Shown: positions 1 through 57,543 of the stretch, piece by piece
How the letters are laid out: every line of letters begins with the position of its first letter
Position numbering within the stretch: the first letter of the stretch is position 1
Assembly (NCBI GenBank): GCA_019309045.1
Contig: JAFDGZ010000019.1
Location: 1-57,543, forward strand
Length of the DNA stretch: 57,543 bases
Direction of reading: 5' to 3'
Source of the DNA: Deltaproteobacteria bacterium
GTDB lineage: Bacteria > Desulfobacterota > Syntrophobacteria > BM002
Translations under genes and position numbers: made by a program
The notes under the pieces: model-generated
The model's input: only the letters and a program-made list of their open reading frames with translations
What the model was told of the DNA's origin: nothing
Database searches by the model: none

Positions 1-308
1 GGTGCAATTTTATCAGGTCGTGGCTACAAGCCTCTCCTACGGCAAAGGTTACATAAAAAGAGGTCTCTGTAGGAGCGCTTCTCTAAGCGCGACCCGATGA
101 AATAGCCCCTCTTCCCATGACTTCCGCAGAAGTCTTGAACGCTGCATCACTCTGATTAGATTCAAGTCTGTTCCATTTACCAGAGAAAAGCAACCTGTGG
201 TAAAAGTTGATTTTCTCTTACTCTTACCTCTTGACCATTGACTATGCTTACGTTAGCATCATGTTCACCTTGCCGTTATCGTCCCAATTATCCAGTAAGA
301 GGCTTGCT
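1..308. other. Intergenic region at window edge
   Basis: I see no gene that starts and ends here. It holds one short palindromic repeat at 69-93 and, at its end, the ribosome binding site AAGAGG (297-302) that serves the small gene starting at 309. An upstream in-frame ATG at 207 exists but has no comparable ribosome binding site. Confidence 0.6.
69..93. repeat. Short palindromic intergenic repeat
   Basis: A perfect 6-bp stem GCGCTT / AAGCGC (75-80 and 85-90) with a four-base loop sits inside a GTAGGAGC...GCGAC context. From memory this resembles short palindromic elements scattered in proteobacterial intergenic regions. No second copy is visible in this window. Confidence 0.45.
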
Positions 309-647
309 ATGATTCTTTCTATTGTTTGCCCCTTTTGCGACAGAGAGCATCCTGTTCCTACTGACTTTGACTGCGTTTATGTGTGCGATTGCGGGGCCTG
401 CTACAAGATCTGCGGCGGTAATATACTCAACAAGCGACTGGCAAGCTCTGCCATCGCCATGGATACGGCTGATCCTATCACCACCTTCGAAGACGATGAA
501 CTCGAATTCTGCGAAATGGTGATCAACCATGATTTTGACCAGCTCATTTCCTTAAAGCAGGAAATAGATGACGGTCCCCAGATGCGGTTCTGTAAATACG
601 ACCCTTCTGAAAGGCTTGCTCTAGTCTGGATGAAAAGGCCATTCTGA
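309..647 (+). CDS. Small Cys-rich (zinc-ribbon-like) protein
   Basis: This 112-residue protein of unknown function has its cysteines packed at the N terminus: C7-P-F-C10, then C22, C26-D-C28-G-A-C31 and C35. The pairs resemble a zinc ribbon or metal knuckle. The rest is acidic with no membrane segment or signal peptide. I chose the ATG at 309 because AAGAGG lies six bases upstream. The stop codon TGA shares its last base with the ATG of the radical SAM gene (TGATG at 645-649), so the two are translationally coupled and probably work together. It could be a metal-binding partner or a substrate of the downstream enzyme; neither is shown by sequence. Confidence 0.7.
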   Translation: MILSIVCPFCDREHPVPTDFDCVYVCDCGACYKICGGNILNKRLASSAIAMDTADPITTFEDDELEFCEMVINHDFDQLISLKQEIDDGPQMRFCKYDPSERLALVWMKRPF

Positions 648-2527
648 TGGCGCCATTCCGGCTTGCCCTTATTTCCATGCCCTGGCCTCTGGCCAACCGC
701 CCGTCCATCCAACTAGCCGCTCTCAAGAGTTTTCTGCTCCGAGAACGCCCAGATATTGAGGTTCACTGCTATCACCTCTATGTCGAAGTTGCAAACCTGC
801 TGCAGGTACAAAATTACAATATCATTGCCGAGCGAACCTGGGCTGCTGAATCAGTCTACGGCTACCTTCTCAATCCAGACAAACAGAATGACAACGTCAA
901 GCTTTTTCGCAAAGAACTCAAGAGAGCGAAGGGGGCGGTGTCATTAGAACTGCCTGAGATTGCCAGCAAGATCGAGCTACTGCACCGAGACAAACATCTG
1001 CCTTTGCCGTGGCACTCATATGATCTCATTGGCTTTTCTATCTGCCTGTGTCAACTGACCTCTTCTCTCTACATGATTCGTGCTCTCAGATTATTGCTGC
1101 CGGAATGCCGTATTGTCGCAGGCGGTTCAGCTTGTGCCGGAGAACTTGGCCGTTCTCTGCTGGCTCAGCTGCCAGAAATCGACTTTGTTATCAGTGGAGA
1201 AGGAGAACTACCGCTGCTGCAGCTTGTCAGCCATTTGCAAAATGGCGACATGGAAAACCTGGACTCCTGTCCTGGCTTGTGGTGGCGAGACAGCAACGGC
1301 AGCATTCGAGGTGGAGGAATACAACAACTAGATGACCTTGCCCAGCTTCCCCCGGGTGACTTCGAGGACTACTTCAAGCAATTACATGCTCTAGCCGACC
1401 TTGCCAATTTGATACCCTCACTGCCGGTTGAGACTTCAAGGGGATGCTGGTGGCACAGGTTCACGCCAGCTGCTGGTGGTAGAGGTTGTCGCTTTTGCAA
1501 TCTCAATCTTCAGTGGCAAGGCTATAGAAGCAAGAAACCTTATCAGGTAGTGCATGAAATTGAGCAGCTCTCCCGCGGCCATGCCATTCTCAAGTTCTTT
1601 TTCGTGGATAACATCCTGGATCCAGATTTACTGGATGAGATATTCGAACAACTGTACTCTCTCGGCAGTTCACTGGAGCTCTTCGTGGAACTCAGGGCAA
1701 GCGTCTCACTGCCGCAACTGATTCGAATGCGCCGCGCTGGCGTTACAGAGGCCCAGATAGGCATTGAATCTCTCAGTACCAGGTTGCTGAGAAAGTTCAA
1801 CAAGGGTACCACTGCCATCCAGAATATTGAGATTATGAAGCACTGTGAGACTCTTGGAATAAGGCACCATTCAAACCTCCTCTGCGGCTTTCCTGGCAGC
1901 GATGAGGAGGATGTGGCAGAAACCCTGGAAAATCTACAGTATGTGCAGTATTATCAGCCTCTTCGCCTGGTTCGCTTCTGGCTTGGTCAGAACAGTCCAG
2001 TGGCCCTGTCACCAGCACGATATGGAATTCGGCGCCTGAGCAATCATCCCAACTATCGCTTGCTGCTGCCTGGATCACTGGGCGACACTCTGTGTCTCAT
2101 GCTCAAGACTTATCATGGCGATCGGACCAGACAAAAAGGATTGTGGCGGCCGGTCAACAGGCAACTGAAAAAGTGGCAGCAGCATTATTCTTCGTGTCGA
2201 AATGCCCATAACCACATGCCTATTTTGAGTTATCGCGACGGCAGCGACTTTTTGCTCATTCGCCGCCGGCATGCCGACAAAGAAACAGAGACATTCCGTA
2301 TGCGTCAGACATCCGCCGCCATATACCGCTACTGTGAAACAGTCCAACCAATGGCAGCAATCAGGGAGTCCTTTCCACACTTTTCCCTGGACCATATCCA
2401 GACTTTCATCAAAGACATGGTACGCCGGCGACTCATGTTCCAGGAAAAGGACCGGGTCCTCAGTCTGGCAGTAAATGAAGAGCCTCACCGGCTGCTGTGT
2501 GGCCACAGAGCGCCCCTATCCCAATAA
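647..2527 (+). CDS. B12-binding radical SAM protein, RiPP C-methyltransferase-like
   Basis: This 626-residue cytoplasmic protein has an N-terminal cobalamin-binding-like domain (about residues 1-220, with VAGGSACAGE and ISGEGE) and a radical SAM domain starting near residue 262 at ETSRGCWW. The C-terminal part with NSPV...YGIRRLSNHPNY and SYRDGSDFLLI resembles the RiPP maturation radical SAM C-methyltransferase family. The [4Fe-4S] cysteine spacing is CX13CX2C, longer than the roughly CX7CX2C I recall for this family and the CX3CX2C of most radical SAM enzymes. The gene overlaps the Cys-rich small gene by one base. No typical nitrile-hydratase-type leader precursor is visible nearby. The family assignment is fairly confident; the substrate is unknown. 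Confidence 0.75.
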   Translation: MAPFRLALISMPWPLANRPSIQLAALKSFLLRERPDIEVHCYHLYVEVANLLQVQNYNIIAERTWAAESVYGYLLNPDKQNDNVKLFRKELKRAKGAVSLELPEIASKIELLHRDKHLPLPWHSYDLIGFSICLCQLTSSLYMIRALRLLLPECRIVAGGSACAGELGRSLLAQLPEIDFVISGEGELPLLQLVSHLQNGDMENLDSCPGLWWRDSNGSIRGGGIQQLDDLAQLPPGDFEDYFKQLHALADLANLIPSLPVETSRGCWWHRFTPAAGGRGCRFCNLNLQWQGYRSKKPYQVVHEIEQLSRGHAILKFFFVDNILDPDLLDEIFEQLYSLGSSLELFVELRASVSLPQLIRMRRAGVTEAQIGIESLSTRLLRKFNKGTTAIQNIEIMKHCETLGIRHHSNLLCGFPGSDEEDVAETLENLQYVQYYQPLRLVRFWLGQNSPVALSPARYGIRRLSNHPNYRLLLPGSLGDTLCLMLKTYHGDRTRQKGLWRPVNRQLKKWQQHYSSCRNAHNHMPILSYRDGSDFLLIRRRHADKETETFRMRQTSAAIYRYCETVQPMAAIRESFPHFSLDHIQTFIKDMVRRRLMFQEKDRVLSLAVNEEPHRLLCGHRAPLSQ

Positions 2528-2882
2528 TTGCAGTCTTCGCAAACAAGCTTTTTCTTGACATTTCCCGGTGTTGTCTGGTAACGAGTATCTCTACTGCTTC
2601 ATTGTTGGACGCTGAAAAGTAGGCATCACCACGCTGGTTAGTTGAAACCAGCATGGCCGCCGGTGCCGCTCATAGCGGGAAACCGGTCCTACGACCGAGA
2701 CATCGGCAATAGAGCTCAGGACAATGCGGGGCTGCAGTCAGCAATATGGACCGCAGGAGCGCAGCTCACCTGCATAGCCTACTGTACACCATTGGATTCT
2801 CTAATGGTGGGAGGTATTTCGCTGTAAGGAACGGGACCGTGGACAGCGACTCCGCGGCCTTTCTGTTTAGGAGGAAAATGAA
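2528..2882 (+). promoter_or_regulatory. Potentially structured leader upstream of iorA
   Basis: This 355-base gap has no gene. A TTGACA at 2555-2560 is a possible -35 element, but no clear -10 follows at 17 bases. Four stem-loops can be drawn on the plus strand: 2633-2639 with 2646-2652 (7 bp); a nested stem 2660-2664 with 2682-2686 enclosing 2666-2670 with 2674-2678; a closing stem AGCTC-type 2712-2716 with 2763-2767; and CACCATT 2787-2793 with AATGGTG 2803-2809. I could not match it to TPP, cobalamin, glycine, SAH or guanidine riboswitches. It may be a regulatory leader. Confidence 0.35.
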
Positions 2883-4721
2883 TTGACAGATTTGACTCGT
2901 CGCATCCTCATGGGCAACGAGGCTATTGCCTGGGCTCTGGCGCAGAGCGGTTGTACCGTTGTCACTTCCTACCCGGGCACTCCTGCTTCCGAGATTGTCG
3001 ACACCTTGCTGCGGCTGCAGCGTGAACACAAGCTGCCCATGCACGTCGAATGGTCCGTCAATGAAAAGGTCGCCTTCGAAGTGGCCCTGGCCAATAGCTA
3101 CCTGGGGGCGCGTTCAGCAGTGGCCATGAAACAGGTGGGCTTGAATGTCGCATCCGATCCACTCATGAGCTCAGCCTACACAGGAGTGAAGGGAGGCTTC
3201 CTGGTTATCGCGGCTGATGATCCCGGCCCCCACAGCTCGCAAACCGAGCAGGACAGCAGATTTATGGCCATGTTCGCCAAGATACCCGTATTCGATCCAA
3301 GCTCCCCCAGGCAGGCGATGCAGATGGTAGAGCCCGCTTTGAAGCTTTCCGAAGAGTATGAGATTCCTGTAATGCTGCGGCCCACCACGAGAATATGCCA
3401 TTCCCGTCAGGATATCGAGGTGGGAAAAATCAGCTTTCCACCCCGGGAGCTCTGCTTTCTCAAGGAACCCGGGCGGTGGGCGGCAACACCCAGGTTCCGC
3501 TTTCTGCTCCATCAGAAGCTCAACGACAAGCTGGACAAACTTGCAGTCGAACCGTCTCTAGCTCCGGTGCTGCTGAATCCGGAGGCTGAGGGCAGCGATG
3601 CCTGCGTGCTTTCATCGGGGGTAGCGCTGGCCAATGTCCAGGAGATAATGGAGGACCTGGGGCTCTACGACCAAGTGCCCATCTACCAGGTAATCGTACC
3701 CTATCCCCTTCATTTTCTCTTTGCTGAAACTATCTTGCACGAGTTCAAAAGGATTCTCGTTGTCGAGGAAACTTATCCGGTAATCGAACTGCAACTGCGC
3801 CATCGAGACAAAGTGTATGGCCGTCTGAGCAAGACAATCCCCAATGCTGGTGAATTGGAGCCTCAGCTTGTCGAGACCTTGCTCAGAGGTTTTTTCCACC
3901 TGCCCCCTCTGCCGCCCTCCACAACAATTACTGCAGCTGAAAAACGCCCAACCCTCTGTCCAGGCTGTCCTCACCGAGCTGCCTTCTTTGCTCTCAAACG
4001 CGCCATGCCCAAGGCCATTTTCCCGAGCGACATCGGCTGCTATACCCTGGGACTCAATCTGGGTGCTGTAGACACGGTCCTCTGCATGGGGGCGAGCATC
4101 AGTCAGGCCGCCGGCTTCTACCACAGCCACCAACTCGGCTGTGAAGATTCACCGCCGCTGGCAGTAACCATTGGGGACTCCACCTTTTTCCACGCTGGTA
4201 TACCTGCTCTGCTGAACAGCGTCACTCACGGTGCCCGCTTCGTACTCTTGATCCTGGACAACGGCACCACAGCCATGACAGGCTGTCAGCCCACACCTGA
4301 AAGTGGGCCCGAGCCGGGTAGCGCCAACGCCGTCACCGTATCCCTGGAAGAAATTGTCAGGGGCTGCGGCGTACGCTTTGTGCGCACTGCCGATCCTTAC
4401 AATCTCGGGGACTTTATTGAGCTCATTCGCGAAGCTCACGCCTACAGTCAGGCAGAGCAGGGCGGCATCAGTGTAGTAATATCCCGGCACCCCTGCCTCA
4501 TGGATCGAAGTGTGCCCCACCTGTTGCCCAGGAAGAAGCTGGCGGTCACTGGCGACTGCCAGGGATGTCGCTACTGCCTGGATCACTTCGAGTGCCCTGC
4601 CCTGCTGTATGACGACCAGGAGGAACGGGTCCATATAGACCATGTCTTGTGTGTCGGCTGCGGAGTTTGCCTGGATGTCTGTCCACGGGGGGCAATAGAA
4701 GAGGTGGGCAGTGATGGTTGA
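2883..4721 (+). CDS. iorA: Indolepyruvate:ferredoxin oxidoreductase, alpha subunit
   Basis: IorA converts aryl-pyruvates (from Trp, Phe, Tyr) with CoA to arylacetyl-CoA, CO2 and reduced ferredoxin. The 612-residue protein has the pyrimidine-binding domain at the N terminus (VTSYPGTPASEI), the TPP site (GDSTFFH ... LDNGTTAMTG) near residues 430-460, and a C-terminal bis-[4Fe-4S] ferredoxin domain (CQGCRYC; CVGCGVCLDVCP). Length is normal for the family. The start is TTG at 2883: AGGAGG at 2869-2874 is eight bases upstream, whereas the nearer ATG at 2878 reads only ATG-AAT-TGA and overlaps the TTG. iorB follows after 192 bases. Confidence 0.93.
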   Translation: MTDLTRRILMGNEAIAWALAQSGCTVVTSYPGTPASEIVDTLLRLQREHKLPMHVEWSVNEKVAFEVALANSYLGARSAVAMKQVGLNVASDPLMSSAYTGVKGGFLVIAADDPGPHSSQTEQDSRFMAMFAKIPVFDPSSPRQAMQMVEPALKLSEEYEIPVMLRPTTRICHSRQDIEVGKISFPPRELCFLKEPGRWAATPRFRFLLHQKLNDKLDKLAVEPSLAPVLLNPEAEGSDACVLSSGVALANVQEIMEDLGLYDQVPIYQVIVPYPLHFLFAETILHEFKRILVVEETYPVIELQLRHRDKVYGRLSKTIPNAGELEPQLVETLLRGFFHLPPLPPSTTITAAEKRPTLCPGCPHRAAFFALKRAMPKAIFPSDIGCYTLGLNLGAVDTVLCMGASISQAAGFYHSHQLGCEDSPPLAVTIGDSTFFHAGIPALLNSVTHGARFVLLILDNGTTAMTGCQPTPESGPEPGSANAVTVSLEEIVRGCGVRFVRTADPYNLGDFIELIREAHAYSQAEQGGISVVISRHPCLMDRSVPHLLPRKKLAVTGDCQGCRYCLDHFECPALLYDDQEERVHIDHVLCVGCGVCLDVCPRGAIEEVGSDG

Positions 4722-4790
4722 TGGCAACATGAAAGTGCACCATGATAACCAATATTGATTAACAGAGTATGATAGGGGATTGGCCGCACA

Positions 4791-4812
4791 CGCAACCTGA
4801 ACGTTGCGGCTA
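4791..4812. repeat. Palindromic repeat, copy 1 (GCAACC..GTTGC family)
   Basis: CGCAAC (4791-4796) and GTTGCG (4803-4808) form a perfect 6-bp stem with a six-base loop, followed by GCTACC. The same core recurs at 56566-56588 with one mismatch and, in a larger palindrome, at 57396-57433. It lies in the iorA-iorB gap. Confidence 0.6.
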
Positions 4813-4913
4813 CCGAATATGCGGCGAGAAGGGATGAACTTTCATTTTGCGATCAACCAGTAAGGTCTAAAAGAAATTGATATTGCTAAGTATCAGCATT
4901 AACTGGACTTCTT

Positions 4914-5438
4914 ATGGAACAACAGCAAATAGTGATCAGTGGCGTAGGCGGCCAGGGTGTTCTCTTTCTCACCAGGTTGCTGGCGGAAGCAGCCCTTGAA
5001 CTGGAGATGCCAGTACTTTCGTCCGAAACTCACGGCATGGCGCAAAGGGGCGGCACTGTGGTCTCGCATCTCAAGGTTGGACCGTCATTTCACAGCCCTC
5101 TCATCAGAAGCGGCCAGGCTGACATTATTCTCCTGCTGCATCACAACAATCTAGGCCTGCATGGCCATTTCCTCCATGAGAATGGGCAAATATTTATCAA
5201 CAGTCATCGCCCAGAATATCCAGGTGCCATCGATGCTGCCCAGCTGGCAACCAGCCTCGGTTATCCTTTGGCCGCGAACCTCGTGCTGCTTGGCTTTGCT
5301 CTGGCATCTGGATCGGTTTTCTGTGACTTCACCACAGTGTGCAGCACCCTCCAGCGCTCTTACCCTGGCGACCGCCTGCAGTTGAGCATCCGGGCCTTGC
5401 AAGCAGGCTTTAACTACGACCCCCGTGACATGAAGTAG
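4914..5438 (+). CDS. iorB: Indolepyruvate:ferredoxin oxidoreductase, beta subunit
   Basis: IorB is the gamma-type catalytic domain partner of IorA in aryl-pyruvate oxidation. The 174-residue protein starts with QQIVISGVGGQGVLFLTRLL, the hallmark of the 2-oxoacid:ferredoxin oxidoreductase gamma domain, and carries ETHGMAQRGG near residue 40. It is slightly short compared with the usual 190-200 residues. The ATG at 4914 has no strong ribosome binding site, but no better start is available. It is separated from iorA by 192 bases that hold a palindromic repeat, so read-through from the iorA promoter is likely but not certain. Confidence 0.92.
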   Translation: MEQQQIVISGVGGQGVLFLTRLLAEAALELEMPVLSSETHGMAQRGGTVVSHLKVGPSFHSPLIRSGQADIILLLHHNNLGLHGHFLHENGQIFINSHRPEYPGAIDAAQLATSLGYPLAANLVLLGFALASGSVFCDFTTVCSTLQRSYPGDRLQLSIRALQAGFNYDPRDMK

Positions 5439-5498
5439 GCTAAGGTGGAAGAGACGCCTTGACAAAATGAGCAGTATTGCTCCTCTCTCCCTCGCCAG

Positions 5499-5515
5499 CC
5501 TCCCATATTGGGAGG
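5499..5515 (+). terminator. Hairpin between iorB and livH
   Basis: CCTCCC (5499-5504) and GGGAGG (5510-5515) form a perfect 6-bp stem with a five-base loop, followed by GTCGTTTATA. The T content downstream is modest, so it is a weak terminator at best. GGGAGG could also act as a ribosome binding site for an upstream ATG at 5528. Confidence 0.35.
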
Positions 5516-5596
5516 GTCGTTTATACAATGATTCAAAAGACTACCTCCCTGTTTGAGGGAACAGGCCTGGGGAGGGCTGACACGAGACGTGACAGC

Positions 5597-6478
5597 ATGA
5601 TCTGGTACCAGCTGCCTCAATTTCTCGTATCCGGCATCACCACCGGCAGTATCTATGCCCTGGTAGCCCTCGGATTTGCTATTGTTCACAACGCCACAGG
5701 CATTGTCAACTTTGCCCAAGGGGAGTTCGTCATGATCGGCGCTCTGAGCGCCATCACCTTTACCCAGAGCATGGCCCTGCCCCTCTTTGTGGCTTTCCCC
5801 CTGGCAGTGTTCACAGCCATGGCTGTGGGTTTTCTTCTAGAGACCGCTGTACTGCGCCGCTCCAGATCTCAAAGCATTCTTATACTGGTAATGATTACCG
5901 TGGGGGCCTCCATCACCATCAGGGAATGCGCCATGATGGTCTGGGGCAAGATGCCCAAGACTCTTCCTCCCTTTTCAGGAGATGAACCATTCGAACTGGC
6001 TCATGCGGCCATTCTGCCCCAGACCTTGTGGATTCTGGCTATCACCTTTCTTGTGGTGGCGGGGCTGTCGGTCTTTTTCAATCATACCATGGCGGGGAAA
6101 GCCATGCGCGCTGTGGCTGAAAATCGTCGGGGTGCCGCTCTCATCGGCATTCCTGCCCATCGGATGACCATGCTCTCGTTTGTCCTCGCCGGCGGCATCG
6201 GGGCAGTAGCCGGCATCATTGTCACCCCGGTTACTACCATGTCATACAGTGCCGGTGTGATGCTGGCTCTCAAGGGCTTCGCTGCCGCCATATTGGGCGG
6301 CTACGGCAACATGGCCGGGGCCGTGCTGGGGGGGCTGTTGCTGGGAACCATGGAGTCGCTGGCAGCAGGTTTCATCTCCTCTGCCTACAAGGACGCTGTG
6401 GCCTTTCTACTCCTGTTGCTGGTTCTTTTTGTTCGGCCTTCAGGATTGCTGGGGGAAAAACAGATTCATAAAGTATGA
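5597..6478 (+). CDS. livH: Branched-chain amino acid ABC transporter permease LivH
   Basis: LivH is one of two inner-membrane permeases of the Liv importer. The 293-residue protein begins at a typical LivH start (FLVSGITTGSIYALVALGFAIVHNATGIVNFAQGEF in pieces is the family N terminus) and has about eight hydrophobic segments plus a family-typical C-terminal GGYGNMAGAVLGG. I chose ATG 5597 by family alignment. ATG 5528 would add 23 residues and has GGGAGG upstream, so the N terminus is uncertain. It overlaps livM by four bases (ATGA at 6475-6478). In this neighbourhood the cargo may be an aromatic acid or amino acid rather than leucine. Confidence 0.9.
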   Translation: MIWYQLPQFLVSGITTGSIYALVALGFAIVHNATGIVNFAQGEFVMIGALSAITFTQSMALPLFVAFPLAVFTAMAVGFLLETAVLRRSRSQSILILVMITVGASITIRECAMMVWGKMPKTLPPFSGDEPFELAHAAILPQTLWILAITFLVVAGLSVFFNHTMAGKAMRAVAENRRGAALIGIPAHRMTMLSFVLAGGIGAVAGIIVTPVTTMSYSAGVMLALKGFAAAILGGYGNMAGAVLGGLLLGTMESLAAGFISSAYKDAVAFLLLLLVLFVRPSGLLGEKQIHKV

Positions 6479-7464
6479 CAAGACTGCGCTATCCTCATAT
6501 GACAGCCATGGATCGAAATGTGAAAAAGTGGCTCTCTATCTTTGCCCTGTGCCTGGCGGTAATGTGCCTGCCGTATGTCATCAGCAAGAGCTATTATTTC
6601 CTCATTCTCAATATTATCGCCATAAATGCCCTGGTGGTCCTCGGCCTCAACCTCCTCATAGGTTTTGCTGGCCAGATCTCTCTCGGTCATGCTGCCTTTT
6701 TCGGCATGGGTGCTTATTGTTCTGCCATATTAACCACTACTTACCACATGCCGGTCTGGCCCACGCTGCTGGCGGTGATGCTTGCCACCGCTGCAATTGC
6801 CTATCTCATCGGCATTCCCACCCTTCGTCTCGCAGGACATTATCTGGTAATGGCCACCCTGGGCTTCAACATTATCATCTACATCCTCATGGTTCAGATG
6901 GAGCCATGGACCGGCGGCCCCTCTGGCTTCTCAGGAATTCCCGGCCTCCATTTGGGCAGTCTTGCCATTCAGACGGACGTCGAATTCTACTGGCTCATCT
7001 GGCCGCTGCTTGTTCTCTTCCTGCTGCTCTCTATCAATCTCACTGACTCGCGGGTTGGCAGAGCGCTGCGGGCAATTCACGAGGATGAAATGACCGCCAA
7101 TTCCCTTGGCATCAATACAGACAGGTACAAGGCCATTGTCTTCGCCCTCAGTGCGGCATATGCCTCTGTGGCAGGGAGTATGTACGCCCACTATCTGTCA
7201 TTCATCAGCCCGAAGACCTTCGACATATTCTACTCAATAGAAGTGGTCACCATGGCAGTGGTCGGGGGAATCGGCAATATCTGGGGCGGCATCATCGGGG
7301 CGGCAGTCTTGACAGCCCTTCCCGAGCTGCTGCATGCCCTGCGTGATTACGCCCTGTTAATGTATGGCGTCATCCTCATGTCAGTACTGTTGTTTTTCCC
7401 TGAAGGATTATTGCCAGGTCTGCTGAGATTGTGCTTGCCGCACCTCAAAAAACAAAACGACTAA
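6475..7464 (+). CDS. livM: Branched-chain amino acid ABC transporter permease LivM
   Basis: LivM is the second Liv permease. The 329-residue protein has the family core (GLNLLIGFAGQISLGHAAFF) near residue 60, many membrane segments, and the cytoplasmic coupling region (GRALRAIHEDEMTANSLGI) near residue 195 that contacts the ATPases. The ATG at 6475 overlaps the livH stop. An internal ATG at 6499 or 6505 is also possible because the first ten residues are not conserved-looking. It is co-transcribed with livH and livG; livG begins six bases after its stop. Confidence 0.92.
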   Translation: MTRLRYPHMTAMDRNVKKWLSIFALCLAVMCLPYVISKSYYFLILNIIAINALVVLGLNLLIGFAGQISLGHAAFFGMGAYCSAILTTTYHMPVWPTLLAVMLATAAIAYLIGIPTLRLAGHYLVMATLGFNIIIYILMVQMEPWTGGPSGFSGIPGLHLGSLAIQTDVEFYWLIWPLLVLFLLLSINLTDSRVGRALRAIHEDEMTANSLGINTDRYKAIVFALSAAYASVAGSMYAHYLSFISPKTFDIFYSIEVVTMAVVGGIGNIWGGIIGAAVLTALPELLHALRDYALLMYGVILMSVLLFFPEGLLPGLLRLCLPHLKKQND

Positions 7465-7469
7465 CTTGG

Positions 7470-8261
7470 ATGACAATGAATGGTCAGCATCAGACACTGC
7501 TCGAAGTAGACAAGGTAGACAAACATTTTGACGGACTCCAGGCTCTGAGTGAGGTCTCTTTCTCTTTGCATTCCGGGGAGATCATTGCTCTCATCGGCCC
7601 AAATGGCGCGGGCAAGACTACCCTGCTCAACCTGATTTCAGGAGTTTACACCCCATCACAGGGCGAGATATTCTTTGCTGGCCGTACCATCTCAGGACTG
7701 AAACCATACCAGGTAGCCGCTCTGGGCATCAGTCGCACCTTCCAATCGGTGCAGGTGTTCCAGGAGATGACGGCTCTGGAAAATGTCCTGGTGGGTCTGC
7801 ACAGCCGTCTCCACAGTGGTTTCCTCAAGGGAATGCTCCACTGGATTACAGAAAGGCGAGAAGAACGGCGTGCCAGAGCAGCAGCCTTGAAAACTCTTAC
7901 TCGACTGGACATAGAGCACCTTGCTGACAGGCCAGCCAACACCCTGTCCCTGCTGGAACAGAGGTGCCTCGAGATAGCTAGATCCATAGTATCTGCGCCG
8001 AGGCTCCTGCTGCTGGACGAACCGGTAGCTGGGCTCAACATCAGAGAAACAGAAGAGATGGCCGAACGTATCAAGGCTCTCAGCCACCAGGGACTTTCAG
8101 TGCTGCTGGTAGAACATGACATGAATCTGGTGATGAGCATAGCTCAACGGGTGATCGTGCTTCATCATGGCGTCAAAATAGGCGATGGCACTCCGGAGGC
8201 AGTTCAGGCCGACCCCACAATACAGAAAGCGTACCTGGGCGGACAGACGCACTCTGTGTAG
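7470..8261 (+). CDS. livG: Liv ABC transporter ATP-binding protein LivG
   Basis: LivG is one of two cytoplasmic ATPases of the Liv importer. The 263-residue protein shows Walker A GPNGAGKTT, Walker B LLLLDEP, and the H-loop VEHDMNLVM. The signature motif that normally reads LSYG.Q is LSLLEQ here, so the conserved glycine is missing, which is unusual for a working ABC ATPase. Two start codons, ATG 7470 and ATG 7476, are two codons apart and neither has a strong ribosome binding site. LivF, with an intact LSGGEQQ, could supply the competent ATP site in the heterodimer. Confidence 0.9.
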   Translation: MTMNGQHQTLLEVDKVDKHFDGLQALSEVSFSLHSGEIIALIGPNGAGKTTLLNLISGVYTPSQGEIFFAGRTISGLKPYQVAALGISRTFQSVQVFQEMTALENVLVGLHSRLHSGFLKGMLHWITERREERRARAAALKTLTRLDIEHLADRPANTLSLLEQRCLEIARSIVSAPRLLLLDEPVAGLNIRETEEMAERIKALSHQGLSVLLVEHDMNLVMSIAQRVIVLHHGVKIGDGTPEAVQADPTIQKAYLGGQTHSV

Positions 8262-8382
8262 AGCAGCCTCCAGAAAGCGCTCGACTTGACACGGAGGCTC
8301 GTAGTCAACCGCCAGATAGGAGGCTGTTCACTACCATCTTTTGAGATACATCGAACATGCCAGGCAACTCTCAGGTGTTGAC

Positions 8383-9120
8383 ATGCTGCTGGTAAAGAAT
8401 ATTTCTGCTTTCTATGGCAACATACAGATTCTTCATCATGTGAGCTATCATGTGGATGAGGGTGAAGTAGTAGCTCTCGTTGGCGGCAATGGTGCTGGCA
8501 AGAGCACCTTGCTCAATGTGATCAGTGGACTGCATCCTGCAGCTCGAGGCAGCATCTCCTTGCGCCAGCGCCAGGTGCTGGGTCTGCCTCCTGACAGGCT
8601 GGTAAAGCTTGGCCTGGTGCAGGTTCCTGAAGAGCGCCAGATCTTCAATTCCATGACTGTGGCAGACAACCTTGCCCTCGGGGCATACTCCCTGCCGAAA
8701 AGAGAACGCCGGGACATGGTGCGCAGCCAGCTCACCGAAGTGTATCGGCTCTTTCCAATTCTGCGTGAAAGAGCACAACAGAGAGCAGGCACTCTCAGTG
8801 GAGGTGAACAGCAAATGCTCTCTATTGGCCGGGCACTCATGGCCCGACCGCAAATGCTCCTCCTGGATGAACCTTCACTTGGTCTGGCGCCCCTGGTGGT
8901 GAGAGAGATCTTTCAGGTAATCAAAGAGCTGCAGCAAAAAGGAACCACCATACTCCTGGTGGAGCAAAACGCTCAGGCAGCCCTGGAGGTGTGCGATCGT
9001 GCCTATGTACTCGAGGCCGGCCGCATTGTGCTAGAAGGAAGCCCCCATGAGCTAATGGAGAATGACGAGCTGCGGCGAGCATTCCTTGGCAAGGACTACC
9101 AGGCAAAATGGGAGAGGTGA
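8383..9120 (+). CDS. livF: Liv ABC transporter ATP-binding protein LivF
   Basis: LivF is the second Liv ATPase. The 245-residue protein has Walker A GGNGAGKST, an intact signature LSGGEQQMLSIGRAL, Walker B MLLLDEPSLGLAP and H-loop VEQNAQAAL, all typical of LivF. I chose ATG 8383 because family members begin with a few residues before the first strand (MLLVKNISAFYG). A TTG at 8341 would add 14 non-conserved residues. The 121-base gap after livG contains no gene. The next gene starts 40 bases downstream on the same strand. Confidence 0.93.
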   Translation: MLLVKNISAFYGNIQILHHVSYHVDEGEVVALVGGNGAGKSTLLNVISGLHPAARGSISLRQRQVLGLPPDRLVKLGLVQVPEERQIFNSMTVADNLALGAYSLPKRERRDMVRSQLTEVYRLFPILRERAQQRAGTLSGGEQQMLSIGRALMARPQMLLLDEPSLGLAPLVVREIFQVIKELQQKGTTILLVEQNAQAALEVCDRAYVLEAGRIVLEGSPHELMENDELRRAFLGKDYQAKWER

Positions 9121-9159
9121 AAGCAGCGCCATTACTGTCAATGGACGAGGGAGCACAAA

Positions 9160-10470
9160 ATGAATACCTTTTGGGACGAGAAGATAGAAACTCTTCCTCG
9201 AGAGCAGCTGGCAGAACTCCAACTCGAGCGGCTGCAGATGACCATAAATCGCGCCTACACCAAGGTAGATTTCTACCGGCAGCGGTTTGAAGAGCTGGGA
9301 ATCATGCCAGAAGACATCCTTTCTCTCGAAGACTTGCAACAATTTCCCTTGACTACTGCTGCTGATCTCGCTACTCACTATCCTTACGGACTCTTTTCGG
9401 TGCCTCTGAAGAGTGTGGTGCGTCTCAAGTTCCCGGCTGCTTCGCGGGGAAGGCCCTTCGTGGTCGGCTACACCAAACGAGACGTTGCCATCTGGCAGCA
9501 GCTGGTGGCCCGGGCCTTGACTGCGGTAAATATTGGCCGCCGGGACATTGTCCAGGTCGCCTTTAACTACAGCTTGTTTACCGGGGCCTTCACTTTCAAC
9601 CAGGCCGCGGAACTGTTGGGAGCAACCGTGGCACCCACATCCATTGTTTCCGCCACCCTGCAATTACAGATCATGCAGGACTTTCGTTCCACAGTGCTGG
9701 CCACCTCACCTTCTTTTGCCTTTCATATTGCTGATACTATGGAGCGCAAGCAAACCAAGTCAGCAGATAACTTTCTCCATACAGGAGTATTCGGGCCAGA
9801 ATGCATGCCGGCCGAGGTCCGCAGCAGCCTGGAACAACGACTGGGACTGCAGGCCTATGCCATTTATGGCGTCAATGAGATGGTAGAGCCCGGGGTGGCC
9901 TTCGAGTGTGTAGAAAAGGACGGCCTTCACCTGGCAGAGGACCACTTCTATCCTGAGCTCATAGATCCTCTTTCCGGCGACAGGGTTCCGCCCGGGCAAC
10001 AGGGCGAATTGGTGGTCACCACGCTGACCATTGAGGGGTTCCCCTTGATTCGCTTTCGTACGGGTGACATTACCATCCTGAACTACCAGCCCTGCCAGTG
10101 CGGCCGTTCCAGTGTCAAGATGGCCCCGCCTCTACAGCGCAGCGATAGCCTGCTCACTGTCCGTGGAATTGGCGTTTACCCAGAACATCTGGGGTCTCTA
10201 CTGCAGGAGGTTGCCCCGGAAGTCTCACGCTACCGCTTTGTCGTTCGCCGGCGGCATGGCTTGAACGACCAGCTGGAGGTCCAGGTTGGCGTACCAGTCG
10301 ACTATGCCACAGATTGGTACGGCACCCATGCACTTGCCGATAGAGTCCGCTCTCATCTTCGCAGGTCCATCGGCCTCGGCATTAAAGTGAGGCTGGTTGA
10401 AGCAGGCAGCCTTACAGGCATGCCCGCAGAAGTCCTGATAGAAGAGCAGGGCTGTGATGATGGTATGTGA
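9160..10470 (+). CDS. Degenerate phenylacetate-CoA ligase-like protein
   Basis: This 436-residue protein is a full-length paralogue of the next gene and of PaaK, but key adenylation motifs are altered. The ATP phosphate-binding loop that reads SSGTTGK in the neighbour is AASRGRP here; the RTRD motif is RTGD; GRSDDM is QRSDSL; and the C-terminal catalytic-lysine region (LPRSERK in the neighbour) is LTGMPAEV. The EDHFYPE and CQCG metal-site segments remain. It therefore may not activate acids and could be a structural or regulatory partner. GAGGGAG lies upstream of ATG 9160. It sits between livF and paaK in the same operon. Confidence 0.85.
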   Translation: MNTFWDEKIETLPREQLAELQLERLQMTINRAYTKVDFYRQRFEELGIMPEDILSLEDLQQFPLTTAADLATHYPYGLFSVPLKSVVRLKFPAASRGRPFVVGYTKRDVAIWQQLVARALTAVNIGRRDIVQVAFNYSLFTGAFTFNQAAELLGATVAPTSIVSATLQLQIMQDFRSTVLATSPSFAFHIADTMERKQTKSADNFLHTGVFGPECMPAEVRSSLEQRLGLQAYAIYGVNEMVEPGVAFECVEKDGLHLAEDHFYPELIDPLSGDRVPPGQQGELVVTTLTIEGFPLIRFRTGDITILNYQPCQCGRSSVKMAPPLQRSDSLLTVRGIGVYPEHLGSLLQEVAPEVSRYRFVVRRRHGLNDQLEVQVGVPVDYATDWYGTHALADRVRSHLRRSIGLGIKVRLVEAGSLTGMPAEVLIEEQGCDDGM

Positions 10471-10514
10471 CTAGCACAGGGAGACTGTAATAGACGGGAC
10501 ATGCGAGGTTGCCA

Positions 10515-11801
10515 ATGAGTCGGAGCTTTCTGCCAGCTGTTTCAGGAAAAGAAGAATTGCAGGCCATCCAGGTGCAGGGGCTGCAATGGACTGTGCATCA
10601 TGCTTACCACAATTCGCCTTTTTACCGGCAGCGTCTCCAGGAAGCCGGCGTGCACCCTGATCACATCCGAACTCTGGATGACCTCAAAAGACTGCCCTTC
10701 ACCACAGCAGAAGACCTGAGGTTGAATTACCCCTTCCCACTGAGGGCGGTTCCCTTTGACAAGATCGTCAGAATTCACGCCTCTTCCGGCACCACGGGCA
10801 AACGAAAAGTGCTCTGCTACACGCAAAAGGACGTTGATGACTGGGCAGAGATGTTTGCCCGCTGCTACGAAATGGCCGGACTCAACAGCTCGGACAGAGT
10901 GCAGATAGCCGTGGGCTATGGGCTCTGGACTGCAGGTGTAGGGTTCCAGCTCGGATGCGAGCGGTTCGGGGCGATGGCAGTTCCTGTGGGACCGGGCAAC
11001 ACTCAGATGCATTGTGAAATGCTCATCGACATGCAAAGCACAGTGTTCTGTTCCACTGCTTCCATGGCTCTGCTCATGGCAGAAGAAATACAGCGCCGCA
11101 ACCTCAAATCGCAAATCGCCCTCAGAAAAATTATCATGGGAGCCGAGCGTCACAGCGAGAGTATGGACCGCCGCATCAAAGACCTTCTGGATGTTGAACA
11201 TGTCTTCGACATCCCCGGCCTCACCGAACTATATGGCCCTGGAACCGGTCTGGACTGTGAACTGCATCAGGGCATCCACTACTGGGCAGACTTCTATATC
11301 CTGGAAATCATCGATCCTGACACTCTAGAACCAGTCAGGCCTGGCGATACAGGAGAAATGGTGGTCACCACCCTCAGGAAAGAAGCTGCTCCCCTCATCC
11401 GCTATCGCACCAGAGATCTGTCGAGATTGCTTCCCCAGCCGTGTGCCTGCGGCAGTCCTTTTCCAATGCATGACCGCATCCTCGGCCGCTCCGACGATAT
11501 GTTCATCATCAGGGCGGTAAATGTCTATCCGGGCCAGATAGATCACCTTCTTTCAGGAGTAGCTGAAATTGGCAGTGAATATCAGGTACATCTGGAAAGA
11601 AGAGAAGACGGCCGGGACTACATGATCCTCAAAGTAGAGCGGCGACCAGAGATTGCCGCGGAGCGCGACCATGAAATAGCCCAGCAGATCAGGCGCGCTG
11701 TGCGCCAGCAGTTGCTGGTGAGTGCAGAGGTCGACATACAGGAATACGGCACTCTTCCGAGGAGCGAGCGCAAGAGCAAGCGGGTATTTGACCATCGGTA
11801 A
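10515..11801 (+). CDS. paaK: Phenylacetate-CoA ligase
   Basis: PaaK makes arylacetyl-CoA from arylacetate, ATP and CoA. The 428-residue protein has all expected motifs: RIHASSGTTGK near residue 95, ELYGPG near 240, RYRTRDLS near 300, GRSDDMFIIRAVNVYP near 330, and the C-terminal lysine region LPRSERKSKR. The ATG at 10515 has GAGG six bases upstream; a TTG at 10509 is in frame but less likely. It follows the degenerate paralogue by 44 bases. With IorAB, which yields the same products from aryl-pyruvates, it points to aromatic amino acid or arylacetate metabolism. Confidence 0.92.
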   Translation: MSRSFLPAVSGKEELQAIQVQGLQWTVHHAYHNSPFYRQRLQEAGVHPDHIRTLDDLKRLPFTTAEDLRLNYPFPLRAVPFDKIVRIHASSGTTGKRKVLCYTQKDVDDWAEMFARCYEMAGLNSSDRVQIAVGYGLWTAGVGFQLGCERFGAMAVPVGPGNTQMHCEMLIDMQSTVFCSTASMALLMAEEIQRRNLKSQIALRKIIMGAERHSESMDRRIKDLLDVEHVFDIPGLTELYGPGTGLDCELHQGIHYWADFYILEIIDPDTLEPVRPGDTGEMVVTTLRKEAAPLIRYRTRDLSRLLPQPCACGSPFPMHDRILGRSDDMFIIRAVNVYPGQIDHLLSGVAEIGSEYQVHLERREDGRDYMILKVERRPEIAAERDHEIAQQIRRAVRQQLLVSAEVDIQEYGTLPRSERKSKRVFDHR

Positions 11802-12111
11802 TAGTGCGGAGGGCGAGTTGCGGGTTAGGGGTTAGCGGTTATCAGTTGTCGGTTGTCAGGAAGCGTTTATTAGGTGCCTACTATCATTACGCGCTAGTAT
11901 CTAGTGTTTTTCTGTGGAAGCGGCATCTTGGCGCGATCGGGCTCAGGAAAATAGCGAGCTGCGCGTCTTTGAGGGAAGACGAGCTTGGCATAAACCCTAG
12001 AAGTAACTACAACTTGTAATACTAGAAGGCAAAAAAGGAGGTGTATAAGACGACCTGGATGTGGGGTGATAGGAGTTGTTTACCATATGAGGAGCAAAGG
12101 GGGGTTTTGCT
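11802..12111 (+). other. Intergenic region upstream of livK
   Basis: There is no convincing gene. Bases 11819-11861 contain low-complexity tandem variants of GGTTAG / GGTTATCAG / GGTTGTCAG, a type of degenerate spacer repeat. AAGGAGG at 12035-12041 is a strong ribosome-binding-like sequence but no start codon follows at a suitable distance. The purine-rich GGGGGG at 12099-12104 is the probable ribosome binding site of livK. No sigma-54 element was found. Confidence 0.5.
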
Positions 12112-13308
12112 ATGAACAGGCGAACAAAGATCTACATCATCTGCTTGCTTTCTCTGGCTGCTTTTGTCTTTGGCTCTCCAGCCACAACCAGCAAAGCTGC
12201 TGAACCGATCAAGATCGGTGCTTTCTTCGATCTTTCCGGAACAGCGGCCTTTATCGGCACACCCACCAAACTGGTGGCCCAGATGGTGGTTGACAAGATC
12301 AACAAGGAGGGCGGCGTCAATGGCCGTCCTCTGCAGCTGCTAATCGGCGACACCGAGGGTGATCCCACCAAGGCGCTCATGGTAGCCAAACGGCTGGTGG
12401 AAATGGAAAACGTGGTAGCTTTGATTGGTCCCACGCGCACGGGTACTGGCATGGCTGTGAAGAAATATCTGGAGGGCAAGCACATTCCCACTGTGATGAC
12501 GGTGGGCGGCGACCCGGTGATCATGGAGGGCATTCACGGCGGCAAAGATTTTGGCACTGCTAAGTGGATCTTCAAATCCCCACAGCGGAGCTCCATCGCC
12601 GTAAAAAAAGTCTACCAGTACCTGCGGGCCAAGAAAGTCAAAAATATTGCCTTGATAACTGCATCCGATGGCTTCGGCCGCGATGGCCATCGCTGGCTCA
12701 CCAAGCTGGCCCCAGAGTATGGGCTCACTGTCGTAGCTGACGAATCCTTTGGAGTCAGAGATGCAGACATGACCACCCAGCTCACCAAGATAAGAAACAC
12801 CAACGCCCAGGTCATTGTCTGCTGGACCATAGGCCCGGCAGGCGCCATTGTGGCAAAAAATGTCAAACAGTTGGCTATCAAGATACCTCTGATTCAGTGC
12901 CACGGCCTGCCAGGACCTAAATACATAGAGCTGGCTGGCAGGGCAGCAGAGGGTAATATCATGCCGGCCACTAAACTGATGGCCTACGACCAGTTGCCAG
13001 CTACGGATCCGCAGAAGGCTGTCATCGAAGAATTCGTCCATCTCTACAACGATGTCTACCACTACGACCAGAAATTCCCCATCAATACTCATTCCGGCTA
13101 TGCCTGGGACGCCATCTATATCATTGCCAATGCCATGAAAAGGGCAGGAACCGAACCGGCGGCCCTGCGAGACGCCATTGAGCAAACCAAAAACTACGTG
13201 GGAGTAAGCGGCATCTACAACATCACTCCCAAGGATCACAATGGCCTGGGCACCGATTCAATGATCATAGTGATGGTAAGAGATGGCAAGTGGAAATTGA
13301 TCTATTGA
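12112..13308 (+). CDS. livK: Liv ABC transporter periplasmic substrate-binding protein
   Basis: This 398-residue protein is the type I periplasmic binding protein of the Liv importer encoded upstream. It has a Sec signal peptide (hydrophobic residues about 8-25, cleavage likely after SKA at about 30) and the mature start EPIKIGAFFDLSGTAAFIG. The body has the family pattern VNGRPLQLLIGDTEGDP and VALIGPT. The ligand cannot be read from sequence, but the flanking ior and paaK genes favour an aromatic or branched acid. It is transcribed with the cluster or from its own promoter in the 310-base gap before it. Confidence 0.92.
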   Translation: MNRRTKIYIICLLSLAAFVFGSPATTSKAAEPIKIGAFFDLSGTAAFIGTPTKLVAQMVVDKINKEGGVNGRPLQLLIGDTEGDPTKALMVAKRLVEMENVVALIGPTRTGTGMAVKKYLEGKHIPTVMTVGGDPVIMEGIHGGKDFGTAKWIFKSPQRSSIAVKKVYQYLRAKKVKNIALITASDGFGRDGHRWLTKLAPEYGLTVVADESFGVRDADMTTQLTKIRNTNAQVIVCWTIGPAGAIVAKNVKQLAIKIPLIQCHGLPGPKYIELAGRAAEGNIMPATKLMAYDQLPATDPQKAVIEEFVHLYNDVYHYDQKFPINTHSGYAWDAIYIIANAMKRAGTEPAALRDAIEQTKNYVGVSGIYNITPKDHNGLGTDSMIIVMVRDGKWKLIY

Positions 13309-13322
13309 TAGCTAGATAATTC

Positions 13323-13350
13323 AACGGGCGGGAACCAATCCCCGCCCGTT
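13323..13350. terminator. GC-rich hairpin after livK
   Basis: AACGGGCGGG (13323-13332) and CCCGCCCGTT (13341-13350) form a perfect 10-bp stem with an eight-base loop, between the convergent ends of livK and a small minus-strand gene. There is no T tract on either side, so it is a strong stem but not a classical intrinsic terminator. It may stop transcription from both sides or protect mRNA ends. Confidence 0.6.
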
Positions 13351-13408
13351 GCCCGGAGCAGGGCAAGAATCCGTTCTTAGAGGTGAGTGGCTGGGCCGTA
13401 GCCTTGTC

Positions 13409-13630
13409 TCAAAGATCTTCAAGCTTGCGCAGGCAATCTTGAGGGAAACGATGTGTTCCGCCGGTCCCATCGAGCGTAACCCTGACAAGCGCCTCTGGAT
13501 CATTGATGACCGTGTCGGGATCGCTTATCACCCCATGGAGACCGATGTACTCCTCCATATAGTCTTCCCAGCTTTCATCATTAGATTTTCGATAGACCTC
13601 GACCCGATCGCCTTGGCGAAATGGTAACAT
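13409..13630 (-). CDS. Small basic/acidic protein, SH3/KOW-like
   Basis: This 73-residue protein begins MLPFRQGDRVEVYRK and continues GLHGVISDPDTVINDPEALVRVTLDGTGG. The pattern of short beta strands with GDRVEV and RVTLDG resembles small barrel (SH3/KOW-like) proteins. Function is unknown. The start is well supported: on the minus strand GGGGAG precedes the ATG by five bases. The AT-rich sequence just upstream (13641-13675) could hold a promoter. It is a single gene, convergent with livK. Confidence 0.65.
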   Translation of the reverse strand: MLPFRQGDRVEVYRKSNDESWEDYMEEYIGLHGVISDPDTVINDPEALVRVTLDGTGGTHRFPQDCLRKLEDL

Positions 13631-13970
13631 TGATTCTCCCCTTTCCTAATATTATTATGATATTGTACAATCTTCATTGAAGCGCTCGGTCTACTACGAC
13701 TGGCCAATCATAAATGTCTACCCAGGCGAGGTATTTCAAGTGTCACACAGTAGCCTAGCTGGAACCGCCCATATTTCCCTCCTCTTCAGCGAGCTACAGG
13801 CTTTACGGCAATGCAAGTGCGTCCTTGGTTGTCCGGGACTATAAGGTACTAATCGAGTACATCTAGGACCTTTGCAGTACTGTGGTATCCCTACAGGGCG
13901 CGAGCACCTGCGCTACGCAGGCAACAGTCATCGTCACAGCCTCGCAAGGCTAACCCATGAAATATTCGGG
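13631..13970 (-). other. Intergenic region between two minus-strand genes
   Basis: I found no gene or known RNA. Near 13640-13680 the sequence is AT-rich and probably contains the promoter of the small gene at 13409. Two small stems, GCCT/AGGC at about 13949-13960 and CCTGCG/CGCAGG near 13909-13924, follow the end of the large Fe-S gene on the minus strand. They lack T tracts. Confidence 0.4.
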
Positions 13971-16661
13971 CTAAACGTTTGGAGAAGCAGGGAATAGGCC
14001 TGTCTCTACCGGCAGTTCGGCGGTGGCTTTCCTGGCGCATTCGGGACACAACTTGCGGTCAGCAAAAGGACCAGGCATTATCTGGATCCGTCTACCGACA
14101 AAGTTTAAATACCGCCGCGTACCCAACTCTACACCGCAGCTCTCACAATATTCCAGTTTTTCTCGACGAAGTATAGTACCGCAGAAATTAAGTCGACGCT
14201 CACCATTCACGTCTTCTAAGACAATAGCACCAGTAGGACAATTGGTAGCACATGCACCACACAGAATGCAACGGTCAGCCGCGATCCGAAAATCAGTTAC
14301 TCCTTGCTGGTCGAAATCAAGATAGCCAAACTGCAAGGCATCAACACCCATTTTGTCACGACAGATACTGACGCACAGTCCACAACGTTTGCAGATATCA
14401 CACCTGAGACACCGCCGTCCCTCTTCCCTGGCCATAGCTTCGGATAGTCCCAGCTCCACCTGCTGAAAAGTGATCCTCCTTCTATCCGGATTAAGCATTG
14501 GCATTTCTGGCCGATGCAGGATCATCTTAGTAGCGGCTGGAACCTCGAGCCACTCAACACGCTGGTGACGGACGGGTACCTGCGGCATTTTAGGCTGTGG
14601 CAGTCCTCGCAAGTAGCGGTCTATCCCTGCTGCGGCAAATTTACCTGCACCGATAGCTTCCACTACGGTTGCCGGTCCCAAAACAGCGTCGCCTCCAGCA
14701 AATACTCCATCCTCGTTGGTCATGCCGCTCACTGTATCAGCCAGAAGAGTATTGCGTTTTGTCCACTTAAGGTTTTCCAAAGATTCGAGCCCTTCCGGAT
14801 CGATCTTCTGACCAATGGCGGTGATTACCGCATCAACCTCATACAGATGATCACTGTCTTCCACAGGAACAGGTCGCCGTCTGCCGCTGGAATCTGCTGC
14901 CTCCAGTCTTGCTTTCAGACATCGGATACCAGTAACGCACCCTTCAGTTCCCACGATCTCCACTGGAACAGTGAGAAACGAGAAGCGCACCCCTTCTTCT
15001 TCGGCCTGCTCGACCTCTTCAATACTGGCAGGCATTTCAGAGCGAGTCCGCCGGTAGAGGATGCTGACATCTTGACAGCCAAGCCGAATACAGGTCCTGG
15101 CAGCGTCAATAGCCACGTTGCCGCCACCAATGATCGCCACTCGCCTGCCGGGTTTGTGTCTTTCACCCAAAGCCACTCGGAGGAGAAAAGCTATGGCATC
15201 CAACACTTGAGGGAATGAATCCTCGCCGGCAACTCCCAGCCTGTAAGAACCATGTGCGCCAATACTGATGAAAAATGCCTCGTATCCTTCCTGCCTTAGC
15301 TTTTCGATTGTGGTGTCTTTACCCAGTCTGGTATTATAGCGGAACTCGACCCCCAGGTCCTCAATCATTGCCACCTCCCGATCAATGACCTCCCGTGGCA
15401 GTCGATATCTAGGGATCCCCACCATCATCATCCCACCCGCCATGGGCAGAGCCTCAACCACAGTGACCCGGTAACCTCTCAATACCAGGTAATAGGCCGC
15501 GGTAAGTCCTGCCGGACCTGCACCGATCACGCAGACCTTGTGGCCATTGTCTGGGGCTTTTTGTGGGTTGACATAGGTACGCTCGGACATGGCTCTTTCG
15601 GCAGCAAAGGCCTTAAGATCTCGTATGGCTATGGGTGTGTCGATCCTACCACGAACGCAGACGTATTCACATGGGTGCGTGCACACCAAACCACATACCC
15701 AGGGGAAGGGGTTGTCCTTACGGATGAGTTCAACCGCCTCGGCATCGCGACCCTGGCCGATCAGGCTCACGTAACTCGAGACATCAATCCCGGCCGGACA
15801 GGCCATCTGACAAGGCGCCGGCGTGAGAACGTCACAATCCCCGGTCGGACAAACATGGGTGGTAATATGACTTTCATAGACCTCCTGGTATTCTGCAATG
15901 GCCACTGATACCATCTGTCCCACAAGGCGAGCCCCTTCCTCACCGGCTTCCGCCATAAGCTTATTGGCCAGCGAATCTATGGCCGGCAAGTGGTCTGTCC
16001 CACCCCTGCCACGGCTGACATCCTCAAGAAGCTCAATCAATGATTCCACTCTCTGCCGAGAGCGAGGTTCAGTGACCCGCCCTCTGGTCTCCAACGCTCT
16101 AGAAAGGTCATTTAAAGTTTTCGTTACGGGGCAGACACTTATTCCCGGAGGGTTCGCCACCTCGATTGACATTACGTCTGCAAGATGCTCTTCTCTCTGC
16201 TCTTCGGTCAACTCTGCAGTTCTTTCAAAATGAAGGCATTTGGTCACACATTTAGCCACGCAAGCTGGTTCCAGACCTTGATCCACCCGGTCCATACAGT
16301 AGTCACATTTTACCACCTTGCCGGTCTCAGGATTCCACTGGGGCGCACCATAGGGGCAGGCCTCGATACAGGACTTGCATCCCACACAGAGTTCTTCATC
16401 CACAAAAACAATACCGTCCTTTGCCCGCGTCTGCATAGCGCCAGTCGGGCATGCTGGTACACACCATGGCTCGTCACAATGAAAACAAGGCATGAAGACG
16501 AAGTCCGTCTTGGGAATGTTGTTTACCACTTGGGGGGTAGTCGTAATGATACGGCACAAGCGGGGCCCTGGAGGGAGCCCTTTGTTGTCTTTACAGTGGA
16601 CCTCACAAGAGTGGCAGCCGATGCATTCTTCCCTGTCCTGATAGAGGTGGTATTGGCTCAT
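13971..16661 (-). CDS. Fe-S / GltD-like NAD(P)H oxidoreductase fusion
   Basis: This 896-residue cytoplasmic protein joins three modules. Residues 1-190 are a DmsB/PsrB-like four-cluster electron carrier (CIGCHSCEVHC, CFHCDEPWCVPACP, CVGCKSCIEACP, CDYCMDR). Residues about 285-690 are a GltD-like flavoprotein with its own Fe-S entry (CQMACPAGID), FAD site VIGAGPAGLTAAYYL and NAD(P) site IIGGGNVAIDAART. The C terminus adds two [4Fe-4S] motifs (CDICKRCGLCVSIC, CILCGACATNCP) and a four-Cys zinc-like tail (CESC...CPEC). It likely moves electrons between the upstream molybdopterin enzyme and NAD(P). The ATG at 16661 has AAGGAG seven bases upstream. Confidence 0.88.
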   Translation of the reverse strand: MSQYHLYQDREECIGCHSCEVHCKDNKGLPPGPRLCRIITTTPQVVNNIPKTDFVFMPCFHCDEPWCVPACPTGAMQTRAKDGIVFVDEELCVGCKSCIEACPYGAPQWNPETGKVVKCDYCMDRVDQGLEPACVAKCVTKCLHFERTAELTEEQREEHLADVMSIEVANPPGISVCPVTKTLNDLSRALETRGRVTEPRSRQRVESLIELLEDVSRGRGGTDHLPAIDSLANKLMAEAGEEGARLVGQMVSVAIAEYQEVYESHITTHVCPTGDCDVLTPAPCQMACPAGIDVSSYVSLIGQGRDAEAVELIRKDNPFPWVCGLVCTHPCEYVCVRGRIDTPIAIRDLKAFAAERAMSERTYVNPQKAPDNGHKVCVIGAGPAGLTAAYYLVLRGYRVTVVEALPMAGGMMMVGIPRYRLPREVIDREVAMIEDLGVEFRYNTRLGKDTTIEKLRQEGYEAFFISIGAHGSYRLGVAGEDSFPQVLDAIAFLLRVALGERHKPGRRVAIIGGGNVAIDAARTCIRLGCQDVSILYRRTRSEMPASIEEVEQAEEEGVRFSFLTVPVEIVGTEGCVTGIRCLKARLEAADSSGRRRPVPVEDSDHLYEVDAVITAIGQKIDPEGLESLENLKWTKRNTLLADTVSGMTNEDGVFAGGDAVLGPATVVEAIGAGKFAAAGIDRYLRGLPQPKMPQVPVRHQRVEWLEVPAATKMILHRPEMPMLNPDRRRITFQQVELGLSEAMAREEGRRCLRCDICKRCGLCVSICRDKMGVDALQFGYLDFDQQGVTDFRIAADRCILCGACATNCPTGAIVLEDVNGERRLNFCGTILRREKLEYCESCGVELGTRRYLNFVGRRIQIMPGPFADRKLCPECARKATAELPVETGLFPASPNV

Positions 16662-16831
16662 CAATTTTCTCCTTCAAGTATTTCTCTCACCGGGGCCAGC
16701 ATGGCACCCCGTCATTGCTGTAATGCAATTCACATATGGCTTTGCTGGAATCAGGTCCTTTTCCCCAAAAGTTGTTGAACCAGCACGCCCTGTTCGCTAC
16801 CGCGTTCGTCCGAAAATCCAAGGGCATGGCA

Positions 16832-18916
16832 CTAGGAAAGTGGTCTGACTCGAACGATGGTCTCATGTAGCGCCGGACTGCCCCCGATCATATCTGTCAG
16901 ATTCTCCTGCAACAAGGTATCGCTGGCCCCTTTATCGAAGGTCCTGGTAGCGGCCGGCACCTGGCGGCCGAAGCCATGGAGCATGAAAACCGCTTCAGGG
17001 TGAATATATTCGGTCAGATGCACCTTTATACGACCAGTCCCACAGGTGGAAGTAATCTCCACCTCTTGGCCTTCTCCTATCCCGAGCTTCTCGGCCTCTT
17101 TACTGTTTATCCACAAGGCGTTCTCCGGCACTAGTTCATTGAGGTAAGGATTGTTCTGGGTGGAGATATGAGTATGAACGGCACACCTCCCCACCGTCAG
17201 CCAAAAGGAGCCCTCCTCTGGTGGCTTCACAGTTTCATATTCCGGGAACGAGGGGAAACCATTGTCCTCCAGCAGGCTGGAAACGAGCTCGATCTTTTTG
17301 GACGGTGTTTTGAACTTGATCCCATCCCTGCGATCCCACAGAATCGCTTTGTCTGATAGACTGACGAAACCTTTGGCATCAAAATCATCGACTCGGATTC
17401 CCATGTCCTTTAGTTGAAAGTCCCAGATATCCTCAATGCTCTCATAGGGGAAATAGTGAGCCAACCCTAACCGCTCGGCCAGTCCCTTGATGATTTCCCA
17501 CTGCGGTTTGGTATCATACCTCGGGGGGACGCATTGACGCCGCATAAAAATGGTAGGTTTAAGGCTGTTTGCCATTTGCAGGGAATCTGCCCTCTCGAGG
17601 TATATGCACTCGGGAAGAACCACATCCGAATACCAAGCCGTTTCACTGAAATTGATGTCTATGGTGAGTGCGAAATCCAGCTTGTTGAAAGCTCTCTTGT
17701 TGAGATTATAGTCCGGTATAGAAAGCAGCGGGTCGAACCTGTTGGTGATTACTGCTTTGATAGGGTAAGGGTCCTCACTAAGTATTGCCAGCGGCAGCAT
17801 TTGAGCCACCCCGTGGGCAGGGTCGCAGATAGGGAACCTGGATCCACCTACCCCATCAAATCTCTCTATATTCGGTTTGGGGAGTCCCTGTTGGTCCACA
17901 AGTTTACCAAACGAACCGTAGCCCGCATCTTTCGGGCCTTTCTTGAAATAGAGCCCCCCCTTCGCTTCAATACTTCCCATCAAGGCATTGAGGATGATGA
18001 TGGATCGTCTGAAGTAGATCTCATTGGTATGGTTGGCGCCACGGTAGCCATAATTGAAAATCACCTGTGGTTTGTCCCTGCTCACCTCCCTGGCAAGGCT
18101 GACTATTTCGTTTGCAGGGATGCCAGTCTCCCGCTCGGCCCACTCGGGAGTCAGCAGCTCCACAAAAGCCCTGAGTTCATCTAACCCTGTAACCCACCTG
18201 CTCACGTACTCCTCATCGTAAAGGTTTTCCTTGAGGATAACGTGCATAAGCGCATAGTTGAGGGCGAGATCAGTGCCCGGCCTGATGAGCCAGAATCGAT
18301 CCGCCTTGGAGGCAGTAACTGTAGCGCGGATATCAATATATGTTGTCTTAGCGCCTTTCTTTCTGGCTTTCATAAAAGCCTGGATAGGCTTGAGCTGAAG
18401 GGACTCGAAAAAGTTACGCCCATAAAAAATCACATGTTTCGTATTGGCAAAGTCCATGTTCACCTGGGCGTCAGTGTAACCGGTTAGAGAGCGAAAAGCC
18501 GTGTTTACTGAACCCTTGCACAGAGAATCATGGCTATAATGGTTGGGTGAACCGATGGCGCGCATAAAGGTCTTGCTGATGTGGGTGTTGAGGTTTTGTC
18601 TTTCACCAAAGACGATGCTTTGGGGTCCGTATTTCTCCATGATCCCTTTGAGCTTCTCTGCCGAGTAGTCAAGGGCCTCGTCCCAAGTCACTCGTCTCCA
18701 TTTGCCCTCGCCGCGGGCACCTGCTCTAATCATAGGGTAGCGCAACCTCTCTTTATCGTAGAGCAGTTGGATACCGGCGCTCCCTTTGGCGCAAAGACCT
18801 CCCTTGAGTTGGTACGGGTTGCCTTCTATCCATTTCACTGCACCGTCAACCACTGTGACCTTGATTGGACACCTAACGGTGCACATGAAGCATATGCTGT
18901 ACACATCTTTCTGCAT
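16832..18916 (-). CDS. Molybdopterin oxidoreductase, cytoplasmic
   Basis: This 694-residue catalytic subunit belongs to the DMSO-reductase (molybdopterin) superfamily. It has the N-terminal [4Fe-4S] motif C9-X2-C12-X3-C16-X25-C42 and a likely Mo ligand Cys133 in SHDSLCKGS. It has no Tat signal peptide, so it acts in the cytoplasm. The Fe-S/GltD fusion follows 170 bases downstream and is the natural redox partner. The family contains polysulfide/thiosulfate reductases and phenylacetyl-CoA:acceptor oxidoreductase. Given paaK and iorAB nearby, arylacetyl-CoA oxidation is an attractive but unproved role. AAGGAGG lies seven bases before the ATG. Confidence 0.88.
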   Translation of the reverse strand: MQKDVYSICFMCTVRCPIKVTVVDGAVKWIEGNPYQLKGGLCAKGSAGIQLLYDKERLRYPMIRAGARGEGKWRRVTWDEALDYSAEKLKGIMEKYGPQSIVFGERQNLNTHISKTFMRAIGSPNHYSHDSLCKGSVNTAFRSLTGYTDAQVNMDFANTKHVIFYGRNFFESLQLKPIQAFMKARKKGAKTTYIDIRATVTASKADRFWLIRPGTDLALNYALMHVILKENLYDEEYVSRWVTGLDELRAFVELLTPEWAERETGIPANEIVSLAREVSRDKPQVIFNYGYRGANHTNEIYFRRSIIILNALMGSIEAKGGLYFKKGPKDAGYGSFGKLVDQQGLPKPNIERFDGVGGSRFPICDPAHGVAQMLPLAILSEDPYPIKAVITNRFDPLLSIPDYNLNKRAFNKLDFALTIDINFSETAWYSDVVLPECIYLERADSLQMANSLKPTIFMRRQCVPPRYDTKPQWEIIKGLAERLGLAHYFPYESIEDIWDFQLKDMGIRVDDFDAKGFVSLSDKAILWDRRDGIKFKTPSKKIELVSSLLEDNGFPSFPEYETVKPPEEGSFWLTVGRCAVHTHISTQNNPYLNELVPENALWINSKEAEKLGIGEGQEVEITSTCGTGRIKVHLTEYIHPEAVFMLHGFGRQVPAATRTFDKGASDTLLQENLTDMIGGSPALHETIVRVRPLS

Positions 18917-19304
18917 GCCTTTGCCTCCTTGATAATTTCCCTTTTAACCGTCTACATTTTCTGTAGATCAAGGGCTTAGCGGATAAAGTCCATCTCTCTT
19001 GTTCTATTCCCAGGGATGGCTGAGATAATTCTAGGGCGAGCTTTTACTGCTAAAAGCTGGGGAGCTGTCTAGCTTAGAGCTACGCTTGATTTGCAACCAC
19101 CATCAGAATACCGATTAGCAAATTGTTTGATATCATTTTTTTCAGGCACAGAAAAGTATTGTGAAAAAATACACAGGTCTCCTGCCCGTATATGCCCACT
19201 TCTTTGTGCCCTTAGCCGAAACTGCCTTAAACATAGTATGGCTGACATCATCCGAAAAGCTCTCAGTTTAGCCCTTTAGCCCATCATGGCCTCGTTCAGC
19301 TGTT
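18917..19304 (-). other. Intergenic region upstream of molybdopterin oxidoreductase
   Basis: No gene is seen. A perfect 7-bp inverted repeat AGCTTTT / AAAAGCT occurs at 19039-19045 and 19052-19058 with a six-base spacer, and GTATT/AATAC flanks seven bases near 19157-19173. A GG-N10-GC pair on the minus strand at 19183-19198 only weakly resembles a sigma-54 promoter. The promoter of the downstream operon is probably here. Confidence 0.4.
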
Positions 19305-20372
19305 TCACCTCTCAACTGGTAACAATATGGTGAAGGTGGTACCCTTACCCACCGTACTCTCCATTTTGATCTCTCCACCATGCTTTGCAACAATGCTTTG
19401 AGATACGGCCAGACCCAGTCCTGTGCCTCTGCCTGGCCCCTTCGTTGTGTAAAAAGGCTCAAAGATCTTTTCTCTTATCTCTGGGGGAATACCGCAGCCA
19501 GTGTCCTGTATAGTAATACAGATGAGGCCCCTGTCTGGCTCAAATTCGGTGCGAACGGTAATGGTGCCGTCTGTACCAATAGCCTGCTGGGCGTTCACAA
19601 GAAAATTGAGAAATACTTGTTTGAGCCGATCCACATCACCGACAATCAAGGGAATATTCGGTTCAAAGTCCTGAATCAGCTCAATTCTTTCAGTCTTAAA
19701 TCTGTTTTCCATCAGGTGGATTACTTCCGAGATGCTATTGTTCACGTCAACAGGACCCCATTCAGTATCGCTTTTCCTCGTAAAGGCAAGGAGATCACCC
19801 ACCACCTTACGACACATCTGGGCACATTCTTCAATTTCCTTCAGGCTATTCCATGCATCAGATTCAGGTTCGGCTTCCCTGAGAAGAAGCTGTGTATAGC
19901 CAAGAATGATGTTCAGAGGGTTATTTATCTCATGGGCAACACTGGCCGCCAACTGACCCAAAGCAGCCATTTTTTCCATGTTACCCAGATGATTACCCAG
20001 AGGCTCCAACTCGCACCGCTTTTGGATCAAGACTTGGAATTCTGTACCATTACGGCTGTCACCGGAAAACAGCTTGGCCGAGACCGCTGATGCCACCCAA
20101 TTGCCATCCTGCCGGCGCAAACTGACGTTGCGGCTTCTCACTTCCCCCTTTGTCAGGAGATCGTCAAGAAAGTCCTGCCACTGGTCAGCAGAAGGGAAGA
20201 AACTGAATAGAGGCACTCCCATCAAGCTCTGCTCGGGAGGAATCCCCAACAATTTATTGGCAGCATCATTCGCCTTCTCAATAATCCCTGAAGGATCGCA
20301 GACGCAATAGGCACAATCCACAACCTTTAGCAGCCAGGCGTAAACTTCCGCTTGCGTCTTGCTGCCTTTCAT
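19305..20372 (-). CDS. Soluble PAS histidine kinase
   Basis: This 355-residue cytoplasmic kinase has a PAS domain (about residues 10-120), a HisKA domain with [10 protein letters not shown] near residue 145, and a complete HATPase domain (N box FLVNAQQAI, G1 DTGCGIP, G2 GRGTGLGLAVS). It has no membrane segment. Its ATG overlaps the stop of the upstream membrane sensor gene (ATGA), so they are coupled. That sensor lacks an ATPase domain, so this kinase may supply catalytic activity for the pair. The single-domain regulator at 25070-25459 is a likely phosphate acceptor. Confidence 0.88.
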   Translation of the reverse strand: MKGSKTQAEVYAWLLKVVDCAYCVCDPSGIIEKANDAANKLLGIPPEQSLMGVPLFSFFPSADQWQDFLDDLLTKGEVRSRNVSLRRQDGNWVASAVSAKLFSGDSRNGTEFQVLIQKRCELEPLGNHLGNMEKMAALGQLAASVAHEINNPLNIILGYTQLLLREAEPESDAWNSLKEIEECAQMCRKVVGDLLAFTRKSDTEWGPVDVNNSISEVIHLMENRFKTERIELIQDFEPNIPLIVGDVDRLKQVFLNFLVNAQQAIGTDGTITVRTEFEPDRGLICITIQDTGCGIPPEIREKIFEPFYTTKGPGRGTGLGLAVSQSIVAKHGGEIKMESTVGKGTTFTILLPVER

Positions 20373-21436
20373 ATATCTTCCTCTTCTTCGGATGCCTTTT
20401 CAATATCCACCAATCGCACGTCTCCCACATAGTCTTTAGCAGTATACTGACGAATTGTCGTCATCTTCCTTGTCAACTTGCTCATCCGCTTCACCTCATG
20501 GATGATATCCTCCAATTCTTCATAGAATGGATCACTCTTCTCCATTTGCCTCTGGATGAGTTGGACATTTCCGAGCACAGTAAACATGGGGGTGTTCAAT
20601 TCATGTGCCACTGCTGTAGCCATTTCCACTACGCCTTGCAGCTTCTCCTGCTGTCGCAGTTGTTCTTCTAGCCTAACCTTTTCAGTGATATCCCGCAATG
20701 TTTCAATGATATACTCCAATTCTCCTTCTTCGTTGACCACCGGGGAAGCCATAATCTCCATAATGGCAAATTCACCGTCTGGCTTTTGATGGCGGTGGGT
20801 GAGAATCACCGCCTCTTTCTTCTGTTCCATGAGCTTCCACGGACAAATATGATCCTCGTTTTCCACATTCCGGCAGTCGCTGCCAGCTTCACAGCCTTGA
20901 TGAAAGACTTCATGACATTTTTTCCCGACAAGCTGCTCACGGCTAGAGTTGAGATCGTCGACAAGTTTTTGGTTCACTAGTCTCACGTTATAGCCCGGGT
21001 CGATCACCACGAGTTGGGCGTTCAAACTGTCAATGACGTGCTGAAGAAAATCCCGGGCGCTTTCCATTTCCGCCAGATAATGAGCATGCCGTTCATCACG
21101 CTCCTTTTGGATGCGCTGAAAAACTACATATAGAAAGGAACTAGCCGCAATAATTACAAAAGTGACCGTGTTAATGGCACCAGAAATTGGGGAAAGCGCC
21201 CGCCATTGGTCAGCATAGCCCGCAGTTACAACAAGCCGACGCACCAGGTGCCCCAAAGCCCTGCTCACAGCAAAAGCCGCCAATGTACACGCCAACAGAT
21301 AAAGATAAAGGTGAATTAGGCTTCGTTGTCGCATCTGATACGATTCGTAGACTATTGCGACCGCTAACAACAGCATAGCTATCGAGCCCACGACATCCAC
21401 CAGATATGTGAAAGACATAGGGAGTGAAAGGCTCAT
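20369..21436 (-). CDS. Membrane PAS-HisKA sensor lacking an ATPase domain
   Basis: This 355-residue protein has four hydrophobic segments (about residues 10-110), a linker, a PAS domain (about 125-250) and a HisKA helix with H278 in VAHELNTP. It ends at residue 355 soon after the dimerisation helices: no N, G1 or G2 boxes are present. The PAS domain contains four cysteines (C174, C182, C188, C198) with CHEVFHQGC, suggesting metal, Fe-S or thiol sensing. The membrane domain is paralogous to that of the kinase at 27904-29421 (shared SR..H...R, P..G.INT.TFVI). It overlaps the small membrane gene by one base and the soluble kinase by four. Confidence 0.85.
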   Translation of the reverse strand: MSLSLPMSFTYLVDVVGSIAMLLLAVAIVYESYQMRQRSLIHLYLYLLACTLAAFAVSRALGHLVRRLVVTAGYADQWRALSPISGAINTVTFVIIAASSFLYVVFQRIQKERDERHAHYLAEMESARDFLQHVIDSLNAQLVVIDPGYNVRLVNQKLVDDLNSSREQLVGKKCHEVFHQGCEAGSDCRNVENEDHICPWKLMEQKKEAVILTHRHQKPDGEFAIMEIMASPVVNEEGELEYIIETLRDITEKVRLEEQLRQQEKLQGVVEMATAVAHELNTPMFTVLGNVQLIQRQMEKSDPFYEELEDIIHEVKRMSKLTRKMTTIRQYTAKDYVGDVRLVDIEKASEEEEDI

Positions 21437-21891
21437 TACGATTTACCTTCTCGCACCTTTTCATGTCTCAGAAGTCTCAAACCATAGTAGAGGCAAACAG
21501 CTGCCGGAACAGAAAGAAGATGGTCTTGTTTACCAGCATAAGAGACCAAATCAAACAATCCATTTGCCTGGAACCGCAAAGACCAGTCCTTCGCCAAGCC
21601 CACATACTGACTTCTAGGGATCAAGGCATCCAGTACGTGGACCAAAAACGTGTCCAGGTTCCAAAGGGCAAAAAGAAGAAATGACATGCGAATGAAGTGC
21701 CAGCTCTTTCTTGGACGATGGCGGGTAACCCACCAAATATAGAGCATGGCGCCTAGGAAAAGGAGGTGACCGAGTTGATGTGTGTAAAGCCCTTCCGGCG
21801 CGCCGTGGACGATGGTAGCTAGACTCTCACCCGGCCAGATGACCACCAGACAGCCAGCTAATAGTCCAGTCAGAAGTAACTTCCCTCTCAC
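21436..21891 (-). CDS. His-rich small membrane protein, copy 1
   Basis: This 151-residue protein has an N-terminal hydrophobic segment and about three or four membrane helices. It carries conserved histidines H29, H38, H42 (pattern HGAPEGLYTHQLGH), H85 and H124 (DHLLSVPA). All five recur at matching places in the paralogue at 27366-27914. Multiple His in membrane helices suggest heme b or metal binding, but this is inference. The GTG start at 21891 has only a weak ribosome binding site. Its stop overlaps the start of the membrane sensor (TAATG), so the two probably form one sensing unit. Confidence 0.75.
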   Translation of the reverse strand: MRGKLLLTGLLAGCLVVIWPGESLATIVHGAPEGLYTHQLGHLLFLGAMLYIWWVTRHRPRKSWHFIRMSFLLFALWNLDTFLVHVLDALIPRSQYVGLAKDWSLRFQANGLFDLVSYAGKQDHLLSVPAAVCLYYGLRLLRHEKVREGKS

Positions 21892-22204
21892 CCTATTACT
21901 CGTGGATGTCCCACCACAACTAGCAATGATGGGATGAAAAAGAAACCCGAAAGAGGCCCAGCGAGTTGCTCTTCTTAGACGAAATCCAAATTAGATTGTG
22001 CAGTTCAGAAATCAGACGAACACTGGGCAATGGATGTGAGATCAGAGATGGGGAATCGTCACCTCTCCCACTTACTTCACATACCCGATATCCCATATCT
22101 CACATCTACCGTTTGAAGCGTGAGGCAAAACAACGTTTGTCATTCTCAAAAACAACACTCCATCTAAGGTGGAGCGTTATTATTCCATGACGACTAAAAG
22201 TAGG
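21892..22204 (-). other. Intergenic region with long inverted repeat
   Basis: No gene is seen. A perfect 10-bp inverted repeat GATGTGAGAT (22033-22042) and ATCTCACATC (22097-22106) frames a 54-base centre, extended inward by ATGGG (22048-22052) and CCCAT (22092-22096). Similar GTGAGAT-rich spacers look like degenerate intergenic repeats. The promoter of the downstream His-rich sensor operon may lie here; no sigma-54 element was found. Confidence 0.5.
22146..22176 (-). terminator. Intrinsic terminator after TorD-molybdopterin gene
   Basis: On the minus strand CGCTCCA (22176-22170) pairs with TGGAGTG (22162-22156), one G-U pair included, with a seven-base loop, and is followed by TTGTTTTTGA. 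It lies about 30 bases after the stop of the gene ending at 22205, a good position for Rho-independent termination. It would separate that operon from the sensor operon. Confidence 0.7.
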
Positions 22205-25054
22205 TCAGCTCACCTTCTCCACTGTTGTTTTAATATACTTGAGTGGCGGCGTCCCCCCAACCCAGTCGGCGCTGTTGGGCTTCATAATCCCCGGGGGGTT
22301 GGTGCCCCCGAACTGTGGATACTTGGGATCCGCTTCCGGCCCTCGCCAGTGCCCAAAACCTCCAGCAGAACCAAGCACACCCTGCATGATAAACCAGGTG
22401 GGCTTTACCTCCATAATCACCTCACCCCAAGGCGAGCGAAGCTTCACCTTGTCCCCCTCTTCTAACCCGCGCTGTTTAGCGTCAAGCTTGTTCATCCACA
22501 GCGGGTTAGTGCCCTCAGACTTCACGAGTCTGAAGTTGTGGAAGGTAGAGGAGTGCTCATGGGCATAAAGCCTGAAGTTACCAAATACAAAGGGGTACTT
22601 TTCATCCGGCTGCATGTCGGCATCTGGCTCTTTGTAATCTGGCAAGGGATCCACTCCCTTTGCTTCGGCCACCGGATTTTTGAAGTTGTACTTGCCAGTC
22701 TTGCTCTTCCCAGAGCTGCCGTAACCTTCGGGCGGATTCAGGCTCCCCCACTTCTTGTATTTGTAATATTCGGCCTCGTCGGTAATGAGGAATCCTTTCT
22801 CCTTGAGTTCTTCATAAGACCATGGTGTACCGGCAAGCTGATTGCGCTCGGCTTCCTCAATATCCTTCCAAGGAAAGTACTCGCCGTATCCCAATCTCTT
22901 GGCCAACTCCACCGTTATCCACCACATGGGCTTTGCATTGAAGAGGGGGTCAATGATCTTAGCATAATAGGCGATAAATGCATCGTAGAGCCAATCAGCC
23001 TTTATCTGGCTATGCTCAAGAAAGGTGACGTCGGGGAGCACTACGTCGCTGAGTACTGCAGTATTGCACATGAAGGCATCAATAACAGCACAGAATTCCA
23101 ACTGCTTGATGGCCTCCACCATCTTTTCCTGGTTACCCCATGAGAGAACCGGATCGCCGAAATAGCAAATCAGAGCCTTGAGCCTCCCTTCTGCCACATC
23201 CTTGGGGAAGAAGGCCGGCGCCCAGCCTTGCCAGATGCCCAGCTTGTTCAACTTGGGAGGCGAGTTTGCCGGCGGCTTCTGCTGTCCCTCACCCCAGGCG
23301 CTCTTCAACTTTCTTTTGAAGGGAAGAGACGGGCCTCCCGGGGCATCGAAGGTACCCAGCAGTCCATTGAGCGCCTGAACAGCAGCCGTACCGTACATTG
23401 AATTGGGACTCTGGGCGACACCCGTCCAACTCAAAGCCCCTTTGTATTTGGTATGAGCAAACTCCACGGCAATGCGCTCAATGGTCTCCGCAGGCACCCC
23501 GCTGATCTTCGCCGCCCATTCAGGACTGCGAGCCACCCCATCTTCCTCTCCCAGTAAACGCTTCTTGAACTCTTCAAAGCCGTACGTCCAGTTCTCGACG
23601 AAATCTTTATCGTAAAGCTCTTTTGTGACAATTACATAGCACATGGCCATGGCAACGGCTGCATCTGTGGCCGGTTTGATCTGAATCCACTCGGTGGCTT
23701 CGGCTGCAGTCTCTGATCTTCGCGGATCCAAAACCACAAGCTTCGCACCCCGTCTGACTGCCGCACGAAGCCCGGCTGTTTTGCGTTGACCATAAGAAGT
23801 TGCCAGCTCATTCATGCCAAAATGCAGAATATATTCTGAATTTTCATAATTAATCCAAGGTCTCTTGTCGTTCAGATTGTGTTCATTGGCCATGCGGTTG
23901 GAATTATCACACATGGGCCGATGGGTTGTCTTATGAGCACCGTAATGGTCAAAAAGGGCCTCGTGAATCCAATTGTACCAATCGTTGCCACGTAAATAGC
24001 CCACAGTACTAGGCTCCAATTGTTTAAGAGCGGTTGCCACTCGATCCAGAGCCTCATCCCACGTGGCCTTTCGAAAACGGCCGTTCTCCCTGATCAGGGG
24101 TTCCTTGAGTCTGTACGCACTATAAGTATGACTGATAGCGGCAGCACCTTTAGGACAAAGCCTGCCCCCTCCTTTTGGATCACCGGGAAGTCCAGAGATC
24201 CTAGTGGCAATGCCATCCTTTACCGTCACGCGAGTACCACACAGAGCGCCGCAAATGTAACAATGGCTGGGAATTGTCTTCGTGCGCTCAGGCTCTTTGG
24301 CGCCGTCAGCAAGAGTTTGATAACCTCCCGGAAAGGAGAGAGACTTTACTGCCACACCCAACAGATTCAAAGCCTTCACCAGTTCGTCCTCTGGCTTTGT
24401 GCCCGATTGTATGTTGAAGGCTAATCTTCGCTCATGGAAGAGGAAACTCAATGTCAAATCGGCCAGACCCCGATAGAAATCCGATTGGGCGCTACTCGAG
24501 AGTACTGCACAGAATTCCACAGCCCACCGCATCAGATGATTCTTGAGGAACTCAATCTGACTGTCTTGCAAGGCCGTGCCGCGCTGTTCGTCTTCCTGTG
24601 AAATCTGCTCCAGCAAATAACGGCAAAATTCGAGTTCTACAGCGATGTGATCGTCTAGGTCGTGATAATTGTCCGACTTATGTACACCGGCTGCACGGTA
24701 TGCTTTGCGCACCTCGAAAATAGGCTCTTGCATGACAACCGGCTCTCGACTCACGTAAACTGATTCATAGGGAAACACGGGATTAACACCAGCGTTGAGA
24801 AACAAATCGGCGTATTCATAGCGAAGCATGTTGTAAACATCCGCTTCCTCTGCCCTTCCGAGAAACCTGACGATTCTTTCTACCCCGTTCCTCAAATCAT
24901 CAATCGTGCATGTGTCCAAAAAAGCGGAAATCTTTTCAGAGAATTCAGGCTTTTTGAGCTGCTTGATTAAGTCGAGGGAGATCTCATCGCCATATAATAC
25001 GGAGAGAAACTGGTAAATCCTGGCCCGGTTTTCTGTAAGTTGGCTGAACTCCAT
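22205..25054 (-). CDS. TorD-like chaperone fused to molybdopterin oxidoreductase
   Basis: This 949-residue protein fuses a TorD/DmsD-type assembly chaperone (about residues 1-225; EYADLFLNAG, FPYESVY, DDHIAVELEFC) to a complete DMSO-reductase-family catalytic domain (about 260-949). The catalytic part has [4Fe-4S] cysteines C265, C268, C272 and C300 and a likely Mo ligand C382 in RPMCDNSN. There is no Tat signal, so it is cytoplasmic. No dedicated Fe-S or membrane subunit is adjacent; the Fe-S/GltD fusion at 13971 could serve. The response regulator gene lies 15 bases upstream and GGGAGGA precedes the ATG. The substrate is unknown. Confidence 0.88.
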   Translation of the reverse strand: MEFSQLTENRARIYQFLSVLYGDEISLDLIKQLKKPEFSEKISAFLDTCTIDDLRNGVERIVRFLGRAEEADVYNMLRYEYADLFLNAGVNPVFPYESVYVSREPVVMQEPIFEVRKAYRAAGVHKSDNYHDLDDHIAVELEFCRYLLEQISQEDEQRGTALQDSQIEFLKNHLMRWAVEFCAVLSSSAQSDFYRGLADLTLSFLFHERRLAFNIQSGTKPEDELVKALNLLGVAVKSLSFPGGYQTLADGAKEPERTKTIPSHCYICGALCGTRVTVKDGIATRISGLPGDPKGGGRLCPKGAAAISHTYSAYRLKEPLIRENGRFRKATWDEALDRVATALKQLEPSTVGYLRGNDWYNWIHEALFDHYGAHKTTHRPMCDNSNRMANEHNLNDKRPWINYENSEYILHFGMNELATSYGQRKTAGLRAAVRRGAKLVVLDPRRSETAAEATEWIQIKPATDAAVAMAMCYVIVTKELYDKDFVENWTYGFEEFKKRLLGEEDGVARSPEWAAKISGVPAETIERIAVEFAHTKYKGALSWTGVAQSPNSMYGTAAVQALNGLLGTFDAPGGPSLPFKRKLKSAWGEGQQKPPANSPPKLNKLGIWQGWAPAFFPKDVAEGRLKALICYFGDPVLSWGNQEKMVEAIKQLEFCAVIDAFMCNTAVLSDVVLPDVTFLEHSQIKADWLYDAFIAYYAKIIDPLFNAKPMWWITVELAKRLGYGEYFPWKDIEEAERNQLAGTPWSYEELKEKGFLITDEAEYYKYKKWGSLNPPEGYGSSGKSKTGKYNFKNPVAEAKGVDPLPDYKEPDADMQPDEKYPFVFGNFRLYAHEHSSTFHNFRLVKSEGTNPLWMNKLDAKQRGLEEGDKVKLRSPWGEVIMEVKPTWFIMQGVLGSAGGFGHWRGPEADPKYPQFGGTNPPGIMKPNSADWVGGTPPLKYIKTTVEKVS

Positions 25055-25069
25055 AGTGACATCCTCCCG

Positions 25070-25459
25070 TCAGGTAATGCTGATGGTTTCTTTGCTCGGC
25101 TTTCTCGCCGCTAGAGTTCTCTTCGCTGTATTTTCCAATTCATCAATATCGATCGGCTTCACAAGGTACTCCGTAGCTCCCAAAGTGATTGCCTCTTTGG
25201 CTGTCTCGGTGGTGGGATATCCAGTCAGCATGATGGCGCGTATCTCCGGATTGTACTTTTTAAGTTCCGCCAACACCTCAACACCACTCATTTTTTTTAA
25301 CTTAATGTCTAGAATCGCTAGATCCACTTTCGAACTCATGGCATGGTTAATGGCATCGTCCTCCTCGGTAAAAGTGTACACTTCATTCCCCTTTTCAAGA
25401 ACCTTCTTGATCAGATTGCAGGCCTTGGGCTCATCGTCAAGAACCAGGATGTGGGCCAT
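25070..25459 (-). CDS. Single-domain response regulator
   Basis: This 129-residue protein is a CheY-like receiver with no output domain. The acidic pair D8-D9, phosphoacceptor D51 (LAILDIK), the Thr in MLTGY and the Lys in YLVKPI are all present, so it should be phosphorylated. GGAGGAG precedes the ATG. It is the first gene of an operon with the TorD-molybdopterin fusion and sits downstream of a strong sigma-54 promoter. It probably relays phosphate or acts by protein contact, with the kinases at 19305-21436 as likely partners. Confidence 0.88.
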   Translation of the reverse strand: MAHILVLDDEPKACNLIKKVLEKGNEVYTFTEEDDAINHAMSSKVDLAILDIKLKKMSGVEVLAELKKYNPEIRAIMLTGYPTTETAKEAITLGATEYLVKPIDIDELENTAKRTLAARKPSKETISIT

Positions 25460-25777
25460 ATTCTCCTCCTCTCCTGCAAGTAATGAATGCTTGCGACCAA
25501 TGCTTCGTCCGGCGGACGCCGCACCGCTTCTAACTATTTAAACAGTCACAGCATAAAAATTGGATGGTATAAACTTCCGTGTGGAAAGATATGAAGCTAG
25601 TCCTTTCACAAACTCCCTTGATCAGCAGGTAGGATCCGGCAAGAGTTGGCGTGGCGAGAGCAGAACAAATTCCAGCGCAACAATTCCCTCATCCCCCTTG
25701 TCCATTGGGATCTTTCCTCCCTACATACTGACTCTTTAACAGGGGAGGATAAACGAATACACAGAGATAGTCAATCT

Positions 25778-25793
25778 AGCAAATGCAATGCCA
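25778..25793 (-). promoter_or_regulatory. Sigma-54 promoter for the regulator/TorD-molybdopterin operon
   Basis: Read on the minus strand the sequence is TGGCAT-TGCAT-TTGCT, which matches the consensus TGGCAC-N5-TTGCT at all but one position, with the required GG-N10-GC spacing. It points toward the response regulator at 25459 and implies a leader of about 300 bases. Two inverted-repeat sites lie 208-316 bases upstream. Confidence 0.75.
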
Positions 25794-26000
25794 TTTCGAA
25801 GGAAGCAGGATCATCTCCAAAACACTATTATTTACCCCTACGCCACAGTATTTGCTTCCATCATGATTGTCCTTGGTAACGCAGCTAAAATATTGTATGA
25901 AAGAGTCCTACCTTGGAATACGATTTCACGAACGTGCCGGGAATCTGTCGCAAGCCGAGCAACGCAACCACCTGTCGTGTTTCCTACTAAATCTCTGGTG

Positions 26001-26020
26001 CTGCAAGATTTTTCTTGCAT
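26001..26020. promoter_or_regulatory. Candidate enhancer site: CTGCA-N10-TGCAT
   Basis: The half-sites TGCA are ten bases apart, and the palindrome extends to TGCAAGA / TCTTGCA (26002-26008 and 26013-26019). The same TGCA-N10-TGCA layout is seen at 26090, 33537 and 33625. It is a candidate binding site for a dimeric activator; a transcribed hairpin is the alternative. Confidence 0.5.
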
Positions 26021-26087
26021 CATATCTGGGCAATCATACATAATAACCCGACTAAAGAAAAATCGTTGGAATGGAGGAAAAAGATTG

Positions 26088-26111
26088 CAGTGCAAAAACA
26101 AATATGCACTG
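26088..26111. promoter_or_regulatory. Candidate enhancer site: CAGTGCA-N10-TGCACTG
   Basis: A perfect 7-bp inverted repeat with an AT-only-but-one spacer of ten bases. It starts 89 bases from the site at 26001, the same interval as the pair at 33537 and 33625 (88 bases). It lies 55 bases before the DUF362 gene and upstream of the divergent sigma-54 promoter. Confidence 0.55.
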
Positions 26112-26166
26112 GTAGGGGTGAATAGTTATTGAGAACCGTCAACGTGGTCCAAATGGAGGCTCGTCG

Positions 26167-27300
26167 ATGGACCAGGACGAGAGGAGAGTGCCAGTGGCTA
26201 GCTCAGTCTTTGCAATGGATCTTCGTGCCAGTATCAAGGAAAATCTCTTTGCCAAGCTCGACCGTCTGCTAGACGCAGTTGCTCTCGAGAAGATGATCCA
26301 TCCCAGGCATCTTGTGGCTATCAAGCTTCACTTTGGCGAAAAGGGTAACACCGCCTACATAGAACCGGTATTTCTTCGCCACATAGTGGATCGCGTCAAG
26401 CGGTTGGGAGGCAAACCTTTTCTCACCGATGCTAATACGCTATATGTGGGTTCAAGGACCAACAGCGTGGACCATCTCAGTACGGCCATTGAAAACGGCT
26501 TCGCCTATGCTGTGGTGGGGGCGCCTCTCACCATTGCCGACGGCCTGCGGGGCAACTCCGAAGTAGCAGTGCAGGTCGATCTACCAATTTACCATGAGGT
26601 CTACCTAGGGGCCGATGTGGTGCATGCAGATGCGCTAATCAGCGTGGCGCATTTCAAGGGTCACGAACTTGCCGGCTTTGGCGGCACCATAAAGAATATC
26701 GGCATGGGATGCGCCTCTCGCAGAGGCAAGTTGGCTCAGCACTGCGAAGTCTCTCCCAAATTCAACGGCAAAAAGTGTGTCGGCTGCGGCGAATGTGTGG
26801 CCCACTGTCCGGTGGAGGCCATCACACTCGTGAAAAAAAAGGCCAAGAAAGACGTAAAGAAATGCATTGGCTGTGGCGAGTGCATTGCTGTCTGTCCGGA
26901 AGAGGCGGTCACCATTCCCTGGGACAAGGATATGGCCCGCTTTCAAAAAAAGATGGTCGAATACACTTTCGGGGTGCTCCAAGGGAAAAAGGATAGAGCC
27001 CTGTTTTTGAACTTTGTCTGTCGGGTCACGCCGCAATGCGATTGCTATAGCTACAGTGACGCCCCTTTAGTCAATGATCTCGGCATCCTGGCCAGCCTAG
27101 ACCCGATAGCTGTTGATCAGGCTGCAGTGGATCTCGTCAATGACCAGGCAGCACTGCCCGGGTGCTGCCTGACAAGCAATACCGCAGCGGGTGAGGACAA
27201 GTTCCGGGGAGTCTATCCCCACATTGATTGGTCGGTACAGCTGGACTACGGAGAGAAGTTGGGCCTTGGAAGCAGGAAGTACAAGATCAACCATATATAA
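26167..27300 (+). CDS. DUF362 protein with two [4Fe-4S] clusters
   Basis: This 377-residue cytoplasmic protein has a DUF362 domain (about residues 45-215 and 270-377) interrupted by a two-cluster ferredoxin insert (CVGCGECVAHCP near 200 and CIGCGECIAVCP near 230). Lys/Arg-rich spacing between the clusters is typical. DUF362 proteins have no firm biochemical role and are widespread in anaerobes as putative electron-transfer proteins. GGAGG lies nine bases before ATG 26167. The next gene, a His-rich membrane protein, begins 65 bases later on the same strand, so it probably belongs to the sensor operon. Confidence 0.87.
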   Translation: MDQDERRVPVASSVFAMDLRASIKENLFAKLDRLLDAVALEKMIHPRHLVAIKLHFGEKGNTAYIEPVFLRHIVDRVKRLGGKPFLTDANTLYVGSRTNSVDHLSTAIENGFAYAVVGAPLTIADGLRGNSEVAVQVDLPIYHEVYLGADVVHADALISVAHFKGHELAGFGGTIKNIGMGCASRRGKLAQHCEVSPKFNGKKCVGCGECVAHCPVEAITLVKKKAKKDVKKCIGCGECIAVCPEEAVTIPWDKDMARFQKKMVEYTFGVLQGKKDRALFLNFVCRVTPQCDCYSYSDAPLVNDLGILASLDPIAVDQAAVDLVNDQAALPGCCLTSNTAAGEDKFRGVYPHIDWSVQLDYGEKLGLGSRKYKINHI

Positions 27301-27365
27301 TCCGGGCAGTTGACCAGGGCAGCCGTCCCACCAATAATTACCAGAAATTTACTCGATGAATCAAA

Positions 27366-27914
27366 ATGTTGTACCTTAAATGCAGCACAGCCCCACGACG
27401 TTGCCGACACACTTGCAAAAGGCTTGCGAGTCGAGTAACACCCCTCCGGTTGACCAGCCTGGCACTGTTCTTCTGGATAGTGACCCAGCCAAGCACTCTC
27501 TGGGCCCTGCAGGTGCATCCTGCCCCCGAGGGACTCTTTGCCCATCAGATAGCCCACCTGTTTTTCATTCTTTCCATGGGCATTCTCGTCTACTGGCTGC
27601 AATCCAACAATCTGGTGAGAGAGCGCGGCTGGCGATTTGTGCAGCTCTCCTGCATCCTGTTTATAGTGTGGAACTGCTGTGCCTTCACCGGCCACTGGCT
27701 GAGCAGCAAAATGGTCCCCGAAATGTTTATCGGTGCCACCTCAGATGTTGATCGCCGCCTTATTGTAAGCCGCTCACCTACGCTTGCACTTGCCTATTAC
27801 TTTCTCAACATGGATCACCTTCTGTGTGTACCGGCCATCTCCTTTCTCTTTCTTGGTCTGCGTGCCTTTTACCGCCAGGCACGCCTAGAGGAGGCAGGCG
27901 AAGATGGTTACTAG
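27366..27914 (+). CDS. His-rich small membrane protein, copy 2
   Basis: This 182-residue protein is the paralogue of the one at 21436-21891. It has a positively charged N terminus, a signal-like hydrophobic stretch (about 28-48) and three further helices. The conserved histidines are H51, H60, H64 (HPAPEGLFAHQIAH), H110 and H151 (DHLLCVPA). The extra N-terminal 25 residues suggest the true start may be internal, but no ATG or GTG with a good ribosome binding site is available. The gene overlaps the following kinase by 11 bases, as its paralogue overlaps its own sensor gene. Confidence 0.75.
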   Translation: MLYLKCSTAPRRCRHTCKRLASRVTPLRLTSLALFFWIVTQPSTLWALQVHPAPEGLFAHQIAHLFFILSMGILVYWLQSNNLVRERGWRFVQLSCILFIVWNCCAFTGHWLSSKMVPEMFIGATSDVDRRLIVSRSPTLALAYYFLNMDHLLCVPAISFLFLGLRAFYRQARLEEAGEDGY

Positions 27915-29421
27915 TCTACCACTCTATCCTGTGTGGCTGGTTGACGTCATGGGGGCAACCTCGATGATTGTTTTGTCTTTCCTCTGCGTCAGGTACGCCC
28001 ATCTGCTCAGACTCTCTGATAGCAAAAACGTCATATGGACCTATCTGTTGTGGCTCTCACTAGCACTCGCCCTTTTTTCACTGTCGCGTTCAATAGCACA
28101 CATAGCCAAGCGAGTGCTTCTTCTTACAGACAACGGCGATATCTGGCTCATGCTGAGGCCTGTCACCGGCTCTATCAATACACTCACCTTTGTAATCGTC
28201 AGCAGCATTACTCTGTTCTTCCAGAGAGTATACCGGGTAAATGTCCAAATTCTCAATGATAAGGAGGCAATCGAGCGGGCCAGTGAAGAACTCCTCTGGC
28301 TCAACCGCAACCTTGAAGAAATCGTTAGGCAGCGGACTGCAGAACTGTCTGCTTCGGAAAAGAACTACCGGCGCATATTCGAGGCTTCCATGGACATCAT
28401 TCTCATCCTGGACAGAACAGGAAAATTTCTAGACATAAATCAGGCCGGTCTCAATAATCTGGGCTATGGTACCAAAACCGAACTCGTGGGCACCAGCAGT
28501 CTGGCTGATCTGGTGGAACATCCAGTAGACTGCCAGAAGGTGCTCAGAGAAATTGCCGAGGCTGGCTTCAAGAAAAACCTCGAGTGCCGGCTGCGCCGCA
28601 GAGATGGAGAAATTCTCACCTGGCTGTTCACTTTTACGGTGAACCGCGGCCTGGGGGGTGAAGTTGAGACTTTCGAGGGCATTGCCAAAGATATTACCGA
28701 AAGAAAAAAGATGGAGCAGCAACTGCTGCAGGCGGATCGTCTGGCCTCACTCGGCCAGCTTTCTGCTGGTGTTGCTCACGAAATTAACAATCCCCTCGGA
28801 CTGATACTGGGTTATACTCAACTGCTGCTGAGGAGTGAACCAGGAGACACCCAGACTTTTGCCGATTTGAAAATCATTGAAAAACATGCCCAGAATTGCA
28901 AGGTTATTGTGGAAGATCTTCTCAATTTCGCCCGCTCCAGTGAATCTCAAAAGGGTCCGGTTAACATCAACGATCTTCTCAGGGAGACAGTGGCCGTGGT
29001 GCAGCATCAGTTTGCTCTCGACAACGTTGTTATCGAAACGCACTACAGCGCAGGCCTGCCAACCATCAATGCCGACGGCGAAAAACTGAAACAGGTGTTC
29101 ATGAACCTTTTTATGAATGCCAGGCAGGCCATCGAACACCATGGAACCATCAGGATACACACTGGAAGTTCAGCCTCTCGCCATTGGATCACCATATCTG
29201 TGGCTGACACCGGGGTCGGCATCCCCGCGCCTATTGTGGACAAGATCTTTGATCCCTTCTTCACCACCAAGCCTACTGGGCAGGGCACTGGGCTGGGCTT
29301 GTCGGTAAGCTATGGTATCATCAAGGATCATCAGGGGGAAATCACTGTAGAGAGCACTCCTGGCGAAGGCAGCATCTTCACCATTCGGCTTCCTGTCAGA
29401 CCAGAAAGGGAATATCTCTAG
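27904..29421 (+). CDS. Membrane PAS histidine kinase
   Basis: This 505-residue kinase has four N-terminal membrane segments (about 10-110), a coiled linker, a PAS domain (about 150-270), HisKA with [10 protein letters not shown] near residue 293, and a full HATPase domain ([30 protein letters not shown]). The membrane part is paralogous to that of the sensor at 20369-21436, including H66 matching H63 there. It is followed 36 bases later by an NtrC-type regulator, its obvious partner. The preceding small membrane protein overlaps its start and may be its sensing subunit. Confidence 0.9.
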
Positions 29422-29457
29422 AACTGGCTGCCGTTTTCTGGCGAAGGTAAGACAACC

Positions 29458-30849
29458 ATGACAGCAAAAATACTCCTAGTCGACGACGAATTGGATATGT
29501 TGAGCCTGCTGAAGCGGCTCATTGCCAGTGAATTCGCCTGTGACATCGACACCGCGGCAAGTGGGGTCCAGGCCTTGGAACTCCTGGCTCGCAGCACCTA
29601 TGATCTTGCCCTTGTAGATGTTCGCATGCCCGGTATGGACGGCATTGAACTGCTCGAACGCATAAGAGAGACCAATCCGTGGACCACGGTTTTGATGTTG
29701 ACCGCCTATGGGGTAGTTGAACTGGCAGTGGAATCAATCAAAAAGGGCGCCTATGATTTCATCACCAAGCCTTTTGACCAGGACAAACTCATTCACGTGC
29801 TCCGCAATGCTATGGAGCGAAGCAGACTCCTCAGGGAAAACCTCAACCTCCAGCGCCGCATTAAAGAAAGCGAGCCTTTCCAGGATCTGGTCGGGGCCAG
29901 TCCTGCCATGCAGCGCATATACCAGACCATTCAGATGATCGCCAAAACAGACGTCACCGTGCTGCTCACCGGCGAATCTGGGACTGGCAAGGACCTGGCC
30001 GCCCGGGCCATCCACCGGTTGAGTCACCGCAGCAGCAAACCATACGTAGCAGTCAATTGTCCCACCCTGCCGGAAAACATCCTGGAGAGTGAACTCTTTG
30101 GCTATCGTAAAGGCGCCTTCACCGACGCCTCAGCAGACAAAACAGGGCTCTTCGAAGACGCCCAAGGGGGTACCATTTACCTGGATGAAATCGGTGACAT
30201 AGCACCCACAATTCAGACCAAACTACTGCGCGTCCTTCAGGAAAAGGAAATCAAACCCCTCGGGCAAAATAAATCGATTACCGTGGACGTCCGCGTCATA
30301 GCTTCCACCAACAGAAACCTTCGCGAAAAAATCCAGCAGAAGCAATTTCGCGAAGACCTCTTTTTTCGCTTGAATGTACTCACACTGGAAATGCCTCCCT
30401 TGCGAGAACGAAAAGAAGATATACCACTGCTGGCTGAACACTTCCTACAGCGCTACTGTGCCGAGTTCAACAAACCGGGAAAGTCCTTGTCACCTGAGTT
30501 CATCGAGCTTCTTCTTCGCCGACCATGGGAAGGCAATGTACGGGAACTGGAAAACATTATCAAACGCGCCATCCTCCTCTCAGCCGACGAGCTTATTCAA
30601 CCAGAGGACATCAACTGGACTAGTCTGCGGCCTCAGGAGTGCCTGGTGGGCATGGAAATTCATGATCTCCCTTACAAAGAGGCCAAGAAAGAGTTGCTGC
30701 AGCGCTTTCACATTGAGTATCTGTCGAGGCTTCTCAGCCGCCACAAGGGAAATGTCACCCGCTCGGCCAAAGAAATCGGCATGGAGCGCCAGGCGCTCCA
30801 GCAGATTATGCGCCGCTATGGGGTGAAATCTCAGGACTTCCGCAATTAG
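29458..30849 (+). CDS. NtrC-family sigma-54 response regulator
   Basis: This 463-residue activator has a receiver (D9-D10, D54, Lys in FITKPF), an AAA+ domain (Walker A GESGTGKD near 170, Walker B GGTIYLDE near 238, Arg fingers in FREDLFFRL) and a Fis-type HTH at the C terminus (GNVTRSAKEIGMERQALQQIM). The sigma-54 contact loop reads GAFTDA instead of GAFTGA, a variant that also occurs in other activators. It is the only sigma-54 activator visible here and lies between two sigma-54 promoters that share upstream inverted repeats. Its partner is most likely the kinase just upstream. Confidence 0.92.
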   Translation: MTAKILLVDDELDMLSLLKRLIASEFACDIDTAASGVQALELLARSTYDLALVDVRMPGMDGIELLERIRETNPWTTVLMLTAYGVVELAVESIKKGAYDFITKPFDQDKLIHVLRNAMERSRLLRENLNLQRRIKESEPFQDLVGASPAMQRIYQTIQMIAKTDVTVLLTGESGTGKDLAARAIHRLSHRSSKPYVAVNCPTLPENILESELFGYRKGAFTDASADKTGLFEDAQGGTIYLDEIGDIAPTIQTKLLRVLQEKEIKPLGQNKSITVDVRVIASTNRNLREKIQQKQFREDLFFRLNVLTLEMPPLRERKEDIPLLAEHFLQRYCAEFNKPGKSLSPEFIELLLRRPWEGNVRELENIIKRAILLSADELIQPEDINWTSLRPQECLVGMEIHDLPYKEAKKELLQRFHIEYLSRLLSRHKGNVTRSAKEIGMERQALQQIMRRYGVKSQDFRN

Positions 30850-30860
30850 AAGGGCAATAC

Positions 30861-32255
30861 GTGCAATACGACCTGGTGATCCTGGGGGCCGGCCCTGGAG
30901 GTTACGTGGCAGCAATCCGTGCTGCCCAGCTCGGGGCGAGAGTAAGCATCATCGAAAAGGAATTGGTGGGCGGCACCTGTCTCAACTGGGGTTGCATACC
31001 CACCAAAGCCATGTACAAATCCGCCAGACTTTTTGAGCAAATCCGCCAGGCAGATCACTTCGGCCTGAGCTGCACTGGCGCTGTGGCTCATCTCGACAAG
31101 ATTATCTCCCGAAATCAGAAGATCGTCCGAGAACTCCGGCAGGGGGTGGAGCGGTTGTTTAGGAGACACCGAGTGAATCTGCTGTTCGGTGAGGGCAGGC
31201 TCCGTCGGCATAACGAAATAGAAGTAACCAGCTCCGAGCACCCGCCGCAACAGGTGTGCGGCCGCCGCATCATCATTGCCACCGGCTCAGAGCCGAAGGT
31301 TCTGCAAATCTTGCCCTGGGACAATCAAAGAGTGTTCAACACCAGAAGCATCCTGGAGCTCAGGCAATTACCCAGGAGCCTGTTCATTATTGGCGGCGGC
31401 GTCTCGGGATGCGAGTTTGCCCAGATCTTCAGAGCCCTGGGCTGTGAAGTTCACCTGAGTAAACGGAGCAGAGAACCAATAAAATCCCTTGATGGCGACC
31501 TCAATAGAGCCTTGGTCCGCAGCTTGAAGAAGCGACGGATCATCTTGCACCTGGGAGATCCGCCAGTTGCCGGCCGTTACACAGAGAGTGGAGTGGAGGT
31601 GACACTGCAGTCAGGCAAAGCTGTCTGCACAGAGGCTGTTCTAGTCACAGTAGGCAGGATGCCGGTCTCAACAGGACTTGGTTTTCGTAAAGTTGGGCTC
31701 ACTTTGAAAAACGGCTTCCTGCCGGTGGACGAGCACTGCCAAACCAACATCCCCGGGATCTATGCCATTGGCGATGTGGTTGGAGAACATCTTCTGGCCC
31801 ATTACGCCTCTCATCAGGGAATTGTGGCGGTGGAGCATGCACTCGGCAACGGCAAGGCTGTCGTCGACAAGCACGCGGTACCGGCTGCCATTTATACTGA
31901 TCCAGAGATCGCCACCGTGGGATTGACCAGCAGACAATGCCAAGAGCTGGGAATCAGTTATCGCCAGGGCAACTTTCCTTTTCGAGCCCTGGGAAAGGCA
32001 CATGCCCTAGGGGAAATCGACGGCTTCGTCAAAGTAATTGCTGCTGAAGAAGATGGCCGCATCCTCGGGGTGCACATTATCGGCCCAGAGGCGGGCAGCT
32101 TGATTGGTGAGTGTACTCTGGCCCTCAAGCAGGGGGCTACCGTGGAGGATGTAGCCCGCACTATCCATGCTCATCCCACCTTGAACGAAGCCGTCTGGGA
32201 GGCAGCAGAGGATGTGCGGGGCTTGGCCATCCACAAGCTGGATTTGAAGCTCTAG
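30861..32255 (+). CDS. lpdA: Dihydrolipoyl dehydrogenase
   Basis: Lpd reoxidises dihydrolipoyl groups with NAD+. The 464-residue flavoprotein has the FAD motif GAGPGGYVAA, the redox disulfide C40-X4-C45 (GGTCLNWGC), the NAD motif IIGGGVSGCEFA and the C-terminal HPTLNE. The start is GTG at 30861 with AAGGG upstream, 11 bases after the activator gene. It begins an apparent lpdA-lipB-gcvH group. No 2-oxoacid dehydrogenase or GcvP/T gene is in the window, so its lipoyl partner is presumably the H-like protein encoded two genes downstream. Confidence 0.92.
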   Translation: MQYDLVILGAGPGGYVAAIRAAQLGARVSIIEKELVGGTCLNWGCIPTKAMYKSARLFEQIRQADHFGLSCTGAVAHLDKIISRNQKIVRELRQGVERLFRRHRVNLLFGEGRLRRHNEIEVTSSEHPPQQVCGRRIIIATGSEPKVLQILPWDNQRVFNTRSILELRQLPRSLFIIGGGVSGCEFAQIFRALGCEVHLSKRSREPIKSLDGDLNRALVRSLKKRRIILHLGDPPVAGRYTESGVEVTLQSGKAVCTEAVLVTVGRMPVSTGLGFRKVGLTLKNGFLPVDEHCQTNIPGIYAIGDVVGEHLLAHYASHQGIVAVEHALGNGKAVVDKHAVPAAIYTDPEIATVGLTSRQCQELGISYRQGNFPFRALGKAHALGEIDGFVKVIAAEEDGRILGVHIIGPEAGSLIGECTLALKQGATVEDVARTIHAHPTLNEAVWEAAEDVRGLAIHKLDLKL

Positions 32256-32344
32256 AGCGGCTGGCAGCCGGCTCAAAGGGCTGGGCTGGTGGTCTGGCTG
32301 CAACGGCAATGGCTAGTACCGCGGACTAGTTGAGACTTCGGCAT

Positions 32345-33097
32345 ATGGCAGGAAACATACCTGGAGACCCAGATCGGCAGCAGCCTGGGTGGATTATCAA
32401 CCTCGGCAGGAAGGACTATGGCCTTGTCTGGGAGCTGCAGCGCCAGCTGCTCGGTTTGCGCCAGAGAAATCAGGTACCAGACCTCCTGCTCTTGGTAGAG
32501 CACGAACCTGTGATCACTCTGGGCAGACGTGCACAGGAAGCCAATGTGCTTGCTGATCGCCAAGTTTTGAGGGCTTTGGGGATCCGCATATACCGTGTGG
32601 AACGTGGAGGTGACGTCACCTACCACGGCCCTGGTCAGCTCGTGGGCTATCCTATCATCCATCTGGGTCAACAGCGTCTTTCTGTGCGGGGCTACGTGGA
32701 TCTCCTGGAGGAGTTGCTTATTCAGACCCTGGCCGAATTTTCCATTGAAGCCGGTAGAAAACCGCACCAGCGTGGTATCTGGGCAGGAAATGGGAAAATA
32801 GCCGCCATCGGTGTCGCTATAAAGCGCTGGGTCACAATGCATGGCTTTTCCCTCAACATTTCACCGGAATTGTCTCATTTTCGGACCATCAATCCTTGCG
32901 GTCTTTCCCACGAAAAGGTAACCTCCATGGCTTCCATTCTAGCGGCCCCCCCGAACCTGTTGCTGGTCTGTGGCACAGTGGCAAAACAGTTTGCGCAACT
33001 CTTTGCGGGAGCCTGGCAGCAGATGTCTTACCTTGAACTCAAGAGAGAGCTCAAACCTGGCGGCGAGAAAATCGAGGTCGCCGTCAGGGGAAAATGA
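32345..33097 (+). CDS. lipB: Octanoyl-[acyl carrier protein] transferase LipB
   Basis: LipB moves octanoate from acyl carrier protein to lipoyl domains, the first step of lipoate assembly. The 250-residue protein shows RGGDVTYHGPGQLVGYP, GRKPHQRGIW, the catalytic lysine region GKIAAIGVAIKRWVTMHG and the catalytic cysteine NPCG. I chose ATG 32345 over TTG 32330 by codon preference; neither has a clear ribosome binding site. It lies between lpdA and the H-like gene, so it most likely serves that lipoyl protein. LipA is not in the window. Confidence 0.9.
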   Translation: MAGNIPGDPDRQQPGWIINLGRKDYGLVWELQRQLLGLRQRNQVPDLLLLVEHEPVITLGRRAQEANVLADRQVLRALGIRIYRVERGGDVTYHGPGQLVGYPIIHLGQQRLSVRGYVDLLEELLIQTLAEFSIEAGRKPHQRGIWAGNGKIAAIGVAIKRWVTMHGFSLNISPELSHFRTINPCGLSHEKVTSMASILAAPPNLLLVCGTVAKQFAQLFAGAWQQMSYLELKRELKPGGEKIEVAVRGK

Positions 33098-33143
33098 GGG
33101 CCTGGTGCAGCGCATTCGCCAGTAAAACGGAGGAGGGCTTGTT

Positions 33144-33533
33144 GTGAATGAAGAGGCCTTGAAAATCACCGAAGACCATGTCTGGGTTCTACTGCAAACC
33201 GACTTTGTTGTGCTCGGTGTCACGGATTTTGCTGCAGAGGCCCTGGGCACAATTATCTATGTGGAACTTCCGGAGGTCGGTGAAACAATAAACAAGGGTG
33301 AATCGTTTGCCACCATCGAGTCTGGCAAAGCCACCATAGAACTGATTTCTCCAGTCTCCGGCACAGTACTGCAGGCAAATGAGGCACTGGAGGAGACCCC
33401 GTCGCTGGTAAATCAGGATAGTCTCTCCAGCGGATGGGTCGCTCGCCTCAAAATTGGAGATGCTTCTGAACTTGACGATTTGATGAGCAAGCCTGAATAT
33501 GATCTTTTTGTGGCGGCAGATATGGAAGAGTGA
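33144..33533 (+). CDS. gcvH: Glycine cleavage H-like lipoyl protein
   Basis: This 129-residue lipoyl-domain protein has the lipoylation site ESGKA with Lys62, followed by the usual SPVSGTVLQAN, and the N-terminal VWV...VLGVTDFA pattern of H proteins. GGAGG precedes the GTG start at 33144. No GcvP or GcvT is nearby. The glycine before the lysine (ESGK rather than the more usual ESVK) leaves open that it is an H-like lipoate-binding carrier with another role, such as the LbpA proteins of sulfur metabolism. I keep the H-protein name as the best family label. Confidence 0.82.
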   Translation: MNEEALKITEDHVWVLLQTDFVVLGVTDFAAEALGTIIYVELPEVGETINKGESFATIESGKATIELISPVSGTVLQANEALEETPSLVNQDSLSSGWVARLKIGDASELDDLMSKPEYDLFVAADMEE

Positions 33534-33534
33534 C

Positions 33535-33558
33535 CGGTGCAATCTATTTTATGCACTG
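33535..33558. promoter_or_regulatory. Candidate enhancer site: GTGCA-N10-TGCACTG
   Basis: GTGCA (33537-33541) and TGCAC (33552-33556) form an inverted repeat with a ten-base AT-rich spacer. Its right arm TGCACTG is identical to that of the site at 26088-26111. It lies 194 bases before the sigma-54 promoter at 33750. Confidence 0.55.
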
Positions 33559-33622
33559 CAATCAATCCTATTCCATCGACCGAGACTTCGATCTGAGGCA
33601 ACTGGTTGGTCATTCATAGCCC

Positions 33623-33646
33623 AAGTGCAAAGTTTTTTTTGCAGAA
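33623..33646. promoter_or_regulatory. Candidate enhancer site: AGTGCA-N10-TGCAG
   Basis: GTGCA (33625-33629) and TGCAG (33640-33644) are ten bases apart with a T-rich spacer. It starts 88 bases from the site at 33537 and ends 106 bases before the sigma-54 promoter, a usual enhancer distance. Confidence 0.5.
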
Positions 33647-33749
33647 TCTACTCTGTTCACAGCCGCATACACTGCCAACCTATTATTTCTTGTCCACAAT
33701 AATCTAGTAGTATCAACAGGTTATATTCACAACAGCAGATTGTCATGAA

Positions 33750-33765
33750 TGGCACAACCTTTGCT
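33750..33765 (+). promoter_or_regulatory. Sigma-54 promoter, consensus match
   Basis: TGGCAC-AACCT-TTGCT matches the -24/-12 consensus at every defined position. Transcription would begin near 33777, about 65 bases before the pseudo-receiver gene at 33841. Confidence 0.85.
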
Positions 33766-33840
33766 GCATTTACTAAATTTTGTTTTTGCTTTCATCGTTC
33801 AAGGCAGTGCTAATTCTTCGCTTTCATTCCCCGGGGGTTC

Positions 33841-34203
33841 ATGGCAACAGCGCTGATTGTGGACAGGGAGAGCGACACTCGCCAACTGCTGAGAAGGATC
33901 CTTCGTGGCCACGGCCACCAAGTCTTTGCCTTTGCAAACCAGCAGGACGCCCTCGCCTGGGCCAACTCTCATAGGGTTGACTTGGCCATCGTGGAACTCG
34001 AGCCTGAAGTTGGCCTGGACTACAGGGCCTGGCTCACTTTGAAGCAAAGCAAGGGCGAACCGAAAGTATTGACGCTCAGCCGGTACTTCAGCAAGCACCT
34101 GGCCCTTGAAGCGCTGGCTGCTGGCACTGAAGGCTACTTCCTCAAGCCGGTGGACATAGAGGAGCTGGAATTCAAGGTCAACACTCTGGCAATGGACCTC
34201 TGA
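33841..34203 (+). CDS. Pseudo-receiver (response regulator-like) protein
   Basis: This 120-residue CheY-like domain has lost its phosphorylation site: the residue at the acceptor position is Glu52 (AIVELEP instead of AIVDL.P), and the acidic pair is D8-R9. The Thr/Ser (LTLSR) and Lys (FLKPV) positions are kept. It may be locked in one state, as Glu can mimic phospho-Asp, or respond to something else. It is the first gene after a consensus sigma-54 promoter. A purine-poor CCCCGGGGGTTC precedes the ATG, so GGGGG is the only ribosome-binding-like sequence. The next gene begins three bases after its stop. Confidence 0.8.
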   Translation: MATALIVDRESDTRQLLRRILRGHGHQVFAFANQQDALAWANSHRVDLAIVELEPEVGLDYRAWLTLKQSKGEPKVLTLSRYFSKHLALEALAAGTEGYFLKPVDIEELEFKVNTLAMDL

Positions 34204-34206
34204 GCG

Positions 34207-34647
34207 GTGGAGAGAATATTGCACAACAATGAATCTGGAGGGCTCCAGAAAACAAGCCTTCAAGTTGCCAAGTTTATAGGATATTTCCAGCTTGTGAGTA
34301 TCGGCGGGACTGTACTTCTGAGCCTTTTTCTCACCACCTTTCTGCCCATCTATTCGGTGGTGAACACTGTGCCCTGGGTCCTGGCATTCAGTACGCTGGT
34401 GGCGGGGTATTCGGCTGTGGATAGATTTGGCCGGGGGTTAGAACGCCTACGCTTGCTCGTCATTCTTTCCGCCGTCATAAGCACCATTTTTTGTTTGCTG
34501 TTACTGTCCGGGCTATTTTTCTATTTCATTCAGGAGCTGGCCTTCGACTGGTGGGACGCCATTCTATTTCTTCTCGTTGGGGTTGGTTGTAGCGAGATGG
34601 GAGCGCAACTCGCACTGAAATATCAGCAGTTGAAGAACGCAAAGTAA
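34207..34647 (+). CDS. Small four-helix membrane protein
   Basis: This 146-residue protein has four predicted membrane helices (about 22-48, 52-72, 84-108 and 115-135) with short loops. I do not recognise the family. The start is either GTG 34207, right after the pseudo-receiver stop, or TTG 34219, which has GGAGAG four bases upstream. It sits between the pseudo-receiver and the TauE-like exporter under the same sigma-54 promoter, so a role with the exporter is plausible. Confidence 0.7.
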   Translation: MERILHNNESGGLQKTSLQVAKFIGYFQLVSIGGTVLLSLFLTTFLPIYSVVNTVPWVLAFSTLVAGYSAVDRFGRGLERLRLLVILSAVISTIFCLLLLSGLFFYFIQELAFDWWDAILFLLVGVGCSEMGAQLALKYQQLKNAK

Positions 34648-34745
34648 TTATTTGATTCCCAAATTCGAAAGGAGGTGAGCTTTTAGCAAAACAGTCTTTT
34701 TTCTGTCTTTTATTCAAATGAGGTTATTTCATAGAGGAGGATGAG

Positions 34746-36437
34746 ATGAGGAGATTTGGTATTCTTTTTCTTTTCTTTGGCGTCTGCCTGTTTTCGTTCC
34801 TGGCAGTCTTGCCTCAGGTGGAAGCGGCCGCCACCATATCTGCGACCGAATACAAGGCTGGCGACATGGTGACCATTTCTGGTCAGATCGCCCCCGGCAG
34901 TGATCTTTACGTTGCGGTGGCCTCCCAGCTTACCTTTGCCCCCAAAGACACCACGGGCGTCCATGAGGTGGCAAGACTAAAAAAGGAAGCAAAAAAGCGC
35001 GGCTTCACTAGTGAAACTCGTATTCCGGTACTTTATTACATCCTGACGAACAAACCGGAAGCCTTCGGCAAGGTTACTGCCAAAAGATTCGGCGGGCCAT
35101 CGTTCATGCCCGGCATTTACAAGACCACCATGTTCAAACTAAACAAGTTTGATCAGCTCGACGACTACATAAAGAGCGTTCTCGGGCCCATAAAAACCAA
35201 AGAAGAGTGGAACTTCTACAAGTTTGCTCACGAGTCCACCTACGGCATCAACACCATCACCAAAGAAGGCACCACCAAGGGCAAGATCGTCATCTTTGCC
35301 CGCAGTGTCCTTGGTGATTACGCCAAGACCGGTCATTACTGGGACAAGGGAACCTCTATCCAGCTCGATCCCACCACTGGCAAATTCACCGTCACCTTCA
35401 AGAGCTTCCGCCATACCCCTCCTGACACCAAGTTCAACGTCTTTGTCAACGGCGAAAAAATTGGCTCCTACACCATGAAAGGCAATGGTTTCTGGCTGGC
35501 CAAAGGATTTCGCTATATGAATCCCCTGTGGATCACCATCGGCGCCATCCTGGTGGGAGCCTTCTTTTCAATGATAGGTGCTGCCGGCGGCATGCTCATG
35601 GCTGCCTATCAGGTGATGATCGTACACACTGCCGGCCCCATCGGCATCAATGCGGCCAATGTTCTCCGTCCTTCCAACGTTGCCCTCACCCTGTTCTCAC
35701 CGCTCGGGGCCTTTTATCGGTATGCGGTCAAGGAACGCCGGGTGGCCTGGCCTGTGGGCATCTCTTTTGGTGTGGGTATTCTCATAGGCTCTATCTGGCT
35801 GGGCAAGTACGCCACCAAGTACCTGCCAATGAAGACCTACAAGGAATGGTTGGCAGTGCTGGTGGTAATCATGGGCTTTCGCACCCTCTACGAGTTGACG
35901 CCCAAGGTCATGGAGAAACGCAAGGCCATCAAGGCCATGGTGAAGAAGTTCAATGAAGAAGTGGCCAGGGCCAAAGCAGAAGGCCGGGCTGCCCAGATGG
36001 GCAGAATCGAGCCTGTCAAGACCGGCCTGACCAGCTACCAGTTCAAGTTCTGGGGTGAGGATTTCAACATCAATCCCCTGCTCTTCGGCATCATCGGCTT
36101 GCTGATCGGCATCGTTGCCAGGTCCTTCGGCATCGGCGGCGGCTTCCTGCTGGTGCCGGCCATGACAACCCTGGGCGCCCTGCCCATGTACGTGGCCGTG
36201 CCCGTGGGCCTCATCGGCACCTCTTTCAGCAGCGTCGGCGCCTTCATCGGCTATGCCCTGAACAATTACTGGCCGGATCTCTGGCTTGCCATCGCCATCA
36301 TCATTGGCGGTTTTGTCGGAGGTATGCTCGGCAGTCGACTGCAGAAAATGTTCAGTGAAAAAGCTCTCAAGTGGATACTGGCGGTCACCCTGTTCTTCCT
36401 GTTCTTCCGCTTCTTCAAGATCGAAATCTGGATCTAA
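34746..36437 (+). CDS. TauE/SafE-family exporter with N-terminal periplasmic domain
   Basis: This 563-residue membrane protein is about twice the usual TauE/SafE length. It has a signal peptide (about 1-27, VEAA), an unrecognised soluble domain (about 28-255) that would lie in the periplasm, then two TauE/SafE halves with glycine-rich helices (SMIGAAGGML near 275; SFGIGGGFLLVPA near 460) joined by a charged cytoplasmic loop (about 385-435). The family exports sulfite or organic anions and sulfur compounds; the substrate here is unknown. GAGGAGG lies before ATG 34746. It belongs to the sigma-54 operon. Confidence 0.85.
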   Translation: MRRFGILFLFFGVCLFSFLAVLPQVEAAATISATEYKAGDMVTISGQIAPGSDLYVAVASQLTFAPKDTTGVHEVARLKKEAKKRGFTSETRIPVLYYILTNKPEAFGKVTAKRFGGPSFMPGIYKTTMFKLNKFDQLDDYIKSVLGPIKTKEEWNFYKFAHESTYGINTITKEGTTKGKIVIFARSVLGDYAKTGHYWDKGTSIQLDPTTGKFTVTFKSFRHTPPDTKFNVFVNGEKIGSYTMKGNGFWLAKGFRYMNPLWITIGAILVGAFFSMIGAAGGMLMAAYQVMIVHTAGPIGINAANVLRPSNVALTLFSPLGAFYRYAVKERRVAWPVGISFGVGILIGSIWLGKYATKYLPMKTYKEWLAVLVVIMGFRTLYELTPKVMEKRKAIKAMVKKFNEEVARAKAEGRAAQMGRIEPVKTGLTSYQFKFWGEDFNINPLLFGIIGLLIGIVARSFGIGGGFLLVPAMTTLGALPMYVAVPVGLIGTSFSSVGAFIGYALNNYWPDLWLAIAIIIGGFVGGMLGSRLQKMFSEKALKWILAVTLFFLFFRFFKIEIWI

Positions 36438-36460
36438 CAGAGCACCGGCCGATCCGGCGA

Positions 36461-36483
36461 GGGGGAGGCCAGATGCCTCCCCC
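36461..36483. terminator. GC-rich hairpin after the TauE-like gene
   Basis: GGGGGAGGC (36461-36469) and GCCTCCCCC (36475-36483) form a perfect 9-bp stem with a five-base loop. No T tract follows, and the next gene begins 22 bases later. It may be a partial terminator or an mRNA-stabilising stem within the operon. Confidence 0.5.
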
Positions 36484-36505
36484 TCCCAACACAACTGGAG
36501 AGAAC

Positions 36506-37138
36506 ATGACGGAAGTATTAGACATGATTTGGCTGAAGGTGGCTGCCGCCATCTATGTTGTCAGAGACCTGCTTGCCTCTGTGCTTTCACCCCTCGATGT
36601 CCTGGGGCCGCCAGTGGCAATTTTTCTTATTGCCTGCCTCACCGTGGCCATTACCAAAGTTTTGGCAAAAATATACAAGACGCGCAGGCATCAGCAGTTG
36701 GAGAAAGAGTTCACCCACTGGTTCAATATCAGGCAGGAGGCGCTCACCAGCGCAGACCCGGAAAAGGCCAAAGCACTGGCCAAAAATATCGACGAAGCCA
36801 AGCTCAATAAGGTCTATTATGACTACTTTTTCGAAGGCCTCATGAAGAGTTTGGCTACCACCTATCTGCCAATCCTTTCTTTATTGGCCTATGTGAATGA
36901 CGTCTACCGGCCCGCCAGGCTGATCATTCTCTCCGGCCACCCGTATATATTCAAGTTGGCGCTGCCGGCTTCCCAGCCGGTTGAAATTGGTGCACCCTTC
37001 TGGTTCATCATCTCGCTGCTGCTGGTCTATGTGGCTTTGTTCAGCATTCGCAGGATAATCAGAAAGGGTGATGGCAACAGAGCACCTTCCAACGGCAAGC
37101 AGACTGAGCCTTTACCGCAGGCCGGCGACACTAGTTGA
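36506..37138 (+). CDS. Membrane protein of unknown function
   Basis: This 210-residue protein has an N-terminal helix pair (about 10-50), a basic/charged cytoplasmic stretch (about 55-105), then two or three helices (about 110-135, 150-165, 175-195) and a hydrophilic tail. The EKEFTHWFN...KVYYDYFFEGLMKS segment looks like an insertion between membrane parts, somewhat like small membrane-embedded assembly factors. I do not recognise the family. GGAGAG precedes ATG 36506. It follows the TauE-like gene and ends ten bases from the convergent phosphatase gene. Confidence 0.7.
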   Translation: MTEVLDMIWLKVAAAIYVVRDLLASVLSPLDVLGPPVAIFLIACLTVAITKVLAKIYKTRRHQQLEKEFTHWFNIRQEALTSADPEKAKALAKNIDEAKLNKVYYDYFFEGLMKSLATTYLPILSLLAYVNDVYRPARLIILSGHPYIFKLALPASQPVEIGAPFWFIISLLLVYVALFSIRRIIRKGDGNRAPSNGKQTEPLPQAGDTS

Positions 37139-37148
37139 GGTAAGATAT

Positions 37149-37628
37149 TCAAACTTCAGAAGATTTTTCCTTGAGGCCCTTCTGGCATTTTTTGCGGTAT
37201 TTGCGCAGCAGCTTCCACTGGCAATAGCTGCAGGATACCCCCCTAACCTGTTCAATTTTTCTTCTTGCGGTACGCAGACCGAACCCTTTTCTCAGCAAAT
37301 AAGCTGTCACAAAGGTCGCTGTCCTGCCTAATCCAAGACGGCAGTGGACCAGGACCTTATTGCCTCCACTTATAACCTCCTCCACCCAGTCTAGGGCCTT
37401 GTCCAATTCCTCGAGGGAAGGGACGCCCTCATCAATCACCGGCAGATAATACACGGCAAAGCCCTGGCTACTCTCAATATCGTGCAAGTCACAGTATTCT
37501 GCACACAGGTTGACAATAGCCGAGATGCCCTGCCGTTGAATGGACTCGAGATCCTCATAGGAGCAAGGAGCATTGCCCAGAGCCAGTTGCTCTGTTAACC
37601 AACAGAGTTCATAGGTTTCAGCTCTCAT
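37149..37628 (-). CDS. Dual-specificity protein phosphatase
   Basis: This 159-residue protein has the Cys-based phosphatase signature HCRLGLGRT (HCX5R) near residue 103, with the general acid candidate in VIDEGVPS upstream, matching small dual-specificity phosphatases. The C-terminal YLLRKGFGLRTARRKIEQVRG is typical of the fold. I chose ATG 37628; reading further upstream would overlap the preceding gene with no family support. It starts ten bases after the PEP-synthase-like gene, so the two are one transcription unit, and the phosphatase may act on that protein or its product. Confidence 0.87.
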   Translation of the reverse strand: MRAETYELCWLTEQLALGNAPCSYEDLESIQRQGISAIVNLCAEYCDLHDIESSQGFAVYYLPVIDEGVPSLEELDKALDWVEEVISGGNKVLVHCRLGLGRTATFVTAYLLRKGFGLRTARRKIEQVRGVSCSYCQWKLLRKYRKKCQKGLKEKSSEV

Positions 37629-37638
37629 CTTCAGGGCT

Positions 37639-40173
37639 CTACTGCTTGCCGAGCGGCGATAGGTTGTAGTCACCTCGCAAGAATCTTTCCACCATCTCTT
37701 CCACCTGGGCACCATCCTGCAGGACCATATCCAGAACCCTGGTGGCTCCAAGAAGAGTTCCCACCAGCTCCAGTTTTTCTGCCGTAGTTGCAAAGTCCTG
37801 TCTGGCAAGCTGTGCCTCAATGAGATCCCCCGTAACATCAACGGCAAAGCCATGGCGGCTGAGAATCTTTTCTAGAAACTTGACCCGGAGAAACCTCGAA
37901 TAAGGCTGACCGCCTCCCCCTGCATACCGCAGTAAAATGTAGTTTGACTCTGGAATTTCCGTGCAGAGTGCATCCACCACCACGAAATGGTAGCCGAAAT
38001 GAACGTTGAAGTTCAGGTAATCGCCAGATACCACAGCATAGCTCGCAGTTGATCTGCCAGCAGTGTCAGCTGCGCCGGCAGCCCGCCAGTCCCCGTGGAC
38101 AATTTTGCTGTCCCAATAGATGCGCGGGCTGGTGAGCCCCCGCCACACTGCCTGGAAAGGCATGCTGCTCACCTCAGCCGGAGCAATTTCCTTTCTGCCC
38201 CTTGTGGTCTCCTGAAAACCTCCTCCAAGATCAACAAGATAGACCGCAATGGGAATTGACGACAGCAGTTTTCTTGCGCCTCTAGCTCGCCTGCCACCGC
38301 GGCCGCCGCTTCTGAACATCTCCTGGACAGTTTTTTCATGGGCAAACCTGAGAATATCATGAAGACTCTTGCATTCATTTGCGGCAAAAGCATCCGAGGC
38401 AGGATCAAGGAGGTGAAGGGGTGAAATATATTGCAACATGTCTCCAAGCTTTTCCGACAGTGGACTTCCCCCCAGCATGGTGCGGGCCACACAGGTGCCG
38501 TCCACTAGCTGCGCTACTATGCCCCGATAGACCACAGCCTGATCAGCGTACACTGTTACTTCACTGCCGTGGGTGAGCCTTTCAGTCGCTTCCACTGTGT
38601 TGACCAGGGTGGGAACGCCAAATTCTCTGGCCACTGAAGCAAAATGGCCGGCTGTGCTGCCCACGTCTGTAACCACAGCGCTCAACCTGCTGATCATGCC
38701 GACATAGTCAGGAGACGGACTTGGGGCCACCAACACTGTGCCTTGCGGCAACACCCCTGGATCCTGGCTTTTCACATTGAACACCCGGCCAGCGCCGATG
38801 CCGGAGCAGGCCCGGATGCCTGTGGACAGCAAGACCTCATGCTCCACTTCTATCTGAGTGCACTCCAGTACCCTGGCAGGCACCTCTGCCAGATGAAGGG
38901 GCCTCGTTTGCAAGAGATAGAGTTCGTCCGATTGATCCATACACCACTCCATGTCCCGGGCACCTCCCTGATGCTTCTCCAGGCGCAGCCCCCACTCCAG
39001 CAACCGTTGAATCGCCTCCGAACCGAGTGGCACCTTGCTGCCATATTCTTCATGGAGCGGCACCATTACGGTACCTTCTCCTTTTGCGGCAACCGCTTGC
39101 ATTGGCTGCACCGCTGTCTCCCTGTTGATCACAGCATAAGGACGCTGCCGACTCACAGTAATAACCGTTGGGGTCACCCTGCCATCTACCAGCAATTCTC
39201 CGAGTCCCCACACCACATAGAGCACCATGGTATTGCTCCCGGGGTCCTGGGGATCGAGGGTGTAAAGCACACCGCTTGCTTTGCTGTCGATCATCCGCAG
39301 CACCAGCACCGCCATAGCGGTTTCCTGGTCAGACAGTCCATAGCGGATCCGATACGACAGTGCTCTGGGAGAATATTTGCTGAGTAGCACCCTCCGGTAG
39401 GCCTCCAGCAGATGGTCGGCAGTCACATTCAATACACTGCCGTACTGGCCGGCAAAGGAGGCTCGGCTATCCTCGCCCACGGCACTGCTGCGGACGGCGA
39501 ACCTGGTCTCAGCATGGCCGCTCATCGCAGCAGCAGCATGAATAGCCTCCTGCACCGCCTCTGGCACGCTGGCCTCGGCCATCAGTTGCTGCAATCGCTC
39601 CGAGGCAGCATAGAGAGAACTGGGAGATTCAATATCGAGCCGAGCCAGGATCTCGTCAATCTGCGGGCGCAGTTCATTGCATTCCACCAAATGGCTATAA
39701 CTGCTCGTGGTTATGACAAAGCCCTCAGGCACCGGCAAACCCAGGGTAAATCCCGCCTGGGCCAGTTGTCGGGCTTTACCCCCTGCCAGGGCCTCACTGT
39801 CGGGGGGAATTTCTTTCAATGGCAAGGTAAATGTGCCTTTTATGGAAGTCGACCTCTCCTGCAGAGCGAGGTGCAGGGAAGAGTCGATTTCCCGAAATCT
39901 CTTTTTCAAAGGGCCATAGATGTTCGGGCATGTTCTGGCTGTAGTCTCTATGAGCTGGCCCACACGCAGCCGCAGCTCGGTGCATTTCGCTGCCACCGCG
40001 GCAAAATCCACCTGCAGCTGATCGTGATAGATGTGCTCCAGTTCAGCTATCAACTCATGGCTCTTCCTGTCGATCTCCAGAAGTTCCCTGAAGGCAACAT
40101 ATCGCTCCTGCAGGACTGCACCAGGAGCGAAAAACTGCTTCAGCTCATGCTTGAATCGCCTCTTCAAGTTCAC
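37639..40173 (-). CDS. PEP synthase-like ATP-grasp protein without PEP-binding barrel
   Basis: This 844-residue protein has an N-terminal extension (about 1-115), a pyruvate-phosphate-dikinase-type ATP-grasp domain (about 118-430; AGGKARQLAQAGF, RSSAVGEDS, ASFAGQYGS, WCMDQSDELYLLQTRP) and a swivelling phosphohistidine domain with a candidate His in GSTAGHFASVARE near 515. The last 300 residues do not resemble the PEP-binding TIM barrel of PpsA; they contain an Arg/Gly-rich stretch. The acceptor of the phosphoryl group is therefore unclear. The start is GTG 40173 with a weak ribosome binding site. It is paired with the phosphatase downstream. Confidence 0.8.
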   Translation of the reverse strand: MNLKRRFKHELKQFFAPGAVLQERYVAFRELLEIDRKSHELIAELEHIYHDQLQVDFAAVAAKCTELRLRVGQLIETTARTCPNIYGPLKKRFREIDSSLHLALQERSTSIKGTFTLPLKEIPPDSEALAGGKARQLAQAGFTLGLPVPEGFVITTSSYSHLVECNELRPQIDEILARLDIESPSSLYAASERLQQLMAEASVPEAVQEAIHAAAAMSGHAETRFAVRSSAVGEDSRASFAGQYGSVLNVTADHLLEAYRRVLLSKYSPRALSYRIRYGLSDQETAMAVLVLRMIDSKASGVLYTLDPQDPGSNTMVLYVVWGLGELLVDGRVTPTVITVSRQRPYAVINRETAVQPMQAVAAKGEGTVMVPLHEEYGSKVPLGSEAIQRLLEWGLRLEKHQGGARDMEWCMDQSDELYLLQTRPLHLAEVPARVLECTQIEVEHEVLLSTGIRACSGIGAGRVFNVKSQDPGVLPQGTVLVAPSPSPDYVGMISRLSAVVTDVGSTAGHFASVAREFGVPTLVNTVEATERLTHGSEVTVYADQAVVYRGIVAQLVDGTCVARTMLGGSPLSEKLGDMLQYISPLHLLDPASDAFAANECKSLHDILRFAHEKTVQEMFRSGGRGGRRARGARKLLSSIPIAVYLVDLGGGFQETTRGRKEIAPAEVSSMPFQAVWRGLTSPRIYWDSKIVHGDWRAAGAADTAGRSTASYAVVSGDYLNFNVHFGYHFVVVDALCTEIPESNYILLRYAGGGGQPYSRFLRVKFLEKILSRHGFAVDVTGDLIEAQLARQDFATTAEKLELVGTLLGATRVLDMVLQDGAQVEEMVERFLRGDYNLSPLGKQ

Positions 40174-40191
40174 AGTTGGCCATATCCCTGG

Positions 40192-40974
40192 TCATGGCAG
40201 AATGAGCATTTCTGTGGGCCTATGTTGACAGGCAACCTGCAGTCGCCAATGCTGGCACCTGTGCTCTGCCAGACATGTGCGCAGCGACTTTACCGCTGTT
40301 TGCGGACAGTTGTTAGTTTCACTCAAATGCGCCAGTATCACCTCACGCAGATCTTCATTGAGCACCGCAGCGAGAATCTCGCCCGTTTCCTCATTGGAAA
40401 GGTGACCAGCGCGGCTTCTGATCCTCTGTTTGAGGGCCCATGGGTAGGGCCCATTTTTCAGCATCTCCAGATCGTGATTGGCTTCCAGAACAAGAGCCTG
40501 GCAGCGCTGCAAATGATGATAGACCAGTCTGGTTGCCACACCCAGGTCTGTACATATCCCCACCTTGGTAATGCCGTTTACCAGGGTAAGTCCCACAGGA
40601 TCAACAGCATCATGAGATATGGCGAAGGGGTGAACGTCGAGATCAGCTATGGCAAAGGACTGCCCGGTGACGAATTCCACTCTATCTGCCAGCTCTCCAA
40701 CCACATCCGGCAGATGGCGGTAAGTCTGTTCATTTACATAGACAGGCAAGCCATACCTCCTGGAGAGCGTGCCTATTCCACGCACATGATCCAGATGCTC
40801 GTGCGTGACTACCAGCCCGTCCAGTTCCGCAGCACTCGCTCCGATTGCCTGCAAACGCTCTTCAATTGCTCGAGCGCTGAGTCCAGCATCAATCAGGAGT
40901 GCTACCTTTTCTGTAGCCACATAAATGCTGTTGCCACGGGATCCGCTGGCCAACACCGACAACTTTACCGCCAC
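40192..40974 (-). CDS. MBL-fold hydrolase, WalJ/YycJ-like
   Basis: This 260-residue metallo-beta-lactamase-fold protein shows ASGSRGNS at its start, the metal motif THEHLDH near residue 55, SHDAVDP, CTDLG and a conserved C-terminal LAHLSETNN. This pattern matches the WalJ/YycJ family of predicted nucleases or hydrolases. I chose GTG 40974 because GGAGGGG precedes it and the family starts here; a TTG at 41007 would add eleven residues. It lies in line with the upstream dut-pnp cluster and 18 bases before the PEP-synthase-like gene. Confidence 0.87.
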   Translation of the reverse strand: MAVKLSVLASGSRGNSIYVATEKVALLIDAGLSARAIEERLQAIGASAAELDGLVVTHEHLDHVRGIGTLSRRYGLPVYVNEQTYRHLPDVVGELADRVEFVTGQSFAIADLDVHPFAISHDAVDPVGLTLVNGITKVGICTDLGVATRLVYHHLQRCQALVLEANHDLEMLKNGPYPWALKQRIRSRAGHLSNEETGEILAAVLNEDLREVILAHLSETNNCPQTAVKSLRTCLAEHRCQHWRLQVACQHRPTEMLILP

Positions 40975-41134
40975 AACCCCTTCCCCTCCAGCTGTCTGAC
41001 TTTCCAAGCTTAACCAATCAAAACTCGGCCGCCAACTCTTGTTTCTGCCTGCTTCTGGTCCAATATACCCGGACTGGGAGTATCAGATGTCTTGCCTGGT
41101 GGGTGCTCTGAGTGACGTGGCGGAAGGTCTGCTG

Positions 41135-41600
41135 TCACACGCCGCTGTGGCCAAAGCCTCCGGAATTTCGCTCGGTGTCATCCAGTTTGTCACGCACTTG
41201 CCAGGCAACCCGGTAAACCCGGCTGACAACCAACTGAGCAATCCTGTCGCCCCCCTGAATGGTGAAAGACTTTTTGCCGAGGTTGATGAGGGCCACCTTT
41301 ACCTCACCCCGGTAGTCACTATCAATAGTTCCGGGGCCATTGATAACGGCCAGGCCATGGGAGACGGCAAGACCGCTGCGAGCCCGGATTTGCCCTTCAT
41401 AGCCCGCAGGGATCGCCACAGCAATGCCAGTGGGCACAAGGACAATGTTCAGCCACTGCAGCAAACAGATCCATGCCTGCTGCTCCGGCCGTCATGTAAC
41501 AGGGCAAAGGTACATCAGTCTCGCCACGAACACGTCTGATAGGTATCTGCAGATCGGCGCCCCGGGGGACAGCAGTGGTGTCCTCATGCCTGTTACCCAT
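41135..41600 (-). pseudogene. dut: dUTPase gene disrupted by a frameshift
   Basis: dUTPase removes dUTP to protect DNA. The N-terminal part (LQIPIRRVRG...GAAGMDLFAAV) is read in one frame from ATG 41600, while the rest (LVPTGIAVAIP, RARSGLA, GTIDSDYRGE, GDRIAQLVV, GGFG) is read in another frame ending at 41135. The switch lies near 41440-41455. About eight residues expected between DLFAAV and LVPTG are also missing, so a short deletion rather than a single-base slip fits best. Motifs 2 to 5 remain. Unless the sequence is wrong, or a shorter product starts at an internal TTG, the enzyme is not made intact. Confidence 0.75.
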
Positions 41601-41806
41601 GACAGCCTATCCTTGTTACTCGGTCAGTTGAGCCACGCCTGGAATTGATATTACTTCGAGAGAATGGGCAATCTGCTGCTGGCAATATCCCCCTGTGCAA
41701 ACCGTTCAAGTCTTCTGGCCGGCAGTTTTCTTGGAATAGATCAACAAGTAGATCCTCCAGATCACTTGTCCAGCCTGCTGATAAAGAGCCAGTCAATTCA
41801 GGCTAT

Positions 41807-43078
41807 TCATATTTCCAGAAAGCCTCCATCAATACCCAAGTTGTCCACCGGTCCAAGAAAGGCCAGGGCCAGGTAGCCAGGCTGAAAAATATCTCGAGAC
41901 AACTGCTGCACCTGCTCTGAGGTAACCTGATCGAGGCCGGCTTCGATTTCCTCGTAAGTCAAGAATCGGCCAAAGTGTATCTCGCTCTTGGCCAGTCTGC
42001 TCATCCGGTTATCGGTATTTTCAGCGCTGAGATAGATGCTGCCTTTCATGTGCTCTTTGGCCTTCTGCAGTTCTGCCTCCTGAATGGGCTCTTCTTTGAG
42101 ACGACGCAGTTCTGTCTTGATGATCGTCAGGGTTTCTTTGGCGTTCTCAGGACTCACCGCCCCGTAGATGCCCAGCATACCAGTATCGGTATGCGAGGTC
42201 AGGAAAGAGTATATGGCATAGGCCAGGCCGCGCTGCTCCCGCACTTTTTGAAAGAGCCGCGAGCTCATGCTGCCGCCAAGAATTACATTGAGGATGTTAC
42301 ATACGTAGCGATCCTCATCAGTTATCGAAGTTCCTCTGGTTCCCAGGCAAAAATGCACCTGCTCCAGATCTCTCGGGTAAAGTTCCAGGCCAGGGTGAAC
42401 CTCTGGAGGTTGGCGATTGATATTATGAGAATGACTCTGCAGAGAGCCGAAGACTGGCTCCACCAATTTTAGAAATTCCTGATGATCAACGTTGCCAGCT
42501 GCGCTCAAAATAATTCTCTCTGGATGATAAGATCGTTGCATGTAACGCAGGGTTGCTTCCCTATCGAAATTGCCCACTGTATCGACTGTACCGAGAATGG
42601 AGCGGCCCAATGAGTTCCCCTGCCAGTAAGTCTGACTGAAAAGCAGGTGGATGTACTCATCCGGGGTGTCCTCCACCATGTTGATTTCCTGGAGAATAAC
42701 CCGCCGTTCCCGTTCTATTTCCTCCTCGGCAAAAACGGAATTGAGCAGGATATCGGCCAGAATATCAACCACCAGAGGCAAATGAGTATCTAGAACCTTG
42801 GCATGAAAACAGGTGTTCTCTTTCGTGGTGAAGGCGTTCGACATGCCGCCTACCGCATCGAGTTCTTTGGCAATGTCGAGTGAACTCCTGTTCCTGGTGC
42901 CCTTGAAGAGCATGTGTTCAATAAAGTGTGTCAACCCGGCCTCATCCGATGACTCATCTCTGGAGCCCACATCAACCCAGACACCAACAGAGACAGAATG
43001 AAGGTGAGGGATCCGTTCAGTCAGGACTCTGATACCGTTGTCGAGTACTGTTCTCTGATACACACACGATCCTTTCAC
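41807..43078 (-). CDS. M16-family zinc peptidase
   Basis: This 423-residue protein is a processing-peptidase-like M16 peptidase. The inverted zinc motif HFIEH is at about residues 51-55, with the downstream glutamate region ([11 protein letters not shown]) about 75 residues later; the C-terminal half is the usual inactive partner domain ([20 protein letters not shown]). Its GTG start overlaps the pnp stop by four bases (GTGA). The pnp-M16-dut order is common in bacteria. The physiological substrate is unknown. Confidence 0.92.
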
Positions 43079-45180
43079 TTGTCACTCGTCTTGGAAAGCG
43101 ACTCCCCCAGCGCAGCCTTGCGGCTCAAACGAATGCGACCGTCCTTGTCAATATCCAGCACCTTCACCAGCACCTCGTCACCCTCGTTCAGTATATCTCG
43201 CACACGCTGTACCCTCTTATGGTCCAGCTGAGAAATGTGGATAAGGCCGTCAGTTCCCGGCAGAATCTCTACAAAGGCACCAAAGTCGGTTATTTTGCGA
43301 ACCTTGCCCAGATAGAGATTGCCAACCTGCGCCTCGGCCGTAAGGCCCTTGATCATTTCCACTGCCTTGTCGCAGGCAGCCAGATCCGGGCTCATAATTA
43401 CCACTTTACCGGAATCCTCGATGTCTATCTTGGTGTTGGTTTCAGCGATAATACTGCGAATTACCTTGCCTCCCGGGCCAATTACGTCTCGAATCTTGTC
43501 CGGATGGATTTCCATAGTTATTATGCGCGGAGCATAGGGTGACAGCTCTTTTCGAGGTTCAGCTATGGCCCTATTCATCTGTTCAAGGATGTGCAGTCGT
43601 CCTTCTCTTGCCTGCATCAATGCCTGGCGCATTACTTCCCTGGGAACGCCTGTCACCTTGATGTCCATCTGCAGCGACACCACCCCAGTGGCACTGCCGG
43701 CTATTTTGAAATCCATGTCTCCGAGATGGTCCTCGTCTCCAAGTATGTCGCTCAGCACGGCCACCTCGCCTTTCTCCATGATGAGCCCCATGGCAATACC
43801 AGCCACATGCGACTTCAGGGGCACCCCGGCATCCATGAGACCAAGAGAACTGGCACACACGGAGGCCATTGAGGAGGAGCCGTTCGACTCCAGCACCTCT
43901 GCCACCACCCGCACAGTATAGGGAAAATCTTCATGGGAAGGCATCACAGCCTTGAGAGTCCTTTCAGCCAGGGCGCCATGGCCAATCTCTCGCCGACTGG
44001 GGCCCCGGAGAAAACGAGCTTCACCCACACAGTACGGGGGGAAATTATAATGAAGCATAAAGCTCTTGTAAGTCTCTCCAGCAAGCGCTTCGATTTTTTG
44101 CTCATCTGCCGAGGATCCCAGGGTAACCACTGAGAGCACCTGAGTTTCGCCTCTGGTAAACAGTCCGGACCCATGGGTGCGCGGCAGCAGCCCCACCCGG
44201 CAGTCCACCGGTCTGATATCTCGGAGTCCTCTGCCATCTATCCTCTTTCGCTCCCGAACAATCAGATCCCTGACATACTGGCGCTCCAGGTCGTGAAGAA
44301 TCTCATTGACCTCTGCCTGGCGCTCGGCAAAGTCTGCTCCCAGTCTTTCCATAACCTCATCAAACACTGCTTTGCGCCTTGCATATCTTTCCTGCTTGCT
44401 GGGTATGGCATTGGCCTCTCTGATACCATCTGCACCAATTTCTACTACCCGGGCTGCCAATTCCTCATCTGTCTCAGGAGAGGCCACAGCTTGCCCCTCT
44501 TTGCCGCAGCGTGACTTGAGTATCTCCTGTATGTCCAGGATGGGTTGAATCTGCTCGTGGCCGAAAAAGAGTGCTTCGATCAATTCGTCCTCCTTCACAA
44601 AGGATGCACTCCCTTCCACCATGACAATGCCCTGGCGATTGCCGGCAATGATCATGTTGATATCGCTCTCCTCTGCCTCGGCAATGCCGGGATTGACCAC
44701 GAACTTGCCGTTGATTCTGCCCACTCGCACCGCGCCGATGGGGCCGGCAAAAGGCAACCCGGAAATCTCCAGAGCTGCCGAGGCCCCGACCATTGCCACC
44801 ACGTCAGGATCATTTTCAGCATCTGCTGACAGCACAGTGGCTATGACCTGGGTTTCATTGCGATAGTGCTTGGGAAACAGCGGCCGAATAGGTCGGTCGA
44901 TGAGACGAGACACCAGGGTCTCTCGCTCGCTAGGTCTGCCTATTTCCCGCCGGAAAAAACCGCCGGGTATCCGGCCTGCAGCAAACCCCTTCTCCTGATA
45001 CTCGACGTTGAGAGGCACAAAATCGATGCCTTCCCTGGTCCTGTCTTCACCCACTGCTGTAACCAGCACTACAGTGTCGCCATAACTGACCAGCACAGCG
45101 CCGCTCGCCTGTTTGGCCATCTCCCCTGTTTCCAGCCGCAGTCGCCGACCTCCCAACTCTACTTCAACAGTTTCTTTCAT
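43075..45180 (-). CDS. pnp: Polyribonucleotide nucleotidyltransferase
   Basis: PNPase degrades RNA from the 3' end using phosphate and is part of RNA-decay complexes. The 701-residue protein has two RNase PH domains (first about 1-230, second about 310-540 with [14 protein letters not shown]), a KH domain ([11 protein letters not shown] near 565) and an S1 domain at the C terminus ([18 protein letters not shown]). Length is normal. GGAAGGAA lies before ATG 45180. It follows rpsO by 228 bases, which may contain its promoter or a processing stem. Confidence 0.97.
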
Positions 45181-45408
45181 CGTTCCTTCCCTTCTTCAAA
45201 GCAAATATCACCTGTCAGCGAAATGAATCGTTGTGGTGTTAGAAGTTTTTGCCGCATGGCACCGATTGGCTCATTTCCCTGAGACCACCTGACCTGAAAA
45301 GTCGTGACGGCGGTCTGTTGTGAACGTCTCCTCGTGCTCCTGGTATAATAATCCTCCGAGGCAAGAACTCATGGGGATACAAAGCGGTGGGGTCCCGCAA
45401 GAACTAGG

Positions 45409-45678
45409 CTAGCGGCGAAGGCCCAAACGTTCCACCACAGTTCGATACCTTGCCACATCAGTTCTCTTGAGATAATTGAGCAACCGCCGTCGCTGCCCGA
45501 CCAGTTTTAGCAGGCCGCGCCTGGAGTGGTGATCTTTTGCGTGCACCTTGAAATGCTCCGTGAGATAGGCAATACGCTCACTGAGCAGTGCAATCTGTAC
45601 TTCAGGGGAACCGGTGTCAGTCTCATGTGTCTTGAAATTCTCGATGACCTCTCTTTTCTTTTCTGCGGTTAAAGCCAC
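45409..45678 (-). CDS. rpsO: Ribosomal protein S15
   Basis: S15 is a primary 16S rRNA-binding protein of the small subunit. The 89-residue product matches the usual length and shows [19 protein letters not shown] and [21 protein letters not shown] chose GTG 45678 because GGAGG lies six bases upstream and it gives the standard length; a TTG at 45684 would add two residues. It sits between truB and pnp, the classical order. Confidence 0.97.
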
Positions 45679-45720
45679 TGCCAACCCTCCTTCGCGTTCC
45701 AGTCCTTGAACCTCAATGTC

Positions 45721-46746
45721 CTATTCAGTGAGAGGTGAGCCCTGTGAAGCGGCTGACCTCTGGGAAGTACCAAAAACTCGTAAAGTCTTGAAAGCAGCCT
45801 CACTGCTTCTTTGGCTGTGCCCGTTGCAACGGGCAACAATAGCCACCAGTTGCCCTCGAGGGTCCACCACCTTGAATGGAGTCCGGCCCTCATGTCCACA
45901 CTCTTGTCTGTGCTCGATCATGGCCGCTGTCAGCAACATCCCTTGACGAATGCGTCTGGCGGTCAACTCGGAGACGGCTAGAGCTGGATAGTCCTCCACA
46001 GCCTGACTGAGGGGAATTAAAGCTTCTGTCACTCTCTGCTCTGCTGCCAAACTTGCCAGCTCAGCTAGAGTTATGCTGCGCTCCAGGCGAAAACCGCCGC
46101 TGCGCAAGCGGCAAAGCCGACTAACATGGCCGCCACAATGAAGATAGCGCGCCAGGTCACTCGCCAGAGCGCGTACATACGTTCCTTTGGAACAGACCAC
46201 TCTGAAGGTTGCTTCCGGCCATTTCACCTCCACAAGCGACAGACTGTCAATCCTCACCGTGCGCACAGGGAGCTCTGGCTTCTGGCCCTGGTAAGCCAAC
46301 TGGTACAGGCGGCGCCCACCCAGGCGCACAGCGGAATAACGGGGCACCACCTGGTCAATCAGGCCAGTGAAGACCGTACATGCCCTTCTGATCTCCTCTG
46401 CGGCAATGGCTGCGCACTGCTCCTCTTTGATCACCTTGCCCGTGCAGTCTTGAGTGTCAGTCTCGATTCCGAAAAAAACAGTAAAAAGGTACTCCTTCTC
46501 CTGACTCGTCAGGAACGGCGACAGCTTGGTAGCCTCGTTCACCAGGAGCACCAGCAAACCGCTGGCAAAAGGATCCAGGGTGCCAGCATGCCCCACCTTG
46601 GCTCCACCCAGCAATCTCCTTGCCTGCACCACAAGATCGTGGGAGGTGCATCCTGGGTGTTTGTTCAGCAGCAAAACACCATCGTGTACGAAGCGATTCC
46701 TCATGGCCGTTCTTACCTGGTGGCTGATTTGCAGCGAGGTGCTCAC
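45721..46746 (-). CDS. truB: tRNA pseudouridine(55) synthase
   Basis: TruB makes pseudouridine 55 in the T loop of tRNAs. The 341-residue protein has the catalytic motif GHAGTLDPFASGLL (Asp near residue 58), YSAVRLGGRRLY and SKGTYVRALASDL, followed by a C-terminal PUA-like region. The GTG start overlaps the nrnA stop by four bases (GTGA). The first 15 residues are not conserved, so ATG 46704 is an alternative start. Confidence 0.95.
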   Translation of the reverse strand: MSTSLQISHQVRTAMRNRFVHDGVLLLNKHPGCTSHDLVVQARRLLGGAKVGHAGTLDPFASGLLVLLVNEATKLSPFLTSQEKEYLFTVFFGIETDTQDCTGKVIKEEQCAAIAAEEIRRACTVFTGLIDQVVPRYSAVRLGGRRLYQLAYQGQKPELPVRTVRIDSLSLVEVKWPEATFRVVCSKGTYVRALASDLARYLHCGGHVSRLCRLRSGGFRLERSITLAELASLAAEQRVTEALIPLSQAVEDYPALAVSELTARRIRQGMLLTAAMIEHRQECGHEGRTPFKVVDPRGQLVAIVARCNGHSQRSSEAAFKTLRVFGTSQRSAASQGSPLTE

Positions 46747-47711
46747 GGCAGCTTCCCTTGCAAATATTCCTCTGCTGCCTGCAGCACCTCGTCAACCACT
46801 TGCTCGAGAGTTCCCTTCAGCCGAAATGCCGCAGCATTCTCGTGCCCACCGCCTGCATACATCTGGGCAAAATCAGCAACATTGCACTTTCCCCGCGAGC
46901 GGAGACTCACATTTATCTCGCCAGTGGTAAGCTCCTTGAAAAGAACAGCTATCTCAACAGTGCGGAGAGACCTTGGATAATTCACCAGACCCTCCGTATC
47001 TTGAGCAGTAGTTCCTGTGTCGGCCAGCATCTCTCTGCTCACCCAGATGGCTGCCACCCGGCCGTCAGCGCGCAGTGTCAGTGTCTGCAGGCTTGTGGCC
47101 AGCAGCCGCAACCGCCCGGGAGTCATGCTGTCATAGACAGCACTGGCCACTTCCTCTGGCTCCACCCCCAGGGAAACCATCTCGGCAGCTATGGACAGCG
47201 CCCTGGCCGTGGTATTGGCGAAGCGAAACGAACCGGTGTCAGTGAGAATCGCCGTGTAAATATTCACAGCAACTGGCTTGCTCAGTTCTACGGCCAGTGC
47301 CCCAAAAATCTCGTAAAGCAATTCGGCTGTACTGCTGCATTCTGGCCTTATGAGGTTCAGATCCCCAAAACCATTGCCTGAACTGTGATGATCGATGTGG
47401 ATGATTTTCCCTGCCTGCAGCACTGCCTCAGCACCTTTGCCGAGTCGGTTCACTTCGCCGCAGTCCAACACCACTGCCGCATCGAAATTCTCTCCCGTAG
47501 GAATCTCGTGCACGATGCGGTCGGCAAAAGGCATGAATTCTAGAAATCCAGGCACCTGATCCTGACAGTAAGCAAGCACTGTCTTGCCCATTCCTTCGAG
47601 CACCAGGGCAAGTGCTCCCAGAGAACCAATGGCATCCCCGTCTGGATTCACATGGGTGGCAAGGAGGAAACGTGAGTGCTCTCTCAGTTCCTGGGCAATA
47701 GCGCTAATCAT
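46743..47711 (-). CDS. nrnA: DHH-family oligoribonuclease/pAp phosphatase
   Basis: NrnA degrades nanoRNAs and 3'-phosphoadenosine 5'-phosphate. The 322-residue protein has the DHH motifs HVNPDGDAIGS, DCGEVNRLG and HIDHHSSGNGFGD and the DHHA1 motif GGGHENAAAF. Its ATG overlaps the rbfA stop (ATGA) and its end overlaps truB, so it is tightly coupled in the operon. Confidence 0.94.
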   Translation of the reverse strand: MISAIAQELREHSRFLLATHVNPDGDAIGSLGALALVLEGMGKTVLAYCQDQVPGFLEFMPFADRIVHEIPTGENFDAAVVLDCGEVNRLGKGAEAVLQAGKIIHIDHHSSGNGFGDLNLIRPECSSTAELLYEIFGALAVELSKPVAVNIYTAILTDTGSFRFANTTARALSIAAEMVSLGVEPEEVASAVYDSMTPGRLRLLATSLQTLTLRADGRVAAIWVSREMLADTGTTAQDTEGLVNYPRSLRTVEIAVLFKELTTGEINVSLRSRGKCNVADFAQMYAGGGHENAAAFRLKGTLEQVVDEVLQAAEEYLQGKLP

Positions 47712-48061
47712 TCATACTCCGGTCGGTTCAAGTCGGTAAGCAGCCGTTGAATTAGAGCACCCTGATCAAAAGAGGTGTCCAGAAAAAAGGCAATGTCAGG
47801 CATTCGCCTCAATCGTAGCCGTTTGCCCAATTCTCGCTTCACGAAGCCACGAGCACTCTGCAGACCTGCAACCACCTGCTGTCTCTCTTCATCACCCGCC
47901 AACACACTGTAGTACACCTTGGCATACCGAAGGTCTTTGGACACCAATACCTGAGTAATAGTAATATTTCCCAACCGAGGATCTTTGACTCTCCTGATCA
48001 AAATCTCCGCCAGTTCGCGAAGAATGAGATCCGCAACTCGGTCTGCTCGTCTGTGTACCAT
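47708..48061 (-). CDS. rbfA: Ribosome-binding factor A
   Basis: RbfA helps mature the 30S subunit. From ATG 48061 the product has 117 residues, with RRADRVADLILREL at the N terminus and ITQVLVSKDLRYAKVYYSVL in the KH-like core, both typical. GAGGAG lies eleven bases before this ATG. A GTG at 48091 overlapping the ylxP stop (GTGA) would add ten residues and cannot be excluded. It overlaps nrnA by four bases. Confidence 0.93.
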   Translation of the reverse strand: MVHRRADRVADLILRELAEILIRRVKDPRLGNITITQVLVSKDLRYAKVYYSVLAGDEERQQVVAGLQSARGFVKRELGKRLRLRRMPDIAFFLDTSFDQGALIQRLLTDLNRPEYE

Positions 48062-48087
48062 GTCGTTGGTTGCTCCTCGAGAGTCGA

Positions 48088-48375
48088 TCACAAATGGATC
48101 AATTCCAACTCAACGTTCACTATTTCAGCCAGGCACATATCATCTACAAAGTTTATAATCTTATTGAGCTTGGAGTTCACATAGCCGCCCTCGTTGCCCA
48201 GGGCAGCAATCCCCACCTCGCTCGCCTGCCAGAGGTCCTGTGACTCCACTTCAGCCACAGACACATTGAAACGATGCCGCACCTTCTCGCAGATGCTTTT
48301 CACTACTTTCCGTTTGCCTTTGAGAGACCTGTTTTCAGGCAGATACAATCTCAACCTGACAATGCCCACAACCAT
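48088..48375 (-). CDS. DUF503 (YlxP-like) protein
   Basis: This 95-residue protein of the DUF503/YlxP family has LRLYLPENRSLKGKRKVVKSI at the N terminus and VAEVESQDLWQASEVGIAALG in the centre. It is regularly found between infB and rbfA; a role in ribosome maturation is suspected from context only. I chose ATG 48375 because it gives the usual length; ATG 48420 would add 15 unusual residues. Confidence 0.9.
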   Translation of the reverse strand: MVVGIVRLRLYLPENRSLKGKRKVVKSICEKVRHRFNVSVAEVESQDLWQASEVGIAALGNEGGYVNSKLNKIINFVDDMCLAEIVNVELELIHL

Positions 48376-48492
48376 TATTGCCAACCATGCCGCAGCACGA
48401 ACCCTCATGTAAGTGGCCATACTGCTCTAGAGCCAACCCCCAGCATTCATCCTGGGCAAATAACAATATTACAGCCTGGTTCCACTATATAT

Positions 48493-48505
48493 GAGCCGGC
48501 GGCTC
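48493..48505. terminator. Short GC hairpin between infB and ylxP
   Basis: GAGCC (48493-48497) and GGCTC (48501-48505) form a perfect 5-bp stem with a three-base loop just after the infB stop on the minus strand. No T tract follows, so it is a weak stem and probably does not end transcription. Confidence 0.25.
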
Positions 48506-48509
48506 TGTA

Positions 48510-51185
48510 TTATGCTGTCCCACCGCCCGAGGGCTCCAACACGGGCTTTATCTCCTCAACAGAGTAGGTTTCCAGAACATCCCCAACTTTGATATCGTTG
48601 AAATTCTCGATGCCAATGCCGCAATCCTGGCCAGCTCTGACCTCCTTGACATCGTCCTTATAGCGTCTGAGAGAGATAACCTTGCTGTCGTTCACCACCA
48701 CATTGTCCCGAAGCACCCGAACCCGGGCTTCTTTCTCAACCTTGCCCTCGTGTACCATGCAGCCGGCAATAGTTCCCACCCTTGGAATGTGGAAGGTTTT
48801 CAACACCTCTGCCCGACCCATAAAATGCTCTTTGTAGATGGGCTCGAGCATCCCTTCCATGGCAGATTTTACGTCAGCAATGATCTGGTAGATCACGTCA
48901 TAGTAACGCACATCCACCTTTTCGTTTTCCATGATTTCCTGAACCTTGAGATCTGCCCGCACATTGAAACCTATTATGATTGCATCCGAGGCAGAAGCGA
49001 GCATGACGTCACTTTCTGTTATGGCTCCAACTGCGCTGTGAATGACATTCACTTTAACTTCTTCAGTGCTCAACTTTGCTAAAGAATCAGTAATTGCCTC
49101 CAGCGAACCCTGGACGTCCGTCTTGAGCACCACTCTCAATTCTTTAGTTTCTCCTTCTTTGATGCGGGAAAAGAGATTATCGAGAGTGACTTTCGTCGTC
49201 TTGGACAATTCGATTTCGCGCTGTTTTGCTTGTCGGTGAAAGGCAACTTGTTTGGCTTCTTTGTCATCCTGCACAACAACGAACTCGTCTCCTGCCTGCG
49301 GTACGCCGGAAATGCCGTGCACTTCAACAGGCATGGACGGTCCCGCTTCCTGGACCAGGCGACCCCGGTCATCCACCATGGCTCGCACCTTGCCAAAGAA
49401 ATTACCGCACACAAAGGGATCCCCCTTGTGCAACGTGCCCTCTTGTACCAGTACCGTGGCTACCGGTCCTTTCCCTCTGTCTAATTTAGCTTCAATTACG
49501 CGGCCGCGCGCCCGCTTGTTCGGATTGGCCTTCAGTTCCAACAACTCAGCCTGCAACTGGATGAGTTCCAGCAAGTCGTCCAGACCCTGACCAGTCTTGG
49601 CGGACACTTCCACCATGGTGGTAGTGCCGCCCCACTCTTCTGGACTCAGGCCGCGCTCTGCCAGTTCTCTTCGAACCCGGTCAGGATCGGCATTGGGCTT
49701 GTCCATCTTGTTGATGGCAACCAGGATGGGAATATCAGCAGCCTGGGCGTGATTGATTGCTTCCACTGTCTGTTGCATAACACCGTCATCGGCGGCCACC
49801 ACGATCACCACCAGATCAGTTATGCGGGCACCTCGAGCTCGCATTGCTGTAAAAGCCTCGTGTCCTGGGGTGTCCAGGAATACCAGATCGCCTCCATCCA
49901 GGCTGAGATAGTAGGCCCCTATGTGCTGGGTAATGCCGCCAGCCTCTCCTTCGATCACGTTGGTATGGCGGATGGCATCCAGCAGAGAAGTTTTGCCGTG
50001 GTCCACGTGCCCCATGATGGTTACCACTGGCGGCCGCGGCTGCAGGTCTTCCTCCCGATCTTCCTGGGCCTGAATGATATCCTCCTCGGCAAAGGCCGTC
50101 TTTTCCACTTCATAGTCGAATTCTGAGGCCACCAGTGCCGCGGTTTCATAATCAAGAGCCTGGTTCAGGGTCGTCATCATACCAAGCTCCATCAACTTCT
50201 TGATCACTTCTGGAGCTTTGATGCCCATGCGTCTGGCAAGATTGGCTACGGTAATTGCCTCTTCGAGCTTTATGCGCCGTTTGATTGCCTTGGGCACGGT
50301 TATTTCGGGTTTTTTCACTTCTTTAGCCACTACCCGTGCTGCTTTGCGGCCTCGTGCCCCCCGCGCCGGCACCCGCTTGCCATATAGATCTGCCCCGGTA
50401 AATACTTCTTTCCGTCGGCTCGGGGTCTTCCTCTTGGCCGGGACCACCTGTTCGGCAACTTCCCGCCTGGCGCGCTTGCCCTTTTTCTTCTTGGCCTTTG
50501 CCCGCTTCTCTTCCTCTACGCCAACCGGTGGGGCTGGCGCTGGTGGAGCCGGCGGCCGCAGAGGCTCTACTGGCGTGGAGGGTGTAGCAGCTGTCTTGCT
50601 GGGCTGTACTCCAGCAGGCTCCGCGACGCGTTCAGGCAGCTTGATAATCTTGGCTGGCGTTTCTTTTTTCACTCGTTTGCGAGGCTTCTTGGCAACTTTC
50701 TCCTTGGCTGGCTTCGGCTTTTCTGCCTTGTCTTCCTTGACAATCTTTTCAGCTGGTGCGGAAATTTCAGCCTCAACAGGCTCCACCGTCTCCTTCTCTG
50801 CTTCCACTGCAACACCTTTCTCTTCTTCTCTCACAGGAGCTTCAGACACCACCTCTTCAACCGCTTCCTTTTCCGCCACCGCTTCCTCGCTGGCTACGGC
50901 CTCAGCTTCCGGCACTGCTGGTTCTTCCATCTCCACTGGTTCTGGTTCCGGCTCGGTTCTCACCACTTTTCGTCTACGACGGATCACCCCCCGGCGTACG
51001 CGCTTCTCCACAATCAACTGCTGAGAACGGCCGCTCACCGTGTCCCGCACCAACTGGGCCTGTTCCTCATCAAGAGAACTCATATGCCCCTTCACCTGGA
51101 TGCCCAGATCACGAATGTGGGACACCAGATCTTTGTTGTTCATCTCAAGTTCTCGCGCCAGCTCATATATCCTCAGTCTTGCCAT
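48510..51185 (-). CDS. infB: Translation initiation factor IF-2
   Basis: IF-2 is the GTPase that brings initiator tRNA to the 30S subunit. The 891-residue protein has an N-terminal IF2_N helix bundle (1-50), a long Glu/Lys/Pro/Ala-rich linker (about 60-290), a second IF2_N (about 310-360), and the G domain with [23 protein letters not shown] and NKMD, followed by domains II-IV. It lies 139 bases downstream of ylxR in the rimP operon. Confidence 0.97.
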
Positions 51186-51324
51186 GCGACCCCCCAGAGT
51201 CTTGTCAGTCTTTTAGCGGAGCACGCCGGGCTCCTTTGCTCGTCTTTTCATGTCCATAGCCCACATCCCTGGACAGGAGTAATGGGAATACACCACGCCG
51301 GGAAAACCGAGTCCGCTGCTCTTG

Positions 51325-51651
51325 CTATTTTTTCCCACAGTCGCTGCTCTCAAGGTACTCCTTCACTGCAGTCGGCTTCCAGCATGAATCAGCTATATAT
51401 CGGCGCAGCGCTTTGCGCAGCCTGCCTATCGTCACCCTGTCGAGGCATTTTCCAGACTTGCATATATACGCTCCCCGACCATGCTGCCGTTGTTTAAAGT
51501 CAAAGACAATACCGCCTTGTGCGTCAGCGGTAAACCGAATAAGTTCCCTTTTTGCTCTCTTGGCACCACATGCTATACAGGTCCTCTGCGGTATATGGCC
51601 ACGACTTTTATGTTCATGTCCTTCTCTAGCCGCTCGTTTCAGTTGCCGCAT
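51325..51651 (-). CDS. YlxR-family RNA-binding protein
   Basis: This 108-residue protein has the YlxR (DUF448) core RTCIACGAKRAKRELIRF and GRGAYICKSGKC. It lies between nusA and infB as usual and may bind RNA or a ribosomal component. The reading frame runs into the nusA 3' end. I chose ATG 51651, which has AGAGGAG just before it; ATG 51696 or 51714 would add very basic residues that only mirror the acidic tail of NusA. Overlap with nusA is 26 bases or more. Confidence 0.88.
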   Translation of the reverse strand: MRQLKRAAREGHEHKSRGHIPQRTCIACGAKRAKRELIRFTADAQGGIVFDFKQRQHGRGAYICKSGKCLDRVTIGRLRKALRRYIADSCWKPTAVKEYLESSDCGKK

Positions 51652-52918
51652 TCTCCTCTTCGCTTTTCGCTGTCGCCTCCTCCTGTTCCTTCGCATAAGC
51701 TTTGGCCGCTTCAATGAAGCGCTCAGCTTTTTGCTGGCTGATCCCCTGTATAGCCACCAGCTCTTCTATGTCTGCACTTGACAGTTCCTCAGCGGACACA
51801 AAGCCGGCTTCGTACAAATGGTCCGCAGTGGCCTCGCCTATGCCAGGCAGCTCCAGAAGGGATTCGTAGCCTTCTCGTAGTGATTTTTGATACTTGCTCT
51901 CGCTCTTCACATCAATGCGCCATTCAGTAAGGCGTGAGGCCAGCCGCACATTCTGGCCTCGTTTGCCGATGGCGAGCGAAAGCTGATCGTCCGGCACTAT
52001 CACCTCCATTGACCTGTTTGCCTGGTCAATGATCACCTTGGAAATAACTGCAGGCGCCAGCGCGTTACAGACATATTTCGCCGGATCGATGCTGTACTCT
52101 ATGATGTCAATCTTTTCCCCCCGGAGCTCCTGCACCACGCTCTGCACTCTCGAGCCTTTCATGCCTACACAGGCGCCCACCGGATCAATATCGGGATCCT
52201 TGGAGACAACCGCAATTTTTGCTCTGCTTCCAGGCTCGCGGGCAGCAGCCATGATGGTCACAATTCCCTCAGCAATCTCCGGGACCTCCATGGCAAACAG
52301 GTCGATGAGGAAGTTCGGGTGTGTGCGGCTCAAGACAATCTGCGGTCCACGGGCTTCCCTGTTCACCTCGAGCACGTATGCTCGAATGCGATCCCCCTGC
52401 CGGTAGGTCTCCCGCGGCACCTGTTCGCGATACGGTAACACGGCGTCGGCACGGCCCAGATTAACTATGATGCCGCCTTTGTCCAGCCGCTGGACGATAC
52501 CATTGACAATGTCGCCCCGTCGGTCTTTATAGTCTTCGTAAATGATCTCCCGCTCGGCGTCTTTCATCTTCTGGATGATCACCTGTTTGGCTGATTGAGC
52601 TGCAATCCGACCGAAGGTATTCGTGTCTATTTTTATTCCCAGGCTGTCTCCCACTTCACATTCTGGATCCAACTTCTTTGCTTCTTCCAGAGAGATCTGA
52701 GTCTCCGGATCGGTAACCTTTTTCACCACATCCTTGAATTGAAAGGCTTCGATCTCACCGTACTCATCATTGTAGGCGACTTCGAGATCCAGCTCCTGGC
52801 CGAATTTCTTCTTCGCTGCCGAGCGGATTGCCTCCTCGAGCGTGGCAATCAACACCTGTCGATCAATGCCTTTGTCTCGACTGACCTGGTCGATCAACCT
52901 TTTCAAATCCGGGATCAT
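51626..52918 (-). CDS. nusA: Transcription termination/antitermination factor NusA
   Basis: NusA binds RNA polymerase and affects pausing, termination and antitermination. The 430-residue protein has the N-terminal polymerase-binding domain, an S1 domain (GDIVNGIVQRLDKGGIIVNLG near 135), two KH domains (CVGMKGSRVQSVV near 240, IGKRGQNVRLASRL near 310) and a helix-hairpin-helix near 365 before an acidic tail. I chose ATG 52918, which has AAGGAGAG upstream and matches the family start. Confidence 0.96.
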   Translation of the reverse strand: MIPDLKRLIDQVSRDKGIDRQVLIATLEEAIRSAAKKKFGQELDLEVAYNDEYGEIEAFQFKDVVKKVTDPETQISLEEAKKLDPECEVGDSLGIKIDTNTFGRIAAQSAKQVIIQKMKDAEREIIYEDYKDRRGDIVNGIVQRLDKGGIIVNLGRADAVLPYREQVPRETYRQGDRIRAYVLEVNREARGPQIVLSRTHPNFLIDLFAMEVPEIAEGIVTIMAAAREPGSRAKIAVVSKDPDIDPVGACVGMKGSRVQSVVQELRGEKIDIIEYSIDPAKYVCNALAPAVISKVIIDQANRSMEVIVPDDQLSLAIGKRGQNVRLASRLTEWRIDVKSESKYQKSLREGYESLLELPGIGEATADHLYEAGFVSAEELSSADIEELVAIQGISQQKAERFIEAAKAYAKEQEEATAKSEEENAATETSG

Positions 52919-53129
52919 CTGCGGTACTCTCCTTTGTCCAATCAATGCGAATGCGGTTCCCACACCAGGCACGGGCCTGTTGTAAGTGCATCCGCTAACG
53001 TTCTCTCTACTGAAAACAGCCTCCAGTCTCTCTCATTATGCACCCATGGGCCTCTTGTCGTTTTTTCAATTATACGCAGCCGGATCAATGGAGCCGGTCT
53101 GTTACATTTGACTGCTATCAATTGTCCAG

Positions 53130-53615
53130 TCAGGATTCTCTCCTGTCGTACTCGTAAACCAGCCGGGCCTTGGCAATGAGGCCCACGGGGATCGAGTACT
53201 GTCGGTCCGCAGCAGCCACCAGGATTGTATCTTCCTCTACTCCCAGGAGATCCCCCGTGATATTCTTGCGTCCTTCAAGAGAAGCTGTTAGACGCACCTT
53301 GACTTTGCGGCCGGCAAAGCGGGCAAAATCTTTCATTTTCCTCAACGGCCGGTTCAGCCCGGGAGAGGAGACCTCAAGCAGATAAGACTGCGGCACTATG
53401 TCCTTTACGTCCAGAATGTCACCCACCTGGCGGCTTATCAGGGCGCAATCGTCTACGGTGACGCCGCCTTCCTTGTCGATGAAAAGACGAACAACCCAGC
53501 CTCGTCCCTCGCGCTGGTACTCCAGACTGACCAGCTCCATGCCTTCCGAGTCGACAATGGCCTCGGCAAGCTGCTCGAGCTCTCGCTCGATTTCCTGGCG
53601 AACGTCCTCGTTCAT
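53130..53615 (-). CDS. rimP: Ribosome maturation factor RimP
   Basis: RimP is needed for 30S assembly. The 161-residue protein has the typical GMELVSLEYQREGRGWVVRLFID and LEVSSPGLNRPL segments. It starts the operon rimP-nusA-ylxR-infB. The ATG at 53615 is only six bases after a terminator-like hairpin and U tract and has no ribosome binding site between them, so expression is likely controlled by that leader. Confidence 0.95.
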   Translation of the reverse strand: MNEDVRQEIERELEQLAEAIVDSEGMELVSLEYQREGRGWVVRLFIDKEGGVTVDDCALISRQVGDILDVKDIVPQSYLLEVSSPGLNRPLRKMKDFARFAGRKVKVRLTASLEGRKNITGDLLGVEEDTILVAAADRQYSIPVGLIAKARLVYEYDRRES

Positions 53616-53621
53616 AGGGTC

Positions 53622-53646
53622 AAAAAAAAGTGGGCTCGCAGCCCAC
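53622..53646 (-). terminator. Intrinsic terminator/attenuator in the rimP leader
   Basis: On the minus strand GTGGGC (53646-53641) pairs with GCCCAC (53635-53630) around a five-base loop and runs straight into eight U residues (53629-53622), a textbook intrinsic terminator. It ends six bases before the rimP ATG. A terminator-like hairpin before rimP is known from leader RNAs in other proteobacteria, which suggests attenuation of the nusA operon. Confidence 0.85.
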
Positions 53647-53663
53647 CTCTCATAGCAGACGTG

Positions 53664-53669
53664 ATTATA
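53664..53669 (-). promoter_or_regulatory. Possible -10 element of the rimP operon
   Basis: A perfect TATAAT on the minus strand lies about 20 bases before the attenuator stem. No clear -35 hexamer is seen at 17 bases, and a second TATAAT-like element is at 53711-53716, so the promoter position is tentative. Confidence 0.35.
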
Positions 53670-53851
53670 ATGTACTTTAACTACAAAAGATAGCTTTTGA
53701 AGTAAATGAAATTATAACCCAAACGTCCACTAATCGAAGTAAGCCTTCTATCGATGGTCTTCTCTCCACCGAACCGCTACCTCAAAAAGGGACCCCAACC
53801 CGAAGGGACCGCCTCCGCAGGCACTCCCCTTCTCTTCGTTGGTCACACCTT

Positions 53852-53927
53852 TGGAGCGGGCAACGGGATTCGAACCCGCGACACCGAGCTTGGGAAGCTC
53901 GTACTCTACCAACTGAGCTATGCCCGC
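53852..53927 (-). tRNA. tRNA-Gly (anticodon CCC)
   Basis: The minus strand folds as a full cloverleaf: acceptor GCGGGCA/TGCCCGC, D arm with AGTTGGTA, anticodon arm CGAGC-TTCCCAA-GCTCG, and T arm with TTCGAAT. The anticodon CCC reads GGG glycine codons. The 3' CCA is encoded in the DNA. Confidence 0.97.
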
Positions 53928-54122
53928 CCGACACATCTCAAATCTAAACAACTGCTCCATTTTTGTCAACATTTTTCCAATTTAAAAATAGCCTTTTGAT
54001 TTTTAATTATATCAAAATGTTATTCATATCACGGATCAAATACCGTAAGGAATCTCTCCTTTCCCTTCCATATGAAAACCTTGCGTGCACACAGCAAAAA
54101 CAAAAAGGCAGCGCCTTCGCTG

Positions 54123-54485
54123 CTACCCCTGAACCTCTTTGATGAAACAGTTTAGCCCGAGTCCTCGCGAAATATTTCGGCCGCATTTCAGGCAGGCAAG
54201 GCTGGATAAGATTTCTGGCTTACAGTGAAAGACGCCACGGATTGAACTAACTGGCCTCACATTCTTTGCCCTCACTCCTGCCGCAACTTCAGCTCCGCAG
54301 CCTGATAAGATTGCAGGCTGTCTGGCGTCAATTAAAATTCCCGTTACTTTGAACAAGCTTAACTCCAGTCGCCTGTATTTATGAGCCGTCTTCTCGTCCA
54401 TCCCCGCCTTCGCTGCAGCCGTCCCCATTGTCTTCTCACTCTGTAACAATTTCATATGCCTCCTTATCTGTCTGTCCATCACCAT
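54123..54485 (-). pseudogene. IS21-family IstA transposase remnant
   Basis: The first 39 residues (DRQIRRHMKLLQSEK, AAAKAGMDEKTAHKYRR) match the N-terminal HTH of IS21-type IstA transposases, which are normally about 500 residues. After KYRR the similarity stops and 80 unrelated residues follow to the stop at 54123. No catalytic DDE region or IstB partner is present, so this is a truncated leftover. A 7-bp inverted repeat TCCAAGC/GCTTGGA (54485-54491 and 54506-54512) lies just upstream of its start. Confidence 0.65.
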
Positions 54486-54783
54486 CCAAGCCTTTTATCA
54501 GATAAGCTTGGACAGCTCAATACATCCAGCCAAATTCCGGGAATTCTAACTGTCGTTGATCAGCCAACTCCTGTCAATAGCAAGCAGCTTTGATTTTCCT
54601 GTGGGGCGATTATTCCTGCCAATTCTGTGATCTGATTCTGCCATACAGTACCAGCTCGAAGCGCCAGCCGATGCGGTTGTATTCAGGCTATCCTTGAAGA
54701 GTCGTTGAATTCGGTGTTTTCAAACCTCCGCTGTCGTGGGAGGCCGGATCTCTAGCGGCGGGGGATGATTAAAGAAAGGTGGC
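54486..54783. other. Intergenic region before luxR-like gene
   Basis: Apart from the inverted repeat at its left edge I see no gene or clear promoter. AAAGGTGG at 54774-54781 is the ribosome-binding-like sequence for the gene starting at 54784. Confidence 0.4.
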
Positions 54784-55551
54784 ATGTTAATCATGGATTT
54801 GGGAAGATACCTTTCAAAGAAGGATGCCATCGGGCTGCTGGAAATAGTGTCCAATGGCTTGGACTGCCGCCGTGAAGAGGACTTCCGGAAGTTGCTTCTG
54901 GACTTGCAAGATTTGATTGCTTTCGAATGTGCGGTTTGCGGTCACCAGAACTTGAGGGAAGAAGTTGTTGTCGACCAGATATGTGAACAAAAGATGGTGA
55001 ATGTCAATTATCCTGTGGAGTTTCTCGAGTGATATTACAAAAATGATTATCACCTGGTTGATGCGGTATTGATAGAGTTTCTGAGGAGTTTTGAAATTCA
55101 GAACTGGGACGAGGTGACAAAACGGTGTTTATCAGGAAAGAAAGACATGATCACCCTGCAGGCAGAAGCATTTGGCCTGCAGGATGGCTTTGCCTACGGA
55201 GTGCGTGACTTTAATTTCAACGGTGCAACCTGCTTTTTCTTTGCCGGGAAGCAGGTGGAAAACAACAGGCGAACAAGGGCTATAATCAAATATGCAGTCC
55301 CTCATCTTTCAGAGGCACTGAAAAGGTTGTTCAAAGAAAAGACTAGAGTCAAGTATGCTCTGACCAGCAGAGAAACTGAAGTTCTCAGATGGCTGAAAGA
55401 GGGAAAATCATCCTGGGATATCTCCAGGATCCTGGGGAGAAGCGAGAGCGCTATCAATTTTCACGTCAAGAACATAGTGCGGAAGCTTGATGCCATGAAC
55501 CGCACCCACGCCGTGGCTATAGCCATAGAAAATGGCTTGATTGAGTTGTGA
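54784..55551 (+). pseudogene. LuxR-type regulator interrupted by an in-frame TGA
   Basis: Two segments in the same frame are separated by a single TGA at 55030-55032. Together they would give about 255 residues: an N-terminal domain resembling autoinducer-binding LuxR proteins (DLQDLIAFECAVCG, VDAVLIEF, GLQDGFAYGVRD) and a C-terminal LuxR HTH (LTSRETEVLRWLKEGKSS, INFHVKNIVRKLDAMNR). Family members often have Arg or Trp at the TGA position, so CGA-to-TGA or TGG-to-TGA is likely. The HTH segment could still be made from an internal start at 55069. No luxI-like gene is present. Confidence 0.72.
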
Positions 55552-55662
55552 GCTGCAGGTTCAACGTTTTTGCCCCCATAAAGCGTAGCGTAATTTAGCT
55601 TGACCGCAAACGCGAAGTGTCAGATTTGATCGTAGCTAGTACACATAAGAAAAGCGTGCGCC

Positions 55663-56061
55663 TCAACTTATCTCATTTTCAACCATGCTGGTAATATACC
55701 TGATGAGTTGTTCTGGCTTTGGGATCCATGGCAGAACTTGCGATTCTTGAAACCTGACGAAGTCGATGTAGTCACCCTCTTGCCGTCTCTCAAAAAGATC
55801 ATTGTAGATGTGGGCCAAATCTTTCGGGATCTTACCCGTCTTCACATATTGCCTATTGAAAAGACTGCGCACGCCCGCATGTTTGGATGACGACAGCCCA
55901 TGACGTACAAGAAGAGCCGAAACCCCATAGAAGCAAGCATAGTATAGACGGTTCACACAGGCATTCCACCGCCCTGCATTGGCAAGGATACCAGCGTCTT
56001 CCAGTGCCTCTTTTGCTCGGCTCATACGGTACGAAACCAACTCTTTGTTCCATTCTGTCAC
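55663..56061 (-). CDS. HEPN-domain protein (toxin-like)
   Basis: This 132-residue helical protein has the HEPN pattern SRAKEALEDAGIL, NRLYYACFYGVSALL and KHAGVRSLFNRQYVKTG. HEPN proteins paired with MNT nucleotidyltransferases form toxin-antitoxin pairs in which the HEPN protein is an RNase. Its GTG start overlaps the upstream nucleotidyltransferase stop (GTGA), the usual arrangement. Confidence 0.85.
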   Translation of the reverse strand: MTEWNKELVSYRMSRAKEALEDAGILANAGRWNACVNRLYYACFYGVSALLVRHGLSSSKHAGVRSLFNRQYVKTGKIPKDLAHIYNDLFERRQEGDYIDFVRFQESQVLPWIPKPEQLIRYITSMVENEIS

Positions 56062-56372
56062 AGTCTGATTCCTTCTCGCTGGACTCGCTGATGAAAAGGC
56101 ATAGCTTTATAGAGATCACTATTCCACTCTTCGCGGTTCCGCACAATCGAGGAGATAATTTCGCCAGATTCCCATTCTATTTCATAGAGCTTGTGTCTAA
56201 TTCTATCTGTACGTTCATCACTAACAGGCCCATCAACCAGGATAAGGAAGTCCCAGTCTGATTCTGGCAGAGCATCCTCTCGGGAGTGGGAACCGTAGAG
56301 AATGATCTCTGCCGCAGGTTCCACTTCATGTACAGCTTGCCTTATTTGCTTAATCAATTCATCACGATTCAT
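56058..56372 (-). CDS. MNT-type nucleotidyltransferase (antitoxin-like)
   Basis: This 104-residue minimal nucleotidyltransferase has the signature GSHSREDALPESDWDFLILVD (GSX10DXD in effect) near residues 27-47. Partners of HEPN toxins are known to block them by nucleotide transfer. It is the first gene of the pair and overlaps the HEPN gene by four bases. Confidence 0.87.
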   Translation of the reverse strand: MNRDELIKQIRQAVHEVEPAAEIILYGSHSREDALPESDWDFLILVDGPVSDERTDRIRHKLYEIEWESGEIISSIVRNREEWNSDLYKAMPFHQRVQREGIRL

Positions 56373-56648
56373 ATAATCACCTCAAAAATGGTCTCTGCAC
56401 TCAGCCCTGTGCGAAGCTGCCGCACGGTTTTGCCTGGCTAAAATGTCCGAAAATCCTGCTCGGGCAGGTGGGTTCGTGACGTCGAGCACAGGCTCGCGCT
56501 CCGTGGGCATCTATTCGATGAGCCAACCGGCAGCAGACCATCATAGTGTTGTTCGCTGCCCATGTGCAACCTGAAGGTTGCGGCTACCATCGGTAATTGC
56601 GGATGGGGGCAATTTGTTGAACAATCTCAGACCATCGAAAGAAATATC
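56373..56648. other. Intergenic region with repeat elements
   Basis: No gene is seen. Bases 56451-56465 hold a CCTGC/GCAGG stem, and the right part contains copy 2 of the palindromic repeat with its flanks. Confidence 0.5.
56511..56608. repeat. Dispersed repeat unit with palindromic core, copy 2
   Basis: The unit contains AGCCAACCG (56521-56529), TAGTGTT, and the palindrome GCAACC-TGAA-GGTTGC (56566-56581) followed by GGCTACC. The same order of blocks, AGCCAACCG, CAGTGTT and GCAACC..GGTTGC, occurs at 57350-57447, and the core also at 4791-4812. Confidence 0.65.
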
Positions 56649-56921
56649 TCACTCCGCTCTATTCAGTTCCGCTAGCTTTTCTCTCACCCAGGAGCGAACC
56701 AGTTGGGCCCGGTCAATTCCTGTTCGCTTTGCTTCTCTATCAATTTCCCTGACATCCCTGGGGTCGAGACGCAACTGGATCAATTTCTTGGCCGGACGAA
56801 CAAATTGCAAATCACCTTCCTGCCAACCGTCAAATTCCTCCGGCTCATGTTCATCCCAGAACTTCTCCAGGTCCTCATCGCTCATGGGTGGTATGTGGGA
56901 CACCTTTTTTTTCTTTTTCAT
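56649..56921 (-). CDS. BrnA/CopG-like antitoxin
   Basis: This 90-residue protein has a basic start, an acidic middle (MSDEDLEKFWDEHEPEEFD) and a C-terminal ribbon-helix-helix-like segment (KLIQLRLDPRDVREIDREAKRTGID). This matches antitoxins of the BrnA/CopG kind. It overlaps the upstream toxin-like gene by four bases (ATGA). In BrnTA systems the toxin gene also comes first. Confidence 0.8.
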   Translation of the reverse strand: MKKKKKVSHIPPMSDEDLEKFWDEHEPEEFDGWQEGDLQFVRPAKKLIQLRLDPRDVREIDREAKRTGIDRAQLVRSWVREKLAELNRAE

Positions 56922-57259
56922 AGTCCTTTTCTTCTTCCTTTTCTCTGGCTGTATGCCCTTCTTTGTCTGGCGTTCATATCCCTAGCAGTAATGACCTTGA
57001 GCACTTTGATTTTCGGTTCAAGCCCAAGTTGAAAGACTTCTTTTGCTGACAGGATCCTCACCAATACCAAAAGGCATCTGCCCGAAAATGTTTGACCATA
57101 AACAAAATAGCAGTCACCATAGGAAATCGACAATGCATGCTTGTCATCATAAATGACCTCCTCAACCTCCCACATTTCAATGTTGTGCTTCCTCAGGAGC
57201 TTTTCCTCCACTCCTGGTGAGACGGTGATCTCGCATTCAAACGGTTTCCCTCGTGCCAT
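56918..57259 (-). CDS. BrnT-like toxin
   Basis: This 113-residue protein has a small RelE/BrnT-type pattern: VEEVIYDDKHALSISYGD in the centre and VITARDMNARQRRAY near the C terminus, followed by a very basic tail. BrnT toxins are RNases. I chose ATG 57259 because ATGAGG lies five bases upstream; ATG 57274 is an alternative. It overlaps the antitoxin-like gene and precedes it. Confidence 0.75.
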   Translation of the reverse strand: MARGKPFECEITVSPGVEEKLLRKHNIEMWEVEEVIYDDKHALSISYGDCYFVYGQTFSGRCLLVLVRILSAKEVFQLGLEPKIKVLKVITARDMNARQRRAYSQRKGRRKGL

Positions 57260-57543
57260 CGATGCCTCATGCAATGTCTCGTTGCCATCTCAAAGTATCT
57301 CATAGTACCTATCAAAATGCAAATGTTTCGCTCAATGGTGTTGGGTGGGTATCGATTCGCAAGCCAACCGTCAGCATGGCCTGACAGTGTTTTTGGCCGT
57401 TCAGGCGCAACCCGCAGGTTGCGCCTGAACGGCGACAGCGGAGGGGGAAACTGGCTCGACAAATCCAATTCAACACGGTTTACAGATCGCAGCAATATAT
57501 ATGAAAATGGGCGGCGCCGCTGTCGTCTGCTTCAGCTGTCAGC
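57260..57543. repeat. Window end with repeat copy 3 and 17-bp palindrome
   Basis: The unit at 57350-57447 parallels copy 2. Its core is a perfect inverted repeat with 17-bp arms (57396-57412 and 57417-57433) around the loop CGCA, centred on GCAACC/GGTTGC. The rest of the segment to the window end shows no supported gene. Confidence 0.7.

Follow-up and report, generated by a model that had tools for sequence, protein, structure and literature searches.

Kinases that sense within the membrane and work with accessory membrane proteins have been described, among them BceS with its transporter and WalK with its auxiliary proteins (PMC8534201). In Desulfobacteraceae, the two-component systems for DASS/SulP sulfate uptake are built from Cache-domain kinases and WalR-type regulators (PMC11887813), and Desulfovibrio DcrH is the example of a hemerythrin sensor given in PMC4257069. 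The window analyzed here, a stretch of 57,543 nucleotides from a Deltaproteobacteria bacterium (contig JAFDGZ010000019.1), carries two modules, A and B, each made of a small protein and a kinase-type gene. Each small protein and its kinase look like a single, so far unrecognised sensor that turns on genes for sulfur transport and molybdenum enzymes; a search of a literature library found no paper on the pair. The features of the window are as follows:

19305-20372, minus strand: soluble PAS-HisKA-HATPase kinase (Pfam), overlapping the kinase A gene by 4 nt
20369-21436, minus strand: kinase A, with a membrane domain (residues 1 to about 124), a Cys-containing PAS and HisKA, and no HATPase (Pfam)
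21891-21436, minus strand: small protein A, 151 aa, GTG start, signal peptide and three helices
22205-25054, minus strand: NarJ/TorD-like chaperone domain fused to a molybdopterin oxidoreductase (Pfam PF02613 and PF00384)
25070-25459, minus strand: stand-alone response-regulator receiver (Pfam PF00072), head of the module A operon
25778-25793, minus strand: putative sigma-54 promoter TGGCAT-N5-TTGCT, upstream of the module A (molybdenum-enzyme) operon
26167-27300, plus strand: DUF362-ferredoxin protein (Pfam), directly upstream of small protein B
27366-27914, plus strand: small protein B, 182 aa, with H51, H60, H64, H110 and H151 corresponding to the five histidines of A
27904-29421, plus strand: kinase B, with a three-helix membrane domain, PAS, HisKA and HATPase (Pfam)
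29458-30849, plus strand: NtrC-type response regulator with receiver, sigma-54 activator and Fis-type HTH (Pfam)
33750-33765, plus strand: putative sigma-54 promoter TGGCAC-N5-TTGCT, 75 nt before the receiver-DUF-TauE operon
33841-34203, plus strand: receiver-domain protein (Pfam), head of the TauE operon
34207-34647, plus strand: small membrane protein "DUFtm10", which recurs upstream of TauE
34746-36437, plus strand: TauE/SafE exporter (PF01925) with an N-terminal extracytoplasmic region of about 250 residues
36506-37138, plus strand: small membrane protein after TauE, EMC3/TMCO1-like at threshold (Pfam, 27.1 bits)

The initial annotation had described both modules; their open reading frames are real, with the correction that module A lies on the minus strand. 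The small proteins are paralogs (32% identity, E=2e-21 in pairwise alignment) and, as had been reported, share a DHLLxVPA motif and five histidines in order. The full histidine lists are 29, 38, 42, 58, 65, 85, 124 and 143 in A and 15, 51, 60, 64, 110 and 151 in B, so the five claimed pairs (A 29/38/42/85/124, B 51/60/64/110/151) match. The claimed overlap of each small gene with a kinase-type gene was also seen, by 1 nt in module A and 11 nt in module B, and the two kinase membrane domains are paralogous, with the common motifs SRxxxH and PxxGxINTxTFVI. Kinase B contains both HisKA and HATPase_c, while the HATPase of module A lies in the next, overlapping gene. Kinase A and that second kinase (20372-19305) correspond to a single 605-aa kinase in the relative L035, with 49% identity to its residues 1-355 and 48% identity to its residues 373-595, respectively. 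Hits to the AtoS and ZraS models were confined to the cytoplasmic part of the kinase and fell far below cut-off, and the membrane domain of kinase A matches Cyt_bd_oxida_II at E=0.016 and 15 bits, below the Pfam cut-off of 35.6. Searches of Pfam, NCBIfam, PHROGs and PDB sequences gave no family for either small protein or for the kinase membrane domain, in line with the annotation's remark that no named family was known; membership of a known non-signalling family did not emerge from these searches. A plasmid search found no relative.

Pairing was surveyed across the phylum in 395 genomes, using profile hits to the small protein and to the kinase membrane domain. The small-protein match lay directly upstream of such a kinase in 109 of 113 cases, and the four unpaired matches were all weak. 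Every strong kinase-domain match had a partner, and the 109 small-protein places matched the 108 kinase-domain places one to one. The pair was present in 82 of the 395 genomes, or about one in five. In a separate scan, all 78 named loci without a contig-end cut (of 80) were paired; with the window included, 80 of 82 were paired and the other two were cut by contig ends. These named-locus counts (82/82) are biased upward because the scan patterns contained some conserved residues. The small and kinase genes overlapped in 74 of 78 loci, with overlaps of 1-11 nt, and in 58 of these 78 the overlap was 4 nt. The strict pairing and translational overlap support the proposal that small protein and kinase membrane domain are one unit, and homologs far from such kinases were not the rule in the survey. 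Modules A and B belong to different old subfamilies in the tree, which rejects a recent local duplication as their origin.

Conservation of the histidines was assessed with an unbiased profile search, in which four of the five were invariant in 30 homologs and the fifth was kept in 29; the match between A and B is therefore not due to chance. Comparison of homologs showed that H29, E33, H38, H42, W77, H85, D123 and H124 of small protein A are conserved. In a set of 128 unique pairs that takes in very divergent ones, H38 was kept in 127, H42 and H85 in 126 each, H124 in 122 and H29 in 115, and some divergent clades replace H29 or H124. In one clade of 12 pairs without H29, the kinase carries R59H, N89D and D14E/Q/G, while R59 is kept in the other 116 of the 128 pairs. 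This coincidence suggests a site common to both proteins and, being confined to one clade, represents one event. Residues were also lost together in two odd copies: H38, H42, H85 and H124 in L120, and H29, H42 and H85 along with kinase H63 in L121.

AF2 models were made of both partners. Small protein A (pLDDT 89) was predicted as a signal peptide followed by three helices, with H29, E33, H38, H42, H85, D123 and H124 at the helix ends on one side of the membrane. The membrane domain of kinase A (pLDDT 92) was predicted as helices 7-34, 40-71 and 75-124, joined by loops of 3-5 residues and with no extracytoplasmic sensor domain; the sensor domain had been called four-helix in the annotation, which the model does not support. 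Kinase residues D14, R59, H63 and N89 lie at the same end as the conserved residues of the small protein, and this end of the bundles is probably periplasmic. Foldseek and a second look for a known fold returned only generic helical bundles. Both proteins have three helices and a GH near a helix end. Homology between them is not claimed, since profile comparison gave a probability of 4%.

The neighborhoods of the pair were compared among the 80 loci. An NtrC-type regulator was found near 58, TauE near 42 and a molybdenum enzyme near 39, making the TauE-type exporter the most regular enzyme or transporter neighbor. An exclusive link to these two was rejected, as DUF362-ferredoxin, DHOD-like, ion-channel and other neighbors occur. 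The seven closest relatives of the window's TauE (66-80% identity) all lie within about 15 kb of a pair on the same contig. The molybdopterin oxidoreductase is in the same operon as small protein A, and the order receiver-MopB-small-kinase recurs in L036. In L037, the gene directly upstream of the small one encodes a DUF362-ferredoxin protein with 59% identity. The two listed sigma-54 promoters are the only exact -24/-12 motifs in the window, where 0.41 were expected, and the window scan found none directly before the small B gene. Relatives contained 35 such sites in 1.1 Mb, compared to 2 after shuffling, and 26 of the 35 were at the head of a TauE operon. The neighborhoods and promoters bear out the annotation's suggestion of molybdenum-enzyme control in part; TauE is the more regular neighbor, however, and many pairs have neither nearby.

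The best overall reading, which we hold to be somewhat more probable than its negation, is that the small protein is an obligate intramembrane co-sensor of the kinase, probably one that binds metal. The small protein and kinase membrane domain would form one intramembrane sensor complex with a single buried site made by both, most likely for metal (six histidines plus carboxylates) and possibly binuclear. The metal site may respond to a redox or sulfur-related signal from outside, and a change in its occupancy or redox state would move the helix bundle along with the PAS-HisKA rod that follows, altering kinase activity. Phosphate would then pass to the adjacent NtrC-type regulator, as gene position and promoters support, and the regulator would turn on the TauE and molybdenum-oxidoreductase operons, and often its own sensor genes, from their sigma-54 promoters. 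A more specific form of this reading is doubtful: two three-helix proteins would jointly make a hemerythrin-like, binuclear site on the periplasmic side of the inner membrane, and in the course of evolution ligands would have moved from one protein to the other. Such a pair would represent a class of membrane metal sensors not seen before, which reports oxygen, NO or a sulfur species to a sigma-54 regulon in sulfate reducers.

Another explanation, also rather unlikely, is that the histidines coordinate heme b or line a quinol site, and that the kinase reads the state of the quinone pool or of oxygen/NO in the manner of b-type cytochrome membrane subunits. Bis-His heme and quinone sites usually sit near a membrane face, inside helices, and the model places H38, H42 and H85 about 5-10 residues inside helices near one face. 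The molybdenum-enzyme and Fe-S neighbors are redox enzymes, which would fit. In the fold comparison the best Foldseek E was 0.44; the second-look alignments included the heme/quinone subunit SdhD at Z 6.4, a score tied with many unrelated bundles. The small proteins also lack a match to the cytochrome b families of Pfam. The HxxxH on a single helix, together with the invariant Glu and Asp, is more like a metal site than a heme site.

An improbable alternative is direct, metal-free binding of a sulfur oxyanion (sulfite, thiosulfate or similar) in the charged pocket, with induction of the exporter for that anion. The frequency of TauE near the pair would agree with this, as would the PF04143 sulfur transporter directly upstream of the pair in the Nitrospirae locus L071 and the enrichment of dsrA in pair-bearing genomes (75/82 compared to 113/313 others in counts read from tables, Fisher p=7e-21). 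However, the invariant Glu and Asp next to the histidines would disfavor an anion, and pairs are also found in genomes that lack dsrA and at sites with no sulfur transporter nearby. Least probable of all is a small protein that does no sensing and serves as a mere assembly or inhibitory partner, like MgrB or WalK-YycHI, with the PAS as sensor. Accessory membrane proteins that only modulate their kinases are known (PMC8534201), and kinase A does have a Cys-containing PAS. Conservation, though, falls on His, Glu and Asp at one membrane face and not along helix contacts, and the cytoplasmic kinase parts vary between subfamilies while the pair of small protein and membrane domain stays constant.

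Much of the carbon turned over in anoxic sediments passes through sulfate reducers, yet few of the signals that set their sulfur metabolism are known. With a sigma-54 regulator usually next to it, and often a sulfur exporter and a molybdenum enzyme as well, the pair offers a concrete, testable sensor with named residues, regulator and promoters. Hemerythrin ligands are five His, one Glu and one Asp, and the small protein has five His, Glu and Asp, including HxxxE and HxxxH; the resemblance is in residue composition only. Unlike hemerythrin, it is a membrane-embedded three-helix protein in which the spacing and order of these residues differ, and neither small protein matched the hemerythrin family model in Pfam or NCBIfam. 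Like the DASS/SulP systems, the pair is predicted from its genes to place sulfur-anion transport under two-component control in sulfate reducers, but it differs in its three-helix membrane domain, in having an obligate partner and in its NtrC-type regulators. AtoSC and ZraSR likewise combine a PAS-HisKA-HATPase kinase with a sigma-54 activator and -24/-12 promoters, which are putative in the present case; the input module here is new. As in BceS and WalK, there is no extracytoplasmic sensor domain, input would come at the transmembrane helices and the membrane partner is encoded next door. No sequence relation to those systems was found, and in contrast to their transporter or single-helix partners, this partner is a three-helix protein with invariant His, Glu and Asp. 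If the shared site is real, the pair would also clearly exemplify a sensing site divided between two proteins, the kinase and the small protein.

As the initial annotation had described, two small ORFs, each overlapping a kinase gene, were found in the window. Five histidines are matched between the two small proteins, which also have a DHLLxVPA motif in common, and further motifs are common to the membrane domains of the two kinases; all of this was confirmed in the sequence. These two modules are the only copies of the pair in the genome, which also contains dsrA:

21891-21436, minus strand, small A, a small His-rich membrane protein (module A)
20369-21436 and 19305-20372, minus strand, kinase A and the next gene, overlapping genes of a split sensor kinase
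27366-27914, plus strand, small B, a small His-rich membrane protein (module B)
27904-29421, plus strand, kinase B

Neither small protein had a match in Pfam, NCBIfam, PHROGs or PDB sequences, and the kinase membrane domain is likewise unnamed in these. The proposed profile searches were run on 395 genomes of the phylum. Relatives were found in 85 genomes with a profile built from small A and small B and in 82 with the membrane-domain profile. When compared place by place, 109 small-protein and 108 domain matches pair up on the same strand, leaving four small-protein matches (E 1.6e-4 or worse) and one domain match (E=0.008) unpaired. Across the window and a separate collection of 80 named loci, the domain directly follows the small gene in 80/82 cases, the other two running off contigs, and no domain was found without the small gene. 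The most divergent family members are likewise paired. The kinase start overlaps the small-gene end by 4 nt in 58/78 cases and by 1-11 nt in 74/78. Because of this one-to-one pairing and the gene overlaps, the refuting case, in which homologues mostly lie far from such kinases, clearly does not hold.

AF2 predicted a signal-peptide helix in small A followed by helices 32-55, 62-90 and 124-150 (pLDDT 89). H29, E33, H38 and H42 lie ahead of the first of these helices or within its first half, H85 near the end of the second, and D123/H124 at the start of the third. If the signal peptide is cleaved, the N-terminus would be periplasmic, and this topology would place all the conserved residues on the periplasmic side. 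The sensor had been annotated as four-helix, but the AF2 model of the kinase membrane domain has three helices (7-34, 40-71 and 75-124; pLDDT 92), which, with the kinase core inside, puts the N-terminus outside. The conserved kinase residues D14, R59, H63, W78, G86 and N89 would fall toward the same side as those of the small protein.

The 82/82 invariance seen in the named-locus scan is biased, because the patterns used for it overlap in part with the conserved residues; the unbiased-profile homologue set and a set of 128 unique pairs have less of this bias. Among the 128, retention was 127 for H38, 126 for H42 and H85, 123 for D123, 122 for H124, 121 for E33, 115 for H29 and 127 for kinase H63. 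Twelve pairs lacking H29 form a single clade (support 0.999), in whose kinases R59 is replaced by His, N89 by Asp, and D14 by Glu, Gln or Gly; R59 is retained in every pair outside it, so that a histidine gone from the small protein corresponds to one gained by the kinase. Such joint changes are the pattern expected of a shared ligand site and are not proof of one, as the exchange is a single event. Two other pairs, in related loci, are possible degenerate or re-purposed sensors: L120 (about 4095-4927) has jointly lost H38, H42, H85 and H124, and L121 (about 3587-4383) has lost H29, H42, H85 and kinase H63.

Kinase A has no ATPase domain. It aligns to residues 1-355 of the 605-aa kinase of locus L035 (49%), and the HisKA-HATPase of the following gene aligns to residues 373-595 (48%). 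The L035 kinase is a single protein and has two HisKA domains; no ATPase domain accompanies the first. Because the two genes align to successive parts of this protein, kinase A is probably not a broken gene, and the overlapping gene is its other half. A Cys/His pattern, C...H..C.....DCR......CPW, which kinase A has in its PAS domain and L035 has as well, may be an additional redox or metal site.

Around the 80 named loci, an NtrC-type regulator recurs near the pair in 58, a TauE/SafE (TauE) exporter in 42 and a molybdopterin oxidoreductase, in many cases fused to a chaperone domain, in 39. Other recurrent neighbors are Fe-S/NAD(P)H partner proteins, seen at 18 and 16 loci, small membrane proteins, at 17 and 16, and lone receivers, at 16. 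The window carries every one of these types. Its oxidoreductase is a chaperone fusion (22205-25054, minus), and a ferredoxin is fused to a GltD-like flavoprotein at 13971-16664 (minus). The TauE exporter (34746-36437) has an N-terminal extracytoplasmic region of ~250 residues with no Pfam match, and the small membrane protein after it (36506-37138) gave a threshold score for EMC3/TMCO1-like proteins. At 37149-40173 (minus), a dual-specificity phosphatase gene overlaps a PEP-synthase-like gene, and these two recur near the pair in about ten other loci. In the Nitrospirae locus L071, the gene immediately upstream of the pair encodes a PF04143 sulfur transporter (8581-9699) rather than TauE, and genes for two universal stress proteins come before it. 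By counts taken by eye from a table, dsrA is present in 75/82 pair-bearing genomes versus 113/313 others; the pair is thus enriched in dsrA genomes and not confined to them.

The -24/-12 motif TGGCAY-N5-TTGCW occurs at 35 sites in 1.1 Mb of pair loci versus 2 after a single mononucleotide shuffle, an approximate contrast, and 26 of the 35 are at the head of a TauE operon. The window has exactly two sites, versus 0.41 expected:

Site 1, upstream of the receiver-DUF-TauE operon
Site 2, upstream of the receiver-Mo enzyme-small A-kinase A operon

The most economical reading is that the NtrC-type regulator (29458-30849, plus) would control both operons.

Hemerythrin has five His, a Glu and an Asp as ligands. 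The six His and the carboxylates of the pair recall this set, a likeness of composition only; in hemerythrin, the ligands include bridging Asp and Glu together with His (PMC4257069). The sulfate-uptake systems of Desulfobacteraceae use Cache-domain kinases (PMC11887813), and the pair differs from them. It fits best among intramembrane-sensing kinases that have accessory membrane proteins (reviewed in PMC8534201). Since neither the small partner protein nor its His/Glu/Asp set matches any of the examples found, the pair is set apart within these kinases.
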